This document shows positions 1 to 64,000 of a DNA stretch of 64,000 bases, one piece after another. How positions within the stretch are numbered: the stretch's first letter is position 1; each line of letters begins with the position of its first letter. A program made the translations under genes and the position numbers. Under the pieces are notes generated by a model. That model saw only the letters and a list, made by a program, of their open reading frames with translations. It ran no database searches and had not been told where the DNA came from. Origin of the DNA: Planctomycetota bacterium (GTDB lineage: Bacteria; Planctomycetota; Planctomycetia; Pirellulales; Lacipirellulaceae). Location: contig JAADGV010000032.1 in NCBI GenBank assembly GCA_013152205.1, positions 62,001-126,000 on the forward strand, given 5' to 3'.

Positions 1-406
1 GGGTTTGCTGTCCTGTCGAGTCGATAGTGACCGTTAGCTCAGACTGATGGTTGTACTTTTTCGGCAGATATTGTTCGCGACCCCCAGGGCGTACTGCCAC
101 ATCGGGACCTTCGCCCTGCGGTACGCCGTCATGTTTTCGGAAACCTCGAATCTCCACTCGTAGCTTGCCTAGCGGCACTCCGCCAATCGCCTTGGCTGTG
201 TAGGTGCCGTCCTTGATGATAGCGCCAGACACAGGCCCCTTGGTGCCTTCGATCGGAACGAAGCGGAGCATCCCATCTTGAACAGGTTTTCCCTGATAGG
301 AAACTTTTCCTGTGACGACGACCTTTTCGAGGCCCGGATCGCCACAGCCGGATAGCAGCGCCAGCCCAATAGGCAAGATAAAATGAAATCGAGTGATCTG
401 GTTCAT
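1..406 (-). CDS. Planctomycete lipoprotein, carboxypeptidase-regulatory-like (3' end outside window)
   Basis: The reading frame opens with ATG at 404-406 and runs off the window edge, so about 135 residues are visible and the C-terminus is missing; the ORF track misses it for that reason. The N-terminus is a short lipoprotein signal with lipobox LLSGC (Cys21). It is followed by a beta-rich segment (VTGKVSYQGKPVQDG.LRFVP) typical of the small transthyretin-like/CarboxypepD_reg lipoproteins of planctomycetes. It lies 25 bases downstream of the DUF1559 gene on the same strand, an arrangement common in this phylum, so the two are probably co-transcribed. Function is unknown; an envelope location follows from the lipobox. 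Confidence 0.8.
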   Translation of the reverse strand, partial: MNQITRFHFILPIGLALLSGCGDPGLEKVVVTGKVSYQGKPVQDGMLRFVPIEGTKGPVSGAIIKDGTYTAKAIGGVPLGKLRVEIRGFRKHDGVPQGEGPDVAVRPGGREQYLPKKYNHQSELTVTIDSTGQQT

Positions 407-431
407 ACTTCCTCGCTAAATCCTTGCCCTA

Positions 432-1385
432 CTAATATCCATCAACTGTGACCGCTTCACCGCCGGCACGAGTGGTAAGCGCGCTCAGTACCGCAGCGTC
501 GATATTTTCCAAAATCAAGCGCGCACTGCCATCAACCATCAAGAAGTGGCACCCGCCTGGGTGGTAACTGGAAAAGGCATCGTCGCCAGTCTTGCGAAAT
601 ACGCCCTCGCCGGGAATGGTGCCTGGCCCATTGATACCGAATTGGCTGCTGAACGTTGGCCCAGCGGGCCAGTACCATCCCGGAATCTCACCGCTTGCCT
701 CGTCGGAAATTCCGGCGGCTCCGGTGATCTCGCCCACGAATAGCGTGTTGCTAGTCCCGTCTTCTACCTCGGCGATCCGGATAGGATTTGCATTCATCAG
801 CATCCCATCACCGTAGGTAATTGAGTAGTTAAGGGTAACGGTCCAAGCGCTCTGGCTGTCACTCACTCCGGCGGCATTCGAACTCCACCAATAGAATGGA
901 ATCCCATTATCAGTTCCCACGAATGCCAACTGGTCTTCTGGAGCGCCAGGACAGGAATAGGCGACAATTTGAACTGCGCCCGCCTTCGTGTTGGTTCCTG
1001 AAAAAATCTGATACGGTCCGATCGAGAGATCGAACGAGTCGTGAACCTGTGTGTTCTCCAGATAGTCCAGGATCACACCACTCCAACCTAGCCCAAAAAA
1101 AAGCCCCCCATTGGGAGTATCCGGGTTTGAGGGCTCTATCCACTCTGTTCCCGTAGGGAACTCACCTAGTGCTGCGTGATAGTTGTGCATTGCCACGCCG
1201 ATTTGCTTAAAGTTATTTAGACAGTGCATCCGTCGTGCCGCTTCCCGCGCCGCTTGTATTGCCGGCAGTAGCAGCGCCACTAAAACGCCAATAATGGCAA
1301 TCACAACCAATAACTCAACGAGGGTAAAACCGCGTAAAATAACGCCTCGTCGACCTTCGATTCTTGTGAGATTTGTGTTACACAC
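432..1385 (-). CDS. DUF1559 domain protein with prepilin-type N-terminal methylation motif
   Basis: The N-terminus carries the type IV pilin-like processing site RGFTLVELLVVIAIIGVLVALLLPAIQAAREAARR, with cleavage expected between G and F. The rest matches DUF1559 (also called SBP_bac_10), and the family's C-terminal H-x9-DG-type signature appears as HPGGCHFLMVDGSARLI. Planctomycete genomes carry many paralogs, presumed to be pseudopilin-like surface or periplasmic proteins with no established biochemical role. I chose GTG at 1383-1385 because AAAGGA sits 7 bases upstream. The longer track ORF starts two codons earlier, at a GTG almost touching that site. The prepilin peptidase at 50706-52067 is a candidate processing enzyme. 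Confidence 0.88.
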   Translation of the reverse strand: MCNTNLTRIEGRRGVILRGFTLVELLVVIAIIGVLVALLLPAIQAAREAARRMHCLNNFKQIGVAMHNYHAALGEFPTGTEWIEPSNPDTPNGGLFFGLGWSGVILDYLENTQVHDSFDLSIGPYQIFSGTNTKAGAVQIVAYSCPGAPEDQLAFVGTDNGIPFYWWSSNAAGVSDSQSAWTVTLNYSITYGDGMLMNANPIRIAEVEDGTSNTLFVGEITGAAGISDEASGEIPGWYWPAGPTFSSQFGINGPGTIPGEGVFRKTGDDAFSSYHPGGCHFLMVDGSARLILENIDAAVLSALTTRAGGEAVTVDGY

Positions 1386-1484
1386 GCCCACGTCCTTTAG
1401 ACTTCCGACAGTCTTTGACCATTTGACATTTTTTTAAGATGCCCTAGGAGCCTGCCCTATGCTCCCAAGGCATTGAAAATCTTG

Positions 1485-3713
1485 CTACTTTTGCGAGTTT
1501 CTCCTCGTAGCGATAACGCCCAACAGGGCAACCGCGAGCAAGGCAATACTGGTCGGCTCGGGTACCGTGGCCGCCGAAGCACTGCCCGCAGAGAGCGCCG
1601 CCGACGTGCCAAAGTTCGATTCCCAAGCGGCCAGACTCGTAGCGTCACCCAAGTCTCGCTGCCACTCCAGGAAGTCAAACCCATCAACATCGCCATCGAC
1701 ATTAAAATCGCCGCCGGTGGCAGTTATGAAATTTGTCGTATTATACTTGAAGAGGTCGCCTGTACCTCCTGGAAGAGTGAAGTTCAATGCGTTACCTGTC
1801 AGGGTGATGAGTTCCTGCAAGCCAGTTTCTCGGTTCAATCGCAATATCTCAGTGACTGTGGTGTCAAACTGAATCGTAAAACCCAAGCTTGTAGCGGCTG
1901 AAGATTCGCCCGCTCCTTGATTGAGATTTGTCAGCATAAAGAAATCTTCACCGAGGTCGTCGGTAAAGAAGCCAATCATACCGTCTTCGCCTAGGGCATT
2001 CCCGTCTGTAGTAATGCTCAGGATATTCGCAATACCGCCGGCCCCAGAACTCCAATCAGTCAGTCCATCGAGTGTGGTATTCGGAACCCCTCCCGTAGTG
2101 CCGGGAATGAACCGCACATCAGAACTTTCTAGCTGGGTAAGCTGCGGCCCCAATCTTCGCACTTCGGCATTGATCGCTTGGGCGATGAAGTACATCGTAT
2201 CTGGATTGCCGGCAGCGTCCAGCAATGCCTCGTCCAAGAATTTGGCATGCGTAAAATAACTTATTCCGGTGTAGCCGGCGGCAAGATTTGAGTACACATT
2301 CATCCGCATGTCTGATTCGCTAGAAGCACGCAATGCGCCGGCGATGGCAACACTCTGAACGTAAGCCCAATACGGCTTGTTTTCGGAAATAGCACGATTA
2401 CGAAGTTCCATGAGGCGATTCATGTAACCGTTCGTATTGGTCGTACCATCTTCGTTGAATGGGTAATTGGCTTGCATTAGAATATCGGGATTGACCTTAG
2501 CCTGTAGGTCATCGTAATAGGCCGCTTGCGTCCCATCTCCCGGATTCACCGCATACGCAGTGACAATAATCGGATAATCTTGAGAGGTCCAACGCATGTT
2601 TGAAATCGTATCCGTCAGACCATCCAGCTCAGTCGGGGTTGGTTCGTCTTTCATGATCCATGCCTGGAAGTTGGGATGGGTTATGTCGTCCATAATTCCG
2701 GCTGCCTCTTCACCCACCGACTTCGGACGCGATCGAATCCATGACTTACCACGATTTTCTGCCACAGAATCAACCAACGCCGTGCTTTGGCTCCAATCCG
2801 CCTCGAATATTGAATAATTGGTGTCCCAGTAAACATCGCCCGGCACGGGATCGTTGGGATCCTCAGTTGTGAGCCCAATGTGACCGAGAATATTGAACGG
2901 GTTGTTCTTGGTCCATTCTCTGCCGAAGCCGTTATCACCCGAACCGAGTTCAGGAGGGTCAGGAAGTCGGTCCCAAGAAAAATAGTCAACTTGTACCGGT
3001 GCTTGGACGGCAGAGTTGGTAGCAGAACCAAAAGAAAGTTTCGGAGCACCCGTTCCAGTAGAAGCAAGCGGAATGGTGGCTACAGTATTGACGCCCCCAT
3101 CGTCTTTTTTCCAAATTACGTCCAGATTTCCATCTTTGAAAGTGTATTGAAGAGTGACAAACACATCATCCGTTGTAGGATTTGTGAAATGGCGAATTTC
3201 GGTGCTAATGTCACTGACTAAATCGTAGACATAGACCCGCTGCTCTGTACGAAGAAGCCCTACGTTATAGAACTCAGTCCCCGCGGTATTCTGCAACCCC
3301 ACGATCACAGCCTGACCCCACATGGAGTTGAGTAAGCCCCCGGTTTCAAGCCCTTGCTTAAAACGCTCTTCGAACACGAACCCGCCTGCAGAATCAATCG
3401 GGGTTACCCCGTTAGCGGCGGGGTTATCCAGGGCGTAGTCCCACTGCGTAATAGGACTAACTGGATTCGATGGCGAGCCAAAGGGACCATTCCAACTGAA
3501 AAAATCGCCAGCCACTTCGAGTACGTCGCCCGTTCCGGGTGTGTTTCGAGTCAAAGTCCACGAAGGTGTAGAAGCACTAGGTAGTGGAGATCCACCTGTC
3601 GGGTCGTAGGTGTAGTTGTAGTTCCCCGGAGCCGGGGCTGCCGTGGCAGACGCACCAAGACAGACCAGCATCAACACCATCGTCATCCACACGGAGAACT
3701 TGCGAACCATCAT
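1485..3713 (-). CDS. Secreted PEP-CTERM protein with dockerin-like repeat and putative TIM-barrel hydrolase domain
   Basis: This 742-residue protein has a Sec signal (MMVRKFSVWMTMVLMLVCLGASATAAPA). Next comes a beta-sandwich-like domain of about 220 residues that is closely repeated in the neighbouring 267-aa protein. A middle region of about 360 residues looks like an alpha/beta barrel with acidic motifs (WIMKDEPTP, ANYPFNEDG, YWAYVQSVAI) and resembles glycoside-hydrolase barrels, though I cannot name a family. Near the end is one dockerin-like calcium loop (GDFNVDGDVDGFDFLEWQRD). It closes with a PEP-CTERM anchor (VPEPTSIALLAVALLGVIATRR). Family knowledge says PEP-CTERM tails direct sorting to the cell envelope; the polysaccharide-hydrolase role is inference. 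Confidence 0.75.
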   Translation of the reverse strand: MMVRKFSVWMTMVLMLVCLGASATAAPAPGNYNYTYDPTGGSPLPSASTPSWTLTRNTPGTGDVLEVAGDFFSWNGPFGSPSNPVSPITQWDYALDNPAANGVTPIDSAGGFVFEERFKQGLETGGLLNSMWGQAVIVGLQNTAGTEFYNVGLLRTEQRVYVYDLVSDISTEIRHFTNPTTDDVFVTLQYTFKDGNLDVIWKKDDGGVNTVATIPLASTGTGAPKLSFGSATNSAVQAPVQVDYFSWDRLPDPPELGSGDNGFGREWTKNNPFNILGHIGLTTEDPNDPVPGDVYWDTNYSIFEADWSQSTALVDSVAENRGKSWIRSRPKSVGEEAAGIMDDITHPNFQAWIMKDEPTPTELDGLTDTISNMRWTSQDYPIIVTAYAVNPGDGTQAAYYDDLQAKVNPDILMQANYPFNEDGTTNTNGYMNRLMELRNRAISENKPYWAYVQSVAIAGALRASSESDMRMNVYSNLAAGYTGISYFTHAKFLDEALLDAAGNPDTMYFIAQAINAEVRRLGPQLTQLESSDVRFIPGTTGGVPNTTLDGLTDWSSGAGGIANILSITTDGNALGEDGMIGFFTDDLGEDFFMLTNLNQGAGESSAATSLGFTIQFDTTVTEILRLNRETGLQELITLTGNALNFTLPGGTGDLFKYNTTNFITATGGDFNVDGDVDGFDFLEWQRDLGDATSLAAWESNFGTSAALSAGSASAATVPEPTSIALLAVALLGVIATRRNSQK

Positions 3714-3768
3714 CTTCTCTCTTTCGTCGTGAGTAGAAATGTCAACTAGCGAGACGGGTGTCTCAATA

Positions 3769-3803
3769 ACCGGGTGGCTAGGGCTGAGCCTCAGCCACCC
3801 GGT
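3769..3803. terminator. Strong hairpin between the two PEP-CTERM genes
   Basis: ACCGGGTGGCT (3769-3779) and AGCCACCCGGT (3793-3803) form a perfect 11-bp stem around a 13-base loop that can itself pair. It lies just past the stop of the 267-aa gene and before the 742-aa gene on the minus strand. No U-run follows, so it may be a factor-dependent terminator or a stabilising 3' structure. Confidence 0.5.
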
Positions 3804-3832
3804 CGGGGTTCTTCAATGGTTTTCCGTATAAC

Positions 3833-4636
3833 CTACATTCTGCGACGACGAACCATCATCACCAAGCTACCCAAGCCCATTAGGCCAAACGTAGTAGGCT
3901 CCGGGATGGCACTCCACGCGTAATAGTCAACCGATATTGGCGCTTGGACGTTGGAACTGGTGTAAGAACCGAAAGCAAGTTCCGGACTACCTGATCCCGT
4001 AGAAGCAAGTGCAATCGTTACAGGGGTACTGGGGCCCCCACCTGAGTCCCAGACAACGTCAAGATTTCCGTCCTTGAAAGTGTACTTGGCGGTCACAAAC
4101 GTACCTGGCCCGGCGAAGTGACGGATTTCAGTATTATTATCGTTGAGCAAATCGTAGACATAAATGCGCTGCTCTGTGTGAAGAATCGCGACGCGATAGA
4201 ACTGAGTCTGAGCGGTATTCTCTAACCCCACAAACACGGCCTGACCCCACATGGAGTTGAGCAAGCCACCGCTTTCAAAATCTTGCTCGAAGCGTTCCTC
4301 GAATACAAACCCGCCTGCAGAATCAATTGGGGTTACCCCGTTTGCGGCAGGGTTATCCAGGGCGTAGTTCCAATTTCCAGGAGTACTCATGGGATTCGAT
4401 GGCGAGCCATTGGGCCCATCCCAACTGAAAAGTTCGCCAGCGACTTCAAGCGCATCCCCCGTGCCGGCTGGGCGAGTCAAGGTCCACGATGGCGTTGAAG
4501 CACTGGGTAGCGGAGCGCCACCTGTCGGGTCGTACGTGTAGGCGTAATCCATGACGCCTGCCATTGCGGACGAGAAAATACCCGTCAAAGCCAATCCTGC
4601 TGTCAGAAAAATTAACGTGAGCTTGCGTGACATCAT
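3833..4636 (-). CDS. Secreted PEP-CTERM protein, paralogous to the N-terminal domain of the downstream gene
   Basis: The 267-residue product has a signal peptide (MMSRKLTLIFLTAGLALTGIFSSAMA). It then has a domain that matches the first ~240 residues of the adjacent 742-aa protein almost motif for motif: YTYDPTGGxPLPSASTPSWTLTR, ALDNPAANGVTPIDSAGGFVFEERF, GGLLNSMWGQAV, YTFKDGNLDV. It ends with a PEP-CTERM anchor (IPEPTTFGLMGLGSLVMMVRRRRM). It lacks the barrel and the dockerin-like repeat. The pair looks like a tandem duplication in which one copy carries an extra catalytic-like module. The shared domain resembles a lectin-like jelly roll and may bind carbohydrate, which is inference. Confidence 0.78.
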   Translation of the reverse strand: MMSRKLTLIFLTAGLALTGIFSSAMAGVMDYAYTYDPTGGAPLPSASTPSWTLTRPAGTGDALEVAGELFSWDGPNGSPSNPMSTPGNWNYALDNPAANGVTPIDSAGGFVFEERFEQDFESGGLLNSMWGQAVFVGLENTAQTQFYRVAILHTEQRIYVYDLLNDNNTEIRHFAGPGTFVTAKYTFKDGNLDVVWDSGGGPSTPVTIALASTGSGSPELAFGSYTSSNVQAPISVDYYAWSAIPEPTTFGLMGLGSLVMMVRRRRM

Positions 4637-4743
4637 TAGTCTTTCCCTCTCTTTGCTAGTGGAAATATCTGAAAAGCATTAACAATCTTTCCTTGCTTTG
4701 CCTCACTCGGTTAGCCACTTTCTCTGGTTGTTTTTCGCTGTCG

Positions 4744-5457
4744 CTATCCTTCATTCTCAGTGGCACGGATCTCATCCCAAGACAGCCGGCGTATCGCCTC
4801 AATCGTGGCACGAATCCGCTGTTTGACCAGCTGCTCGGCGAGGTCCTGATCGTGCTGGGCAATCGCTTCGGCCACGTTGGTCCAACTCGGCAGCTTGCTG
4901 CGCACCACCTCGGGAACCTGAGCTTGGATCAATTTGCTTGTGCGTTGCGAGCCGGGGCGCAACGGCGCTAACTGATAAGACTGCCAGATCTGATAGAGCA
5001 ATGGATTGCCACAGTTGGCCATTAGGTATTCATGGTATTCCGGGATCGGCAGGTTGCGGCGATCGTCGTAGTCGATGGTGAAGTATTGGTCAAACTCAAC
5101 GGCCAACTCACACAGCCGATCAACCTGCCAGCCTGTCATGTTCTTGGCCGCTGCACGGGCCGCTCCCGACTCGATCTGTTCGCGAACTTCGTAGCGATAG
5201 AGCACCTCGTCTCGGCTCTCTTCTTCGAGCACACCGACCACACGACTACGCCGATTTCCACGCTGCCTTAAGAAGCCCTCGGCCTCGAGTCGCAAGATCG
5301 ATTCGCGGACTGGCCCTCGGCTAAGCCCGGTAAGCCGAACTGCCTTGGCTTCGGTAAGTGGCTCGCCAGTTCCAATCTGGCCTTGATGGATCATATGGAC
5401 GAGTTGCTGATATGCCTCGTCGGACTTGCTCGATCTTGTCGCAGTATCCGTGCTCAT
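4744..5457 (-). CDS. GntR-family transcriptional regulator with FCD domain
   Basis: A winged helix-turn-helix occupies roughly residues 12-78 (LTEAKAVRLTGLSRGPVRESILRLEAEGFL, the GntR signature). A FadR/FCD all-helical effector domain follows, with plausible metal-binding histidines (PEYHEYLMANCGNP and AIAQHDQDLAEQ). FCD-type GntR proteins usually repress catabolic operons and are released by organic acids such as gluconate, glucarate or fatty acids. The gene is divergent from the catabolic run starting at 5936. The 478-base gap holds two dyads sharing AATCTTGTT, which are candidate operators. This is the obvious local regulator of the island. Confidence 0.88.
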   Translation of the reverse strand: MSTDTATRSSKSDEAYQQLVHMIHQGQIGTGEPLTEAKAVRLTGLSRGPVRESILRLEAEGFLRQRGNRRSRVVGVLEEESRDEVLYRYEVREQIESGAARAAAKNMTGWQVDRLCELAVEFDQYFTIDYDDRRNLPIPEYHEYLMANCGNPLLYQIWQSYQLAPLRPGSQRTSKLIQAQVPEVVRSKLPSWTNVAEAIAQHDQDLAEQLVKQRIRATIEAIRRLSWDEIRATENEG

Positions 5458-5486
5458 GGCGATCCGTTCATGCTAGTGAATCAAAA

Positions 5487-5498
5487 AACAATCTTGTT
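5487..5498. promoter_or_regulatory. Candidate GntR operator 1
   Basis: AACAATCTTGTT is an inverted repeat (AACAA-TC-TTGTT) 29 bases upstream of the regulator's start codon, placed where an autoregulatory site would be expected. It shares AATCTTGTT with the second site near the divergent genes. Assignment is by position and symmetry only. Confidence 0.4.
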
Positions 5499-5737
5499 AG
5501 CAGGATGCATTCTAGACAACAGTAACAATCTCTGCAATCACTTTTTTCAACTTTTTTATTATTCCCCCACTCTTTCAGCATTCGAAAGCATCGAAAATAG
5601 CACTTTATAAGTAATTTCCGCCGCCACTGGCTCTAAATCAGTAGTGAGCCGCTGGCAGAAGGATCGTCAATTAAACAAAAAATCAGCTACTTAATCCCAT
5701 TTGACCCGCGATTATTTACGTTTGCATCTATTTGGTA

Positions 5738-5757
5738 AACAAAAGATTAATCTTGTT
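5738..5757. promoter_or_regulatory. Candidate GntR operator 2
   Basis: AACAAAAGATTAATCTTGTT contains a perfect 12-bp palindrome, AAGATTAATCTT (5743-5754), and shares AATCTTGTT with the site at 5487-5498. It lies upstream of the plus-strand catabolic genes, about 180 bases before the preferred first start codon. The rest of the 5458-5935 gap is AT-rich, as expected for a divergent promoter region, and no further gene is visible in it. Confidence 0.42.
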
Positions 5758-5935
5758 GATCTTATGGCCTCCCGCAAGTAGAATGCGGCAAAAGTGAGGG
5801 ATCAAGGCACAATCGTGATTTCTGTGACTTGCCCGCATGACTAAGTTGAAGTCGACGGCAGCTTTCAAATTCGCTTCGCCCGCTTCTTCTTACCGTCCGA
5901 CTCCAACATCCCAACTAATGCGGAGCTACTTCCAA

Positions 5936-6853
5936 ATGATTCGACAACAATCGCGTGTTTCAGGTCTCTTGCTTCTTGGTTGGCTGCTTTCTACCTCGTT
6001 TACATGGGCAGCCAACGACAAGGCATCGCAGACTTCGTCTGCAGCAGAGCCTCAAATTGTTCGTGACGCACTCTGGGTGTGGGCTACTCCAGAGAGGGCA
6101 AAATCCGGCGAACATACGGCGGCCACCTACGCTAGCGCTGGTTCTGCGCAACAGGCTCGTATCCTGGGTGTGCCCAACGTAGTGCTGGCCGGCTCAGGAT
6201 TGCCGCACGATCGGGCCCTTGCCGAGAAATGGAGCGCCGAAGTCGCCGACGCACCTCGTGTGGTGTGGGAGATCATGCCGGACAGCGATAACAAAGAAAG
6301 ACCTACCTTCGATTTCAAACAGCGAATCGACCACCTCGCTCTACTCACGACGAAGTATCCGCATATCGAGGCCGTGATGGTCGACGACATGACAAGTGTC
6401 GCCGCTAGGCATGGATTCAAGCCCATACACCTACGCAACATTAAGACGTTACTCAAAGAGCACGAGCTACCACAGAAATTGTGGGGCGTGGTCTACACGA
6501 TGAACTTTTCGAAGGAAACGACCGACCCACTCGTCCGCGAGCTGGACGTGATCAATTTGTGGGTCTGGCAAGCCAAAGATCTCGTCGATCTTGAAAAGCA
6601 CGTTGCTGAATGCGAAAAACGCTACCCTAACAAGCCGATCGTATTGGGCCTGTACATGCGCGACTACGGAGCTGGCCGCCGAATGCCGCTGGACTTGCAT
6701 CAGCAGCAATGTGAAACGGCACTCAAGTTGCTACATCAGAATCGCATTGAGGGGATGGTGTTTCTCTCGATTCACGACGACGTAGAAGTAATCAAGTGGA
6801 CCGCAGATTGGATCAAACAAGTCGATAAACAGAAGCTCGCAGGAGCCCGTTGA
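5936..6853 (+). CDS. Secreted protein of unrecognised family, probable alpha/beta-barrel
   Basis: I place the start at ATG 5936 rather than the track's 5837. GGAG lies 10 bases upstream, and the protein then opens with a normal signal peptide (MIRQQSRVSGLLLLGWLLSTSFTWAAND). The remaining ~280 residues contain barrel-like strands: ALWVWATPE, VVWEIMPDSD, IEAVMVDDMTS, LWGVVYTMNF, VINLWVWQAKD, IVLGLYMRDYG, GMVFLSIHDD. The conserved-looking acidic pairs at strand ends would suit a hydrolase. I do not recognise a named family. It is the first gene after the candidate operator and so a likely member of the GntR regulon, perhaps acting on the substrate outside the cytoplasm. Confidence 0.7.
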   Translation: MIRQQSRVSGLLLLGWLLSTSFTWAANDKASQTSSAAEPQIVRDALWVWATPERAKSGEHTAATYASAGSAQQARILGVPNVVLAGSGLPHDRALAEKWSAEVADAPRVVWEIMPDSDNKERPTFDFKQRIDHLALLTTKYPHIEAVMVDDMTSVAARHGFKPIHLRNIKTLLKEHELPQKLWGVVYTMNFSKETTDPLVRELDVINLWVWQAKDLVDLEKHVAECEKRYPNKPIVLGLYMRDYGAGRRMPLDLHQQQCETALKLLHQNRIEGMVFLSIHDDVEVIKWTADWIKQVDKQKLAGAR

Positions 6854-6901
6854 ATATCCCTAAGCTTAGCTTTCTCAACCGATGGATAGGATAATGAGTT
6901 G

Positions 6902-8071
6902 ATGAACGATGCGGCACTTTGCCTATTTCCTTGGGATCTGCAAGACGAGGGGCTGGAGTCAGTACTTCAGTTCGCAGCCGACTCTGGACTGACGTCGCTG
7001 TTCTTGGCAAGTGTTTATCACGCGGGCTGGTTCGTTCGACCACACAACCCAATTCAAAAATGCTACATGCCGGAAGACGGGGTGGCCTACTTCCATCCGA
7101 CCGAGTCCCTCTACGAAGCTACGCCCTTGAAACCGAAGGTCGCTGAAATTGCCCGGCAGACGGATTGGTTCGCCAGCGTGAGCAGACGGCTCGATGACTT
7201 TGGGCTGCGCCTGACCGCCTGGACGGTTTGCATGCACAATACACGTCTGGGACTTGCGCATCCTGAAGATACGGTGCGGAACGCTTGGGGAGACTCCTAT
7301 CCGCACGCCCTTTGCCCGGCCAGTCCCGCGGTCCGCTCGTATGTGCGGGCGACGGTCAAAGATTTAGCATCCCAGTATCCGCTGCAATCGATCTTTCTTG
7401 AAGCATTGAACTACCGTGGCCGACAACATGGTCACCATCACGAACGAGACGGTACCCCGCTGGGACTGCTGGAAAATGAATTGCTGGACATCAGTTTTTC
7501 CTTTCACGACATCGCTCAGGCCCAGGCGGCCGGGGTGGATGCTCAGCCGCTCCGCACAGCTATCCAAAACCACCTGAATGAATTTTTGTCCTACCTTCCT
7601 AGGCGACCGCCCGGTGCGTCTGAAACGTTGGAACAGTTTTTGAATAGCCATCCAAATCTGTCAGATTACTTGGCGGTGCTGGACGATCAGGTAGCGTCGC
7701 TGGCCGCTGAGATCAAGAATGATGTTTGCGAATCGGGCTTGCTCTTGGAGGGGTGCGAAGACGTCGATGCCTATGATGTCCGTCTGGTCGTGGCCTACGG
7801 AATGCCTCCAGACGCAGTGGCCAACCTGACCCGCGCAGCATGTCAACAGTGTACGGCAAACCAAAAGGTCCGCGTCGGATTTCGTCTTGGCTTTGATTTT
7901 CCCGATCAGCCAGGAGCGATTTTCAACGCCGAGGAAGCTCGAAACTGCGTACGGGCAGCCGTCGAAAATGGGGCCGATTCTGTTTTCTTTTATAACTATT
8001 CAGAGTCTCCGGAAAATTACCTAAACTGGATCAAACCCGCCATTGACGGTTCGATTCAATTGACCGCTTAG
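6902..8071 (+). CDS. Uncharacterised cytoplasmic protein, probable barrel hydrolase
   Basis: About 389 residues without signal peptide or membrane segment. ATG 6902 is preferred over TTG 6899 because AGGA lies 10 bases upstream. Motifs visible are LFPWDLQDEGLESVLQFAADSGL near the start, LTAWTVCMHNTRLG, a probable strand-end acid in SIFLEALNYRGRQHGHHHERDG, VRVGFRLGFDF, and a C-terminal ENGADSVFFYNYSESP. The alternation of hydrophobic strands and helices resembles a TIM barrel, with Glu in FLEALNY a possible catalytic residue. I cannot place it in a known family. It sits 8 bases before the Gfo/Idh/MocA gene, so co-transcription is likely. Confidence 0.7.
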   Translation: MNDAALCLFPWDLQDEGLESVLQFAADSGLTSLFLASVYHAGWFVRPHNPIQKCYMPEDGVAYFHPTESLYEATPLKPKVAEIARQTDWFASVSRRLDDFGLRLTAWTVCMHNTRLGLAHPEDTVRNAWGDSYPHALCPASPAVRSYVRATVKDLASQYPLQSIFLEALNYRGRQHGHHHERDGTPLGLLENELLDISFSFHDIAQAQAAGVDAQPLRTAIQNHLNEFLSYLPRRPPGASETLEQFLNSHPNLSDYLAVLDDQVASLAAEIKNDVCESGLLLEGCEDVDAYDVRLVVAYGMPPDAVANLTRAACQQCTANQKVRVGFRLGFDFPDQPGAIFNAEEARNCVRAAVENGADSVFFYNYSESPENYLNWIKPAIDGSIQLTA

Positions 8072-8079
8072 AGGATCAC

Positions 8080-9201
8080 ATGACGTTACGTGTTGGACTG
8101 ATTGGTTGTGGTGCGATCAGCGAGAGTCATCTGACGGCGCTCTGTGCTCAGACAGATGTCAACGTGGTTGCGTGCGCCGATCTGTGTCTCGAAGCCGCCC
8201 AAAGGCGTGCCGATCAATTTGAGATTCCCCATGTGTTTAGTAATGCCGACGAACTGCTCGAATTAGTCGATATTGATCTGGTTTCCATCTGCGTGCCTCC
8301 GAAGTGGCATGAGAAACTGTTTCTCGATGCAATAGCATGCAACAAACACGTCTTGATCGAAAAGCCGCTGGCAACGGATCTTGCCGGGGCCGACCGCATG
8401 GTCGAAGCCATGGACAAGTCCGATCGCATCGCAGCAGTGCCCCTGATACACCGGTATTCTCCTGGCTACCACGCCTTACGCCAACTCATCGAATGCGGGG
8501 CGATTGGTTCTGTCCGATCGGTGCGACTTGAGTTCGGAACCGATATGTACCGAGACAGCCGTTTCTCGAAACATCAACAAGACCCTCGCGGTTGGTTGGT
8601 TAATCAGGAGATAGCGGGCGGGGGGCTGCTGATGTCCTCAACGATTCATTTTTTGTCAGTGCTCTTGCATGTACTAGGTAACTTCTCGGCTAAGAGCGTG
8701 ACGGCACATGTGCAGCAACTCCACCCTAAATCGTTGGATGGGATTGAAGACGATGTCGACCTCTCTATCAAGCTTGATAACGGTAGCGAGATACTGCTTC
8801 ACGAAAGCTGGAGACGCAATATTCCCTATCGGTGTGAAATTATCGGAGATTGTGGACGATTTCTGATCACTTCGGGCAACACATGGAACGATCTGTCGAT
8901 CATAGGACGATGCCAGGGAGATGTGCCCAGGCAGTATCAATCGTTTCTGAAGGGCGATGAATTTCACGCGGAAGCATCGGCACTGACCGCGCCATTTTCA
9001 CCGTCGTTCGGTGGACTAATGGAGGACCTTTTCTGCAGCATTCAAAAGGGAAAGCATATGGAGCGACTCCCCGATTTGCTCCATGCCCGCAACATGCAGG
9101 CGATCGTTGCAGCTTGCTATCAGTCCGAGCGATTGAAGACTGTGGCAAGAGTCGACTGGCGGAAGAATGCCAACCTCTTGCCTAGCATCTCGAAAGAGTG
9201 A
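8080..9201 (+). CDS. Gfo/Idh/MocA family NAD(P)-dependent oxidoreductase
   Basis: The 373-residue protein starts with a Rossmann motif (VGLIGCGAISESHLTAL). It carries the family hallmark EKPLATD, whose lysine is catalytic, near residue 97, and the GGGLLMSSTIHFL segment in the C-terminal substrate domain. The usual Asp of the GGGxLxDxGxH motif is replaced by Ser here, while the His remains. Enzymes of this family oxidise or reduce sugars, inositols and sugar acids. GAGGA precedes the ATG by a few bases. It is tightly packed between the unknown 389-aa protein and the MFS transporter. The exact substrate is not readable. Confidence 0.88.
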   Translation: MTLRVGLIGCGAISESHLTALCAQTDVNVVACADLCLEAAQRRADQFEIPHVFSNADELLELVDIDLVSICVPPKWHEKLFLDAIACNKHVLIEKPLATDLAGADRMVEAMDKSDRIAAVPLIHRYSPGYHALRQLIECGAIGSVRSVRLEFGTDMYRDSRFSKHQQDPRGWLVNQEIAGGGLLMSSTIHFLSVLLHVLGNFSAKSVTAHVQQLHPKSLDGIEDDVDLSIKLDNGSEILLHESWRRNIPYRCEIIGDCGRFLITSGNTWNDLSIIGRCQGDVPRQYQSFLKGDEFHAEASALTAPFSPSFGGLMEDLFCSIQKGKHMERLPDLLHARNMQAIVAACYQSERLKTVARVDWRKNANLLPSISKE

Positions 9202-9208
9202 TACCAAG

Positions 9209-10543
9209 ATGAAAGACCCTCAAGAAACAATCGCTACAACTTTCGACGGAGCAGCGGTGACTGATAAAACAAGCCGCCCTACGGCCGTGCTCGTTGCATT
9301 TATTTTCAGCTTGGCCGCGTTCCAAGGCTTTACGATAAATCTCATGCCGCTGCTTTTCGATACGATTGATCGAGCTTTCGATCTGAATCTTCGTCAAGAA
9401 GGGCAGTTGCAGTCATTTTCTCTCATCGGGGCGATCTTCGGGCTATCGATGTCGGGTTACGTAACCGAAATCGTACGAGCCAAACGCTCGGGAATGCTTG
9501 CGCTATTTGTGATCGGCCTTGGATCGCTGTTGCTTGGCTTCGCGACGACCTATACCCAGGTGCTCCTTGCCGCCATCGTGATAGGCATGGGAGATATGTG
9601 GGTTATAGCCGTTTACAGCGCCGTCATCACGAAATTCTTCCCCGAAAATCGCCAGCGAATGTTCATGTGGACATTGGCAGCCTTTGCCGGGAGTGCGGCT
9701 GTCGGAAACACATTATTCGGCTTTCTTTTGGACAGTGTCTCTCCGTGGCAGTGGATCTTTATCGGCTTTGGCGTACTGACATGGCTCTGGCTTGTCCTGC
9801 TGATGTTGATTGCCGGTCGACGACTGGACGTGATCGGAAAGCCTGCTCGAACAAGCGGCACAAGCACCACTACCGATTTGGCAAGATCTGCATCGGTTCT
9901 CGCTACAGTAAGGCAATTTCTATTCAGCGGGATTTTTAACCGCGGTACGTTTTGGATGCTCGGCTTCCTCGTCGTGCTCGACAACCTCGTGGCCGGGAAT
10001 ATGGTAGCTTGGACGGCACGGTATTTCCAATTGGAGTACGCCGTCGGGAATAAGATTGCTGGGTCCGTTCTTGGCTCGGTAGCCGCTGGAGTCTTCGTTG
10101 GTCGTCTTGTGTTGGGCACGTTTATTAGCGGGAGGTTTTCCGACCGAGTCGTCCTAGGAACCTGCTACGGACTCGGCCTTCTTATGTACGTTCTTGTTCT
10201 GGCTATCCCAAACTATCAGGTTGGCATGGCGCTAATGTTTCTTGCCGGAGCTTTTATCGCAGCCCAAGCACCGACCATGTACTCTTTAGCCTCGGAAAAA
10301 TTTGGCGATCGCGCCGCGACTGCCATCCCGCTGATGGATGCGGTCGGAGCCCTGGGTGGATTAGGTGGACCAGTCCTCATTGGAGCCTTAGCTGACGAGT
10401 CGGATTTGGCAACCGTCCTTTGGATCATCCCCGCTTTGGGAGCTTTTTTCGTTGCAATCGTATTTACTTGGGAGTGGATCGATCGACGGCCAGCGCAGGA
10501 AAAATCCATACCGATCGCACCACTAGTCTTGGATGAACCATAA
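9209..10543 (+). CDS. MFS transporter
   Basis: A 444-residue protein with about twelve hydrophobic segments in two halves. Recognisable Major Facilitator features are the loop motifs after TM2 (GYVTEIVRAKRSG) and the mirrored segment in the second half (GRLVLGTFISGRFSDR). The track ORF begins at 9167, overlapping the upstream gene by 35 bases. ATG at 9209 (MKDPQETIATTF) removes the overlap, leaving a 7-base gap. Position within the island makes it the likely importer of the pathway substrate or an intermediate. Sequence alone does not show specificity. Confidence 0.88.
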   Translation: MKDPQETIATTFDGAAVTDKTSRPTAVLVAFIFSLAAFQGFTINLMPLLFDTIDRAFDLNLRQEGQLQSFSLIGAIFGLSMSGYVTEIVRAKRSGMLALFVIGLGSLLLGFATTYTQVLLAAIVIGMGDMWVIAVYSAVITKFFPENRQRMFMWTLAAFAGSAAVGNTLFGFLLDSVSPWQWIFIGFGVLTWLWLVLLMLIAGRRLDVIGKPARTSGTSTTTDLARSASVLATVRQFLFSGIFNRGTFWMLGFLVVLDNLVAGNMVAWTARYFQLEYAVGNKIAGSVLGSVAAGVFVGRLVLGTFISGRFSDRVVLGTCYGLGLLMYVLVLAIPNYQVGMALMFLAGAFIAAQAPTMYSLASEKFGDRAATAIPLMDAVGALGGLGGPVLIGALADESDLATVLWIIPALGAFFVAIVFTWEWIDRRPAQEKSIPIAPLVLDEP

Positions 10544-10605
10544 CTATTGATTGATCCTTGCACAGCTAACGATCCAATGACAAAAACGAACAAAAAGAGT
10601 TAGAC

Positions 10606-11451
10606 ATGGCAAAATCGCCCATTGAGCTACACGACGTAAAGACGAAACGGTCTACCGTTTCGCCGGGGCGCCAACTGAAAGGCCGCCTGCGAGCCGGCGA
10701 AGTACTCCTCGGTGGGATGATTGCCGAATACGTGCGTCCCTCGCTGGTGAAATTGTACTGCCATGCTGGGTTCGATTTCGTTTTCCTTGAATATGAGCAC
10801 GGGTTTTTCAACCCGGCTGATCTGGTGGATGTCGTCCTGTGCGCACGGGATAATGGCCTGCCCGTGATCGCCAAGACGCCCCAACTGGAGCGTGCCGAAG
10901 TGGCAAAACTGTTGGACTGTGGCGTGGTCGGCATCCAACTGCCGCGGACCGAGACGCGGACCGAGGTGGAGACGTTACTCAGTTATCTGAAGTTTCCTCC
11001 GTATGGCACACGAGCTGTTGCGCCTAGTTTGGGCAACAGCAGCTACCTTCCGACGGGCGACTGGAAATCGTGGACGGCCGACCAAGACGAAGAGACAACC
11101 CTAGTCGTCCACATCGAAACCCGAGTTGGCTATGAAAACGCGGAGGAGATCATTAGCACGCCGGGTGTCGATATGGTCTATTTCGGAGCAGGCGATTTTT
11201 CTATCGAAATGGGCCAGCCAGGCCAGTACGACCATCCAGACATCCTCGGTCCGCAAGAAGAAATTCTGAGGCTCTGCCAAAAAAACAAAGTGTCGTTCGG
11301 CATGACGGCCTCCGGCGTCGAAACCGCCGGGCAGTGGATCGACAAAGGAGCACAATTCTTCGAAATCACCAATGAATTATCTTTGATATTTCAAGGCGCT
11401 TCCAAGGTAGTGCGTGACTACCGTGAATTCAGTAATAAACAAAGCATGTAG
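10606..11451 (+). CDS. HpcH/HpaI-family class II aldolase (paralog 1)
   Basis: The 281-residue protein aligns with pyruvate-dependent class II aldolases such as HpaI, GarL and RhmA. It has the catalytic His in FVFLEYEHGFF, metal ligands Glu and Asp in HIETRVGYENAEEI and FGAGDFSIEMG, and the PRTET segment. The arginine that normally binds the pyruvate carboxylate (RVP in HpaI) appears as lysine (VIAKTPQ), which could change donor specificity. Such enzymes cleave 2-keto-3-deoxy sugar acids to pyruvate and an aldehyde. An AGAG-type ribosome site precedes the ATG, and the gap to the MFS gene is 62 bases. The residues before MIAEYVRP are an unusual N-terminal extension of about 30. Confidence 0.87.
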   Translation: MAKSPIELHDVKTKRSTVSPGRQLKGRLRAGEVLLGGMIAEYVRPSLVKLYCHAGFDFVFLEYEHGFFNPADLVDVVLCARDNGLPVIAKTPQLERAEVAKLLDCGVVGIQLPRTETRTEVETLLSYLKFPPYGTRAVAPSLGNSSYLPTGDWKSWTADQDEETTLVVHIETRVGYENAEEIISTPGVDMVYFGAGDFSIEMGQPGQYDHPDILGPQEEILRLCQKNKVSFGMTASGVETAGQWIDKGAQFFEITNELSLIFQGASKVVRDYREFSNKQSM

Positions 11452-11528
11452 AGTTGACATCCGACCCCAGATTCGACAGATTCTCGCATAACGGCAATAC
11501 GAAAAACATCTCCTCAGGAGCAATCACC

Positions 11529-12341
11529 ATGTGGAACTCTCAACAACTGGATCAATATCGCGAGCAAGGCTTTCTTGCCCAGCCCGGGTTGCTCACCCAA
11601 GACGAATTGTCGTCGCTCCAGACAGCGGCCAATGATCTTGTTTCGCGCTACGAAGAGATGGTCGAGCTAGTAGGCGATGACGAGGACAACGGCGTCCATT
11701 ACGTGAAAGAAAACAACGGCGCTGTGCGCTCGCTGTTTGCCGCACACCAGCGCATCGAGGCATTTCGACAGGCGATCCGGTTACCCAAAATCGCGGGTCC
11801 CCTAAAGCAGATCTTCGACAACGATGCCTATGTGTTTCACAGTAAGGTGAATGTAAAGGACGCCTTCCAAGGAACCGTCTGGCTCTGGCACCAAGACTAC
11901 GGATATTGGCAGTACGACGGAGTTGACGACCGCATGGCATCGGTGTTAATCATGCTCGACAAAACCACCATCCACGGTGGCTGTCTTTTGTTTGTTCCCG
12001 GTTCACACCAATGGGGCGTACTCGAACATGAGAGTGATGAAGCAACAACCAGCTACAAGCAGTGGTGCGTAACCAAGCCAGCACTCCTAGAGCGAATTCA
12101 GGACGACAGAGTTTATGTTCCAATCGTGGGCGAGCCGGGCGACGTGTTCTTCTTTGATTGTAAAATCTTGCACGGATCAGGGCACAATATGTCGCCCGCT
12201 TCTCGCAAGAGTCTGATCTTCGCTTGTGCTGATGTGGATAACCAACCAAAGGTTGTAGAAAATCCTCGACCCGACTGGGTCGTAGCACGCCAGTTCGAAC
12301 CGTTTACTAACGACATCCAGTTGGAACCGACCGAGAGCTAA
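11529..12341 (+). CDS. Phytanoyl-CoA dioxygenase (PhyH) family Fe(II)/2-oxoglutarate oxygenase
   Basis: The 270-residue product contains the facial-triad motif WLWHQDYGYWQYDG (HxD) and the distal His in FDCKILHGSGHNMSPASRKSL, whose arginine would bind 2-oxoglutarate. GGGCLLFVPGSHQWG-like spacing (HGGCLLFVPGSHQWG) is typical of PhyH proteins. I moved the start from 11454 to ATG 11529 because AGGAG lies about 9 bases upstream and the first 25 residues of the long form look non-coding. The family hydroxylates unactivated carbons of small acids, ectoine or natural products. Placed between two aldolase genes, it may hydroxylate or demethylate a pathway intermediate, which is inference. Confidence 0.86.
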   Translation: MWNSQQLDQYREQGFLAQPGLLTQDELSSLQTAANDLVSRYEEMVELVGDDEDNGVHYVKENNGAVRSLFAAHQRIEAFRQAIRLPKIAGPLKQIFDNDAYVFHSKVNVKDAFQGTVWLWHQDYGYWQYDGVDDRMASVLIMLDKTTIHGGCLLFVPGSHQWGVLEHESDEATTSYKQWCVTKPALLERIQDDRVYVPIVGEPGDVFFFDCKILHGSGHNMSPASRKSLIFACADVDNQPKVVENPRPDWVVARQFEPFTNDIQLEPTES

Positions 12342-12446
12342 AAGAAACGCCGATTGTCGTAAATCGAACGTGTTGTTGCTCTTACTACCCGATCGGTCCA
12401 CAAATTGTTCGTGACAGCTACCTAGCAACAAAGAACAGGATTTTGC

Positions 12447-13214
12447 ATGTACCCCGCAGTCCAGCTCAAAGAAAAACTCACCCGATCCGAGCCAGTCTTA
12501 GGGATCCTAGTTATCGATCACCTCTGGCTGGAGTTAGTCGAAGTAGCGATCAACGCAGGCTTGGATTACCTGATCGTCGACACGGAACATCAATCGAGAA
12601 ACGGAGAATTTGTCGCAGAGGTATGTCGCCTTGGCCGGATGGCCAATTTCCCCATACTACTCCGACCTCAACGAACAGACACGGAGTCGATCAGTTTGGC
12701 GATGGATCTCGGGCCATGCGGCTTGCTTTTGCCGATGATCGAGTCAGCGGAACAACTTGATGGCGTTCGTGACGGTATTTATATGCCTCCACGCGGAAAA
12801 CGTCGTCCTGGCGGAGCCAGCAACCGTTGGGTGACAGAATTCGATTACGAAACCTTCAAGGCCCAGGTCGAAGACCATGTTGTCATTTTGCCACAGATCG
12901 AAGGTCTTCGTGGGCTTGAAAACGCCGCCGCGATCGCCGAACACGAAATTACCACGGCCTTGGCAGCTGGCCCTTTCGATCTTTCAGCCCAGTTAGGCGT
13001 TTGCGGTGACAGCAGCCATGCGAAACTGCAGGCAGCACTTGCTCAGATTCGAGAAGCCGCTAGGCAGGCCGGAAAACCTGCCTGGATGATCGGTAACGCT
13101 GAAGAATTGGCCCGCCAGGGTTACCATTTTATCTGTATGGGTGAACCAACCGCTATGTTAGAGATAGCTCTCAAAAATAAGGTTTCCCAGGTGCGAGAAG
13201 CCGAAATTCAGTAA
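12447..13214 (+). CDS. HpcH/HpaI-family class II aldolase (paralog 2)
   Basis: The 255-residue protein shows the same fold and active-site pattern as paralog 1: His in IVDTEHQS, Arg in ILLRPQR, metal ligands in PQIEGLRGLENA and LAAGPFDLSAQLG. It is far from paralogs 1 and 3 in overall sequence, so it is not a recent duplicate. The Arg expected to bind pyruvate is retained here. AGGA lies 6 bases before the ATG. It lies 28 bases upstream of the enolase-superfamily gene, a classic dehydratase-aldolase pairing in which the dehydratase makes a 2-keto-3-deoxy acid for the aldolase to cleave. Confidence 0.85.
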   Translation: MYPAVQLKEKLTRSEPVLGILVIDHLWLELVEVAINAGLDYLIVDTEHQSRNGEFVAEVCRLGRMANFPILLRPQRTDTESISLAMDLGPCGLLLPMIESAEQLDGVRDGIYMPPRGKRRPGGASNRWVTEFDYETFKAQVEDHVVILPQIEGLRGLENAAAIAEHEITTALAAGPFDLSAQLGVCGDSSHAKLQAALAQIREAARQAGKPAWMIGNAEELARQGYHFICMGEPTAMLEIALKNKVSQVREAEIQ

Positions 13215-13242
13215 GCGGATTCTCAAGGCAGTAGACAGCCGT

Positions 13243-14349
13243 ATGAAAATCGTTGACGTCAAGATTCACAAGTTGATTGTTCCGATGAAACCGGACACTG
13301 TGCATTCGGCGGGTATGGAGGACAAGCTCTGCGCTCCTGATCCGGTTACCGGGCGCAGCTTGAATTTTTGGGACTTTCCCAAATGGATCATCGAACTGGT
13401 GGCCAACGATGGGTCAGTCGGGTTAGGTGAACCGCGGCGCGGCGACCTCTACGAGCCGCTCAGGCAATATGCCGATTTGATTATCGGAAAAACATTGCTT
13501 GAATTGCCGATCGGAAATTTGCCGTTGCCGCACGGTGATGACTACGAGTCGTACATCATCTACGAAGCCTTCGAAATGGCTTGGTTCGATCTACTGGGAA
13601 AACACCTAGGCGTTCCGGTCTGGCATCTGCTGGGCGGCAAGTTGATCAATCGTGTGCCGATCGATTACTGGATGGGCCGGGCTGATCCAGACGAAACGGC
13701 TCGGCGAACACGCAAGGCTCAGGAGCTTGGCTTTCACGGCGTTAAGATGAAGTGCAAGCTGGGCGATCCGATTGTCGAACGTGTGAGGGCGGTCCGTGAC
13801 GTAGCACCCGAGTTTTCGATCGTCTTGGACCCCAACGAACGTTTTGAGAATCTGGAAGGGACCATTGAAGTTTCAAAATCGTTGAAAGGTTTTGAGTGTG
13901 TGACGTTTGAGAGTCCTGTGCCACAGCACCGATTAGATTGGTACGCCGAGCTTCGAAAAACAATCCCGCAGAAGATTGCCCTCCACCTCAACTGCTTGAA
14001 CGACCTGGTAGCAGCTTTGCGAGCCGACGCGGCCGACTACTACAACCTGCTCGGGCCGCTCAAAGAATTTACCGAATGGGCAAAAGTAGCTCAGACCGCT
14101 GGCCATCCCACATGGCGCGGTACGGGGATGGACCTAGGCGTACGCGACATGAGCAGCGTCCACGCAGCGGCCGCAGCTGGCTGCAAGCTGCCATGCGATA
14201 TCATCGGCCACCTGTTCCGCGAGGATGATCTGATCACGCGGCCGATCGAAATGGTCGACGGCGCCATCGTTGTGTCCAATGCGCCCGGTCTAGGCATCGA
14301 ACTCGACACCGATGCTCTAGAAAAGTACCGTGTGCCGGTTGAAGCATGA
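13243..14349 (+). CDS. Enolase-superfamily enzyme (mandelate racemase/sugar-acid dehydratase-like)
   Basis: The 368-residue product has the N-terminal capping domain and the C-terminal barrel of the superfamily. The barrel shows a KxK-type base motif (GVKMKCKLGD) and metal ligands Asp in IVLDPNERF and Glu in VTFESPVPQ. At the usual third ligand position (Glu or Asp) it reads KIALHLNCLND, and the C-terminal catalytic region is RGTGMDLGVRDMSSVHAAAAAG. The altered third ligand suggests a divergent subgroup rather than a standard galactonate or rhamnonate dehydratase. It directly follows an aldolase gene, so the role is probably dehydration of a sugar acid. It is the last gene of the first plus-strand run. 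Confidence 0.83.
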   Translation: MKIVDVKIHKLIVPMKPDTVHSAGMEDKLCAPDPVTGRSLNFWDFPKWIIELVANDGSVGLGEPRRGDLYEPLRQYADLIIGKTLLELPIGNLPLPHGDDYESYIIYEAFEMAWFDLLGKHLGVPVWHLLGGKLINRVPIDYWMGRADPDETARRTRKAQELGFHGVKMKCKLGDPIVERVRAVRDVAPEFSIVLDPNERFENLEGTIEVSKSLKGFECVTFESPVPQHRLDWYAELRKTIPQKIALHLNCLNDLVAALRADAADYYNLLGPLKEFTEWAKVAQTAGHPTWRGTGMDLGVRDMSSVHAAAAAGCKLPCDIIGHLFREDDLITRPIEMVDGAIVVSNAPGLGIELDTDALEKYRVPVEA

Positions 14350-14411
14350 CGCACGGCCTCGTTTTAATATTCGACAGTTTCTGTCCTCGACAAATCATCC
14401 CGAGCGGCCAG

Positions 14412-14865
14412 TTACTGGACATCTTTCCAATAGCTCTCGATCAATTCTTGGATCGACTCGACAGCGGCCCTAAGAATGAGCTGCCCTTTTTCGGCCGAAG
14501 CGAGCGATGGTTTGTCGTACACGCCGTTTTGAGATAGCTCGTGATACGGACGATAGCTGGAGGCCAGACCGTTTAACATATCGAACCACATCGATTCTAC
14601 GCGGACGGATGCCACCGTCCTCTGCCTGAGCCACGTCAACTAATTCTGGCGCGATTTGGAGTATGATGCTCGTTTTTAATTCACAGGCATGTCCCGTTGA
14701 AAGCACTCCACCTTCGTTAATCGACTGGTTTTGTGGGCTCGAAATGGTCCACCAGTTGGCGATCAGACATTCGACGTCCGGATCAAGCTGGCCGATCTGC
14801 TCTAACGAATCCACTTTGGGGTCAAGTGACTCTCGCTCGAGGATGGACCGTCCATTGCTTGGGCG
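14412..14865 (-). pseudogene. Frameshifted remnant of a creatininase-family gene
   Basis: Two overlapping minus-strand frames together spell the C-terminal half of a creatininase/creatinine amidohydrolase-family protein. The first (14470-14865) reads DVECLIANWWTISS..GGVLSTGHACELKTSIILQIAPELVDVAQAEDGG, matching the family's NWW and GHA-E-ETS-L-P-V motifs. The second (14412-14639) continues with ASSYRPYHELSQNGVYDKPSLASAEKGQLILRAAVESIQELI, the family's usual end. A +1/-1 shift near 14590-14640 is needed to join them. A stop codon (TAA near 14873) and absence of the N-terminal half upstream show that it is also truncated. The gene likely belonged to the catabolic island and was lost. Confidence 0.68.
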
Positions 14866-15120
14866 TTAGTTGTTTGTTTTGGCGTGGCCGCCAACGCTAA
14901 CTTTTTATTGATGTGTGTATCAGAAACATTGAGATTCTGGTAGGGATTTTCTCATCGGTATCCACTATAACTCACGAAAGAACTACCTTTTTCTGTGCCT
15001 GAGGCCGTTTGTCCCTCGTAGCAGCGTGGCCGCCGTCGCTAACGATTGCAGCTCGGGACACCGTGTTTTGCAGAATTGTAAATTCAGTAGCCATTTGAAT
15101 TATCAGAAGAACTAATCCTT
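14866..15120. other. Non-coding gap with two copies of a dispersed intergenic word
   Basis: No gene is visible. The stretch holds GGCGTGGCCGCCAACGCTAAC (14881-14901) and GCGTGGCCGCCGTCGCTAACG (15024-15044), members of a short repeat family seen at five more intergenic positions in this window. The promoter of the sialidase-like gene must lie here, but no clear -35/-10 pair stands out. Confidence 0.6.
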
Positions 15121-16185
15121 ATGCCCTCGATTCAGGTTGTTAGAACGGGTCTTATTGACGAGCGCGACTCGGCATTTCCTCAGACAGTGCAACTGCCCGA
15201 CGGCGATTTGCTTTGCTCATTCAGTGTTGGTGGCGGTGCCGAAGTGACGGGGGGAACCGATTGGGCACGGTCGGTTGACGGGGGAGAAACTTGGACGCTT
15301 GAAGGTACCCTTCTGGCGGCCAATACGAAAAAAGGTTGGGCGAACTTTCTGAAGCTGTCGTTGTCGCCAGATGGCGAAACGATTTATGCCTATGGGGCAG
15401 AAATCGATGCGGATATCACCAAACAATTCGGCGATCGAGACGCGAGAGCAATCCTCTGTAAGTCGACCGATGGTGGGCGCAGGTGGACGTCGCCAAAATT
15501 AGTCGACCTGGGTATTGATTGTTCGTTGGAAATTTCGTTTGCCGTGTTAGCGCACAGTACCGGTCGGCTGCTTGCCCCTGGGGCCACGCTCGCTGACAAG
15601 CAGAAATTGGGCGAGCGAGTTGTTGTTGCTATTTCGGATGATGGTGGCGAGACATGGCCCCAGCACAGCACGGTCTTCTATGATCCGGAAGGGAAAAAAG
15701 CTTTCTTCGAGCACAAGTTTGCCGAGCTACCCGACGGCAACCTGCTTGCGACTGCTTGGACCGCTACGCTGGGGGACTATCGTGACCTTGAGAATAGCTA
15801 TGCGATTTCGCGAGATCGGGGGGCGACTTGGAGCCCTGCGCAATCAACGGGGATTCAAGGTCAAACGCTTTCGACACTTGCGTTGGGAGAAAACCGATTG
15901 CTCGTGCTCTATAACCGTCGCTATGGTAAACAAGCCGTTGTGATGTGTCTGGTGACGTTTGACACGGGGGAATGGACCGTCCATCACGAGGGGGTCATGT
16001 ACGATGCCCATGCTTCGCATGAGCGGGCCGAAGCAGCAGATTCTGGCATCGACGAATTCGACGCCTTTGCCTTTGGGTTTCCGACGGCGATCTCTTTGCA
16101 AGATGGTTCGATCTTGGCGACGCACTGGTGCCATGAGAACGAAAAGAGTGGTATTCGCTGGACGAAATTGCTTGTTGATTGGTAG
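15121..16185 (+). CDS. Sialidase-like/BNR-repeat six-bladed propeller protein
   Basis: The 354-residue protein contains four Asp-box motifs at regular spacing (SVDGGETWT, STDGGRRWT, SDDGGETWP, SRDRGATWS), diagnostic of the BNR/sialidase propeller. There is no signal peptide, so it is predicted to be cytoplasmic, unusual for a true exo-sialidase. Planctomycetes contain many Asp-box proteins whose substrates are unknown. The full catalytic set of sialidases (arginine triad, Tyr/Glu pair) cannot be confirmed by eye. It follows the catabolic run in the same direction and precedes the SSS symporter gene on the opposite strand. Confidence 0.82.
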   Translation: MPSIQVVRTGLIDERDSAFPQTVQLPDGDLLCSFSVGGGAEVTGGTDWARSVDGGETWTLEGTLLAANTKKGWANFLKLSLSPDGETIYAYGAEIDADITKQFGDRDARAILCKSTDGGRRWTSPKLVDLGIDCSLEISFAVLAHSTGRLLAPGATLADKQKLGERVVVAISDDGGETWPQHSTVFYDPEGKKAFFEHKFAELPDGNLLATAWTATLGDYRDLENSYAISRDRGATWSPAQSTGIQGQTLSTLALGENRLLVLYNRRYGKQAVVMCLVTFDTGEWTVHHEGVMYDAHASHERAEAADSGIDEFDAFAFGFPTAISLQDGSILATHWCHENEKSGIRWTKLLVDW

Positions 16186-16240
16186 TGCCAGCTGCTTTGG
16201 CATGGCCGCCAACGCTAACTTGCTCAAACTAAAAACAACC

Positions 16241-16374
16241 AACCACGAATCATACGAATAGCACGAATAATTTGGGTCTTGTCAGGCCCTAAATCAACCC
16301 AGTTCAGACGCATCTCGGGAGGGGGTTTTAGTAAATGCCGACCCTATTCGTGTAAATTCGCGTCATTCGTGGTT
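16241..16374. repeat. Inverted pair of degenerate CACGAAT words
   Basis: AACCACGAATCATACGAATAGCACGAATAA (from 16241) and ATTCGTGTAAATTCGCGTCATTCGTGGTT (16345-16374) are imperfect reverse complements about 70 bases apart. Each contains an internal near-repeat of CACGAAT. It lies between the converging sialidase-like gene and the SSS gene, so it could act as a two-way transcription end. A copy of the GCATGGCCGCCAACGCTAAC word is at 16199-16219. Confidence 0.6.
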
Positions 16375-16415
16375 CAACCCTTTTCACTTTGAGTAACTTG
16401 AATTCAGAATGTTGT

Positions 16416-18158
16416 TTACTGCTTATCAGGAGTCTTGCTTCTGGATAGTAGCCAACTGATGGTTGTGCCGACTCCTAGGTTGACCACGAGCGTAGCGGGG
16501 CCGATCCATTGGAAGCTGATTGGGTCGGCGGCTGATCGGACTTCGAGGTTGGTAACTGGGTCGATCGAGGTGACGATTTCGGTACCAAAGACAGCGGGGT
16601 CGATCTGAAATTGATCTGCTAACACTACCACGAGGGCTCCTGAGAAGGCCAAGATCAGCGCGACCACGATTCCGCAGATGGTTCCGATCCAAACCCCAAC
16701 GGGGCGGGCAAAGGGAACAAACAGCGCAAAGACAAACAGTGCAAAGAGAGGTGGTGTTAGCAAATTGACGGTCTTGCCCGTAACTGTTGTGATGTTTCCC
16801 TCGATGTATCGCATGTACGAACTGCTATAGATGACGATGAGTCCGATACTAAACGCCAAGAGACGAGCGGTAAGAACTTGACGGGCAGCGGTCGCGGGTC
16901 GACGACCGAAGCGATCGAGAAAGTCGGTCATCACTACGGCTGTGATCGAGTTGACGCCCGAATCGATACTCGACATGGCTGCTGCAAACATGGCTGCGAC
17001 GACAAGCCCCGAGATGCCAACGGGCAGTTCGTTAGCAATAAACCGAGGGAATAGATTGTCAGCACTCTCTTTTAGACTCATCCCCGCAGGAATGGCTTCG
17101 TGGTGAGCCGCGTAAAATCCCAACAGAGCTAAGCCTACCAACCCGAGTGTAATTTGAACGACCACCGAGACCGTCAGTTGAGTGGCCAAAGCTTGGCGAG
17201 CGGTTCTTAGATCGCTGGTGGCCATAAATCGTTGTACCGAGACTTGATCGCCACCAGCCGTACAGACATACCAGGTTAGTACGCTTAGGATCGAACCAAA
17301 AACCGAAATGCGTACTTTGGGGTCGAAGCTGAAAATCGGTTGGGTGTCCCAGTGCTCATGCCACTGGGTTGTGAACCATCCAAACCCGCCAAAGTCGAAG
17401 GTGATCATGGCAATGACCAACAGCGCCCCGCCGAAAAGCAGGATGGTTTGGATTAGGTCGGTAATTACCACCGCCCGTAGACCGCCGATCGAGGCATAGA
17501 AAACGGAGATCGACCCAGTGATCCAAACAATTTGGATTGTGTGATTCGTGTCTCCATACATCATGAACGACATTGCTTCGGAGGCTAGGTATATCAGCAG
17601 CGACATCCAGACAAGGCGCATGATCAAGAACATCACCGCGCCCAATAATCGGACGCTTAACCCGAGTCGAGCTTCTAGCAGCTCGTAGGCGCTGGTTACA
17701 CGTTGCTTCATGTAGATTGGCAACATCCAGTAGGCAACGATGAAATAAACCAGCGGCAGCGCCGCCATCGTGGCTAAATAGACGGGGCCTTTGCCAAGCA
17801 CTTCGCCAGGAATCGAGAGGTAGGTGATGGTGCTAAGCAACGTCGCAAAAAGCGAGATGCCGATGAGTACCGGAGGCATATTGCCGCTGCCGACAAAATA
17901 CTCTTTCGTGCTGCGTTGGCGACGGCCGAAATACCAGCCCAAGGCGACGGTCGAAAGCGCGTAAACGGCAATGATTGCCCAATCGACCGGTGCCAAACCG
18001 CTGACGGGAGCCTGGCTGACCGTGCTGCCATCGTCAGAATTGGCAAAAGCTACCTGGGGAGAGTGCAGGTTGCTGGTCAAAGCGGTCATCAGTAAAAGGT
18101 ACGCACCAATGCGGTGAATATGGCCGGTGCCGGATGTTTGCTCAAGACGCAGCTTCAT
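16416..18158 (-). CDS. Sodium:solute symporter (SSS) family transporter
   Basis: The 580-residue protein has 13-14 hydrophobic segments. Family landmarks include LALGWYFGRRQRSTKEYFVGSG-like text after the first core helix (VALGWYFGRRQRSTKEYF), GGLRAVVITDLIQTILLFGG, and AAAMSSIDSGVNSITAVVMTDF, the sodium-site serines. About 50 residues precede the normal first helix and look like a cleavable signal (GAYLLLMTALTSNLHSPQVAFA), an extension seen in some planctomycete SSS proteins. The family imports sugars, sialic acid, amino or organic acids with Na+. It is divergent from aldolase 3, and the ~190-base gap probably holds both promoters. Confidence 0.9.
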   Translation of the reverse strand: MKLRLEQTSGTGHIHRIGAYLLLMTALTSNLHSPQVAFANSDDGSTVSQAPVSGLAPVDWAIIAVYALSTVALGWYFGRRQRSTKEYFVGSGNMPPVLIGISLFATLLSTITYLSIPGEVLGKGPVYLATMAALPLVYFIVAYWMLPIYMKQRVTSAYELLEARLGLSVRLLGAVMFLIMRLVWMSLLIYLASEAMSFMMYGDTNHTIQIVWITGSISVFYASIGGLRAVVITDLIQTILLFGGALLVIAMITFDFGGFGWFTTQWHEHWDTQPIFSFDPKVRISVFGSILSVLTWYVCTAGGDQVSVQRFMATSDLRTARQALATQLTVSVVVQITLGLVGLALLGFYAAHHEAIPAGMSLKESADNLFPRFIANELPVGISGLVVAAMFAAAMSSIDSGVNSITAVVMTDFLDRFGRRPATAARQVLTARLLAFSIGLIVIYSSSYMRYIEGNITTVTGKTVNLLTPPLFALFVFALFVPFARPVGVWIGTICGIVVALILAFSGALVVVLADQFQIDPAVFGTEIVTSIDPVTNLEVRSAADPISFQWIGPATLVVNLGVGTTISWLLSRSKTPDKQ

Positions 18159-18259
18159 GTCATTATTCTCTCTACAAACTCGCTAAATCTCGCGTCAGCC
18201 TACTTCTGGAAGAGGACACAGGTGCGTTATCATATAAGAATTCTGGACAGGAAGTAACG

Positions 18260-18274
18260 CCCCATTCCATGGGG
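18260..18274. promoter_or_regulatory. Dyad in the divergent SSS/aldolase promoter region
   Basis: CCCCAT-TCC-ATGGGG is a perfect 6-bp-arm dyad midway between the symporter gene and aldolase 3. ACTCTTGTT, one mismatch from the AATCTTGTT shared by the candidate GntR operators, follows immediately (18275-18283). This is a weak regulatory lead only. Confidence 0.3.
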
Positions 18275-18350
18275 ACTCTTGTTTTTTTTCTAGCGTTCAA
18301 GAATTCATCAGCTAGGCAGATTTCTGCCGTTTGGATTGAAGGGTACTACA

Positions 18351-19124
18351 TTGAGATCAAGTAAGACGCTGAAGAAAATTCGTGCTAACGAATCGGTGCG
18401 AATGTGTGTGTTGGGGCACTATGTGCCTTCGTTTATTCGTCATGCGGCCCATTACGGTTTCGATTGTATTTGGCTGGACCTAGAACACCGTATGTTCACC
18501 GATCGCGAAGTCCAAGCAATATTGGCCTATTTCCATCTGGCTGATATCGACTGTATGTTGCGTCCGCCAACGCTGGAAAAATCTCGCCTTTATCGCTACT
18601 TGGAAGATGGGGCGACGGGGTTGATGATTCCTCATGTGTCGACTCCCGAGAAAGCGAAGATGTTGGTCGATGCGGTCAAGTTTCCGCCCATCGGCGACCG
18701 AGGTCTCGATGGTTCCGGGTTGGATGCAGACTACTTCGTAGGAAGCGACGTCGACGAGTACGTTTCTGCTGCCAACCGAGAGACGTTTTTGGTCGTACAG
18801 ATCGAAACTCAAGAGGCTGTTGAGAACGCCGAGGAGATTGCCAGCATCGAAGGAGTCGATGGCATGTTCGTCGGCCCCGGCGACTTGGGCATGCGTTACC
18901 GACGCGAAGGGGCTGGTCGATCGGTTGACGAGGCGATGGCAACCGTTGCAAAGGCCGCTGAAAAGCACGGCAAGGTTTGGGGATGTCCGGCCTCTAGCTT
19001 AGAGCGAATGAAGAAACTCCATGGCATGGGCGCGCGATTGTTGGCCCACGGCGGCGACTTTGAAGCCATGCTGAATATACTGAAGCAATCGGCGTCCCAC
19101 TTTGACGAGATGATAGGATCCTAA
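18351..19124 (+). CDS. HpcH/HpaI-family class II aldolase (paralog 3)
   Basis: The 258-codon frame has His in IWLDLEHRMF, Arg in CMLRPPTLEK, metal ligands in VQIETQEAVENAEEI and VGPGDLGMRYR, and conserved FPPIGDRGLDG. All match 2-keto-3-deoxy acid aldolases. I chose TTG 18351 because AAGGG lies 7 bases upstream; the track's TTG 18336 lacks such a site, and no ATG precedes the conserved region. It is the closest of the three to canonical HpaI/RhmA. Only 2 bases separate it from the SDR gene, so the two are translationally linked, a pairing known for sugar-acid pathways. Confidence 0.87.
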   Translation: MRSSKTLKKIRANESVRMCVLGHYVPSFIRHAAHYGFDCIWLDLEHRMFTDREVQAILAYFHLADIDCMLRPPTLEKSRLYRYLEDGATGLMIPHVSTPEKAKMLVDAVKFPPIGDRGLDGSGLDADYFVGSDVDEYVSAANRETFLVVQIETQEAVENAEEIASIEGVDGMFVGPGDLGMRYRREGAGRSVDEAMATVAKAAEKHGKVWGCPASSLERMKKLHGMGARLLAHGGDFEAMLNILKQSASHFDEMIGS

Positions 19125-19126
19125 CA

Positions 19127-19915
19127 ATGGACCTCGAAGGTAAAATTGCCCTTGTAACTGGGGCAGGCCAAGGTATTGGCAAGGGGTGTGCATTGGAACT
19201 GGCTCGAAGCGGTGCCGACGTGGTGCTCAACGATCTGCCGGGGAGTACTGCGGCCGCCACAACCGCCGAAGAGATACGTGCCCTCGGTCGAGCTTGCACA
19301 GTTATCGAAGCGGATGTTTTTTCTCGAACCGATCGCGAAAATTTGGTCGACCGAGCGTTAAAAATCGATGGCCGAATAGACATTTTGGTAAGCAATCCTG
19401 CGAGAAGTATCCGCGAGGGCTTTCTTGACCAAGATGCTGACGTCTTCGAGCAGGTAGTCAGCGGAACGCTCGTTAGCAGCTTCCACCTAAGCCAACTCGT
19501 TGCGCGGCACATGGTCCAGCGCAAGGCGGGTGGCAAGATTGTTTTCATTTCAAGTGTTCATGCCCATTCGCCGTACGCCAATAGTGTTGCCTATAACGCG
19601 GCAAAAGCTGGCCTGAATCATATGGCGCGTACGATCGCCACCGAATTGACGCAACATCGGATCAATGTGAATGTGATTGAGCCTGGCTGGATCGATACGC
19701 CTGGCGAGCTGGCCTTGTTTGGAAAAGAAACCATTCTTCGGGAAGGGAAAAAATTGCCCTGGGGACGCATGGGGGCGCCTGAAGAGATAGGCGCGGCGGT
19801 CGCGTTTCTAGCCTCGGATCGGGCCGATTATATCACCGGGGTTGTGTTGCCTGTGGACGGATGTTTCCGCTTTAAGGATTGCCGGATGGGATCTTTGGCT
19901 GAGCTGAAGGAATAG
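19127..19915 (+). CDS. Short-chain dehydrogenase/reductase (SDR), classical type
   Basis: The 262-residue protein has the NAD(P) motif VTGAGQGIGKG (residues 10-20), a catalytic Ser in VFISSVHAHS and the YNAAK active-site pair, and ends with the PVDGCFRFKD segment. The usual NNAG motif is changed to SNPAR, a minor departure. An acidic residue (NDLPG) after the second strand hints at NAD+ preference. Immediate coupling to aldolase 3 suggests that it oxidises a sugar or hydroxy acid upstream of the aldol step, or reduces the aldehyde product. The substrate cannot be fixed from sequence. Confidence 0.88.
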   Translation: MDLEGKIALVTGAGQGIGKGCALELARSGADVVLNDLPGSTAAATTAEEIRALGRACTVIEADVFSRTDRENLVDRALKIDGRIDILVSNPARSIREGFLDQDADVFEQVVSGTLVSSFHLSQLVARHMVQRKAGGKIVFISSVHAHSPYANSVAYNAAKAGLNHMARTIATELTQHRINVNVIEPGWIDTPGELALFGKETILREGKKLPWGRMGAPEEIGAAVAFLASDRADYITGVVLPVDGCFRFKDCRMGSLAELKE

Positions 19916-19969
19916 TTATTAGACGCTGGCTTTGGGGCGATGGGCGCTAGTATGGAGAAGTAATTAGTG

Positions 19970-20890
19970 ATGCCAACTGCGTATGAGCTAAAAACTCATC
20001 GAATTTGTGGGGCGGCTGAGGGGCCCCATCTGCTGATCACCGCAGGCGTGCATGGTGATGAGTTTGAGGGGGTTGCCGCGATTCACCGCTTGATGAACTG
20101 CTTAGACGCTGCGGATATCTCTGGCTGCGTTACCTTGGTGCCGGTTGTGAATGAGTCGGCCTATGACCTCCGAGGCCGCTGCGGAAAAGATGGCCTGGAC
20201 TTGGCCCGTACTTGCCCTGGACGCGCTGATGGAAGTCGCACCGAGCAGGTTGCCCATGCTCTTGCCGAACTGATTCAGTCGGCAGACCTTTATATTGATT
20301 TACATGCCGGTGGAGTGGTGATGGACGTCTATCCGCTGGCCGGCTATGGGTTGGTGCAGTCAGCAGACGTGCTTGCCAAGCAGCGCCGGATGGCTGAAGT
20401 TTTTGGGCTGCCCTTAGTCTGGGGGACGACCTCGGATTTGGATGGCCGATCGATGTCGGTCGCCCGTGATGCCGAGGTGCCGGCGATCTACATTGAATAT
20501 CGGGGGGGTGGCCGCTGCGACCCCCGTGGGGTTGATGCGCTGTTTGACGGATGTCGGCGTGTGATGGCGGAGTTTCAAATAATTGACAAGTTCGAACAAC
20601 AACGGAGCCGCTCGGCGGTTTATGAGGATGCTCGACCGGATTCGGGGCATATGCAGAATTGCTACCCGGCCCCGCGCGAAGGGCTGTTCGAACCATCGGT
20701 TCGGCTTGGTCAGCGTGTGGAAGCTGGCGAGTCGATCGGTTGCCTTAGCGATTCGTATTCGGGCAAACGGCAGATGATTGCTGCAACTGAACCAGGGGCG
20801 GTGATCGTCCTGCGAACCTACCCCCGGGTGGATCAAGGCGACTCGTTGGCGGTTGTGCTTGAAGATGCCGAAGAGTTGCCCTCATGTTGA
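19970..20890 (+). CDS. Succinylglutamate desuccinylase/aspartoacylase-family deacylase
   Basis: The 306-residue protein shows zinc-ligand motif AGVHGDEFEG, the conserved PVVNESAYDLRGR segment with substrate-binding Asn and Arg, and the third ligand in IDLHAGG. A small C-terminal beta domain resembles that of AspA/AstE/DoeB-type enzymes. GGAGAAG precedes ATG 19970 by 9 bases, so I use that rather than the GTG three bases earlier. The family removes acyl groups from N-acylated amino or diamino acids. It is followed by a PLP enzyme and a FAD amine oxidase, so the trio would suit breakdown of an N-acyl amino acid. Confidence 0.86.
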   Translation: MPTAYELKTHRICGAAEGPHLLITAGVHGDEFEGVAAIHRLMNCLDAADISGCVTLVPVVNESAYDLRGRCGKDGLDLARTCPGRADGSRTEQVAHALAELIQSADLYIDLHAGGVVMDVYPLAGYGLVQSADVLAKQRRMAEVFGLPLVWGTTSDLDGRSMSVARDAEVPAIYIEYRGGGRCDPRGVDALFDGCRRVMAEFQIIDKFEQQRSRSAVYEDARPDSGHMQNCYPAPREGLFEPSVRLGQRVEAGESIGCLSDSYSGKRQMIAATEPGAVIVLRTYPRVDQGDSLAVVLEDAEELPSC

Positions 20891-20912
20891 TCGTTGGCAG
20901 TAAGGAAAAGTC

Positions 20913-20974
20913 TTTTGACAGGATGAACAGGATCGGACCGGATAGTCCTGTAAATCTTGTCTATCCTGTCAAAA
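20913..20974. repeat. Hairpin made of CAGGAT/ATCCTG words
   Basis: TTTTGACAGGAT (20913-20924) and ATCCTGTCAAAA (20963-20974) are a perfect 12-bp inverted repeat. The interior again repeats GGAT and CCTGTAAATCTTGTC. A related string (CCCGTCTATCTTGTAAATCCTGTCAAC) occurs at 24239-24265. It lies between the deacylase and the PLP-enzyme genes and could end or attenuate transcription. Confidence 0.65.
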
Positions 20975-21032
20975 CAAATTTGGTAAAAGCAATGGTTCGA
21001 CAAGACAGTAAGGAAATAATGAGGAAATCGAA

Positions 21033-22118
21033 ATGAGCCTTTGGCGGTTTGCCGATCATTTACCTGCGGTTGCTGAGCACGCTCGCCTGACCTTGGGCGA
21101 AGGGGATACTCCGCTCGTACGATCGCGAAATATTGGCCCTTCGCTGGGACTTGAGCGACTGTTTTTTAAGATCGAATCGTCAAACCCTACAGGTTCTTAT
21201 AAAGATCGGTTTGCGGCCAGTGCGGTTTCGCATCTGGTGGCGGAGAATGCACCGCTCTGTATTGGCACCTCGAGTGGCAACGCAGGCGCGGCACTGGCGG
21301 CTTATTGTGCGTTGGCCGGCATACGTTGCGTACTGGCCATCGTCGAGTCGGCTCCGAGAGGAAAACTACGCCAGATGTTGGCCTATGGCGCTGAGCTTTT
21401 TCCGATCCAAGGCTTTGGCACCGATGCCGAGAAGACGCGACAAGTAATGGCCGACCTCGAACAGTTGGCAGCCGACAACCATACCCGTGTGCAAATTAGC
21501 GCGTTTAAGTATTCCCCGAAAGGGATGGCCGGAGTCGAGACGATTAGTCGCGAGTTGTGTGAACAGTTAGCCGAGGGGATCGACCATGTGTTTTGCCCAA
21601 CGTCGGGCGGAGGTCTCACCTGGGCGGTTGCTCGGGGGTTTGAGTCGGCTTCGAGCACCCCTGCAATTCATTGCGTGCAGCCATCGGGAAACAACACCGT
21701 CGCAGGGCCACTGCGCGAAGGGGCCGCGCAGGCTTGCTCTTGCGACTGCACGACGACAATCAGCGGCCTACAAGTTGCCAATGTGATTGATGGGAACAAT
21801 ACGCTACACGCTTGCCGTGCGTCGGGCGGCATGGGATACCTAGTGGAGGATGAGCAGGTGTACGCCATGCAGCAGCGATTGGCTCGTGAGGAAGGCGTTT
21901 TTTGTGAGCCTGCCGGGGCTGTTGCGCTTGCTGGTGCTGCCGAGGCGGTTCGCATGGGCGAGTTGGCCAGCGATGCGACAGTTGTCTGCTTGGTGACGGG
22001 TTCGGGGTTCAAAGACGATGCCTCGGTAGAGCGAATGACAGCCGACCTGCTGCGGCCACCCGTCGAATCGGTTGAAGAGCTTGCTCAGGTGGTTAACGAG
22101 TCGCGTTGCATCGAATAG
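21033..22118 (+). CDS. Threonine synthase-like fold-type II PLP enzyme
   Basis: The 361-residue protein has the PLP lysine in SSNPTGSYKDRFAA, the phosphate-binding loop CIGTSSGNAGAALAAYCA, and a C-terminal CLVTGSGFKDD segment, as in threonine synthases and threonine/serine dehydratases. It is shorter than plant-type threonine synthase and lacks an ACT domain. Its place between a deacylase and a DadA-like oxidase argues for a catabolic ammonia-lyase or beta-elimination role rather than threonine biosynthesis, which is inference. GAGGAAA lies 7 bases before the ATG. Confidence 0.8.
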   Translation: MSLWRFADHLPAVAEHARLTLGEGDTPLVRSRNIGPSLGLERLFFKIESSNPTGSYKDRFAASAVSHLVAENAPLCIGTSSGNAGAALAAYCALAGIRCVLAIVESAPRGKLRQMLAYGAELFPIQGFGTDAEKTRQVMADLEQLAADNHTRVQISAFKYSPKGMAGVETISRELCEQLAEGIDHVFCPTSGGGLTWAVARGFESASSTPAIHCVQPSGNNTVAGPLREGAAQACSCDCTTTISGLQVANVIDGNNTLHACRASGGMGYLVEDEQVYAMQQRLAREEGVFCEPAGAVALAGAAEAVRMGELASDATVVCLVTGSGFKDDASVERMTADLLRPPVESVEELAQVVNESRCIE

Positions 22119-22181
22119 CATATCCCTTAGGCTTTTTGACATCGGGGCGTATGTAATTTTGCAAAACAAAGGATTCGGACG

Positions 22182-23465
22182 GTGATTAGAGAAGACAAAG
22201 CCGCGATTGCCAGTCGGGATGCTGAGCATGTGCTGATCGTTGGCGGAGGCATCATTGGTGCGGCATGTGCTTATTATTTGGTGCAAGCGGGCCGTCGGGT
22301 GACGATTATCGAGCGAGATGAATTTGGCAATGCCTGTTCGCATGGCAATTGCGGGTACATCAGCCCTTCGCATGTTCCTCCGCTTTGCCGCCCTGGGGCG
22401 ATTTCCAAGACAGTGAAATCGTTGTTCGACCCTGACTCGCCATTTCGTGTCAAACCGAGTCTTAATCTTTCATTATTGCGTTGGCTCTGGCAATTCGCCC
22501 GTCGGTGTAATCATCGCGACATGATGATTGGTGGAGCAGCGCGACATACACTGTTGCAATCGTCCGCAACGCTTTATCGACAGCTTATCGCGGATAAAGA
22601 GCTTGAAGGCTGCGAGTGGCAGACACAGGGCCTCTTGTTTGTTTTCAACACAGAGAAAGAGCAGGCCAATTTTTCGCCGCTTGCCAAGCTGGTCGATGAG
22701 GAGTTTGGCGTGGGGGCCACTTGGTACGACGGCGACCAATTGGTGGCGCTGGAACCTGCGCTCAAGCCAGGGCTGGTGGGAGCTTTTCATTATGAAGACG
22801 ATGCGCATTTGCGCCCGGATCGTTTGGTGGCCGCTTGGCGAGAACGATTAACTCGGGCCGGTGTTGAGATCCATGAGCAGTGTTCGCTAGAAAACTTTGT
22901 CTGCGAAGGCGGCAAGGCGCGGGCCGTTGTCACTTCGCAGGGAGAGATGTCTGCCGACGCCTTTATTGTTGCGACTGGGGCTTGGTCGCCCCATTGGAAT
23001 AAGGCGTTGGGCTGTAAGTTGCCCATTCAACCGGGAAAAGGCCTCTCGATTACCATGCCAAAGCCCCGCATCTGTCCAAAATATCCGATGCTGCTCGAAG
23101 AGTGTCGCGTTGGAGTCACCCCGTTCGAGTCGGGGTATCGGCTGGGGTCGACCATGGAATTCACCGGATACGACGAACGAATCAATCGTCGCCGACTGGG
23201 CTTGCTGAGCAAAGGGGCAAAGCGTTATTTGGTCGATCCTGTTTGCGAGCCGATCGAGGAAGAGTGGTTTGGTTTTCGGCCCATGAGCTGCGATGGGGCT
23301 CCGATTATCGATCGTAGCCCAGCCATGGCAAACGTGATGATTGCCGCAGGGCACAGTATGTTGGGCATGTCGATGTCACCCGCCACGGGCAAACTCGTTA
23401 CAGAAATGCTAACGGGAGCCAAGCCGCACGTAGACCCCCTGCCCTATCGACTTTCACGGTTCTGA
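22182..23465 (+). CDS. FAD-dependent oxidoreductase of the DAO/DadA type
   Basis: The 427-residue protein carries the dinucleotide motif VLIVGGGIIGAACAYYLVQAGRRVTIIERDE, the SHGNCGYISPSHVPPL region typical of D-amino acid dehydrogenase DadA-like enzymes, and the C-terminal NVMIAAGHSMLGMSMSPATGKLV motif that closes over FAD. It begins with GTG 22182 after AAAGGA. Related enzymes oxidise D-amino acids or D-hydroxyproline and pass electrons to the respiratory chain. It is the last gene of the island and converges on dtd, whose product also deals with D-amino acids. Confidence 0.86.
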   Translation: MIREDKAAIASRDAEHVLIVGGGIIGAACAYYLVQAGRRVTIIERDEFGNACSHGNCGYISPSHVPPLCRPGAISKTVKSLFDPDSPFRVKPSLNLSLLRWLWQFARRCNHRDMMIGGAARHTLLQSSATLYRQLIADKELEGCEWQTQGLLFVFNTEKEQANFSPLAKLVDEEFGVGATWYDGDQLVALEPALKPGLVGAFHYEDDAHLRPDRLVAAWRERLTRAGVEIHEQCSLENFVCEGGKARAVVTSQGEMSADAFIVATGAWSPHWNKALGCKLPIQPGKGLSITMPKPRICPKYPMLLEECRVGVTPFESGYRLGSTMEFTGYDERINRRRLGLLSKGAKRYLVDPVCEPIEEEWFGFRPMSCDGAPIIDRSPAMANVMIAAGHSMLGMSMSPATGKLVTEMLTGAKPHVDPLPYRLSRF

Positions 23466-23503
23466 AAAACGCAACCTTTCATCCAAGTGAAACAATCTCA
23501 CTA

Positions 23504-23956
23504 TCAGCGGGCCATTTCTTCGGAGTCGATCCAAAGGGTAACGGGGCCGTCGTTGGTGAGGGTGACTTTCATATCCGCACGAAAGCGGCCTGTTTCGACG
23601 GGGATTCCCTGCTGACGGACTTGTTCGACAAACTGCTCGTAGACCCGTTCGGCTTTCTCTGGCGGTGCCGCGGCAATAAAGCTGGGACGACGCCCCTTGC
23701 GGCAGTCGCCGTAGAGCGTGAATTGGCTGACCACCAGCATGGCACCATCGACTTCGATCAGCGAACGGTTCATCTTGCCTTGGTCGTCTGCGAAAATGCG
23801 TAAATTGGCGATCTTTTTTACCAGCCAACGCAAGTCGTCGTCGGTGTCGGATTCGCAAACACCAAGCAGCACGAGCAGACCGACAGCAATCTGGCCGGTG
23901 GTTTGGCCCTCGACCACGACCCGGGCTTCGCTAACTCGTTGGATACAGGCACGCAT
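23504..23956 (-). CDS. dtd: D-aminoacyl-tRNA deacylase
   Basis: The 150-residue form starting at ATG 23956 ([15 protein letters not shown]) matches the normal DTD length. The track's longer start adds 12 residues not found in the family. Hallmarks are the catalytic SQFTLYGD motif and [10 protein letters not shown], the DTD Gly-cisPro-type motif near the C-terminus. The enzyme frees D-amino acids from mischarged tRNAs and also clears glycine from tRNA-Ala. It is convergent with the DadA-like gene, 38 bases apart, a shared D-amino-acid theme that may be chance. Confidence 0.95.
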
Positions 23957-24080
23957 GGCGGCCAGCATATCGTTGTCTGGCGTTTCCGGCAACTCGCGAA
24001 TCGCGTCCTTGTCGGGTTGAGCGTATCATAGGATAATCAGCGAAAGAGAAACCACCGATGTTGGCCGATGGGAAAAGGAT

Positions 24081-24308
24081 CTCACGCAAAGGCGCGAAGG
24101 CGCCAAGAAAGAAACGCCAAAAGAAAAACCAGGATGGACTGGATTATTCTTTCCTTGAATGTTTTGCTTAGAAAATGGCCCGACCCTCTGGGCGGAGTGC
24201 CAGAACGCACAGTAGTGATATGCTCAAGCCTTGTATAATCCCGTCTATCTTGTAAATCCTGTCAACTTTTGGAACCCTGCTCTTTGCGTCTTCGCGCCTT
24301 TGCGTGAG
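24081..24308. repeat. Inverted pair of CGCAAAGGCGCGAAG words
   Basis: CTCACGCAAAGGCGCGAAGGCGCCAAG (from 24081) and CTTTGCGTCTTCGCGCCTTTGCGTGAG (24282-24308) are near-perfect reverse complements about 175 bases apart, each made of a degenerate CGC-AAAG word. Between them is the CTATCTTGTAAATCCTGTC string shared with 20951-20969. No gene is visible from 23957 to 24381. Confidence 0.65.
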
Positions 24309-24381
24309 GACGTTTAGTAGTGTGGAGGTCCGTGTTCCACAAATCAAAACACCCCTTCCTTACCCCCAGTTGCCCCACAAA

Positions 24382-25260
24382 ATGACACCGTTTGTTCTGC
24401 TAACTTACTACTGCTTGCTGATCTTTGGCGCGTCGATCGCCGGGGGGATGATCCCGTCTTGGATCCAACTCACGCACCGCCGGATGGAGCTTGCCGTGAG
24501 CTTTGTGGCGGGGGTGATGCTTGGTATCGGGCTATTGCACATGTTGCCTCATGCCCTCGAGCAAGCGAGGCGCAACGCCCCTGACGCGCAGGGCACCGAG
24601 CTTACGATCATGCTATGGGTGTTGGCGGGGCTGCTGACGATGTTTTTCATCGAGCGGTTTTTTTGCTTTCATCATCACGAAGTTGAAGATGGTGAGGTGA
24701 CCTGCCATCACGAACACGATCATGGCCACGATTTAACCTGGAGCGGCGCAGCACTCGGGCTGACATTGCACAGCGTGATCGCTGGCGTGGCATTGGCCGC
24801 GAGCGTGCGGCACGGACACAGCAGTTGGGAGTTGGCGGGGCTGGGTACTTTTCTTGTGATTTTACTGCACAAGCCGTTCGACTCGATGACAATCGCTACG
24901 CTGATGGCCCGCGGCGGCTGGTCGTTGGGGTGGCGGCATGTGGTGAACGGGCTATTTTCGTTGGCGATTCCGCTGGGGGCGTTCATCTTTCACTTTGGCG
25001 TAATGACGAATGACGAGGGCGGAGCGACCCTCGCCTATGCCTTGGCTTTTGCCGCAGGGACGTTTCTGTGCATCGCCTTGAGCGATCTGCTGCCAGAGTT
25101 GCAGTTTCACGACCACGACCGGGGCAAACTCTCCGCCGCTTTGCTGCTGGGGCTGGCGCTCGCCTACGGGGTATGCCGCCTAGAAGCCATTTCGCATCAG
25201 CACCCCCCTGCCCCGCCGAGTGCCAATACGACTGGAGTTGCTGTAGAGGTTACACGCTAA
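24382..25260 (+). CDS. ZIP-family metal transporter
   Basis: The 292-residue form starting at ATG 24382 (MTPFVLLTYYCLLIFGASIAGG) has eight hydrophobic segments. It has a histidine-rich cytoplasmic loop (FHHHEVEDGEVTCHHEHDHGHD) and the metal-site helices GLTLHSVIAGVALAA and VILLHKPFDSMTIATL, all diagnostic of ZIP proteins. The track start at 24304 lies inside the intergenic repeat and adds a non-membrane leader, so I reject it. ZIP proteins bring Zn2+ or other divalent metals into the cytoplasm. No metal-regulator site was seen upstream. Confidence 0.9.
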   Translation: MTPFVLLTYYCLLIFGASIAGGMIPSWIQLTHRRMELAVSFVAGVMLGIGLLHMLPHALEQARRNAPDAQGTELTIMLWVLAGLLTMFFIERFFCFHHHEVEDGEVTCHHEHDHGHDLTWSGAALGLTLHSVIAGVALAASVRHGHSSWELAGLGTFLVILLHKPFDSMTIATLMARGGWSLGWRHVVNGLFSLAIPLGAFIFHFGVMTNDEGGATLAYALAFAAGTFLCIALSDLLPELQFHDHDRGKLSAALLLGLALAYGVCRLEAISHQHPPAPPSANTTGVAVEVTR

Positions 25261-25588
25261 GGAAGAGTACTCGCGGTCGACGAAAAACGGTAGGATGGCG
25301 TGCTCGCACCCATCTTCTCTCGTGATTGATGGGTGAACCTGTCGGTGGTAAGGCAATACAAGTAGTAGTAGGGTGGGTGTAGCGAAGCGAAACCCACCGT
25401 AATGTATGGCCTGAAAGGTGCGTTACAAGGGAGTGGTGCGTTAACGCTATTTCTACATTAAAACCGAAAAATAAACGCACCGTTTTTTTACGATCACGCA
25501 CCCTACTTTACTGTATCCATAGGCTCAATTGTACACCCGTAATATCGGGCAATCAAACACACCACCGAAGCCGCAAACGACCAAGCTA
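25261..25588. other. Non-coding stretch with short hairpins
   Basis: No credible gene. GGTGGGT (25372-25378) and ACCCACC (25392-25398) form a hairpin around TAGCGAAGCGA, a word (GGTGGGT..AGCGAAGCG..ACCCACC) found as an intergenic repeat in many bacteria. The rest appears to be repeat debris between the ZIP gene and the cassette-like element. Confidence 0.5.
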
Positions 25589-25679
25589 ACCTGCCCGGTG
25601 CGGCCGGGCAGAGGAAACTGATACTACCATAAGCGCCGCCCGGCAGCACCGGGTCAGGTTGAGCGCCTTGTTATGCCCC
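25589..25679 (-). repeat. attC-like imperfect palindrome downstream of the FRG gene
   Basis: On the top strand AACCTGCCCGGTGCGGCCGGGC (25589-25610) pairs with GCCCGGCAGCACCGGGTCAGGTT (25638-25660), with one mismatch and one extrahelical T. The stem is followed by GAGCGCCTTGTTATGCCCC. Read in the gene's direction this is GGGGCATAACAAGGCGCTCAACCTG, which resembles integron attC sites, with the gene's TAA stop inside the R''-like GCATAAC box. The distal box (GTTAGCT) departs from GTTRRRY. No integrase gene is in the window. Confidence 0.45.
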
Positions 25680-26414
25680 TTGTTCGTCAGGCAGCATTTC
25701 ATGTTGATAGCGTATGCGTTCAATTAGGCCTGACAACCCGGGGTACAACGACGCCGGATGGATGCCAATACGACAAAGAAGATGCCGCAAAGTGCGGAAA
25801 CAGTCGGCTGGAATCTTGATTTCAGTCAGTCGTAAGTCGGCGTCGGAGAGTTGCTCCTCGAAAGGAAGGAATCCTTTGCCGTTGCGATGATGCACGGTGA
25901 ACAATCCAGATTGAGCTTGGATATATGGAAAGACGTGTTCTGGGAGGTAGATGCGAGTTGTTTCAATCGAAAATGGTGAACATTGTTTTTCAGTGTTCGA
26001 GATTACTTGGGATGATTCGTAACCGTGTGCCCAGACGACTCCGGGTTCTTGTTTGTGCGCGGGCTTACTCACCGCGAACCATAGCGCGGCAAGCGGATTC
26101 TTTGTCCAGTCAAGCAATCTGGTAGGTAGCCCATTGTGTTGTGCAACCGCGAGCCATTGCCATGGCGTTTGCGGAACGTCTGTCAGATACGGAATCGCTT
26201 CGCGTTTGAACTCGTCGAAGATTTCAGTTTCAGTGCGGACGTACTCGGGTACACGTGCGACTGAAGGAAGCAGTGGACAACAGCGTCGTTGGCCACGGAA
26301 GACGACGTCTTCGTTTCCGTAGAGCCACGTTGCGACGGCGATAAAATCGCCGACGGATTCGACACGGTAAACGCGAGGTTTGCCGTCAGTTTTCGATACA
26401 AGGAACTTATCCAA
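25671..26414 (-). CDS. FRG-domain protein
   Basis: The FRG domain shows its name-giving motif ([21 protein letters not shown]) and its most conserved segment, [27 protein letters not shown], and spans most of the protein. FRG proteins are accessory, often in defence islands or integron cassettes, with unknown biochemistry. I prefer TTG 26412-26414 because GGAG lies 5 bases upstream. The track's GTG 26456 has no ribosome site and would start outside the inverted repeats. GTTATGCCCC (25670-25679) and GGGGCATAAC (26433-26442) bracket the gene exactly, and its stop codon lies inside the repeat. Confidence 0.82.
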
Positions 26415-26432
26415 CGGTACTCCGTGTTTGCT

Positions 26433-26442
26433 GGGGCATAAC
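26433..26442. repeat. Left end of the cassette-like element (10-bp inverted repeat partner)
   Basis: GGGGCATAAC here is the exact reverse complement of GTTATGCCCC at 25670-25679. Together they bound a unit of about 770 bases holding only the FRG gene. GTTATGC fits the R' position of an upstream integron-type recombination site. Confidence 0.45.
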
Positions 26443-26478
26443 TTGTGATTAGACACAAAAAACGTGGATAAGCGGGGC

Positions 26479-26501
26479 TTATCTACATGCTTTGTAGATA
26501 A
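26479..26501. promoter_or_regulatory. Perfect 9-bp dyad upstream of the FRG gene
   Basis: TTATCTACA-TGCTT-TGTAGATAA lies between the hydrolase stop and the FRG gene. A second small hairpin, GATAAGC-GGG-GCTTATC (26467-26483), overlaps it. No U-run follows in either direction, so an operator or a recombination-site structure is as likely as a terminator. Confidence 0.4.
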
Positions 26502-26556
26502 ATCGGGGGCTGCGGTCGATACCTTCGATTATCAGAATTCCGCTTCGGCACCGTTT

Positions 26557-27630
26557 TCATCGAGTCTTCCCGGCGGTAGGTGCAAAATCGGCATGACGGG
26601 TTTTTTGCTTTTGTACGGTTGCACCCGAGGGCTCGCTGCGCTGTTGCGGCTCATGCTGCAACCAATCGAGGATACGCCAGTCGAGCCAGCGGAAATCTTC
26701 GTCGCCGTTTCGAGCGGCTAAAAATCCCAGATGTCCGCCGTGGGGCGTGGTGATGATGTCGACCGCAGAACTATGGGCGGACGCCAAGAGCGATTCCACC
26801 GGGACGACCGGGTCGTCTTCGCTCGAAAAGATGGTAACCGGATGGCGGATGGCCTTGAGCTTAGGGCCGGGCGAGGCCTCTTGATAGTAATGATCTGCCG
26901 AGCGAAAACCTCCGCTGGGGGCGATCACCAGCTCGTCGATTTCGCGCAACCGGCGCGGACGGCGCGGCATCACTTCGGGAGCCATCTCAGGAAAGCATTG
27001 CCAACGCGCGAGCGTTTGTTTCCAGAGTATGTTGACAAAAAACTTGTCGTATCGTGTGCCCAAAAACGTATGAAAGTGGCGTTCGACGGCAGCTAAATCT
27101 ACCGGTGGGCAAATAACCAAAGAGCGTTCGAGGTTGCCGACTCGCATGTCTCCTGCTTCGGCAAGCATGTTGAGCGTTTGCGTACCGCCCATCGAAAAGG
27201 CAACCAGGTCGGTTGTTGCCTCGGGGTAGAGCTCGGCAATGAAGTGCAAAGCAGATGCAACGTCGGCGTAACGGCCGCAATGGGTCGGAAGTTTGGCAAG
27301 GCCTTCGCCAGCCCCACAGCCTCGCATATCATTGCGAAACACCCGATAGCCGCGTGCGACAAGCCGCTCGACCATCCGGCACATGTACGTACTAAGATGG
27401 CAGCCACCAAGCCCGTGAACCAAAAAAACGATGGGCGACGAATCCGTTGCATCAGCAGCACAATCTTCGTGGACCACCAATTGGTCGCCGTCTTCCGACT
27501 GGATCTTATGCTGCTGAGCTTGATAGGGCTGGGCACGGCTTGGCCAACGGATGCCAAGGATCGTCTGCGCGTGGCCGTTGGTTATCAACGGGTGAGCCGG
27601 AAACGCCCATTGTTCGCGATGGTGAACCAT
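26557..27630 (-). CDS. YheT-like alpha/beta hydrolase
   Basis: The 357-residue protein begins with the YheT/UPF0017 signature (AHPLITNGHAQTILG) and has the oxyanion segment LVHGLGGCHLSTYM. The triad is Ser in VAFSMGGTQTLNML, Asp in FSSEDDPVVP and His in TPHGGHLGF. YheT-type hydrolases are predicted carboxylesterases acting on unknown small or lipid esters. Around 27 residues after the normal end (EPSGATVQKQKTRHADFAPTAGKTR) look unstructured and may be lineage-specific. It stands alone, divergent from the next plus-strand gene. Confidence 0.88.
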   Translation of the reverse strand: MVHHREQWAFPAHPLITNGHAQTILGIRWPSRAQPYQAQQHKIQSEDGDQLVVHEDCAADATDSSPIVFLVHGLGGCHLSTYMCRMVERLVARGYRVFRNDMRGCGAGEGLAKLPTHCGRYADVASALHFIAELYPEATTDLVAFSMGGTQTLNMLAEAGDMRVGNLERSLVICPPVDLAAVERHFHTFLGTRYDKFFVNILWKQTLARWQCFPEMAPEVMPRRPRRLREIDELVIAPSGGFRSADHYYQEASPGPKLKAIRHPVTIFSSEDDPVVPVESLLASAHSSAVDIITTPHGGHLGFLAARNGDEDFRWLDWRILDWLQHEPQQRSEPSGATVQKQKTRHADFAPTAGKTR

Positions 27631-27945
27631 GACAAAGCAAGCAGCTTGAGTGATGCGTTGGAAGTCGAAGCGGCGCTATTCTAACCCGAAGAATTGGTCA
27701 CGGGTAGCCAAATCGTCCTGGCGGTGGCACCCAGTCGAACCGATATTCTTCCTATTTTACGCAAACGCCACGAGCCGTGCATTTCCCCATGCTTCGCTGA
27801 TCGCAGCGATCGGTTGCCCCGTCGAGTTGATGACTGCTGGCACCCGAAACTAGATAAAGCTGCGCCGCGCGAGTTCGCGACCCGATGGCGGCACCGTTTT
27901 TTGGAAATCACGACCACGCTTTTTTGGGAAAGTTGTACTAGAGCC

Positions 27946-28710
27946 ATGGAAAAAGCCTCAATCGTACCGCGGGTAGCGTTTGTATTGAACCTTGGCGTCA
28001 CTGAGACGACCGATACTATCGCGGCTCGGATCCAGCATCTAATTCACTTGTTTCAAGGCCATCGGTTACCGGCGACTTGGGTTGTGGCCGATACCAAATG
28101 CGCGAAGTTACTCGCTTCGCAGCGTACGGCCTCGTCGATGATATCCGAGTTTGCTCTGACCGTTGATGGCCCTTGGAGTGACGTGAGTACGCCTCCCACA
28201 GCGTTCCGGCGCGAGTTGGCCGACCGATGCGCAGCAATTCGTGCAAAAACCGGGCGATCGATTAAATTGGTCGTAGGCGATCCCCAGTCGCTACGAGTAC
28301 GAGCGGCTTTGCTTGCGGAACAAGGGATTGGCGGGATTTTTTCGACCCAACAAGATCGCACCTCAACGCGTTCGCGCCCGCTGCCCTGCGGGCTATGGCA
28401 ACTGGAATTGAACGTACGGATTCCACTAGTTCGAAGTTTTTCGCAATGGTTTACCAGCCGTCGCGTCTCGGCAAAACAATTGATCTCGGCCGGTTCGTTG
28501 GGCGAAACAACACTCGTAGCCGTCGATACCGGAAAGCTGGGGACTTCTAACGCACGAAGTCTACAAGCATTCGAAAAAATGCTTTGCGAAGTCTCTTGGG
28601 CGGCAAGCCGCAACCAATTGGTTGTGACCACGGCAGGAGCGATAGTGGCCGAGCTGACCAGTCAGCAAGCGGTGAAGCCGCAGCGATCGATCCTACGAGT
28701 GGCCGCATAG
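27946..28710 (+). CDS. Hypothetical protein with weak polysaccharide-deacetylase (NodB)-like pattern
   Basis: I place the start at ATG 27946 (MEKASIVPRVAFVLNLGV). The 84 codons before it in the track ORF are rich in Arg, Cys and Trp and look non-coding. The 254-residue product shows VTETTDTIAARIQHLIHLFQGHRLPATWVVAD and ISEFALTVDGPWSD, reminiscent of the first strands and helices of NodB-like barrels in which an agent acts after a set condition. However, the metal-binding Asp and HxxxH of active deacetylases are not evident. It may be an inactive family member. No signal peptide. Confidence 0.6.
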   Translation: MEKASIVPRVAFVLNLGVTETTDTIAARIQHLIHLFQGHRLPATWVVADTKCAKLLASQRTASSMISEFALTVDGPWSDVSTPPTAFRRELADRCAAIRAKTGRSIKLVVGDPQSLRVRAALLAEQGIGGIFSTQQDRTSTRSRPLPCGLWQLELNVRIPLVRSFSQWFTSRRVSAKQLISAGSLGETTLVAVDTGKLGTSNARSLQAFEKMLCEVSWAASRNQLVVTTAGAIVAELTSQQAVKPQRSILRVAA

Positions 28711-28715
28711 CAACT

Positions 28716-28736
28716 CGTTAGCGGTGTCGGCCACGA
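28716..28736. repeat. Dispersed intergenic word CGTTAGCGGTGTCGGCCACGA
   Basis: This is one of seven copies of the CGTTAGCGnnGnCGGCCACGC family in the window. It starts 5 bases after the stop of the hypothetical gene. Other copies are at 14881, 15024, 16199, 30933, 38396 and, truncated, near 38838; some are in the reverse orientation. Confidence 0.6.
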
Positions 28737-28783
28737 CATCCTCCAACAGAACACTTTTGCGAACAGAAAAAGCCAAACCGCCC

Positions 28784-28966
28784 CTAGCGGAGTTCGCGAA
28801 AGGTGCTGTAGCTAAGGTAGCCGAGAATCGCAGAAGCGGCCAAGGCGCCGAAGCTCATGGTCGATTGGGCCCCGCCGAAGGGGATGCCAACTGCCAAATC
28901 GGCCCCAAACAGCGTAAAAAGCAAGGCCGCAACGACCATCCCGGCGATCGTCATGGCTTTAGGCAT
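28784..28966 (-). CDS. Small two-helix membrane protein
   Basis: A 60-residue product with two hydrophobic helices (MTIAGMVVAALLFTLFGADLAVGI and MSFGALAASAILGYLSYSTF) joined by a short loop. Composition and codon use look coding. A GAGAG sequence lies upstream of the ATG at a long spacing. I recognise no family name, although similar tiny inner-membrane proteins are common next to the four-helix type of protein encoded upstream. Function unknown. Confidence 0.6.
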   Translation of the reverse strand: MPKAMTIAGMVVAALLFTLFGADLAVGIPFGGAQSTMSFGALAASAILGYLSYSTFRELR

Positions 28967-29132
28967 ACGCGAACTACTCTCAACATTCGGCGAACAAAGG
29001 GACCATCTGGCTCAGAATGAACCGGAAACTACTAGTATAGTCACATATTTTCGTCTGTCAGCCGGGCCTGGGGGAAAGTACGGGAAATGCTTGGTTTTCC
29101 GGGAAAAATGAGGGGCTTGCCGAATCGACCGT

Positions 29133-29723
29133 CTAGGGTGTTGCCGCAAGATCGGCATTCTCGGCAGCCGGGTCGGGCTCGACCTCAAGGCCTTTTTCTA
29201 TGCGGATCGTGCGGACGGCACTGACAATCTCTTGGATTGCTAACTGATTCTCGGCAATATTCATCCAGACCCGAACGTAGATAAAACCGACCAACGCCAG
29301 CCCAAGCATCGCGCCAGCCAAGTGGATATTGGCCATCGAGGCCGTATCCGGACGCCCTGTGCCGGGGTCAGAAGCAGCCCCGAGAGCCCCGACCACCACA
29401 ACCGTAAGCATGCCTACTACGCACAACGGAAAAGTTTTACGCTTGAGTATCGTACTACGAACAAGTGGCGAGGAATCGAGCAAGTAGGTCTCGGTAACTT
29501 CTTTGCACCAGCGGCTTGTGCCCACGAAATAAGTGATTGCGATACTAAGCACAAACACCACGGCTATCGCGGCAGAGACGCCCGTCAACATGTGGATGCC
29601 GCGAGTACGCAGCACCGCTTGGTCAGGCTGGTTGTGCAGATCGCCGATGGAAAGCCCAAGGACAACTGCGGCGAGGAACAGGCCGAGCGAAACAGCGGCC
29701 AGCGAGGGGAATATTCGTGTCAT
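29133..29723 (-). CDS. Four-helix membrane protein of unknown function
   Basis: The product of about 196 residues has four predicted membrane helices (IFPSLAAVSLGLFLAAVVLGLSI, MLTGVSAAIAVVFVLSIAITYFVG, FPLCVVGMLTVVVVGALGAA, HLAGAMLGLALVGFIYVRVWM) and a charged cytoplasmic tail of ~50 residues. ATG 29723 is preferred to the track's GTG 29735, since AGG precedes it at normal spacing. The histidines near helix starts (RGIHMLTG and ANIHLAGA) are placed symmetrically and might bind heme or metal, which is speculation. It is not part of an obvious pathway. Confidence 0.65.
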   Translation of the reverse strand: MTRIFPSLAAVSLGLFLAAVVLGLSIGDLHNQPDQAVLRTRGIHMLTGVSAAIAVVFVLSIAITYFVGTSRWCKEVTETYLLDSSPLVRSTILKRKTFPLCVVGMLTVVVVGALGAASDPGTGRPDTASMANIHLAGAMLGLALVGFIYVRVWMNIAENQLAIQEIVSAVRTIRIEKGLEVEPDPAAENADLAATP

Positions 29724-29891
29724 TCTGACCTGCACGATTTCTGTTACAACGGATAGTGTCGAACGAAACGCCCGATTCTACTTGGTCGACCCATACCACA
29801 CTAGCCCGACGCGCTAGTGAATACTTCGCTTCGCATTTCGGAAACTTGCCCTAGAATGCGGTTACCAATCCCCTCGCCCATCTGCCCTGCC

Positions 29892-30938
29892 ATGACCAAA
29901 AAACCGCTATTAGCCGTGACTATGGGGGATGCTGCGGGGGTCGGGCCAGAGGTGATTGTGCGGGCTTGGGCCGACCCACGAGTCCATGAGAATTGCCGCC
30001 CCGTAGTGCTGGGGCACCCCAAAATACTGCAACAGGCGATTGAACTGGTCGGCAGACCGGTCGAACTTCTTGCTTCAAAAAACCTAGCCGATCTCGATTT
30101 CGATCGCGTGAATAGCGAGACGATCGTTTGTCTACATGTGGGCGAGGACGAGGTGCTTTCGGTTCCGCATGGGGCCATCAACGCCCGGACCGGACATGCT
30201 GCGTATCAAGCGGTTGTGCGCGCAATTGATGAGACTTTGGCAGGATCGTTCCACGGAATCGTTACGGCTCCGCTGAGCAAATCGGCCCTTCATGCCGCGG
30301 GGCACCACTACCCTGGGCATACTGAACTACTGGCCGAGCGTTGCGGCGTCGACGAATTTGCAATGATGCTGTATTTGCCGCCAGACGAAGCGCCAAACTG
30401 CCCAGCGGGGCTGGGCGTGGTCCATGTAACGCTGCACATGGCGTTGCGAGATGTGTTTTCGCACCTTTCGAGTGCCGCGGTGCTAGAAAAATGCCAACTC
30501 GTCGATCAGGTAATGCGAGAAGGCTTCGGGCTGGTAGCTCCTCGCGTGGGCGTCTGTGCCCTGAACCCACACGGTGGCGAAGACGGGCTATTTGGCGACG
30601 AGGAGTCTCGAATCATTGCGCCGGCTGTCGAGCAGGTCGTGGAGATAGGGATCGACGCATCGGGACCATTTCCAGCAGATACGTTGATGATCCGAGCACG
30701 AGATGGAGAATTCGACGCGGTGGTGGCGATCTACCACGACCAGGGACACATCGCCCTGAAACTCCTGGGGATGCACCGAGCCGTGAACATTACGCTGGGG
30801 CTACCTATCGTGCGAACCAGCGTGGCACACGGCACAGCATTCGACCGGGCTTGGCAAGGAACCGCCGAAGCAAGCGGCATGGTCGCCGCCCTACTGGCAG
30901 CAGCTCAGTTGGCCCCTTCTCCAAGCAACAATCGTTAG
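29892..30938 (+). CDS. pdxA: 4-hydroxythreonine-4-phosphate dehydrogenase
   Basis: The 348-residue form from ATG 29892 begins MTKKPLLAVTMGDAAGVGPEV, the normal PdxA start; the track's 25 extra residues are not family-like. Metal ligands and active-site motifs are present: HYPGHTELLAERCG, HVTLHMALRDVFSHL and IYHDQGHIALKLLG, plus GLPIVRTSVAHGTAFDRAW near the end. PdxA oxidises 4-phosphohydroxythreonine in pyridoxal phosphate synthesis (DXP-dependent route). PdxA2-type paralogs act on sugar acids, but the motif set is ordinary. It converges with the protease gene across an 80-base perfect hairpin. Confidence 0.94.
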   Translation: MTKKPLLAVTMGDAAGVGPEVIVRAWADPRVHENCRPVVLGHPKILQQAIELVGRPVELLASKNLADLDFDRVNSETIVCLHVGEDEVLSVPHGAINARTGHAAYQAVVRAIDETLAGSFHGIVTAPLSKSALHAAGHHYPGHTELLAERCGVDEFAMMLYLPPDEAPNCPAGLGVVHVTLHMALRDVFSHLSSAAVLEKCQLVDQVMREGFGLVAPRVGVCALNPHGGEDGLFGDEESRIIAPAVEQVVEIGIDASGPFPADTLMIRARDGEFDAVVAIYHDQGHIALKLLGMHRAVNITLGLPIVRTSVAHGTAFDRAWQGTAEASGMVAALLAAAQLAPSPSNNR

Positions 30939-30953
30939 CGATGTCGGCCACGC
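30933..30953. repeat. Dispersed intergenic word CGTTAGCGATGTCGGCCACGC
   Basis: The copy overlaps the last codons of pdxA and adjoins the 30-bp hairpin element directly, suggesting that both insert or evolve at gene ends. Confidence 0.6.
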
Positions 30954-30955
30954 TT

Positions 30956-31035
30956 GGGTGCCACTGTCTGGCTTGTCCAGCAGTGTGAAGCGGGTACCAG
31001 GGTTCCACTGCTGGACAAGCCAGACAGTGGCACCC
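30956..31035. repeat. 80-base element with perfect 30-bp inverted repeat
   Basis: GGGTGCCACTGTCTGGCTTG.. (30956-30985) and its exact reverse complement (31006-31035) flank a 20-base loop. A diverged second copy sits at 38881-38950, with 16 of 20 loop bases shared. Between convergent genes it could end transcription from both sides. The long perfect stem and second copy point to a REP/MITE-like mobile hairpin. Confidence 0.8.
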
Positions 31036-31058
31036 GTCAATTCAGAATTAACAGAACC

Positions 31059-32204
31059 TTAGCGGGCAACCCGAAGTGCCAAAACAGCGAGTGCCATCAC
31101 GCCGATTACTGCGAGCCCGGTTTTAATTTGCTCGAACCGATTATTGCTCGGTACCGACTCCCAGCTTGCTGCCTCGGTGGCCGTCAACTGCTGAACCTGC
31201 TGACGGGTAACTTGCGGGGCCGGCTCAGCAGACTCGTCCTTAGGCCACATGGCAGCAACTTGGCCATGCGAAGATTGCCAGGAAGAATTGTCGTCGTCCG
31301 ACTGCCTTGCCAGATCGGCTGGCGGCGGCTCAACGGGCGGCTGAGGTTTCGCGGGCTTGGCCTCAGCTTGTAAGTCTTTTTCCGGTAGAGAGACTGGCGG
31401 AGGGACTTCGTCCCTGACAAGCGAAACGTCGACGGTCTGCCCAATGTCTGGGGCAAGCGTCGCCAAAAAACTTTCTACACGACCTCCAAAGCTGCCCAGC
31501 GTGGTCCCCTGCCCTGCCCCAAACAACACACCAGCCAGTTCGCCATCGCGGTTGAAAATGGGGCCGCCCGAGTCTCCTTGCCGGGCTTCGACATCAAGCT
31601 CGACCATGTGCCGGGGGAAGTCTAAACGCGGGGCGTAGTATTGGGTGCATCGCCCCGTGGCGGCCCGATACATTCCTTGGCCGTAGCCGCAAATGGTGAG
31701 TTGGTCGCCCGGCTGAGGGGCCGTTTGGGCAATCGTGACCGGCTCGATTTGTGGTCGCCAGATCACCAACGCGGCCAAGTCCCAATCGGCATCGACTTTC
31801 AATGCTCGGGCTTTCGACTTGAAACCGCCAGGAAACACGACCTCGATAGCACCTTGCGCATCGCGCACCACATGCCAGTTGGTAATCACAAGCCCAAACT
31901 GATCGCGAGCATCGACCAAAGTGCCGCTGCCGTACGAGGTGGCGTTGCCTTCGGGCACAATAATCCGAGCCACCGCCGGATGGGGTCGGTCAGACCGCAA
32001 CTGTGCCCCAGGCGACAAATTGGATGCGGGAAGTTTCGCGGCTGAGTTGCTCTGCGAATTTTCTGGCGGAGAGAACTGTTCGTTCCAGACGCGAGACAAT
32101 TCAGTCCGAGAGAGCGTCGCATTGGCGGCGTCGCATCGGCCAACCGGCGCAAAAAACAACAGGCCTACTCCCAACAGGGAGAGGGTATCGCGAAGGGTTC
32201 GCAT
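31059..32204 (-). CDS. Secreted trypsin-like (S1-family) serine protease with C-terminal membrane anchor
   Basis: Starting at ATG 32204 the protein opens with a signal peptide (MRTLRDTLSLLGVGLLFFAPVGRCDAA). The protease domain (about residues 65-265) has the triad His in VITNWHVV, Asp in DADWDLAALV and Ser in RQGDSGGPIFN, as in HtrA/S1 peptidases, but no PDZ domain follows. Instead there is a proline-rich linker (KPAKPQPPVEPPPADLA) and a final helix (GLAVIGVMALAVLALRVAR). It probably acts in the periplasm, tethered to the membrane. The track's start is a TTG seven codons earlier; neither start has a clear ribosome site. Confidence 0.88.
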   Translation of the reverse strand: MRTLRDTLSLLGVGLLFFAPVGRCDAANATLSRTELSRVWNEQFSPPENSQSNSAAKLPASNLSPGAQLRSDRPHPAVARIIVPEGNATSYGSGTLVDARDQFGLVITNWHVVRDAQGAIEVVFPGGFKSKARALKVDADWDLAALVIWRPQIEPVTIAQTAPQPGDQLTICGYGQGMYRAATGRCTQYYAPRLDFPRHMVELDVEARQGDSGGPIFNRDGELAGVLFGAGQGTTLGSFGGRVESFLATLAPDIGQTVDVSLVRDEVPPPVSLPEKDLQAEAKPAKPQPPVEPPPADLARQSDDDNSSWQSSHGQVAAMWPKDESAEPAPQVTRQQVQQLTATEAASWESVPSNNRFEQIKTGLAVIGVMALAVLALRVAR

Positions 32205-32239
32205 TTTTGGGAGGGAGAGGTTCAAAATACTTGGGGAAA

Positions 32240-32434
32240 TTACTTGGGAGTCGGCGGGCGAGCGACAAAGTCGGAACGCCGTTGTTGCTCGTTTTCCAGG
32301 ATCATGTTTAATAACCGGGTGCGAAGTTCGCCGGTTTGCTTCAACTTCGCCGGGGGGGGCTTACTATTCGTGGTATGGGGGAGTGATGGTTTCACAGTCG
32401 ATTTATTCTCTGCTTTTGCAAAGACAGAATTCAC
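32240..32434 (-). CDS. Small hypothetical protein downstream of the RHH gene
   Basis: A 64-residue frame starting with GTG, 12 bases after the stop of the ribbon-helix-helix gene. AAGGA, overlapping that stop region, lies 9 bases upstream. The first half is Lys/Pro-rich and looks disordered; the second half (GELRTRLLNMILENEQQRRSD) should form a helix. No family recognised. The linkage to an RHH protein invites comparison with toxin-antitoxin or partner-protein pairs, but nothing in the sequence shows toxicity. Confidence 0.42.
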   Translation of the reverse strand: MNSVFAKAENKSTVKPSLPHTTNSKPPPAKLKQTGELRTRLLNMILENEQQRRSDFVARPPTPK

Positions 32435-32446
32435 AAGCGGGGTTCC

Positions 32447-32686
32447 TTACGCAGCGATGGGACGACCGCCGCGCAACTCTTCGTCGCGGCGTGGAAAGTC
32501 TTGGCCGTTGTTGTAGAGTGCCTTCAACCGGCGCAATTCCGCTTGAAAAGCGTTCTCGGCTAGTTGAGTCAGAGTCAAGCGAGCAGGGTAACCGGCCAAA
32601 TGGACGGCTGCGTCGCGTGCTTCGTCGAGCACCTCCACCGGCAAGTAGATGGTTGCCCGCACTTTTGCTTTGTTGCCGTACTGCAT
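32447..32686 (-). CDS. Ribbon-helix-helix (CopG/Arc-like) DNA-binding protein
   Basis: The 79-residue protein has a basic beta strand (KVRATIYLPVEVLDEARDAAVHL) followed by helices and LTLTQLAENAFQAELRRLKAL, the pattern of an RHH dimer that uses the strand pair to bind DNA. GAGGAG lies 6 bases before the ATG, a strong ribosome site. RHH proteins of this size are often antitoxins or autoregulators. The region 32687-32922 upstream holds no gene and should contain its promoter and operator. Confidence 0.7.
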   Translation of the reverse strand: MQYGNKAKVRATIYLPVEVLDEARDAAVHLAGYPARLTLTQLAENAFQAELRRLKALYNNGQDFPRRDEELRGGRPIAA

Positions 32687-32922
32687 ACGCCGACTCCTCA
32701 GGTAAGACCAATGCAGGAACCCGGGCTAAAAAGGTACGGAGTGATTCCTGCCTGTCTTCTTCATCGGAGAGAATGAGGGCATTAGTTCAAACGTATGACG
32801 TTTCGACGAATAACTTCGCCACACGTCTTGAGCGTTTCAACGCGAGATACCCCAACAAGCCACAAAGTTTGACAAACGCTATCAAACGCCCCCCACCAAA
32901 CGCCCCCACCGAGTCGCGACCG

Positions 32923-34440
32923 TCAGGGAGCGCAACCGCCCACCCCCTCAAGAAGAGCCTCAACAAGCCCCTCAGTCGTATACCGCGTAGCAATGGCCGC
33001 CGCCGGATAACCAGCATCAGCAAGAACCCCAGCCGTGAGCGGGCTAATGGCAACCAGTTTCGCTTGCCCCAGCGAGTCGCCAAACAGATGAACAAGCGAA
33101 CGGGCAATCGCCGAGCTAGTGACCGTAATCCAATCGATCCGCCCCTCGGCCAGTGCCGCAACAATTTCGGGATCGGCTTGCTCGACATCCATGCTCTGAT
33201 AGACGACAACCTGCTCGACCTCGGCCCCTGCAGCGGTCAGCGACTCGGCCAACACTTCGCGGCCACGGCTAGCCCGAAGCAAGAGCACACGTTTGTTGGC
33301 CGTTTCCGGGGCTAAAATCTCGGCCAAAGCTTCGGCCCGATACTCGGCTGGCTGCAAGTCGACGCCGAGGTGATATTGTTTGAGTGCCTCAGCCGTAGCA
33401 GGTCCAATCGCCGCGAGCCGACAAGGGCCCAATTGGCGCAGGTCCAGCCCAAGCTGGTCGAGCCGTCCGAGGAACGACTGGACGCCGTTGGCACTCGAAA
33501 AAACCAGCCAATCGTACCGCTGAAGGTCGCGAATTGCTTGGTCTGCTGGGCCCCAGTCGGCGGGCGGCGAAATCTCGATTGCAGGCTGGATCAGCGGGGC
33601 CGCCCCTTGGTTGGCGAGCAGGCGGACGAGGTCGGTTGCCTGATGGGCCGGTCGGGTTACCAGAACCGTGCGACCAAACAGCGGTCGCGACGCAAACCAC
33701 TTGGTGGTGCTCTCGGCCTGAACCGCTTCGCCAACAATCACAATCGCAGGCGGACGCATTTTGCGGGCTGCAAGTGCGTCGGGCAGTTCGCCAAGAGTCG
33801 TCAGCAAAGTCTGCTGCTGGGGCAGCGAACAACGGTACACGACCGCGACGGGAGTATCGGCAGGCTTGCCATGGCTAATCAACTCCGTCGACCAATACGG
33901 CGCAGTCGTGACACCCATATAAAAGACCAAAGTGCCGGGGAATTTGGCCAAGTTTGCCAGATCGAGCGGACGCCCCCCGTTGTCGCGACATTGCTGCCCT
34001 GTGACAAAGGCCACCGACGAGGCAAACTCGCGGTGCGTCAAAGGGATGCCTGTGTAACTGCTTGCCGCCGAGGCAGAGGTTACCCCAGGGACAACCTCGT
34101 ACGAGATACCTGCCTGCTCCAGCGACGCGATTTCCTCAGCCGATCGCCCAAAAAATGCCGGGTCGCCTCCTTTGAGACGAACCACCGTTTGCCCTGCTCG
34201 GGCAGCATCGACCACCAGGGCGTTGATCTCGTCTTGCGAGTGAATGCGGCCATGTCCATGCCGACCAAGGCAAACCAGCTTGGCGTCGGGTTGGGCGTGG
34301 GTCAAAATTCGTGGATTGACGAGATAATCATAAAAAACCGCATCGGCTTGCTGCAACAGCTCGCAGCCGCGCAGGGTAAGCAGCGACGGGTCGCCCGGCC
34401 CGGCCCCAACCAAATACACTTTGCCAGAGATTTCGGGCAT
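32923..34440 (-). CDS. cobA-hemD: Fused uroporphyrinogen-III C-methyltransferase/uroporphyrinogen-III synthase
   Basis: ATG 34440 gives MPEISGKVYLVGAGPGDPSLLTLRG, the canonical SUMT N-terminus. Residues ~5-245 form the methyltransferase (VRLKGGDPAFFGRSAEE, VVPGVTSASAAS, GIPLTHRE). Residues ~250-500 form HemD (GRTVLVTRPAHQATDL, WLVFSSANGVQSFL, VVVYQS, ITVTSSAIARSL, AISPLTAGVL). HemD closes the macrocycle to uroporphyrinogen III, and CobA methylates it towards siroheme and cobalamin. The fusion channels product at the branch point and is known in several phyla. It is divergent from the TPR gene. Confidence 0.93.
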   Translation of the reverse strand: MPEISGKVYLVGAGPGDPSLLTLRGCELLQQADAVFYDYLVNPRILTHAQPDAKLVCLGRHGHGRIHSQDEINALVVDAARAGQTVVRLKGGDPAFFGRSAEEIASLEQAGISYEVVPGVTSASAASSYTGIPLTHREFASSVAFVTGQQCRDNGGRPLDLANLAKFPGTLVFYMGVTTAPYWSTELISHGKPADTPVAVVYRCSLPQQQTLLTTLGELPDALAARKMRPPAIVIVGEAVQAESTTKWFASRPLFGRTVLVTRPAHQATDLVRLLANQGAAPLIQPAIEISPPADWGPADQAIRDLQRYDWLVFSSANGVQSFLGRLDQLGLDLRQLGPCRLAAIGPATAEALKQYHLGVDLQPAEYRAEALAEILAPETANKRVLLLRASRGREVLAESLTAAGAEVEQVVVYQSMDVEQADPEIVAALAEGRIDWITVTSSAIARSLVHLFGDSLGQAKLVAISPLTAGVLADAGYPAAAIATRYTTEGLVEALLEGVGGCAP

Positions 34441-34608
34441 AAATACCACATTTCTCACCGAAAAAGTCGGTGAACTACAATTGTTCAGGCGTACCACACA
34501 AATTCTAAAATGCTAGAATACCGTGAACCGAGTGCCGTGCGTAGCACTGCGCTGCGGATTGCTCGTGACGAGCCCCTTTTTGACGGAACACTTTCTGGAC
34601 GTATTTGC

Positions 34609-36063
34609 ATGGAGCCTAACCAACCGCTTGCCGATCATACCGCGTCGCAGGGTCTCTCACCATTGACGGCTGCCTCGCGTCAGCGGCTGCAAAAGGTGTT
34701 TGAGCATGGGCAGCGGTGTGCCGAGAAGAAGGATTATGATTACGCCAATCAGCTCTTCTCGCAATGTGTGGCCGAAGATCCGGGCAGCATTCTCTACCTG
34801 CAACATTTTTTCGCCAATTTGCAAAACAAGTACGGCGACAACAAAAAAGGGGCCAAGCTGGCCGGTTTGAGGATTAAGAGCCACCGCGCGGCACTTCGCA
34901 AAGCGGCTAGCAAAGGCAAATGGGAAGCCGCTTTGCAGGCAGGCTGTGCGGCATTGACGCTGAACCCGTGGGATATCACATCGCTGCTGGCGGTGGCAAC
35001 GGCCTACGACGAGCTTCAAATCGACGAGTGCCAGTTGTTCTATTTGCGTTGGGCAATGGGGGTCGACGCAAACGACGCTGCGATAAATCGGCAAGCGGCG
35101 TTCACTTTGCAACGAATGGGTCAGTTCGACCAAGCAATCGCCTGTTGGCAACGTGTCTCGCAGGCGAAGCCCCAGGACGAAGAAGCTCGACAAGCGATAT
35201 CACGACTCTCGGTAGAAAAAACGATCCACCAAGGCGGATACACCGCAGCCTCGCTGGGGGGAGAAGCGGGTGGCGCTGAAACCAAGGTTTCGGTCGCCCA
35301 ATTTTCTAGACAGGCGAAGGATGGCGGAGAGGCCGAAGAATCGTTACCGCCCGAAGAGCGGTTGAAAGCGGCCATCATCGCCGACCCAACCGACGTGGAA
35401 TCTTACCTGCAACTTGCTGATATCTGCATGGGCGAAGCCCGATATAGCGATGCCGAGTACGTACTCTCTCGGGCTTCGGATGCGGCCGGGAGTGCTGATT
35501 TTCGGGTCCACGAGCGGCTCGAAGACGTGCTGCTACGGCGTGCGGCCCAGCAATTAGCAATCGCCGAACAGCAGGCTCAGCAAGATCCGAGCAAAGAAAA
35601 TAAGCAATTGGCGAAAAAAATACGCGACCAAGTCAATCAGGTGGAGTTGGAAGTTTATGTCGCCAAATCGGATCGCGATCCGAACAATGCCCAGCTAAAG
35701 TACGAGCTGGGCACTCGGCTAAAGTGTGCCGGGAAGCACAAAGAGGCGATCACGGCCTTCCAAGGGGCACGGGGCGACCCGAAGCGGCGCGCGGAGGTTC
35801 TGCTGGAGCTGGGTGAGTGTTTTCAGCGGATCGAGCAATATAAGCTGGCCCTATCGAACTACGAAGAGGCGATCGAGGCCTGTACTGAGCCCGATTCAGA
35901 AACTCGCCGGCTGGCCCTCTATCGGGCGGGGGTCCTGTCCACGGGGATGAAAGAGCTAGACCGCGCAGAACGCCACCTGACCGAGTTGGCAGGCCTAGAT
36001 TTTGGCTATCAGGATGTGGCAGACCGGCTGGACAAACTCAATCAATTACGCGATAGTGGGTGA
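34609..36063 (+). CDS. Tetratricopeptide-repeat protein
   Basis: About 484 residues with multiple TPR-like helical pairs: DYANQLFSQCVAEDPGS near the start, QAAFTLQRMGQFDQAIACWQRVSQAKP in the middle, and KYELGTRLKCAGKHKEAITAFQ..ELGECFQRIEQYKLALSNYEEAIEA late. There is no signal peptide. I take ATG 34609 (MEPNQPLADHTA) because the preceding 33 residues of the track ORF lack family-like character and GGA precedes this start. TPR arrays mediate protein contacts; the partner is unknown. It lies upstream of rpsT in the same direction, 63 bases away. Confidence 0.8.
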   Translation: MEPNQPLADHTASQGLSPLTAASRQRLQKVFEHGQRCAEKKDYDYANQLFSQCVAEDPGSILYLQHFFANLQNKYGDNKKGAKLAGLRIKSHRAALRKAASKGKWEAALQAGCAALTLNPWDITSLLAVATAYDELQIDECQLFYLRWAMGVDANDAAINRQAAFTLQRMGQFDQAIACWQRVSQAKPQDEEARQAISRLSVEKTIHQGGYTAASLGGEAGGAETKVSVAQFSRQAKDGGEAEESLPPEERLKAAIIADPTDVESYLQLADICMGEARYSDAEYVLSRASDAAGSADFRVHERLEDVLLRRAAQQLAIAEQQAQQDPSKENKQLAKKIRDQVNQVELEVYVAKSDRDPNNAQLKYELGTRLKCAGKHKEAITAFQGARGDPKRRAEVLLELGECFQRIEQYKLALSNYEEAIEACTEPDSETRRLALYRAGVLSTGMKELDRAERHLTELAGLDFGYQDVADRLDKLNQLRDSG

Positions 36064-36126
36064 TTCATGTCGTCCGGCCCAGGCCGGTCTTTCGCGATCG
36101 TCAATCCAGTAGTAGCAAAAAACAAG

Positions 36127-36393
36127 ATGCCTAGCTCCCTCAGCTCGAAGAAACGTCTACGACAAAACGAGGTTCGTCGACACCGTAATCATTCGGTAAA
36201 AACCTCCATGCGAACCCAAATTCGCAAGCTTCGTACTGCTGTTCAGGCAGGCGATGTCGAAACTTGCGAGAGCGAATTTCGAATCGCGGTCAAGAAACTT
36301 GACCAAGCCGCTTCAAAGAACATCATCCACGCCAACAAAGCTGCCCGGCTGAAATCGCGCCTCTCCAAGGCAATCAAAGCGATCAAAAGCTAG
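36127..36393 (+). CDS. rpsT: 30S ribosomal protein S20
   Basis: From ATG 36127 the 88-residue product (MPSSLSSKKRLRQNEVRRHRNHSVKTSMRTQIRKL) matches S20 in length, strongly basic character and three-helix pattern, including the C-terminal IHANKAARLKSRLSKAIKAI. The track's 20 extra N-terminal residues do not belong to the family. S20 binds 16S rRNA at the base of the small subunit and assembles early. It converges on pyrK with only 2 bases between stops. Confidence 0.95.
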   Translation: MPSSLSSKKRLRQNEVRRHRNHSVKTSMRTQIRKLRTAVQAGDVETCESEFRIAVKKLDQAASKNIIHANKAARLKSRLSKAIKAIKS

Positions 36394-36395
36394 CC

Positions 36396-37295
36396 CTACC
36401 AGACAATCTTCTCCGCGTCGAATATCGGTCCGTCGACGCACGAGCGTTTGTAGTCCCAACTGCCGTCGGCTTGGGTAATCTTCACAACGCAGCTAAAGCA
36501 AATGCCGATCCCACAGGCCATGGGCGTTTCGAGCGAAAGTTGGCACGCAACCGATTGCGCCAACGCGATCTCAGCAACCGCCTCCATCATCGGTTCAGGC
36601 CCGCAGCAAACAACGCGGCACCTAGAGCGATCTTCCCCGGCGAGCGTTTGCTTCAGCAAATCGGTAACCAACCCATGATGCCCAACCGAGCCATCGTCGC
36701 TGCTAATACGCAGATCGATGCCAGCCGCCCGAAAATCATCGGCACCGGCCAATAGATCGACCGAGCGAACCCCGTAGCAAAGCGACACCCGCCTGCAAGA
36801 CGCGATCTGACGCGACGGCTCGCCATAGCTACGACCGCCCAGAAACTCTCTACCCAGGGCCAAAAACGGCGTTTGACCAATGCCGCCAGCCACCATGATA
36901 AGATGCTCAACCGGCTCCGCAGAAAATCCATTCCCCAGCGGCCCCCAAACTTGCAGCGGCCTGCCAGGCTTCAACTGAGCCAGCCGCGAGGTCATCTTGC
37001 CGACAACCAGATAAACAACATCAATCCCAATTCGATTGCCCGAGGAATCGAGGACCGTGTCGTATAACGCAAATGGTCGGCCCAGAAGCGGGTCATCGCA
37101 ATCGGGCAGCCGTAGCATCAGAAATTGCCCAGGCACAACGCACTGGGCCAATTCAGGGCACTCGAAACGCACTCGGTAAGTATCGACGGCCAGCCGTTCG
37201 TTTTCGACAATCGCGACTTCGTACCGCTTGGCCCCATCGGCATAGTATTTCGCTGCCAACGGGTTGGCTTGGCATTCAGTCGGTTCAGCGTTCAA
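36396..37295 (-). CDS. pyrK: Dihydroorotate dehydrogenase electron-transfer subunit-like flavoprotein
   Basis: The 299-residue protein has the FAD domain (VPGQFLMLRLPDCDDPLLGRPFALYD, the RPFxxx motif), the NAD domain (MVAGGIGQTPFLALG and VVCCGPEPMMEAV), and a C-terminal [2Fe-2S] motif CGIGICFSCVVKI with a later Cys (KRSCVDGP). That is the full PyrK layout. PyrK passes electrons from PyrD (type 1B) to NAD+. No pyrD is adjacent. Its ATG overlaps the stop of the pseudouridine synthase gene by 4 bases, so translation is coupled. Confidence 0.92.
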   Translation of the reverse strand: MNAEPTECQANPLAAKYYADGAKRYEVAIVENERLAVDTYRVRFECPELAQCVVPGQFLMLRLPDCDDPLLGRPFALYDTVLDSSGNRIGIDVVYLVVGKMTSRLAQLKPGRPLQVWGPLGNGFSAEPVEHLIMVAGGIGQTPFLALGREFLGGRSYGEPSRQIASCRRVSLCYGVRSVDLLAGADDFRAAGIDLRISSDDGSVGHHGLVTDLLKQTLAGEDRSRCRVVCCGPEPMMEAVAEIALAQSVACQLSLETPMACGIGICFSCVVKITQADGSWDYKRSCVDGPIFDAEKIVW

Positions 37296-38278
37296 CGCCG
37301 CCCTCCTTTGCGACCACCTTTTGCGCCGCCCCGTTGGGCTGCCCCAGTAGCCTTGCCTGCTGCCGCTCGGCGTTTACGTTCTCGCCCCTTGAGTGCCTCT
37401 TGCCTAGAAACAGGCCGCCCCGAAGACTGCTGCCCAGACGCAGGCTTCGGTGCCCGGACATAAGCCTGAAGCTTTTTGACTTCCTCAGGCGTTAGCCGGC
37501 GAGATGCTCCCTTGGGCATTTCTCCAAGGCGGATGGGGCCTACAGCAATTCGGGTGAGCCGCTGCACGCGATGCCCCACTTTGGCCAACAACCGGCGAAT
37601 CTCGCGATTGCGACCTTCGTCGAGCACCATTTCCAAGATCGTGCCGTTCTTACGGCGTGTTTTCACTCGCACGTTCACCGCCCGCACAAATCCTTCGGCC
37701 AAATGAACGCCCTTGCGGACTTGGGCCAAAACCTGTGGCGTCGGGTGGCCAGCAACCTGAACCTCGTACGTCTTTTCGACACCGTGGCGCGGATGGGTGA
37801 GCCCGTTGGCAAGCTCGCCATCGTTGGTAACCAAGATAAGCCCTTCGCTGGCCATATCGAGCCGACCGACATTGAACACCCGTCCCAGGCCCGGCGGCAA
37901 CAGGTCGGTAACCCGAGTGCGCCCCGACGGGTCGCTAGCCGTGCAGACAACGCCTTCAGGTTTGTTCACCGCAAAATAAACCAGCTTGGGCTTTGGCAGG
38001 GGTTCGCCATCGACCTGAATCTGCTGAGTGATGCGATTCACGCGGGTGCCAAGTTCGGTGATAACCTGCCCATCGACCTCGACCCGACCTTCCCGAATTA
38101 GCTCTTCGCACTCGCGTCGGCTAGCAATACCGGCGGCGGCGAGCACTTTTTGAAGCCGTTCGCCAGCGTCGTCAGGCGCCTGTCGCGGCGCGGCGGGTCG
38201 ACGCCGGGCCGGTTTACGCTGCTGAGATACACCGGGAGAGGCCGATTTACTGCGGGATTTACGATCGGGGCGGGCCAT
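37292..38278 (-). CDS. RluB/RsuA-family pseudouridine synthase
   Basis: An N-terminal basic tail precedes an S4 RNA-binding domain (ERLQKVLAAAGIASRRECEELIREGRVEVDG). The catalytic domain follows, with the active-site Asp in NVGRLDMASEGLILVTNDGELANGLTHP and with EGRNREIRRLLAKVGHRVQRLTRIAVG, all typical of RsuA/RluB/E/F enzymes. The C-terminus is a long Arg/Lys/Gly-rich tail (~60 residues) that may help bind rRNA. The likely target is 23S rRNA (RluB type), but 16S cannot be excluded from sequence alone. Overlaps pyrK downstream. Confidence 0.92.
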   Translation of the reverse strand: MARPDRKSRSKSASPGVSQQRKPARRRPAAPRQAPDDAGERLQKVLAAAGIASRRECEELIREGRVEVDGQVITELGTRVNRITQQIQVDGEPLPKPKLVYFAVNKPEGVVCTASDPSGRTRVTDLLPPGLGRVFNVGRLDMASEGLILVTNDGELANGLTHPRHGVEKTYEVQVAGHPTPQVLAQVRKGVHLAEGFVRAVNVRVKTRRKNGTILEMVLDEGRNREIRRLLAKVGHRVQRLTRIAVGPIRLGEMPKGASRRLTPEEVKKLQAYVRAPKPASGQQSSGRPVSRQEALKGRERKRRAAAGKATGAAQRGGAKGGRKGGRR

Positions 38279-38395
38279 GGCGTCGCTGGGGGAAAGAATG
38301 GATTCGAACTAGCTAGGCCAAACGGGGCCCAGCGATTCCGTCCATCATAGACACTGGCCCGACCGAAACCCAGGCCCCAAGCTCCAAACAGCCCC

Positions 38396-38417
38396 CGTTA
38401 GCGGTGGCGGCCACGCC
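38396..38417. repeat. Dispersed intergenic word CGTTAGCGGTGGCGGCCACGCC
   Basis: The fullest copy of the family, in the 163-base gap between the pseudouridine synthase gene and the small lipoprotein gene. A truncated copy, CCGTTAGCGGTGGCC, is at about 38838-38852. Confidence 0.6.
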
Positions 38418-38441
38418 ACCCCAAACAAGGAATACGGTATC

Positions 38442-38720
38442 TCAATACAGCGGCCCAGACGAACGCCAAGGCCCAACAGGCTGCTGCTGGCGAGCGCGGA
38501 TTACCTCAGGCGGCGGCTTTTGAAAGTCAGGCGGTCGACCACCAACAATCTCAGGCCCCATATCATCCGGTGGATACGGATCGAATTGAGTCGCGTTATT
38601 CCGCTGATAACCGGCCGGACCCGGATGCAACAGCCGTGGCTTACGCACCGTCGCCGAACAGGCAGCCAGCATGGGCAACAGTGCGAAGAGTGCAATGGCA
38701 ACGGTGGCTTTTAGGTTCAT
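38442..38720 (-). CDS. Small proline-rich lipoprotein
   Basis: The 92-residue product from ATG 38720 has a lipoprotein signal (MNLKATVAIALFALLPMLAACSA) with lipobox LAAC. The mature part is short, Pro/Gln/Arg-rich and probably unstructured (FDPYPPDDMGPEIVGGRPPDFQKPPPEV). Planctomycetes encode many such proteins of unknown function. Downstream of manA on the same strand but separated by 260 bases of repeats. Confidence 0.7.
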   Translation of the reverse strand: MNLKATVAIALFALLPMLAACSATVRKPRLLHPGPAGYQRNNATQFDPYPPDDMGPEIVGGRPPDFQKPPPEVIRARQQQPVGPWRSSGPLY

Positions 38721-38880
38721 CATGGCAGCCCACACTCGGTGACAGAAAAATCACGGGGCGGCGATTGTAGGGACGAACTCAATACGAAGGAAGGCGGGCA
38801 ATCACGCCAGCATTGCCAGCACGCCCTTGAGCAGCCCCCGTTAGCGGTGGCCCCAAATAGAAAACAGCATCAGAACCCTC

Positions 38881-38950
38881 GGGTGCCACTGTCTGGCTCG
38901 TCCAGCAGTGCGAAACGGGTACTAGGATTCCACTGCTGGGCGTGGCACCC
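38881..38950. repeat. Decayed second copy of the 30-bp inverted-repeat element
   Basis: The left arm (38881-38910) differs from the copy at 30956 by one base. The loop keeps 16 of 20 bases. The right arm has lost about 10 bases (CACTGCTGGG-CGTGGCACCC). The pattern of one intact and one eroded copy supports spread followed by decay. Confidence 0.75.
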
Positions 38951-38980
38951 AGAATCCCTCAATGCAAGCCTGCCGGACCA

Positions 38981-39952
38981 CTACCTATCCGGCAGATAAG
39001 CATCAAGCAAAACAACATCCCCATCGCCGATCGCTTCTACCCGACCAGCCGCCGCAGGCAGCAGACAGGTCTCGCCCGCCACAAACTTTTCGCCCGCGAT
39101 CTCAACCGCCCCCTCCAGAATGGCCAACAAATGAAAACGGTCGTCTCCGCCGAAGGTTTGGGCCGCGTTGCCGTGGCAACGGTCGAGAACAAACTTATCG
39201 CAGTCGACCAAGCGTTGCCGCCCTGCCCTGCCGGTCGAGATTGGCTGCTGAGGGACAACCGGGCCACGCGAAAAATCGATGGTCGCCAGCGACTCGTCGA
39301 CGTGAAGTTGCCGAGGGTTGCCGTCAGCGCCCACACGATTCCAATCGAACAGCCTGAAGGTCGTGTCGCTCGCCTGCTGGATCTCAGCGATAAGAAGTCC
39401 CGCCCCCAAAGCATGAACCGTCCCCGCCTCGATGAAAATACAATCGCCCACCTGCGGCTCGAACTCATGTAGGCAAGCATCGCAAGTCCCTGCCTCTAGC
39501 GCCGAGCGGAGAGCCTCGCGAGTAACATCGGGTTTCAGGCCCGCATAGACTTTGCTGCCAGGGTCGGCGGCAAGAACAATCCAAGCCTCGGTTTTTCCCA
39601 AATCGGGCGGAACGAGTTTGGCCCCTTGCTCGTCGTTGGGATGAACCTGTACCGAAAGGGCCCGATTGCAATCCAGAAACTTGAACAACAGCGGAAACTG
39701 AGTTTCGTCGGCATGTTGGCCCAACAGTTCGACGGCATGGCCGGAAACGATTTCCCGCAAGGTCTTGCCAGCAGCCGGTCCCGACAATACGACACTCTGG
39801 TCCTGACCGTGATCGACGACTTCCCAACTCTCGGCATAGTCGTCGCCAACGCCGATCGACTTACCAAGCACCGTCGCCAAACGACGACCGCCCCACAGGT
39901 AGCGTCGAAACAACGGCTGAAACCGCAGCGGATAGTCAAAGGTGAAACTCAT
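38981..39952 (-). CDS. manA: Mannose-6-phosphate isomerase, class I
   Basis: The 323-residue protein has the zinc motif ALSVQVHPNDEQGAKL, a conserved KTEAWIVLAADPGSKVYAGLK segment, HALGAGLLIAEIQQASDTTFRLFDW and a C-terminal cupin end. The length is that of the short bacterial form. It interconverts fructose-6-P and mannose-6-P, feeding GDP-mannose synthesis or mannose use. A G-rich stretch (ACGGGGCAGG) precedes the ATG. Confidence 0.92.
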   Translation of the reverse strand: MSFTFDYPLRFQPLFRRYLWGGRRLATVLGKSIGVGDDYAESWEVVDHGQDQSVVLSGPAAGKTLREIVSGHAVELLGQHADETQFPLLFKFLDCNRALSVQVHPNDEQGAKLVPPDLGKTEAWIVLAADPGSKVYAGLKPDVTREALRSALEAGTCDACLHEFEPQVGDCIFIEAGTVHALGAGLLIAEIQQASDTTFRLFDWNRVGADGNPRQLHVDESLATIDFSRGPVVPQQPISTGRAGRQRLVDCDKFVLDRCHGNAAQTFGGDDRFHLLAILEGAVEIAGEKFVAGETCLLPAAAGRVEAIGDGDVVLLDAYLPDR

Positions 39953-40026
39953 ATGCCTGCCCCGTATCTCCTCATCCGTCCCCCCAATGACAAATGACCA
40001 CTGTCAAATAACGATTAAAAAATCCG

Positions 40027-40228
40027 TAATACTTCAGCCATCTGAAGTAATAGAACGCGGATGAACACAGATCCGACGGATTTTCACGGATACAAAAAGA
40101 AGATTGTTGAAGTCATAGGGGCTAAAGATCGAAATAGACGGTTGACCAGAATCGTCTTGTCATCTGCGACAATCTGCTAAATCAGCGTTCATCTGTGTTC
40201 TATTCTGCTTCACTCGGCTGAAGTGTTA
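40027..40228. repeat. MITE-like element with imperfect ~30-base terminal inverted repeats
   Basis: AATACTTCAGCC..GAAGTAATAGAAC (40028-40055) matches the reverse complement of GTTCTATTCTGCTTCACTCGGCTGAAGTGTTA (40197-40228). Inside, GCGGATGAACACAGAT (40057-40072) mirrors ATCAGCGTTCATCTGTGT (40181-40198). No coding sequence lies within. Size and structure suit a non-autonomous mobile element or a long RNA hairpin. Confidence 0.55.
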
Positions 40229-40684
40229 CAAAAATCCCCACTCATCCCTGTGATATAATAGTCCCTTCCCAAGACTCCCCCCACCCAGAAAACCGCAACA
40301 CCACATCTCTGCCGTCTCAGCGTCTCTGCGGGAGCCCCCCCGGCCAAATATTCTTGTAGAATCCGCCCCACCAATCCGCGATAATACCGCCAACGCACGG
40401 CTGCCCCCAACTTCATCATTCGTCATTCGGATTTCGTCATTTAGCAACCAAACCAACCCAAAAAGGACAATACCTCCCCCTTCCGCACTGCAAATTCAGC
40501 ATTCCGCATTAAATATTGTCCACCTCAATGGGGCCCCCCCCGCAATTCGTGCCAAAACTAACCCACCAAACACTACCATAGCAGCACCAAGCAACCCCAA
40601 TTTGTCCACTTTCGCCCGCAGGCGCGGACAAATTGCGCCCACGCCATCCGAACCCCCAAAAAAGCAACCAGAGAAAGATTAAAT
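40229..40684. other. Non-coding leader of the heme-protein gene
   Basis: No gene is visible. It contains TCATTCGTCATTCGGATTTCGTCATTT (40416-40442), the reverse complement of a word at 58785-58817. Long C-rich runs follow. The promoter for the 1166-aa gene must lie here. Confidence 0.5.
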
Positions 40685-43600
40685 ATGTCCGTGCTAAAAC
40701 TACTCCTGAGTTGCTGCTGCTGGGTGCTGCTAAGCACATGGACGTTTGCTGCGGACGATGATGGCGACGCTGACGATACGTTTGCCTCGATGGTGCGTCC
40801 GACGCCGCATCTGTCGCCCGCCGAAGAGCAGAAGTCGTTTACGCTGCCCGCCGGGTTCGAAATCCAGCTATTCGCCGCCGAGCCGCAGATTGCCAAACCG
40901 CTGAACATGGCATTCGACGATCGGGGAAGGCTGTGGATCACCAACACGGTGGAATATCCTTATGCAGCCCCAGACGATCGCCCGGGGCGAGATAGCATCC
41001 GAATTCTGGAGGACACCAACAACGACGGACGGGCTGACAAGATCACAACCTTTGCCGACGGGCTGAACATCCCGATGGGTTTGTTGCCCTATCGAGACGG
41101 CGTGATTGTGTTCAGCATCCCGAATATCTGGCACCTACGCGATACCAACGGCGATGGCAAAGCCGATCTACGGACAAAGCTCTACGGGCCGTTTGGTGTC
41201 GATCGCGACACCCATGGGTTGAACAACGCTTTTCGCAGGAACTACGACGGGTGGATCTACGCTTGCCACGGGTTCAACAATCACACCACCGTACAGGGCA
41301 CCGATGGCCATGTGGTGAAGATGCACTCGGGCAACACCTATCGCTTCCGAGTGGATGGCTCGCGGATCGAGCAATTTTCGCATGGGCAGGTGAACCCCTT
41401 TGGGATGGCGTTCGATTCTCGCGGAGACATCTTTACCGCCGACTGTCACAGCAAGCCGATCTATCAACTGCTACGAGATGGGTACTACCCTAGCTTTGGA
41501 CGCCCGCACAACGGCCTCGGGTACGTACCGCCGATGATGGACCATCTACACGGTTCAACCGCCATCTCAGGAATCTCGGTCTACGAAGACGATCGCTTTC
41601 CCGAAGCACTGCGCGGAACGATATTCTCGGGCAACGTAATGACATGCCGAATCAACCACAACTCGTTGGTAAAACACGGCTCAACATATTTGGCGAAAGA
41701 GGAGGACGACTTTCTCATATCCTCAGACCCTTGGTTTCGGCCCGTCGACATCCAGCTTAGCCCCGATGGCTCGCTGTTCGTCTCCGACTTTTATAACCGG
41801 ATTATTGGACACTATGAGGTGCCGCTTGAGCATGAGGGACGAGATCGGACGAGTGGCCGAATCTGGCGAATCGTGAAAACAGGGAAGACGACTCCTCGTC
41901 AAATTGATCTAACCACCCTCCCCAGCGCCGAGTTGGTTCAGACTCTAGCAAGCCCGAACCAAACGCAGCGATTTTTGGCAATCAATCGATTGGTCGACTA
42001 CGCCAACGACCAAACAGCAGAGGAAGTAAAGCAGTTTTTCAATCAATCCGTCTCCCCAGATGGTCGCAGCTGTGCGCTATGGGTTTTAGAACGGTTGAAG
42101 CACCTCGGAGACAAAACGCTGGCAGCTTCGGCAAGCGATCCTTCGTCGACACTACGCACCCATGCGATGAAAATCTTGGCCGAACGTAGCGAGTGGACAC
42201 CCAAACAACGGGCGATGGTACTCCACAGCTTGCAAGACGACGATGCCTTTGTGCGACGAGCCGCAGCCGACGGGCTGTCGCTGCACCCTCAAGCCGATCA
42301 GGTTGCCGTATTGGTAAAGATGTTGCGAGAGGTCGATACGGCCGACACACACTTGCGATATGTTTTTCAACAGGCCTTGCTTAATAATTTGCAAAGCGAG
42401 CAGGAGTTCGCCGTGCTGGCTGACATAAAACTAAGCGACTCCGATCGCGACCGAATCGCTGAGGTGTTGCTGGCAAGTCCGACGGCAGACTCGGCTTCGT
42501 TTCTGTTGCCCTATGTGGCTAAGCGGACGAGCCGCAATGAACGGCTTTCGACTTTTTTACAGCACATCTCTCGTTATTTACCGACGGGCGAAATTCCGCA
42601 ACTGGTGAAATTAGTGCGTGCGAAGGTCGACCAAGATATCGACACACAGTCCGAATTGCTGCTAGCCATCGTTAACGGTCAGCGTCAGCAAGGGGCACCT
42701 CTGGGGGATGCCATTCGGCAATGGGCTGTTGATCTTGCCTCGGAGTTATTAGATTCGGTGGGCCTGAGTGGGCTGGGGTGGGTACACCTGGACGACAAAG
42801 ACGGCAATGGCGCAGTGCCTTGGGGCATGCGTCCCTTGCTCTCGACAGACGGGCGTAGAGACCCCCTATTTATCGATAGCCGAACGGGGGGCGAACAAGC
42901 GACCGGGGCCTACCGTTCGCCTTCGTTTTCGATTCCTTCGCAATTTTTGTTTTACCTGGCTGGGCATCGGGGGGCTCCGCCAAATGAGCCGCATGAGCTT
43001 ACTCGGGTTGAACTGCACGATGCAAACACAGACGAAATACTGGCCTGTGCGTTCCCCCCGCGACACGACACGGCCCGAAAGATCGAATGGCAACTGGCCG
43101 AAGTTGCTGGCCGGAATGGATATTTGAAGATCGTCGACGGTGATTCGGCCAGCGGATTCGCCTGGTTGGCCGTAGGGCGGTTTGTGCCTTTGGTGGTAGA
43201 ACTGCCAACAGCCGACCCGGCTTTAATGTCAAAACGCCTAGAGGCAGCGGCCCAACTGGCAACCGAGTTGCACTTGGCGAGCCTGAAACCCCAATTGGGC
43301 GAGGTACTACGAAATGTGGTTTCAGGGTCGACCGATGCTCAAACCGTGGCGAAGGCAATCGCCAGTCTCGCAAAGGACAGTCGGTTATACGCACTAATTC
43401 CGGGATTGGCCGCGAGTGAAACATCCTCAGAATTGCGACGACAGATTGTAGAAACCCTTGCGAGCGACGATTTGCAAACCGTCGCAAGCGTCTTGTCGGC
43501 AGTTGCCAAGGCGGTGCCTTCGGCAGTTCAGCAACAGATGGCCGAACAGTTGATTCAAGATCGAGTGGGTGCTGCGCAGTTGTTGCAATTGGTCGAGGCA

Positions 43601-44185
43601 GGCCAATTCTCCCCCCGCGTGCTATTGCATCCGGTAGTGGCACAAGCCTTGCCCCAACTGCTGTCCGACGAGCAACAAGCCGCAGTTCAATCTCTGACGG
43701 CTGACTTGCCTGCCCTGTCGGAGCAGTTGCAAACAGTAATCGCCGCTCGCCTGCAAGGCTACCCCAAGGCGACACCTTCGCTCGAACGCGGCTTGGCGGC
43801 CTTTGAAAAGCATTGCTCGATATGCCATCGAATTGGCAAAACGGGGGCACTCGTGGGGCCGCAACTAGACGGAATCGGCGATCGTGGCCTTCAGCGATTG
43901 CTCGAAGACATGCTCGACCCAAACCGCAATGTCGACTCGGCGTTTCGTACTTCGACGATTGTGATGGACTCGGGCAAGGTGTTAACAGGCCTATTCCGAC
44001 GCAAGGAAGGGGCCGTCTTGGTGTTTGCAGGCAGCGATGGCAAAGAGTTTAATGTCGCCGAGGAAGAAATCGAAGAACGGATCGAATCACCCGTGTCGCT
44101 GATGCCCTCGGGCTTTACCGAGGCGATCAATGAAGACATGTGCTACGACTTGCTGGCCTACTTGCTGGCCGAACGCGGGAAATGA
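40685..44185 (+). CDS. PVC-type membrane-bound dehydrogenase/heme-binding protein
   Basis: A 1166-residue secreted protein: signal peptide (MSVLKLLLSCCCWVLLSTWTFAADD), and a beta-propeller 'membrane-bound dehydrogenase' domain to ~residue 390 (LPAGFEIQLFAAEPQIAKPLNMAFDDRGRLWI, DTNGDGKADL). HEAT-like helical repeats follow in the middle. It ends with a c-type cytochrome domain, CSICHRIGKTGALVGPQLDGIG (CxxCH), and VLTGLFRRKEGAVLVFAG. The layout is well known in Planctomycetes and Verrucomicrobia. Family knowledge suggests periplasmic oxidation of sugars or alcohols with electron transfer to heme, but no substrate is established. Stands alone, 164 bases before tatC. Confidence 0.9.
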   Translation: MSVLKLLLSCCCWVLLSTWTFAADDDGDADDTFASMVRPTPHLSPAEEQKSFTLPAGFEIQLFAAEPQIAKPLNMAFDDRGRLWITNTVEYPYAAPDDRPGRDSIRILEDTNNDGRADKITTFADGLNIPMGLLPYRDGVIVFSIPNIWHLRDTNGDGKADLRTKLYGPFGVDRDTHGLNNAFRRNYDGWIYACHGFNNHTTVQGTDGHVVKMHSGNTYRFRVDGSRIEQFSHGQVNPFGMAFDSRGDIFTADCHSKPIYQLLRDGYYPSFGRPHNGLGYVPPMMDHLHGSTAISGISVYEDDRFPEALRGTIFSGNVMTCRINHNSLVKHGSTYLAKEEDDFLISSDPWFRPVDIQLSPDGSLFVSDFYNRIIGHYEVPLEHEGRDRTSGRIWRIVKTGKTTPRQIDLTTLPSAELVQTLASPNQTQRFLAINRLVDYANDQTAEEVKQFFNQSVSPDGRSCALWVLERLKHLGDKTLAASASDPSSTLRTHAMKILAERSEWTPKQRAMVLHSLQDDDAFVRRAAADGLSLHPQADQVAVLVKMLREVDTADTHLRYVFQQALLNNLQSEQEFAVLADIKLSDSDRDRIAEVLLASPTADSASFLLPYVAKRTSRNERLSTFLQHISRYLPTGEIPQLVKLVRAKVDQDIDTQSELLLAIVNGQRQQGAPLGDAIRQWAVDLASELLDSVGLSGLGWVHLDDKDGNGAVPWGMRPLLSTDGRRDPLFIDSRTGGEQATGAYRSPSFSIPSQFLFYLAGHRGAPPNEPHELTRVELHDANTDEILACAFPPRHDTARKIEWQLAEVAGRNGYLKIVDGDSASGFAWLAVGRFVPLVVELPTADPALMSKRLEAAAQLATELHLASLKPQLGEVLRNVVSGSTDAQTVAKAIASLAKDSRLYALIPGLAASETSSELRRQIVETLASDDLQTVASVLSAVAKAVPSAVQQQMAEQLIQDRVGAAQLLQLVEAGQFSPRVLLHPVVAQALPQLLSDEQQAAVQSLTADLPALSEQLQTVIAARLQGYPKATPSLERGLAAFEKHCSICHRIGKTGALVGPQLDGIGDRGLQRLLEDMLDPNRNVDSAFRTSTIVMDSGKVLTGLFRRKEGAVLVFAGSDGKEFNVAEEEIEERIESPVSLMPSGFTEAINEDMCYDLLAYLLAERGK

Positions 44186-44307
44186 TTCCTTGGGAGGTCC
44201 GTTGTGTGGTCCCAAATCCGTTGGTATTATAGGAACCTAAGACTTATTGAATTGAGTCTGTAGTTATCTCTGATCTTTCATAATCGCCCTCCGCCCTGCC
44301 CTCGCCC

Positions 44308-45363
44308 ATGCCCGCCTCTGAACAGGAAACACACCTCGAGAAGACAAAGATGTCTTTCTTCGATCATCTTGAGGAGTTGCGGACGGCGCTAATGAAGTCG
44401 ATTCTGGCGCTGGTACTCGGCACCCTGGTGGGGTTGCTCCTAGGCTGGTCGGTGGTCGACTACATCCAAACCCCGTTGCGCGAAGCTTTGGTCAAGTTCT
44501 ATCAAGGGCAAGCTCGCGAAGATATCGTTGCTCGCCTGAACCAGATGGAGTCCGAAGGCACCGATGTGCCCGAGGATATCGAGGGATACGCCAAGTCGTT
44601 GGCCGAAGATGGGATGGCACCCCAAGACTTCTACTTCGACGCCGACGAGCTACGAAGGGCCTTGAAGCTGGAGTTACCCGCCAAGGAACCGGCGGAAGGC
44701 GTTGCTCCTCGCGAAACGATGATTCGCTTGCGAGGATTCAAACCACTAGAAGACGATCCGCGTCTGAACTTGATTAGCACGGCTGGGCATGAGCCGTTTA
44801 TGGTGTACGTCAAGGCTTCGCTGGTCGTGGGAGCGATGATCGCAAGCCCTTTTATCTTCTTCTTCATCTGGGATTTCGTTGCAGCAGGGCTTTATAACAA
44901 CGAGCGGAAGTACGTCTATCTGTTTCTGCCGATCAGTTTGGGGCTCTTCTTTGCCGGGGCGGCGTTGGCGTTTTTCTTGGTCTTCGATTTCGTTCTGGAG
45001 TTTCTATTCTGGTTTAACGACAAGATGGGCATCAACCCGACGCCGCGGATTAACGAGTGGATGAGCTTCGTGCTGATCTTGCCGCTAGGGTTCGGCGTGA
45101 GCTTCCAGTTGCCGTTGGTCATGCTGTTCTTGGAGCGGATCGGTATTTTCACGGTCGACGTTTATCTGAAAAAATGGCGAGTTGCCGTTTTGGTGATTGC
45201 CGTGCTCTCGATGTTCTTAACCCCTGCCGACCCGGGCAGCATGATGCTAATGGCGGTGCCGCTGGTGGTGCTATACTTCGGCGGCATCCTGATGTGTCAT
45301 TTCATGCCTCGACCGACGAAGTCGACCGGAGATGGGCCGAAAGAAGACAAGTCGTCGGGCTAG
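44308..45363 (+). CDS. tatC: Twin-arginine translocase subunit TatC with enlarged first periplasmic loop
   Basis: The TatC start signature MSFFDHLEELRTALMKS and the later P-F-FFIWDFVAAGLYNNERKYVYLF, FLTPADPGSMMLMAVPLVVLYFGG segments are clear, with six membrane helices. Between helix 1 (ending YIQTPLREAL) and the conserved LISTAGHEPFMVYVK there are about 85 extra, mostly charged residues. ATG 44308 follows the track, but ATG 44350 has GAGAAG 6 bases upstream and could be the true start. TatC recognises RR signal peptides such as that of the DUF1501 protein at 59296. No tatA or tatB is in view. Confidence 0.93.
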   Translation: MPASEQETHLEKTKMSFFDHLEELRTALMKSILALVLGTLVGLLLGWSVVDYIQTPLREALVKFYQGQAREDIVARLNQMESEGTDVPEDIEGYAKSLAEDGMAPQDFYFDADELRRALKLELPAKEPAEGVAPRETMIRLRGFKPLEDDPRLNLISTAGHEPFMVYVKASLVVGAMIASPFIFFFIWDFVAAGLYNNERKYVYLFLPISLGLFFAGAALAFFLVFDFVLEFLFWFNDKMGINPTPRINEWMSFVLILPLGFGVSFQLPLVMLFLERIGIFTVDVYLKKWRVAVLVIAVLSMFLTPADPGSMMLMAVPLVVLYFGGILMCHFMPRPTKSTGDGPKEDKSSG

Positions 45364-45458
45364 TCAGGCGACCGGCAGATAGAAATTTGCCAGCCTTCGC
45401 TCGGTGGTAAAATCAGCACGTCGAGTTTAGGTTGGTAAATTCTCATCTGCTGATCGTC

Positions 45459-47210
45459 TTACATCGCTTTTTCCAGACTATCGGGCTCAGTACTAGTGCG
45501 CCCAGAAATCTTGTCGAAGTTGTTTATCTGAACGACGAAGATCGTGATACCGGCGACCAAGTAGCCGACGGTTCCACACACATAAGCAACGTAGAACGGA
45601 ACGCTCTGTGAAGAAAAGTCACTGAGAGAATTTTCAGAAAATCCATAGGCAGGAAATCCCAACAAAAACGGAAGACAAGGTGCTAAGAGCAATGCCTCGC
45701 TTCCATCATTGCCGCCGCCGTTCATCATGACGGTACAGCAGCAGAATAAATAACCTCCGCCACAGAAGAAAAGCGTAGCCAGGGTGGCGCCCATCGCTCG
45801 CATGGTAGTGAGTGAACGGAGCGAGTAGAGCAGGCCCAGACTCACCGCGAACCAAACGGTAATCAACAGAGTCATCAGTGCCGTTAGCGCCGCAAGGACG
45901 AACAGAGGCTCTAAAAAAATGCCCAACAACCAAGCAAGCGTCAACATAGCAAGAGGCCAGCGCAGGGCGTAGAGGCAACCACAGGCTTTCCCCCAGAGGA
46001 TTTCTTTGCCGGTCATCGGAGTCGCTAACAGTGCCAACCAGCAGTCGCTTTCTTTTTCGCTGGTGATGCTGCCTGCCGCTTTGGTGGCGAGCAGAACGAG
46101 AATACCCGAGCCTAATAGCGCTGACATTGAAATGAGACTGGCTAAGTAGTCGCTGCGGGAAGACGCCGCGTTTCCATTGAAAACTTCATAGAGAAAAGGA
46201 AGGACGATGCCGATAAAAACCACTCCGAATAGTAACATCTTCGCAATACGGCCGACGATGCCTTCCTGCGCGCCTGCACTACGCGAAAAAACTTCTTTCC
46301 AAATCATGGGCGAGTTGCCGAGTGGGCGCCGCCAGCGGGGCAGTTCAAAGGAGCGAAATCGTGGCCTGCTTTTCTTCACGCCACGGGTTGCCTCTCTGAG
46401 ATGTACGCGCCGGACGGCGGCGATGGCTAACAGGGTTGCTAGAAACGAAAGCAGTAGTTGGAGTGCGACGGCTTCGAATAACAGGGGCAAGTCGATTCCC
46501 CTCATCAAGGCAGTGCCCAAGATATAGGCCGGATTGACCATATGCAGGGTATCGAGAATCGGCATCGCCACCGAGTGCCAAACGTTGGTGCCAGAAAACC
46601 ACCTTACCCCGATGCTCTGGATAAACCCGGGCAAGATTAAGAAGACAGCCAGCAGGGTGTAGACGCGAGTCGTGGCATCGCGGGTGCGCGGAGACCAGAC
46701 TGAGACGCAAACGCTGATCGTCGTGAGCATGACAGCCGTACTGCCTGCGAGCAAAAATGTGCCAAGCAACAGCTCGGTGGAAATGCCACCCAACATGCGA
46801 AAAATAAACAGAACCGGCAGGCCGACCAAGATGAACTGGCCGAGTAGACAAAGTCGGGCGATGATTTTCCCAAGAACGATTTCGTGGTTGGCGAGATCGG
46901 TGGCAAAGAGGTATTCGATCGTGCGGCGTTCTCGCTCTGAGGCGATGGTGCCGACCGCCATGGCGGGGCCGATGGCCAGAATCGAAAAGATTTGCAACCA
47001 ACTGAAACTCATAAACAAAGCGGTAGCAATTTTCTGCCCCGTTTGAATCGACATTTTTTCTTGCTCGTTACCGGCAAACGTTCTCGTTTGCGAATAGGCT
47101 CCCCAGAGTACCAGGAGCATCAACATGCCGTAGACGACTCGCAACAGAAAGTAGCGGCGACGGCGAGCAAGCGTAACGAGTTCGACGCGAAAGATCGGAC
47201 CTAGCAGCAT
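45459..47210 (-). CDS. ABC-2-type transporter permease
   Basis: The 583-residue protein has about a dozen hydrophobic helices in two sets. The N-terminus (MLLGPIFRVELVTLARRRRYFLLRVVYG) and ISSEKESDCWLALLATPMTGKEILWGKACG (preceding a late helix pair) are typical of ABC-2 permeases of the gliding/NosY type. IASERERRTIEYLFATDL is the first-half equivalent, so the protein may be a fusion of two permease units. The ATPase partner is not adjacent. Cargo unknown. Convergent with tatC. Confidence 0.85.
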   Translation of the reverse strand: MLLGPIFRVELVTLARRRRYFLLRVVYGMLMLLVLWGAYSQTRTFAGNEQEKMSIQTGQKIATALFMSFSWLQIFSILAIGPAMAVGTIASERERRTIEYLFATDLANHEIVLGKIIARLCLLGQFILVGLPVLFIFRMLGGISTELLLGTFLLAGSTAVMLTTISVCVSVWSPRTRDATTRVYTLLAVFLILPGFIQSIGVRWFSGTNVWHSVAMPILDTLHMVNPAYILGTALMRGIDLPLLFEAVALQLLLSFLATLLAIAAVRRVHLREATRGVKKSRPRFRSFELPRWRRPLGNSPMIWKEVFSRSAGAQEGIVGRIAKMLLFGVVFIGIVLPFLYEVFNGNAASSRSDYLASLISMSALLGSGILVLLATKAAGSITSEKESDCWLALLATPMTGKEILWGKACGCLYALRWPLAMLTLAWLLGIFLEPLFVLAALTALMTLLITVWFAVSLGLLYSLRSLTTMRAMGATLATLFFCGGGYLFCCCTVMMNGGGNDGSEALLLAPCLPFLLGFPAYGFSENSLSDFSSQSVPFYVAYVCGTVGYLVAGITIFVVQINNFDKISGRTSTEPDSLEKAM

Positions 47211-47378
47211 AACACCCCCGGAAATCCACCCACTAGAAGAGAGGCGTCATCCTAACGGGTAGAAGGTTAATTCTCTAGCGCAATCCGGGGAGGGGATGTT
47301 TGATTTATGATGTTTGATTGTTGATCTTTTCCGAGAGTTGGGGCGTGAACCGACTCTAGGTTGCGAATGGCCCGGCTT

Positions 47379-48338
47379 TCAGATTTGAAACTGTGTTTCG
47401 GGACACAGGTCGTCTGGTTCTTCGCTCTGCATTTTGAGTTTGGGTTTCTCTAGTACGACGGTCACATGAGGGTCGATGCTACGAGTTACCCAGACGCTGG
47501 AACCGATGACCGAGTCGTGGCCAATAACCGTTCGACCGCCAAGCACGGTGGCGTTGGCGTAGACGACCACGCGATCTTCGATGGTAGGATGCCGTTTTTG
47601 GCCACGGACGAGCTGGCCCTTGCCGTCGGTGCGGAAGCTGAGCGCACCGAGCGTCACGCCCTGATAAATCTTGACATTAGCCCCGATCTCGCAAGTCTCG
47701 CCGATAACGACACCCGTTCCATGGTCGATGAAAAAGTAGGGGCCGATCGAGGCGCCGGGATGAATGTCGATTCCCGTCTTGCTATGAGCCCATTCGCTCA
47801 TCATGCGAGGAATGAACGGGATCTGTAATTGGTTCAAAAGGTGGGCAAGCCGGTAGACAGTGATCGCTTCGAGACCCGGATAGCAAAAGATCACCTCGTC
47901 GAGGTTTTTGCATGCTGGATCGCCATCAAAAGCCGCCTGGACATCGGTGGCAAGCACCTTACGGAGATCAGAAAGCTGGTCGAGGAATTGTAGCGTCTTG
48001 GCTTGGCCAAGTGCTTCGAAGTCGTGGTCGGAATCGCAGTCGCTCGTGGCGCCGGCTTCGTGCCGCAATGCGCGGCCAATTTGGGTTGTTAGCCGATCGT
48101 GCAAGCGATCGATGAGATCGCCAACGTAGTAGCTGATGTTGCCGCGATGGAGGCCTTCGCGTCGGCGATAGCCGGGATAAAGAATCTCGGTGAGATCGTG
48201 GACCGAGGCAACAATCTCGTCGTAACTCGGCAACGGGCAATGATCGAGATGGTTGATTGTGCCCAGGTCGTCGTAGGTTTGGACAATGCGTTCGGTGATT
48301 TCGGGTAGCTGATCTTTGAGTCGAAAATCGGATGCCAT
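47379..48338 (-). CDS. Serine O-acetyltransferase, EpsC type
   Basis: The protein of about 319 residues begins at ATG 48338, with GGGAG 8 bases upstream; the track's TTG five codons earlier overlaps that site. A helical N-terminal half leads to a hexapeptide-repeat left-handed helix ([46 protein letters not shown]) with the catalytic His in [11 protein letters not shown]. It acetylates serine for cysteine synthesis. The long N-terminus and HPGASIG start match the EpsC/long SAT group rather than E. coli CysE. Confidence 0.92.
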
Positions 48339-48791
48339 GGTATTTGCTCCCAACGCGATCTAAAGGAGGAGATTCGCGTCTAGCTGCTTGGGACGAATCT
48401 GGGAGAGACACGCCAGCGAAGGCGCACAGGGGGCGAGAGGGTCCGGCTCAGGCCGGACAGGTACAGAGACAACAGTCTCGGAGGGGGCTGTTCATTTGAC
48501 TTGGCAATCCTTCGTTGAATATCCCAGCTTCTACCAAGCCGACACCGCTTAGCACTGAAGGTTCACTCGGCAGGCTGAATAGACTGAGTTTAACTATTTT
48601 ACCAGCAGCCGGTATCACCCATAAGGTGCCAGCACTCTTTTCTCGGCGGTTAGAGCGACCTAAATCGGCTCAAAACAGCGTTATGGCGGGGATTCTTGCC
48701 GTATGTGGCCGAAACTCCACCATTTGTAAGGTACTCTTCAGATGGACATCAACACGAGCGATTCGAGAGTCCCGCACGTGGAGAAATCACC
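48339..48791. other. Non-coding divergent region with hairpins
   Basis: No gene is supported. GTCCGGC-TCAG-GCCGGAC (48441-48458) and GAGAC-AACA-GTCTC (48466-48479) are two tight stems in a row. The region separates the divergent serine acetyltransferase and small membrane protein genes and should carry both promoters. Confidence 0.5.
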
Positions 48792-49184
48792 ATGGTCCAA
48801 CTATTGCTCAATTTCGACCCGAGCTTGAAGCTGATGTTGATCGGCCCGATCGCTATCGCCCTGGCAGCATGGGCATTGCGGCTGGCCTGCTCGTTCTCGT
48901 CGATTACGCCGCCCCCATTTCTTCAAGCCGTGCTGTCGATGGTGGCCATTATTGCAGCGCAGTTGGTGGTGCGGGTCTATCTTGAATTGAACCAAGTGCC
49001 GCCGGGGTTAGGACGAGTCGTCATTGCGCCGCTCATTACCTCAGCCGCGATGATCGGCATCTGTGTGCCGACCGGGCCGATGGCAGCCATCTCGGTCGCT
49101 ATTTTTCACGCAGGGATTTGCTTCCTGCTGTTCATGGGATTGGCAGCGGTTGGCGATACGCTGATTACGCCGCTGTTTGGGTAG
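48792..49184 (+). CDS. Small membrane protein of unknown function
   Basis: From ATG 48792 (GGAGAA 6 bases upstream) the 130-residue protein has four hydrophobic helices (LMLIGPIAIALAAWALRLACSF, FLQAVLSMVAIIAAQLVVRVYL, VVIAPLITSAAMIGICVP, AAISVAIFHAGICFLLFMGL). The track start at 48696 adds a non-hydrophobic leader with no ribosome site. No family recognised. Convergent with the OmpA-like gene. Confidence 0.7.
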   Translation: MVQLLLNFDPSLKLMLIGPIAIALAAWALRLACSFSSITPPPFLQAVLSMVAIIAAQLVVRVYLELNQVPPGLGRVVIAPLITSAAMIGICVPTGPMAAISVAIFHAGICFLLFMGLAAVGDTLITPLFG

Positions 49185-49224
49185 GCTGATGCTATGTCGC
49201 GACGGAACTGCACCGAAATCCGCA

Positions 49225-50049
49225 CTAGCGGCTGGCGATTCGTTCGGGGTAGACGACGAATTCGATACGCCGGTTTCTGGCCTTCCCCGCGTCTGTGGCA
49301 TTTGAGACCACGGGATGGTTTTCACCATGGCCGATGACAAATAGTTGCTGGGCAGGCATCACATTACGCTTTATCAACGTATTGTAAGTGGCTAGTGCCT
49401 GGGCGACTGAGAGATGATGATTGCTGGGAAACTGTTGCGAGTGAGTGGGTTTGTCGTCCGTGTGGCCTTCGATACCGATAATGTTGTTGGGGAAATTGCG
49501 TCGCAGGTCTGCTGCGACACTGAGAATCAATTGCTCGCCACCCTCTTTGGGATAGGGGCTGCCGGGCATGAAAATCTGATCTCCGGCAAGCTCGACCCGA
49601 ACGACGTCTCCATCTTGCCGCACGGTGGCGCCGGGAATGTCGCTAATGGTAAGATTCTTCAGCAAACTGTTATTGGCGCGAATTTCGGCCCCCGCTCGCT
49701 GCTGAACGGAAGCGACCAAAGCCGACGTTTTGGTGCGAAGTTGACTGTTGTCGTCACGCATCGCCAATAGCTGGCCGGTCGTTGTTTTTAACTGATCACG
49801 GGTGGCCGAGACTTCGTCAGTAAGCAACTGAACCTGCTGCCGCGATTGAGCCAAGAGCGACTCCAGCTCTTGATTGTTGGTATCGAGCGATTGAGCGCGG
49901 TTCTGATACTCTTGGCTTTGCTGGGCAACCAATTGCATCTGCTGCTGCATTGCCACGGTTGCTTGTTTGTTCGGCGATTTTACAAGCCGACCACAGCCGC
50001 TGGTCGCGGTGAGCAAAATGAGTCCGATTGATATCGTCAGGCGAGACAC
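49225..50049 (-). CDS. OmpA/MotB-domain lipoprotein with coiled coil
   Basis: The 274-residue protein starts at GTG 50049 with a lipoprotein signal (MSRLTISIGLILLTATSGCGRL; Cys19). It continues as a Gln-rich coiled coil (residues ~30-110, QQMQLVAQQSQEYQNRAQSLDTNNQELESLL) and ends with an OmpA-like peptidoglycan-binding domain (IGIEGHTDDKPTHSQQFPSNHHLSVAQALATYNTLI, NATDAGKARNRRIEFVVYP). It would link outer-membrane or surface lipids to peptidoglycan. Notable because peptidoglycan in Planctomycetes was long disputed but is now demonstrated in several species. Confidence 0.9.
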   Translation of the reverse strand: MSRLTISIGLILLTATSGCGRLVKSPNKQATVAMQQQMQLVAQQSQEYQNRAQSLDTNNQELESLLAQSRQQVQLLTDEVSATRDQLKTTTGQLLAMRDDNSQLRTKTSALVASVQQRAGAEIRANNSLLKNLTISDIPGATVRQDGDVVRVELAGDQIFMPGSPYPKEGGEQLILSVAADLRRNFPNNIIGIEGHTDDKPTHSQQFPSNHHLSVAQALATYNTLIKRNVMPAQQLFVIGHGENHPVVSNATDAGKARNRRIEFVVYPERIASR

Positions 50050-50172
50050 TTCGGTCGTTCCGTCAAATAAGAATTTAGTCGGGAAATTGTTTCTGGCGTC
50101 GAGAGACAGCAGAGAGCCGCCTCTTGATCGGGCAGGAACGGTAACAAGCTACTAAAAGGCGGGCAAGGTCAG

Positions 50173-50682
50173 CTATGAAGTGACGGTGCTAGCACCGGGT
50201 GGTGTTTGAATATCTGGATACCGACCATAGAACCGTTTGATGAAGTTGCGGTGCCAGCGTTGCCGTTTATGGGGCTGCCAGCCATGGCGAGCTAGCAAAC
50301 GGTCGGAGAGACGCGAATTCGAGGCGTCGCAGAGAAGGGCATCCGTCTGTTTGAGCTGGGCAATGGCGTCGAGCGTAGTCATCGCGGCACAAACGGTCGC
50401 ATAGGGCGTGTGAGCGGTTGTCACCACGTACTTGAGGGCGAGAAAGTTGCGATGGCGCCAAGGCTGGTTGTAGTAAAGCAGACAACGGTCGGATTGGCCG
50501 CGGGCGTGGTAGTTGGAGCCTACGGGCCAAATTTCGGGCCAAGCGAGCCATTTCGGCCAAGGGCGAAAGTGGATGGCCGTGAGCATGCCCGCTGAAGTTT
50601 CAATCACTCCATAGCGATGGTCGCAGATCTGCTGCTCTGCTTCGCCCCACTGCCGGACGGTGTGCCAAAGGGATCGGGCCAT
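50173..50682 (-). CDS. Uncharacterised protein downstream of the prepilin peptidase gene
   Basis: The 169-residue product from ATG 50682 has AGGA upstream; the track start would overlap the preceding gene by 43 bases. Motifs seen are YGVIETSAGMLTAIHFRPWPKW, LLYYNQPWRHRNFLALKYVVTTAHTPYATV, and LLCDASNSRLSDRLLARHGWQPHKRQRWHRNFIKRFYG. The last resembles the end of a GNAT acetyltransferase, but the acetyl-CoA motif is not convincing. Function unknown; it is the last gene of the aroDE-aroK-peptidase run. Confidence 0.65.
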   Translation of the reverse strand: MARSLWHTVRQWGEAEQQICDHRYGVIETSAGMLTAIHFRPWPKWLAWPEIWPVGSNYHARGQSDRCLLYYNQPWRHRNFLALKYVVTTAHTPYATVCAAMTTLDAIAQLKQTDALLCDASNSRLSDRLLARHGWQPHKRQRWHRNFIKRFYGRYPDIQTPPGASTVTS

Positions 50683-50705
50683 TATCGAGGATCCTACATC
50701 AACGA

Positions 50706-52067
50706 TTATTTCGGTGGAGGAAACAGGCGGACTTTGATCATTTGCCAAATCGCTAACATGATGCCTAGCAGGGCAAAGCTAGCGATAAGCACCGCCGCAA
50801 TTAGCCAGCCGTGCAGAAAAACGTCTTGGATTCTTACCGACCAGAAATCGGGCCAGCGGATTGCCACCACCAAGGCCCCTAGGCAAAGGAATGGGCCGTA
50901 GGGAATAACATCGTCGCGGCGTAATAGCAGTTGAAAGATGCCCACAACAAGCCCGGCAAATGGAGCAACAAAAAAGATGATGACGCCAGCCTGCCAGCCG
51001 AGGAAGGTGCCGACCATCATCATGAGAGTCACATCGCCGAACCCCATCGCTTCACGTTTTAATGCAGCCGTGCCGACAATTCGCACGATCCAGATCATGC
51101 CTCCGCTGACAGCCATGCCTACAAGGGCGGTTAGTAACCCCATCCAGGCAGGCCCGCCCCACCACCAGACACCGGCAACCGCAAGGCTGCCTAGCCAGGC
51201 GATGACGGCAAGCGGTGGGCGGGTGAGTTCTCTGACGACTCGCCGAGCAATGAGGCTGAGTGCTCGGCAGGTGCCGTGGCGGCCTCGCCAAATGCGTGGG
51301 GTGAGCGCGAAGCACCATAACCACCAACAGGCTTGACCAATGAGTAGCGAACCCCATCGCGGAGCGCCATCCAAGTTGGATGGCCAATCGTTGGGAGTGG
51401 CTAAAGTGGTCGGCTCGGCATAAATTGGAACGTTGCCAAATTCAAGCGGTAGCACGACGGTTTCGCCGAGGATTGGTGCAACGGTTGGCACTCCGACATG
51501 CGGAAGTAGGCTAATCGGCAACAGTGTGGCCAGCAGCAAACCAAACAGGGTGCCCGGGACGGTGATTTCGTCGGGGATGATTTTTTCGTCGATATCAATA
51601 AAGCTTGCCGCCGCCATCAGGGTAATCAACACGACATGGTTGAAGAAGGTGGCGTGGGGCATCCAGTCGGAAACGACCGGTGCCGCGACACCAACCGGCA
51701 TACTGCCCGTTGCTAATTTCAGCAGTTCCACAAGCTGCTGATGGACGAGCCATTGTTGGTCGACTTCCCACCAGTAGAGCCAAGCCAGTCCGGCACCCAT
51801 GGCGAGTTCGATTGCAAGCGGCCGAATCCAGAAACCTCGGCCATGCAAGGAATGTTCGCGTCGCAGTCCGCCCCACCCTAGCACGGGAATACGATCGGTA
51901 CGTTTTCGGGATGGTGCGCCCTCAGGACGCGGGCCCCAAGGCGAAATCTCTCGGGGATACCAGGCGAGCCGATAAATGGCCCAGTTCACCAGCGCCCCCA
52001 ATACCAGTCCGATCAGAAAGACCATGAGCAGGCGCATCGGCAGCGGTAACGCAAACAACTGGAGCAT
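50706..52067 (-). CDS. Prepilin peptidase (A24 family), divergent N-terminus
   Basis: The 453-residue polytopic protein has the two catalytic aspartates of type IV prepilin peptidases, in SFIDIDEKIIPDEI and MGFGDVTLMMMVG (GxGD). An N-terminal segment RTDRIPVLGWGGLRREHSLHGRGFWIRPLAIEL corresponds to the usual region before the first peptidase helix, but without the zinc CxxC pairs. It is longer than PilD (~290) because of insertions around residues 190-290. It would process pilins and DUF1559-type prepilins such as that at 432-1385. It follows aroK by 37 bases. Confidence 0.88.
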   Translation of the reverse strand: MLQLFALPLPMRLLMVFLIGLVLGALVNWAIYRLAWYPREISPWGPRPEGAPSRKRTDRIPVLGWGGLRREHSLHGRGFWIRPLAIELAMGAGLAWLYWWEVDQQWLVHQQLVELLKLATGSMPVGVAAPVVSDWMPHATFFNHVVLITLMAAASFIDIDEKIIPDEITVPGTLFGLLLATLLPISLLPHVGVPTVAPILGETVVLPLEFGNVPIYAEPTTLATPNDWPSNLDGAPRWGSLLIGQACWWLWCFALTPRIWRGRHGTCRALSLIARRVVRELTRPPLAVIAWLGSLAVAGVWWWGGPAWMGLLTALVGMAVSGGMIWIVRIVGTAALKREAMGFGDVTLMMMVGTFLGWQAGVIIFFVAPFAGLVVGIFQLLLRRDDVIPYGPFLCLGALVVAIRWPDFWSVRIQDVFLHGWLIAAVLIASFALLGIMLAIWQMIKVRLFPPPK

Positions 52068-52104
52068 GACAGGTCGCTAACAGGACGTGGTAGGTGGCGA
52101 GGGC

Positions 52105-52638
52105 TTAGCTGGAAGAACTGAGTTGAGCCGCGATTTCGGCGGCTATCTCAGCGGGGACCCTATCTTCCGTATCGACCTCAAGAGTAGCACATGCCCGGTA
52201 AATTGGCTCACGTTGCTTTAGGAGAACCTCAATTTCGGTCCGACCACCGTGATTAGTCAGGTTAGGACGCCTAGCACCAGTCGTTGGATCGGCTGAAATA
52301 CGCCGCTCAATGGCAGAAGCCGAGGCGGTAAGCCAGACAACCGCTTGGCACTGGGCAAGACAATTGCGGCTATCTTCTCGCAAAATAGCGCCTCCGCCCA
52401 AGGCGAGGACGGTTTTTTTTCGGTCGCATAGGTTGGCAACGAGGGTCGCTTCGAGGTCTCGAAAAACACCCTCCCCCGACTCTTCAAAGATGGCGGCAAT
52501 CGTTTTGCCGGCTTGCGTTTCGATTTCGTCGTCGACGTCTACCCAACCGTAGTCCAATAGCTCGGCCAACAGACGGGCCACCGTAGTCTTGCCGGTGCCG
52601 CGATAACCAATCAAGGCGATGACAGTTGATGACGGCAT
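52105..52638 (-). CDS. aroK: Shikimate kinase
   Basis: ATG 52638 gives a 177-residue protein of normal length with Walker A (IALIGYRGTGKTTVARLLA), the shikimate-binding DxD (VDVDDEIETQAG), the R-binding EGVFRDLEATL and the GGG of ALGGGAILR. The 48 extra residues of the track ORF overlap aroDE and are excluded. The enzyme phosphorylates shikimate in aromatic amino-acid synthesis. Its start lies 8 bases after the aroDE stop, so the two act in sequence from one transcript. Confidence 0.92.
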   Translation of the reverse strand: MPSSTVIALIGYRGTGKTTVARLLAELLDYGWVDVDDEIETQAGKTIAAIFEESGEGVFRDLEATLVANLCDRKKTVLALGGGAILREDSRNCLAQCQAVVWLTASASAIERRISADPTTGARRPNLTNHGGRTEIEVLLKQREPIYRACATLEVDTEDRVPAEIAAEIAAQLSSSS

Positions 52639-52646
52639 AGTTTTCC

Positions 52647-54149
52647 TTAGTAGCGAACAGGCCCGATGGCCTTCTTTAGCACGTCGCGCATGATGCTGGA
52701 CGGAACCTCTTGCCGGGTGAACAGGAAGAATTGCAAGAGTGCTTGCCGGACAAACATTTCGACACCGGTGACCGTTTGACAATTCTGCGAACGACTATCT
52801 TTGATAAGCAGCGTTGACTCAGGATTGTAAACCGTATCGAAGACCAACATCGATGGTTTTAAGCTAGTCTTGCTCATCGGCGATTCGTCGACATTGGGGT
52901 GCATACCAATGGGCGTGCAGTTGACGAGCAGATCGCAATGCACACGTTGCCTGGTCTCCCAGTCAACCGCTTTGCAATCGTAGGTTTCAGCGAGACGATC
53001 GGAGCGTTTCCTGGTCCGCGAAGCTACGGTAACCAGAGCGCCGCGTTTTCTCAGTCCAAAGACGATCGGACGGGCAACCCCACCTGCCCCGAGCACCAGG
53101 GCACGTTTATTTTTTAGTGGGCTTGGCTGGGCACCGACCTTGCCGAGTGCCTGTTCGAGGCAATCCATGGCGGCGTTGTAGTCGGTGTTGTAACCAATCG
53201 TTTCTGCGCCGTCGAACACCACGGTATTCACCGCAGCAATACTTTTGACCGGAGGGTCGATTTTGTTGAGGTGTCGGGCAATGGCCTCTTTATGAGGGAT
53301 CGTCACGCTAAGTCCGCGAATACCGAGGCGATGTGCATCCTTAATAAATTGATCGAGACTATCGGAAGGCACCCGAAACGGGCAATAAACGGCGTTGACC
53401 CCTTTCGCATGAAAAGCCGCATTGTGTATCTGTGGGCTGAGGCTATGCCCTACCGGGTCGGCAATGACACCATAGACGGCGGTATCCAGATTGATATCCT
53501 CGTACCGATAGATCTCGTTCATCTGCTTGAAGCTGAGCTGTCCTGGTGCGAGTGCCCGTTCGTGGTGGAATGTGGCGTAGGTAAATGGGGCCCCGAACTT
53601 GGGAGCAAGAATCCGCGACGGGGTGCCGATGTCGCCCATACACATGGCGACGGTTGGAATTTCGCTTTCCTGCATCAACTCGAGCATTCGCAAGTTGTCG
53701 TGCGGGTCGTTTGCCGTGGTAGCGATCTTAATGATGTCAGGATCGCATTTGGCCATCCGTGTGTACAGATCGCGTAAGTCTTTGGGAGTTTTACGGAAGT
53801 TGTGATAGCTGATGATACGTTTGGTTTTGCCAAAACGTGGAATCTGCGCTGCAATGTCTTCTTCGATATCCACATAGTCGACGCCTTCGGCAATCGCTTC
53901 GCGCAGGAGCAGTTGTCGGGCCTCCTCGGTGCCACTCCACTTGCCGCCGTCTTCTCGGCGCCGGCAGGTAATGATCACTTGGCAATTTTCAGGTCGGTTT
54001 GCCATTAACCGGCCAATGTTGATCCGACCGGCAACATAGTCCAGCCGAAGCTCGACCATCTTGGCGCCTTCTTCAGCCAAGTGGCGATGCTCGGCCATAA
54101 TATGCTTGTGGCGACTACGTCCTATGGCAACACAAATCATGGGTATCAT
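52647..54149 (-). CDS. aroDE: Bifunctional 3-dehydroquinate dehydratase/shikimate dehydrogenase
   Basis: Residues ~1-215 are type I dehydroquinase, with the Schiff-base Lys in PDIIKIATTAND and the His in RIISYHNFRKT. Residues ~235-500 are shikimate dehydrogenase (GVIADPVGHSLSPQIHNAAF, SVTIPHKEAIA, NTDYNAAM, LVLGAGGVARPIVFGL). The order AroD-AroE is that of plants and chlamydiae. The start at ATG 54149 has AAGGA just upstream; the alternative ATG 54140 is possible, and the track's longer leader overlaps a hairpin. Makes shikimate for AroK next door. Confidence 0.94.
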   Translation of the reverse strand: MIPMICVAIGRSRHKHIMAEHRHLAEEGAKMVELRLDYVAGRINIGRLMANRPENCQVIITCRRREDGGKWSGTEEARQLLLREAIAEGVDYVDIEEDIAAQIPRFGKTKRIISYHNFRKTPKDLRDLYTRMAKCDPDIIKIATTANDPHDNLRMLELMQESEIPTVAMCMGDIGTPSRILAPKFGAPFTYATFHHERALAPGQLSFKQMNEIYRYEDINLDTAVYGVIADPVGHSLSPQIHNAAFHAKGVNAVYCPFRVPSDSLDQFIKDAHRLGIRGLSVTIPHKEAIARHLNKIDPPVKSIAAVNTVVFDGAETIGYNTDYNAAMDCLEQALGKVGAQPSPLKNKRALVLGAGGVARPIVFGLRKRGALVTVASRTRKRSDRLAETYDCKAVDWETRQRVHCDLLVNCTPIGMHPNVDESPMSKTSLKPSMLVFDTVYNPESTLLIKDSRSQNCQTVTGVEMFVRQALLQFFLFTRQEVPSSIMRDVLKKAIGPVRY

Positions 54150-54172
54150 CAATTCCTTGCAGAAGTCTCGGA

Positions 54173-54228
54173 GTAGCCGGGCCGCCACGCGGTCCGGAGG
54201 CCCCGGAGGCAAGTGTGCCTCCGGCTAC
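54173..54228. repeat. GTAGCCGGAGGC-type hairpin
   Basis: GTAGCCGG (54173-54180) pairs with CCGGCTAC (54221-54228), and CCGGAGGC pairs with GCCTCCGG nearer the loop. It lies in the aroDE leader and resembles intergenic REP-like hairpins; a related GTAGCCGCAGGCGGAAGC stem is at 58852-58911. Confidence 0.55.
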
Positions 54229-54276
54229 CATAGCCAACTCACAATTTCATACGGCTTAGTACGACAACGTTAGGTT

Positions 54277-54460
54277 TAACCACAACGGCACAACGGACAC
54301 AACGAAAAGGGCCTACAATCGAATTGTTTACCAGCCTAGCCATGAGACTAACCCGACTGCCTTGTTGATTGTATCCAATCACACGCTGGCTTACTTTTAG
54401 AATCTTGTTCCAACCTTACTGGCTCACTCGTCGTTGTGCTCGTCGTGCCGTCGTGGTTCA
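54277..54460. repeat. Inverted pair of CGACGGCACGACG words
   Basis: TAACCACAACGGCACAACGGACACAACGA (from 54277) and TCGTTGTGCTCGTCGTGCCGTCGTGGTTCA (54431-54460) are imperfect reverse complements about 120 bases apart, each a run of degenerate CAACG/CGACG words. It lies between aroDE and mutL; nothing else is visible from 54229 to 54520. Confidence 0.6.
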
Positions 54461-54520
54461 ATGAACCTAGCGCTGCGGTATTAGAGCACCAGTCTATTGT
54501 GATGGAAGTATTGCTACGAA

Positions 54521-56380
54521 TCAAACCCGCTTGAATTGGCGATCGAGCTGTTCACGGGTAAAAACCAGCGCCGTAGGCCGACCGTGCGGACAATGATGGT
54601 GATCCTGGGCCAAATGCCGCTGGGCGAGTAGGGCATCGACCTCTTCGGGAGTGAGGCTATCGCCGTATTTGACGGCTGCTTTGCAAGCAATCATGTGCAT
54701 GAGCTCGTCGAGCAGGTCGCGTGGGCTGGGTTGTTTGCCTTCGGTTTGTAGCCCTTCGATCAGGCCCTGGAGCACCTCGTGGGGGCTAAAATTCGATAGC
54801 ATCGCAGGGTAAGCCGACACCAAAACCGTTTCGCCACCAAAGGGCTCGACCGCGACTCCCAGCTGGCTGAGTAGCTCACGATTCTCTAAAACGGCGGCGG
54901 CTTCGCTAGCTGCCAGGTCGACCGGTTCGGGGACCAGCAGACGTTGGCTCTCAATCGATCCAGAAAGCACTTTGTCACGCAGCGACTCGTACAGAATCCG
55001 TTCGTGCAAGGCGTGTTGATCGATGACCTCTAAGCCTTCTTCGTTTTCAACGACCAAGTATCGATTGTGAATCTGCAAAGCCGATGGCGCGAAATGGGGT
55101 GCGGGGGTAGCCGATTCGCCCACCACCGGGTCTACCCGATTCGTAGCCCCATCAGCTGGCGGAAATGTTGCGCCAGTTGGTGGCGCAACCGTGTGCATCT
55201 GCAACGGCTCCACGGGGCGATAGGGTGGGATTTGGCCCGTGCCGCCCGACCATGTGTTACCACTCTCGGGCTTGGGGTCGTTTAATTGCCGCTTTGCCCA
55301 ATCGAACAGTTCGCTTGTCTGAGGTGTGGCAGCAGCGATTTCGTCTTCGGAGTCTGTGGCTGCGCCGGGTACGCTGCCCCGTGCAACCAAATCGGTGGAC
55401 AGGAACTTCGACCGCAAAGAACCTAGCAACTGGCTGTAAATTCGTCCGCCGTCTTGAAATCGCACTTCGAGCTTGGTGGGGTGGACATTGACATCAACAA
55501 GTTCGGGGGCAATTTCAAGATGCAAAAAGCAAACAGGATATCGGCCCGTGAGCAGCAGCCCACGATAAGCCTCGCCGAGCGCGTGCTGAAGCGATCGATC
55601 GCGGATGTGCCGTCCGTTGAGAAAGAGGTACTGCATACGGTTGTTGCCCCGGCTGTGCGTGGGGTTAGCAACGTATCCGTGCAGGCGAATCTGGTCGTCC
55701 TCGCTGTCGATGGCGATCAAGCTTTCAGCGATTTGCGAGCCGCAAAGTGCCGCGATCCGATCTCGGGGATCGTCCGTGGGCGGCAGGTCGTGAATTAAAC
55801 GGCCACCGTGCGTGAGCGAAAAGTGGACGCACGGATGGGCCAAAGCCAAGCGGCAGACGGCTTCGGTGAGGTGCCCCATCTCGGTCTGTGTGGTCCGCAT
55901 GTACTTGTGCCGAACCGGCGTGTTGAAAAACAGTTGTCGAACTTCGACCGAAGTGCCCGTTGGGCAACCGACAGGACGTATCGGTTCGTGCCGTCCTCCG
56001 ACCACTTCAAGTTCGGCCCCCGCTTCGCAATCTGCTGGCCGGCTGCGGAGTAAGAGGCGGCTAATTTCGGCGATCGAGGCGAGCGCTTCGCCGCGAAACC
56101 CTAGCGTATGCACGCGAAACAGGTCGTCTGCGTCGGCGATTTTGCTGGTCGCGTGACTAGCCACGGCTAGGGTGAGCTGATCGGCACTGATACCACACCC
56201 ATTATCCGTAATACGGATGAGGTCTGCCCCGCCCTTCTCGACCACCACGTCGATGCGCGTCGCCCCGGCATCGAGCGAGTTTTCCAGCAGCTCTTTGACG
56301 ACACTCGCAGGCCGCTCGATGACTTCGCCAGCAGCGATCTTGTTGATCACGCTCGTCGGTAATTGACAAATGGAGGGCAT
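54521..56380 (-). CDS. mutL: DNA mismatch repair protein MutL
   Basis: From ATG 56380 (MPSICQLPTSVINKIAAGEVIERPASVVKELLENSLDAGATRI) the GHL-ATPase motifs are complete: ITDNGCGI, TLGFRGEALASIAEIS, and GTSVEVRQLFFNTPVRHKYM. The C-terminal dimerisation domain contains QHALHERILYE, and the protein ends in HHHCPHGRPTALVFTREQLDRQF. The DQHA(x)2E(x)4E endonuclease motif reads DQHALHERILYE, as in MutL proteins of organisms without MutH. The track starts at a TTG five codons earlier. Confidence 0.96.
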   Translation of the reverse strand: MPSICQLPTSVINKIAAGEVIERPASVVKELLENSLDAGATRIDVVVEKGGADLIRITDNGCGISADQLTLAVASHATSKIADADDLFRVHTLGFRGEALASIAEISRLLLRSRPADCEAGAELEVVGGRHEPIRPVGCPTGTSVEVRQLFFNTPVRHKYMRTTQTEMGHLTEAVCRLALAHPCVHFSLTHGGRLIHDLPPTDDPRDRIAALCGSQIAESLIAIDSEDDQIRLHGYVANPTHSRGNNRMQYLFLNGRHIRDRSLQHALGEAYRGLLLTGRYPVCFLHLEIAPELVDVNVHPTKLEVRFQDGGRIYSQLLGSLRSKFLSTDLVARGSVPGAATDSEDEIAAATPQTSELFDWAKRQLNDPKPESGNTWSGGTGQIPPYRPVEPLQMHTVAPPTGATFPPADGATNRVDPVVGESATPAPHFAPSALQIHNRYLVVENEEGLEVIDQHALHERILYESLRDKVLSGSIESQRLLVPEPVDLAASEAAAVLENRELLSQLGVAVEPFGGETVLVSAYPAMLSNFSPHEVLQGLIEGLQTEGKQPSPRDLLDELMHMIACKAAVKYGDSLTPEEVDALLAQRHLAQDHHHCPHGRPTALVFTREQLDRQFKRV

Positions 56381-56430
56381 AAGAGAAAAGGTCAAACGTG
56401 GGCTAGCTGGATAAGAAAGTGGCGGCAGTG

Positions 56431-57825
56431 TTAAAGCTGATATTCTTTGATTTTTCGGTAGAGCGTCCGTTCGCCGATGCCCAACAGTTTTGCTGCCTCT
56501 TCGCGATTTCCACTTGTGAATTGCAAAGTCTCAGCGATATACAGGCTTTCGATTTCTGCGAGCGGTTTGCCAACCAAGTCGCCCAGGCCGCGACCGCCCG
56601 CGTCGGTGGTGGTTTGATCGTTTGGCGCCAAATCGGTGGGGAGATCGTCTAGATCAAGCACGCCATCGTAGTCTACCACCACCATGCTCTCCACGGTGTT
56701 TTTAAGTTGCCGAACATTGCCGGGCCAATCGAAAGCCATTAACCGACGGCGTACGGCTGTTGTCATGCTCGCGATGTCTTTGTGATGCCGTTGGCTGTGC
56801 ATTTTGATGAAATGATCGATCAAGAGCGGAATGTCTTGGCTTCGCTCGGCCAAACTGGGCAAACTTATCGAGACGACTTTGATTCGATGGTAAAGGTCTT
56901 CTCGGAATGTCCCCGCCTTGATGGCATCTTCTAAATCTCGATTGGTGGCCGAAAGGATACGGACGTTGACTTCGATAGTTTCGTTCGAGCCAACACGAGT
57001 GATTTCGCCACTCTCAAGTACCCGTAGCAACTTGATCTGCGTTGGCAACGGCATGTCGCCGACCTCGTCGAGAAACAAGGTGCCGCCGTGGGCATACTCG
57101 AACTTTCCGATACGGTCGACACTCGCATCGGTGAAAGCGCCTTTGATATGCCCAAAGAGTTCGCTTTCGAGAATGTTTTCGCTCAGCGCCGCGCAGTTGA
57201 GGCCGACGAAGGGGCGTTTTTTCCGAGGGCTATTCTGGTGGATTGCCTGAGCGATAAGCTCTTTTCCGGTGCCCGTGTCGCCTTGGATCAGGATGGTGGC
57301 ATCGGTAGGAGCGATGCGTCGCAGGCGGTCGATAACGTCGTGCATCGGGGGGCTATTGCCGATGACGCCTTCGAAACCGAATTTCTCGTCCAGCCGGCGA
57401 CTTAGCTCGGCATTCGCCCGGCGGAGGTGCTGATTTCGAGAAGCCGTATCGACCACAGCCCGAAGCTGCTTGAGATCGAGGGGTTTTAGCAAGTAGTTAA
57501 ACGCCCCTTGCTGCATGGCTTCGACCGCAGATTGGACGGTGCCGTGTCCGGTGACGAGAATGACCTCGGCATCGGGCAACACCTCGTTGCACTTCGCTAG
57601 GATTTCTAGCCCACCGACATCCGGCATTTTGAGATCGCTGATGACGATTTCAAACGTATCTTTTTCCAGCAACTCAGCGCCCCCTGCGCCGGTGGTCGCA
57701 ACCGTGCATTGATAGCCAACACGAGAGAGGCTGTCGGCCATGGTCTCGGCGTGGGCAGCGTCGTTGTCGATAATCAGCGCCCTGATAGGCGGGCCAGTGC
57801 TGGCGGTTGTCTTCGATGCGGGCAT
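56431..57825 (-). CDS. Sigma-54-dependent response regulator (NtrC family)
   Basis: The 464-residue protein has a receiver domain (phosphoacceptor in VISDLKMPD), an AAA+ domain with Walker A ([18 protein letters not shown]), a GAFTGA loop reading GAFTDA, Walker B ([11 protein letters not shown]), and a Fis-type HTH ([24 protein letters not shown]). The sigma-54-contacting loop departs from consensus at position 5 (G to D). Such proteins activate sigma-54 promoters on phosphorylation. The partner kinase is 101 bases upstream in the same direction. Confidence 0.93.
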
Positions 57826-57926
57826 AACGGTTATAGTTCTACAATAAGCGACTCAAGGCGGGCAACCGTGGCGAATGGAGCCGGGAGCCAATCACTATTT
57901 TTGAAGCTGGGTATCTCTGGGGGAGT

Positions 57927-58682
57927 TTAACTGCCTTTGGCAAGCCGAGCCGGGACGGGCAGTTCAATAGTAAATTGGGTGCCTCGGCCAACTTCGCTTT
58001 CCACGCGAATTCGCCCTCCAAGAGCCTCGATAATCTTTGCGGTGGTCGGGAGCCCCAAGCCGGAACCGCCCGGCTTGGTTGAGAAAAAGGCGTCGAACAT
58101 CTGGGCGGCGGTCCCCTCGTCCATGCCACAGCCGGTGTCGATGAGGTAGATCGAGACATTCTCGCCACTAGCCGTTGTGCGGGCGACCAATTGGCCACCC
58201 CCGGGCATCGCTTGCTTTGCGTTGAGAATAAGATTCAACAGCGCTCCGCGAAACGCCTCGCGATCTAGCATGACACTAGGGAGATCGGGGTCGAAATAGC
58301 GGACGATTTCGATATTTGCTTCTTCGGCTTCCGGGGCAAAGAAGTCGAGGGTTTCAGCGATTTCGGCATTTAAGTCGGTCGGCTGTAGATCGAGATGCCG
58401 AACTTTCGCGTAGTTGAGAAAGTCGTCGAGTAAATCCTGAAGACGTTGGCATTCTCGATGGACAAGGTCGATACGTTTTGCTGCCCTTTGCTGGGCGGGC
58501 GTCGGATTCTCTTCGAGGTCTTCGGCGAGCAATTCCATGTTCAGCCGAATGGTAGACAAAGGGTTCTTGATTTCATGGGCAAGTGCCCCAGCCAGCCGAG
58601 CGATTTCGGTGTACTGGTCCATCAGCCGTTGGACCGCTTGGGCAGTCTGCTCGTTGCTCGTAGGTGGCGGTCCGGCTGACAA
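57927..58682 (-). CDS. Sensor histidine kinase, NtrB-like, soluble
   Basis: The 251-residue protein has a HisKA helix with the phospho-His in GALAHEIKNPLSTIRLNMELL and an HATPase domain (LILNAKQAMPGGGQL, LIDTGCGMDEGTAAQMFDAFFSTKPGGSGLGLPTTAKIIEALGG). It has no membrane helix and only about 25 residues before HisKA, so it has no PAS or other sensory domain and must sense through protein contacts or an unseen input. It is co-directional with the NtrC-like gene and presumably its cognate kinase. Confidence 0.92.
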   Translation of the reverse strand: MSAGPPPTSNEQTAQAVQRLMDQYTEIARLAGALAHEIKNPLSTIRLNMELLAEDLEENPTPAQQRAAKRIDLVHRECQRLQDLLDDFLNYAKVRHLDLQPTDLNAEIAETLDFFAPEAEEANIEIVRYFDPDLPSVMLDREAFRGALLNLILNAKQAMPGGGQLVARTTASGENVSIYLIDTGCGMDEGTAAQMFDAFFSTKPGGSGLGLPTTAKIIEALGGRIRVESEVGRGTQFTIELPVPARLAKGS

Positions 58683-58784
58683 GGGTTATGTAGCTCCAGG
58701 ATGTGGGAAAGACTCCCATGATAGGCCAACAATTGGATGGTGGGCTAGTGTCGTAAAAGTGGCTAGGCTACGCGATTTTTGGGG

Positions 58785-58817
58785 AATGACGAAATCCGAA
58801 TGTCGAATGACGAATGA
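58785..58817. repeat. Direct repeat of the GACGAA(T/A) word
   Basis: AATGACGAAATCCGAATGTCGAATGACGAATGA contains three near-copies of (T)GACGAAT and matches, with a small internal deletion, the reverse complement of 40416-40442. It sits in the kinase/DUF1501 divergent gap. Confidence 0.55.
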
Positions 58818-58822
58818 ATTCA

Positions 58823-58911
58823 GTCCGCACAGCGGACCCTACTTGGGTGTTGTAGCCGCAGGCGGAAGCCGCGGATTTTTCAGATTCGACCGCAGCTTCC
58901 GCTTGCGGCTA
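58823..58911. repeat. Two hairpins in the kinase/DUF1501 divergent region
   Basis: GTCCGC-ACA-GCGGAC (58823-58837) is followed by TAGCCGCAGGCGGAAGC (58853-58869) paired with GCTTCCGCTTGCGGCTA (58895-58911; 16 of 17). No gene lies between 58683 and 59295, and the remainder (58912-59295) is the probable promoter region of the DUF1501 operon. Confidence 0.6.
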
Positions 58912-59295
58912 GCATGACTTTGCCGTTTTCGTGTGTTGGCGGGGCTTTGCAATCCGTAAACCCGGTATTTACTCACTAAAATACCTGAAGTACCAAAAAA
59001 ACCAATCTTTTTTTTGACTTTCGGCGGCTGATTGGTTAGATTGCCAGCATCCTACCGTCGGTTCGGTTGCTCGAAGGCGATGCCTTTTTGCCCCCGGCTT
59101 CCGACACCTATCCCGCCTAGATATTCATATCCCTTGCCTGCTTACCGAGCCGTAATGCTCGCCGTGGCCGTACACCCGCGTTACGCTAAGTTCACACACT
59201 CAGGCTAGTTAGTAACATTTGCACGTAATAAACCCTCGCGTGGCACATGGTAAGCCATGCAGGGAAGTTCATCGTATGGAAATGGAGGTAGCGAC

Positions 59296-60630
59296 ATGGC
59301 TTGTTATCGCGTTCACCCGATCCACCGTTCGCCCGGCAGCGGGCTTTCGAGGCGCGACTTCTTGACCGTTGGAGCGGTTGCGGGGTTAGGGCTCAATTTG
59401 GGCGACTTCTTTGCGATGCAAAAAGCTCAGGCTGACCAGAAGCAATACGACTTTGTCGAGCCAACCGCCCAGAGCGTTATCCAAATCTTCTTGCCTGGCG
59501 GCATGTCGGCTCAGGAAACGTTTGATCCTAAGCCCTACGCGCCGATCGAATATCGGGGCGAGATGAAATCGATCAACACCAATGTCGAGGGGATCGTCTT
59601 CAACGAGACCCTACCCAAGACGGCTCAGGTCGCAGACAAGTTGACGGTCATCCGGTCGATGACCCATGGCGAAGCGGCCCACGAGCGAGGCACGCACAAC
59701 ATGTTCACCGGCTATCGGCCCAGCCCTGCCCTCTTATTCCCCAGCATGGGCAGCATCGTCAGCCATGAATATGGCCCGCGGAAAAACCTGCCGCCGTATG
59801 TTTGCATACCCAGTCAGCCCAATGTTTATGCGGGCACCGGCTATCTGAGTTCGTCTTTCGCGCCGTTTAGTCTTGGTGCCGATCCCGCATCAAAAGGTTT
59901 CAAAGTGCGTGATTTATCACGGGCAGAAGGGGTGGACGACGCTCGCTTCGCCCGTCGCCGCTCGGCCTTGGAAGCAGTGAACGATTACTTCACGAAAAAG
60001 ACGCAAGCTGATTCCGTAGGTGCAATGAGCACGTTTTACGACCGAGCCTTCAGCTTGATCGAATCGCCTGAAGCCCGCGAGGCGTTTAATATCGATGCCG
60101 AAGAAGGCAAGTTGCGAGATGAGTATGGGCGTAACCCGGCTGGCCAACGGATGCTGATGGCACGTCGGTTAGTCGAAGCGGGGGTACGGTTCGTCACGTT
60201 GACCTATGGCGGTTGGGATCATCATACCCGCATCACGACGTCGATACGCGCCCTGATGCCATCGTTCGACCAAGCGTTTGCTCGCCTGATACGAGATTTA
60301 GACGAGCGTGGGTTGCTCGACACCACCCTGGTGATGGTGACTTCCGAATTTGGTCGGACACCGAAGATCAATGCCGATGCTGGTCGCGATCATTGGCCCA
60401 AGGTTTTCAGTGCGGTACTTGCCGGTGGCGGAGTCAAGCGAGGGATCACCTACGGATCGACCAACGCCACCGCGACCGAGCCTGAAAACAATCCCATTGG
60501 CCCAGAAGACTTGGCCACGACGGTCTACCGTTGTTTGGGCATTATTGCTGACAAAGAATTGATGGCTCCTGGTGACAGGCCAATCGAGATTGTCAAAGGT
60601 GGCACCGTTCGCCAAGACCTTTTGACGTAA
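59296..60630 (+). CDS. DUF1501 protein with Tat signal (sulfatase-like)
   Basis: The 444-residue form from ATG 59296 (GGAGG 8 bases upstream) begins with a twin-arginine signal (GLSRRDFLTVGAVAGLGLNLGDFF). DUF1501 hallmarks are FLPGGMSAQETFDPKP, MTHGEAAHERGTHNMFTGYRPS, and VTSEFGRTPKINADAGRDHWPKV with metal-type residues as in the alkaline phosphatase/sulfatase fold. The biochemical role is not established, though homology places it near sulfatases. First gene of a three-gene operon typical of Planctomycetes; export would depend on TatC (44308). Confidence 0.93.
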   Translation: MACYRVHPIHRSPGSGLSRRDFLTVGAVAGLGLNLGDFFAMQKAQADQKQYDFVEPTAQSVIQIFLPGGMSAQETFDPKPYAPIEYRGEMKSINTNVEGIVFNETLPKTAQVADKLTVIRSMTHGEAAHERGTHNMFTGYRPSPALLFPSMGSIVSHEYGPRKNLPPYVCIPSQPNVYAGTGYLSSSFAPFSLGADPASKGFKVRDLSRAEGVDDARFARRRSALEAVNDYFTKKTQADSVGAMSTFYDRAFSLIESPEAREAFNIDAEEGKLRDEYGRNPAGQRMLMARRLVEAGVRFVTLTYGGWDHHTRITTSIRALMPSFDQAFARLIRDLDERGLLDTTLVMVTSEFGRTPKINADAGRDHWPKVFSAVLAGGGVKRGITYGSTNATATEPENNPIGPEDLATTVYRCLGIIADKELMAPGDRPIEIVKGGTVRQDLLT

Positions 60631-60644
60631 TAAAGGGGAAGACG

Positions 60645-63014
60645 ATGCAATTGATGCTGTTTCGCGCGCAGATTCTTCGTGCCAGCCGACTGGTTGCCGC
60701 TATTGTGTTGACCTTCTTGTCCACGGGAGTTGCTGCCGCTGCCGACCCGGATTTGGGCAATATGATTCCGCAGGGGGGGCAACGCGGCACCGAGGTCGTG
60801 GTCCATTTCCACGGTGCAAGGATTGGTCAAGAGCCACAGGAAGTTGTGTTCTACGAGCCGGGCATCACCGCTTCTGAGATCAAGCCGGTCGACGCCAACC
60901 ACTTTGAAGCAAAATTGACCATTGCAGCCGATTGCCGAATTGGAATGCATCCCGTACGGATTCGTACTGCGACAGGACTGACACGGATACGGACATTTCA
61001 TATCGGCACCCTGAAAGAGATTGTCGAGGTGGAACCCAACAGCGAGTTTTCTGCGCCCCAGGCGATTGAGCTGGGAGTGACTGTTAGCGGCGTGATTCAA
61101 TCGGAAGATGTCGACTACTTTGTTGTCGAGGCTAAGGCTGGAGATCGGATTACGGCCGAGATCGAAGGGCTTCGGTTGGGGCGTACGTTTTTCGACCCGC
61201 ATATCGCGATTCTGAATAAAGATCGCTTTGAATTGGCGACCTCCGACGACAGTGCTTTGTTGTTGCAAGACGGCGTTGTGTCGATCATTGCCCCTGAAGA
61301 TGGCAAGTATATCGTCAGCGCTCGCGATAGTTCGTTTGGTGGAAACGGGGCAAGTACCTATCGTTTACACATCGGAAAATACCCACGACCACTTGCCGTT
61401 TTGCCCGCTGGAGGCCGTCCAGGAGAGACCGTCGACGTGGTTTGGCTGGGAGATGCCGCCGGCGACAAACCTCAGCAAATTGTGGTCCCATCCGACCCGC
61501 AGCATAGCTCGGGCCTGATCTACCAAGACGAACACGGCGTTGCTCCCTCGCCCAATGTGTTCCGCGTTAACGACCTTGAGAATATCGCCGAGGTTGAGCC
61601 AAACAACAATTACGAACAAGCCACCCCGGCCAAGGCCCCCGCCGCCTTCAACGGAGTGATTGGCGAACCGGGCGATGTCGACCACTTCCGCTTTGCAGCA
61701 AAAAAAGGCCAAGTTTTCGACGTCAACGTCTATGCTCGCCGCCTACGATCCCCCCTTGATGCACTGGCAAGAATCCGACACGTCGAAGGAAAGTATGCCC
61801 AGATCGCAGCAAACGACGACAACGCTGGAAAGCCCGACAGCTATTTCCGCTTCACTGCCCCGGCGGATGGCGAATACGACATCGAGTTGCACGATCACTT
61901 ACAGGCCGGCGGACCGAATTTTACTTACCGTATTGAAGTCACCCCACCGAAAGCGCAAATCGACGTGCAGATTGCCGAACGTCAGCGCTGGGCGGCAACT
62001 AAAATTGAATTGCCCCGAGGCAACCGTACCGCAATTCTTGTGAACGCGGCACGACGCGACTTTGGGGGGCCTCTGAATATCGCCCTAGAAAACTTGCCAG
62101 CTGGTGTCACCGTCGAGGCCCCAACCATGCAGGCCAATCGCGGGCAAGTTCCGGTGATTCTCACCGCCGCAGCAGACGCACCAAATGCGACGAGCTTGCC
62201 CGATATTCTCGCCAAACCGGCTGAGGAAGGAAAAACGGCGGAGAGCAAGTTTTCGCAGCGAACATGGCTAGTCCGTGGGGCCAACAATGTTGAGGTCTGG
62301 AGCCACTATGCCGACCGAGCTGCGATTGCCGTTATGAACGAAGTTCCCTTCAAAATCTCCATCGTACAGCCCAAGGTTCCCCTTGTGCGAGGAGGCTCGA
62401 TGCAACTGAAGGTTGTTGCCGAGCGAGCTGAAGGATTTGTCGACCCGATTAGCATCTACATGCTTTACAATCCGCCCGGCGTTTCTTCGTCGAGGTCGAT
62501 CAACATTGCAAAAGATCAAACCGAGGCGCTGATTCCACTGACGGCCAATGGTTCAGCAGCTTTGCAGCCTTGGGATATTTGCGTTGAAGGACGTGCGAAA
62601 ATCAATGGTCGGGTACTGGTGGCTACGCCACTGGCGAAACTAGATGTCAAAGCTCCGTACATCGGCCTGACGTTTCCTAAGGCGTCCGTCGAAATTGCTC
62701 AGGAAGTCGACTACAAGATTGCCGTTGCCGTGACCACGCCGTTTGAAGGCTCCGCCAAAGTAACCCTAGTGGGTATGCCAGCCGGTGTCACGGCTGAACC
62801 AATCGAGATGACCAAAGATACCAAGGAACTGCTGTTTCACATCAAGACCACCGATAAATCGCCTCCGGGCAAACATGCGACGCTGCTATGCCAATTCTCG
62901 ATAACTCAGGATGGCGAACCGATTGCCCACACCATCGGCACCGGCGTGCTACGCATCGACAAGCCGTTGCCACCCAAAGAAGACAAAAAGGAAAATAAGA
63001 TCGCACAGAAGTAA
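60645..63014 (+). CDS. Secreted PPC-domain protein of PVC operons
   Basis: The 789-residue protein has a signal peptide (LVAAIVLTFLSTGVAAAADP). Two bacterial pre-peptidase C-terminal (PPC)-like domains (IQSEDVDYFVVEAKAGDRITAEIEGLRLG near 150-260 and GEPGDVDHFRFAAKKGQVFDVNVYAR near 340-440) are followed by immunoglobulin-like beta domains. No catalytic motif is seen. It lies 14 bases after the DUF1501 gene and ahead of the cytochrome gene, the standard order in this phylum. Probably structural or substrate binding in the periplasm. Confidence 0.88.
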   Translation: MQLMLFRAQILRASRLVAAIVLTFLSTGVAAAADPDLGNMIPQGGQRGTEVVVHFHGARIGQEPQEVVFYEPGITASEIKPVDANHFEAKLTIAADCRIGMHPVRIRTATGLTRIRTFHIGTLKEIVEVEPNSEFSAPQAIELGVTVSGVIQSEDVDYFVVEAKAGDRITAEIEGLRLGRTFFDPHIAILNKDRFELATSDDSALLLQDGVVSIIAPEDGKYIVSARDSSFGGNGASTYRLHIGKYPRPLAVLPAGGRPGETVDVVWLGDAAGDKPQQIVVPSDPQHSSGLIYQDEHGVAPSPNVFRVNDLENIAEVEPNNNYEQATPAKAPAAFNGVIGEPGDVDHFRFAAKKGQVFDVNVYARRLRSPLDALARIRHVEGKYAQIAANDDNAGKPDSYFRFTAPADGEYDIELHDHLQAGGPNFTYRIEVTPPKAQIDVQIAERQRWAATKIELPRGNRTAILVNAARRDFGGPLNIALENLPAGVTVEAPTMQANRGQVPVILTAAADAPNATSLPDILAKPAEEGKTAESKFSQRTWLVRGANNVEVWSHYADRAAIAVMNEVPFKISIVQPKVPLVRGGSMQLKVVAERAEGFVDPISIYMLYNPPGVSSSRSINIAKDQTEALIPLTANGSAALQPWDICVEGRAKINGRVLVATPLAKLDVKAPYIGLTFPKASVEIAQEVDYKIAVAVTTPFEGSAKVTLVGMPAGVTAEPIEMTKDTKELLFHIKTTDKSPPGKHATLLCQFSITQDGEPIAHTIGTGVLRIDKPLPPKEDKKENKIAQK

Positions 63015-63109
63015 AACCGTCTCTTATGCCCAAATCGCCTGTCCGATTCGGCTGGGCGAAAGCTGATCGAATCGAAAGCTTACCGATGTTCACTCTAGGT
63101 AAATCAATC

Positions 63110-64000
63110 ATGGCTCATTACTTTCCGCGTCGCGGCGTCCAATCGTTTTGCTTGGTACTAGCTCTACTAGGTGGGCAAGTGTATGCCGAAGGGCCTGCTT
63201 GGACTTCGCTAACGGTATATCCTCCGCAGATTTCGCTGGCGACGTCAAACGACTATCAAAATATTGTCGTCGTTGCCACACGAGCCGATGGCATCACCGC
63301 CGATGTCACGAGCGAAGCTGAGCTGACGTTGCCAGAGGGTTCGCCTGCCAAGCTAGAAGGCGCCACACTGCGTCCACAAGCAGATGGCGAAACCAAGCTG
63401 GTCGCCAAGTTCGGCGGTTTAGAAACCTCGGTGGCGGTGGCCGTAGCAAGAGCGACTGAGAAACGGCCCGTAAGCTACATGCTCGACGTGATGCCCGTTT
63501 TTACTCGGACCGGATGTAATACGGGTAGCTGCCATGGTGCGGCAAGCGGTAAGGACGGTTTTCGGATTTCGCTGGTCGGCTCAGACCCAGCGGGCGACTA
63601 TTTTCGACTCACCCGCGAGCAAGCCACCCGGCGAATCAACCTAGCGGTCCCCGTTGACAGTTTGTTGCTCGAAAAAGCATGTGGTGCAGTCACACACACC
63701 GGTGGCAAACGACTGGAAACTGGCGGTAAGTATTACGAGTTCATCCGCCAATGGCTGGCCAATGGGGCGGTTAGCGATACCGATAAAGCACCGAGTGTAG
63801 CAAAGCTAGAGATTTATCCGCCCGCAGCAGTATTAGAAGGCGAAGGCACCAAGCAACAGTTTGTCGCGGTCGCAACCTACTCGGACAATACAACGCGGGA
63901 TGTTACCGACCTGGCCTTCTTCTCGACAAACAACGATAGCTCTGCCCCCATCGATAAAAATGGCCTCGTGACGGCCTCATCGCGAGGTGAGTCTTTCATC
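63110..64000 (+). CDS. DUF1549/DUF1553-type cytochrome protein (3' end outside window)
   Basis: From ATG 63110 (alternative ATG 63086 in frame) a signal peptide (QSFCLVLALLGGQVYAEGP) leads to an Ig-like domain. A heme-type segment follows, MPVFTRTGCNTGSCHGAASGKDGFRISLVGSDP, then a second Ig-like domain (VLEGEGTKQQFVAVATYSDNTTRDVT). The Cys spacing is C-x4-CH rather than CxxCH, as in this family. The 297 visible residues stop at the window edge. DUF1549/1553 domains are expected beyond. Third gene of the operon; the product probably shuttles electrons in the periplasm. Confidence 0.88.
   Translation, partial: MAHYFPRRGVQSFCLVLALLGGQVYAEGPAWTSLTVYPPQISLATSNDYQNIVVVATRADGITADVTSEAELTLPEGSPAKLEGATLRPQADGETKLVAKFGGLETSVAVAVARATEKRPVSYMLDVMPVFTRTGCNTGSCHGAASGKDGFRISLVGSDPAGDYFRLTREQATRRINLAVPVDSLLLEKACGAVTHTGGKRLETGGKYYEFIRQWLANGAVSDTDKAPSVAKLEIYPPAAVLEGEGTKQQFVAVATYSDNTTRDVTDLAFFSTNNDSSAPIDKNGLVTASSRGESFI

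Follow-up and report, generated by a model that had tools for sequence, protein, structure and literature searches.

Two unrelated TIM-barrel proteins, probable glycosidases, at the head of a putative sugar-acid catabolic island in a planctomycete

Analysis of a 64,000-nucleotide stretch of planctomycete DNA (hereafter the window) suggests that two neighbouring genes, P1 and P2, encode TIM-barrel hydrolases that are unrelated to each other and most likely act as glycosidases, and which would make the first cuts in an island for oxidative catabolism of sugars or amino sugars (probability roughly 0.55). Counted in favour of this for P2 were homology to GHL10, matches to Cwp19, GH156 and GH42, conserved residues and sugar-acid gene neighbours; for P1 they were eight predicted strands, Trp, Asp and Tyr residues at the C-terminal strand ends, the fusion protein at L057 and HpcH/PhyH neighbours in two genomes. 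Counted against it were the low confidence of the structural models, the weak and mixed Foldseek matches of P1, Ala169 and the lack of a second acid pair in P2, the loss of Asp13 in Haladaptataceae and an atypical window copy of P2. The genes and residues concerned are as follows.

4744..5457, minus strand: GntR/FCD regulator, divergent from P1 (Pfam)
5936..6853, plus strand: P1, an exported protein from a family without a name, with a signal peptide followed by a (beta/alpha)8 barrel at about 6070-6840
6383..6388, plus strand: invariant Asp-Asp of P1 (A4 D124-D125, ORF residues 183-184), motif MVDDMTS, end of beta-4; 12 of 12 relatives
6899..8071, plus strand: P2, cytoplasmic (beta/alpha)8-barrel of an unnamed family remotely homologous to GHL10
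7235..7237, plus strand: His113 of P2, after beta-3, proposed general acid; 20 of 22 relatives; register of Cwp19 Arg132 and, by spacing, probably of GH156 His134
7400..7402, plus strand: Glu168 of P2, end of beta-4, motif FLEALNY; 21 of 22 relatives
8080..9201, plus strand: Gfo/Idh/MocA dehydrogenase, 8 nt after P2 (Pfam)
9209..10543, plus strand: MFS transporter (Pfam)
10606..13214, plus strand: HpcH/HpaI aldolase, PhyH dioxygenase and second HpcH/HpaI aldolase (Pfam)
13243..14349, plus strand: enolase-superfamily (MR_MLE) protein, sugar-acid dehydratase/epimerase-like
15121..16185, plus strand: BNR/sialidase-like propeller, a domain type also fused to P1 in locus L057
18336..22118, plus strand: third HpcH aldolase, SDR, AstE/DoeB-like deacylase (19967-20890) and PALP-fold enzyme

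The genes for P1, P2 and the Gfo/Idh dehydrogenase run in the same direction, separated by 45 and 8 nt. Relatives of both P1 and P2 were found in other genomes, so that these are not chance ORFs, and the claim of a sequence-only reading that one protein is secreted and the other cytoplasmic agrees with a predicted signal peptide in P1 and none in P2. The longest P1 ORF opens at ATG 5837. The better start is the ATG at 5936, chosen in that reading: it opens MIRQQSRVSGLLLLGWLLSTSFTWA-AND, which by eye has the typical form of a Sec signal peptide, and GGAG lies 11 nt upstream. P2 starts at TTG 6899 or ATG 6902, with AGGA 7-10 nt upstream.

AlphaFold models were shallow because only sequences from the window and locus L018 were used as input (one for P1, two for P2). 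Eight strand-helix units were nevertheless predicted for each protein at low confidence (pLDDT 60 and pTM 0.59 for P1; pLDDT 54 and pTM 0.57 for P2), in keeping with the barrel-like strand/helix alternation claimed earlier, which for P2 is also backed by homology to GHL10. Searched as single sequences, neither protein matched Pfam, NCBIfam or PDB. A P1 profile likewise matched no named family in Pfam or PDB, and homology of P1 to GHL10, DUF3142 or HpcH (hhalign below 3%) and to P2 (2.4% by profile comparison) was rejected. P1 is a family of its own, for which no known relative could be detected. Its Foldseek matches were weak and mixed, with a chitinase ranked best, GH99 and GH17 at TM 0.54-0.56 and unrelated TIM barrels as well, and for this reason only the fold class is claimed.

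Active sites of TIM barrels lie at the C-terminal ends of the strands. The invariant residues in the alignment of P1 relatives are W21, D124, D125, Y161, D178, W183, W185 and Q232, most of which are located at the C-terminal ends of strands in the AlphaFold model, where beta-4 comprises residues 113-118. The strand-end acidic motifs that had been singled out from the sequence, MVDDMTS and FLEALNY, proved to be the beta-4 ends of P1 and P2 and to hold the best-conserved acids of each. Of the two, only P1 shows the expected conserved Glu/Asp pair, in the form of its invariant Asp-Asp. In P2 a single Glu is nearly invariant, accompanied by Asp13 and His113, and the second acid that GHL10 carries at beta-4 is absent. 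Conserved polar residues at the strand ends and a hydrolase-like character were supported for both proteins.

The 294 Planctomycetota sampled included 7 with a P1 relative, and within the order 5 of 147 genomes had one; P1 had no match in plasmids, and viral contigs searched with four queries gave no relative. In one genome (G061) the P1 relative overlaps an HpcH aldolase gene and in another (G130) it adjoins a PhyH-like gene (assigned by eye), both gene types being present in the window island too. At L057 of genome G384 (7378-9942, minus strand), a P1 domain of 52% identity forms part of one exported protein and is followed C-terminally by a 3-keto-disaccharide hydrolase domain (PF06439, residues 318-500) and a BNR domain (residues 608-803), although P1 itself bears no similarity to either. 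Adjacency of P1 and P2 was not seen outside the window.

At the profile level, the claim that P2 belongs to no recognised family gave way, having stood for both proteins as single sequences. Comparison of the P2 profile with a GHL10 profile, built from at most 19 such domains of planctomycetes, gave 99.3% (hhalign, E 1e-20) over the full barrel (columns 5-376 against 66-382). The window P2 alone gave 80%, and the halophile branch, including the peptidoglycan clusters described below, 97.4%; ten column-shuffled control profiles stayed below 0.5%, and the score for HpcH, a TIM barrel unrelated to P2, was 0.3%. A 22-sequence P2 profile found Cwp19 of Clostridioides difficile, a GHL10 protein and the closest PDB sequence match, at E 1.3e-6, and members of the family weakly matched GHL10, DUF4015 and GHL6. 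The Pfam gathering score for GHL10 (PF02638) was not reached, the window P2 having no match and the best of 22 relatives an E of 0.0037. By profile comparison, P2 is homologous to GHL10 yet a separate family, and it counts as a new family within a known superfamily, in the GHL10/GH156 neighbourhood.

P2 shares with GHL10 and Cwp19 the full-length profile homology, the beta-3 'AW' and beta-4 region and a Tyr at beta-6, but differs from them in falling below the Pfam cut-off, in lacking cell-wall domains and in being cytoplasmic. In the alignment, Trp108 corresponds to the GHL10 Trp (Cwp19 Trp127), His113 takes the position of Arg132, Glu168 that of Asp195 and Ala169 that of Asp196. Asp196 at beta-4 is an active-site residue of Cwp19 and Arg132 at beta-3 is proposed to be catalytic (PMC5765458); both are missing from P2. 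Classical GHL10/GH42 chemistry is disfavoured by these residues, Ala169 standing where the beta-4 acid/base would be. GH42 beta-galactosidase, GHL6 and DUF4015 were matched weakly by several family members and by Foldseek, but P2 has no GH42 Asn-Glu at beta-4 and consists of a single short barrel.

The top Foldseek matches of P2 were GH156 exosialidase (E 2.3e-7, TM 0.47, from the pLDDT-54 model), GH42 and Cwp19. In GH156, Asp14 acts as base and His134 as acid (PMC6811678). At beta-4 of this enzyme, as in P2, the first position is acidic and the second is not (Asp199 and Trp200), and its His134 lies five residues after Arg129, as His113 does after Trp108. We infer that P2 uses Asp13 at beta-1 and His113 at beta-3 in the manner of the GH156 dyad, the correspondence being one of strand and spacing only. 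Conserved residues in the alignment of 22 relatives are W12, H41, W108, H113, N114, E168, Y300 and Y365, with Asp13 absent from the Haladaptataceae branch. A CxCxxC motif, possibly a structural metal site, is kept in 20-21 of the 22 relatives; the window copy (7493-7510) reads S199, S201 and D204 and has Leu in place of Arg261 of the family. Owing to the loss of both, the window P2 may be atypical of its own family.

Of the 294 Planctomycetota sampled, 7 had a P2 relative, and within the class only the window and one marginal match were found among 298. Owing to this sparseness in the phylum and class samples, the distribution looks patchy and the gene mobile. With tblastn, relatives were detected on 152 plasmid records (114 of Rhizobium, most others haloarchaeal), with full-length identities reaching 37%, and were labelled 'hypothetical protein' almost everywhere. 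In rhizobia, the gene adjoins those for an AstE/DoeB-like deacetylase, RidA, a BhcC-like/D-amino-acid-deaminase-like PLP enzyme, a fuconolactonase-like amidohydrolase and a ribose-type ABC transporter, most of which, RidA excepted, are co-directional with the P2 relative in R. tumorigenes. An importer, an amidohydrolase and a PLP enzyme were found at the Aureimonas locus. A planctomycete relative grouping with the rhizobial/Aureimonas-type clade (95/95) lies with an ABC transporter and a RidA-like gene (by eye), an ArgE/DapE deacylase and a BhcC-like enzyme. Haloarchaeal relatives stand beside RidA, creatininase, MR_MLE and SDR genes. In R. leguminosarum TA1 (CP053207.2; L063, 4115-9164), iolC and iolD separate sugar isomerase genes from the P2 homolog RLTA1_31145. 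Several window proteins have relatives in P2 clusters elsewhere, namely AstE (32%), SDR (up to 35%), MR_MLE (29%) and Gfo/Idh.

The rhizobial clusters resemble the ong pathway for oxidised chitin of Pseudoalteromonas, whose core for 2-acetamido-2-deoxygluconate consists of a deacetylase (D-aminoacylase), a D-amino-acid deaminase and RidA (PMC9537276). Both have an N-deacetylase, a D-amino-acid-deaminase-like enzyme and RidA; the rhizobial clusters differ in using another deacetylase family and ABC rather than SSS transport, and in lacking the GH20 OngA. Among the ORFs examined in the window island, the DoeB-like deacylase and PALP-fold enzyme were present, and no RidA, OngC-type gene or KDG kinase was found. 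The island would parallel the ong pathway without belonging to it, since RidA and an OngC-like enzyme are missing from the window. An N-acylated amino-sugar acid is proposed as substrate because the P2 neighbours elsewhere resemble the ong core.

An MR_MLE dehydratase together with an HpcH aldolase is a combination of non-phosphorylating sugar-acid catabolism, and the window island probably serves such a route. The earlier placement of P1 and P2 where a catabolic operon begins was supported. An SSS transporter gene follows the BNR protein on the opposite strand, and a gene for a D-amino-acid-dehydrogenase-like protein follows the PALP-fold enzyme. Three HpcH/HpaI aldolase paralogs (10606-19124) were observed, suggesting several different 2-keto acid substrates. 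Ectoine catabolism was considered and rejected, as PhyH, AstE and PALP scored far below cut-off on ectoine-pathway models. The earlier placement next to a candidate operator was only partly upheld: P1 is divergent from the GntR/FCD regulator, but the stretch between them was searched for inverted repeats and yielded none. A weak direct repeat of 21-23 nt (5479-5499 and 5738-5758, 71-74% identical) lies there and is a possible operator, though with two copies it may be due to chance.

Under the preferred reading of two glycosidases, P1 would cut outside the cytoplasm with the Asp-Asp at beta-4, and P2 would cut an imported glycoside or oligosaccharide in the cytoplasm with an active site of GHL10/GH156 type, where His113 would serve as proton donor, Asp13 as base and Glu168 to orient the substrate, either an N-acylated amino sugar or the corresponding aldonic acid. 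The freed sugar could be oxidised by Gfo/Idh and SDR enzymes, N-deacylated by the AstE/DoeB-like enzyme and deaminated or dehydrated by the PALP or MR_MLE enzyme, with HpcH aldolases finally splitting the product.

A less probable account, though one to be kept in view, is that P2 is no glycosidase but acts further along the pathway as a barrel hydrolase or lyase, for example by opening the ring of an oxidised sugar, hydrolysing its lactone or cleaving an ether in it. Most of its neighbours are sugar-acid enzymes, it is cytoplasmic and it has no canonical acid pair; however, its homology and fold likeness point to glycosidase-type barrels, and a Haladaptataceae relative adjoins NagZ and DUF1343 glycosidase genes. 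That same setting bears on whether P2 is, like Cwp19, a peptidoglycan or muropeptide hydrolase scavenging bacterial wall fragments. Its closest PDB sequence match, Cwp19, is a lytic transglycosylase (PMC6016235), and relatives on three Haladaptataceae plasmids lie in clusters of AnmK, serine hydrolase, DUF1343 and NagZ. That clade, however, is distinct from the window protein and lacks Asp13, the island holds no AnmK, NagZ or DUF1343, and P2 has neither Asp196 and Arg132 of Cwp19 nor a signal peptide, which makes this account unlikely.

Far less likely still is that P2 acts as a sialidase of GH156 type and, together with the BNR protein, supplies sialic-acid catabolism, despite the top fold match and a sialidase-like gene adjoining the P2 relative in Halomontanus. 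Sequence similarity to the exosialidase EnvSia156 is marginal (E 0.19). In the carboxylate triad Arg129-Arg202-Asn346, Asn366 aligns weakly with Asn346, Trp108 takes the place of sialate-binding Arg129 by spacing and Asn171 replaces carboxylate-binding Arg202, disfavouring sialidase chemistry; NanA/NanE-type genes were not recognised in the island. As for P1, a non-catalytic secreted carbohydrate-binding or sensor barrel is a minority reading of some weight: P1 has no homology to any enzyme and lacks a classical catalytic pair whose members sit on different strands. Against this, the invariant residues on the C-terminal rim of the barrel (Asp-Asp, Tyr and Trp) are typical of an active site, and P1 is fused to an enzymatic domain at L057. 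A bolder version of the glycosidase reading is speculative and rather doubtful: P2 would represent a new family of inverting glycosidases that work through an Asp/His dyad, spread over planctomycetes, rhizobia and haloarchaea and releasing amino-sugar aldonic acids or muramyl units intracellularly, with its haloarchaeal branch in an archaeal peptidoglycan-eating pathway, and P1 a second new, exported glycosidase family.

P2 stands for a family on more than 100 Rhizobium plasmid records and several haloarchaeal plasmids, mostly annotated as 'hypothetical protein'. Placed beside GHL10 with named candidate residues, the family has a chemistry open to direct test, and the genes that accompany it suggest an amino-sugar-acid pathway not yet charted. 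On Halorussus and Haladaptatus plasmids (L070, 4129-12504; L072, 3491-12869; L073, 527-9057), one conserved archaeal cluster was observed to hold anhydro-N-acetylmuramic acid kinase, HAD hydrolase, serine hydrolase, the P2 relative, DUF1343 (NamZ-type), NagZ and creatininase, with GH18 and IclR nearby in two of the three. The gene set suggests a pathway for feeding on bacterial peptidoglycan; a literature search found no paper on such a haloarchaeal cluster. These clusters bear on the scavenging of bacterial peptidoglycan by archaea, a question raised in PMC12352652.

Elsewhere in the window (1485-4636, minus strand), two PEP-CTERM proteins with similar N-terminal regions are encoded side by side.
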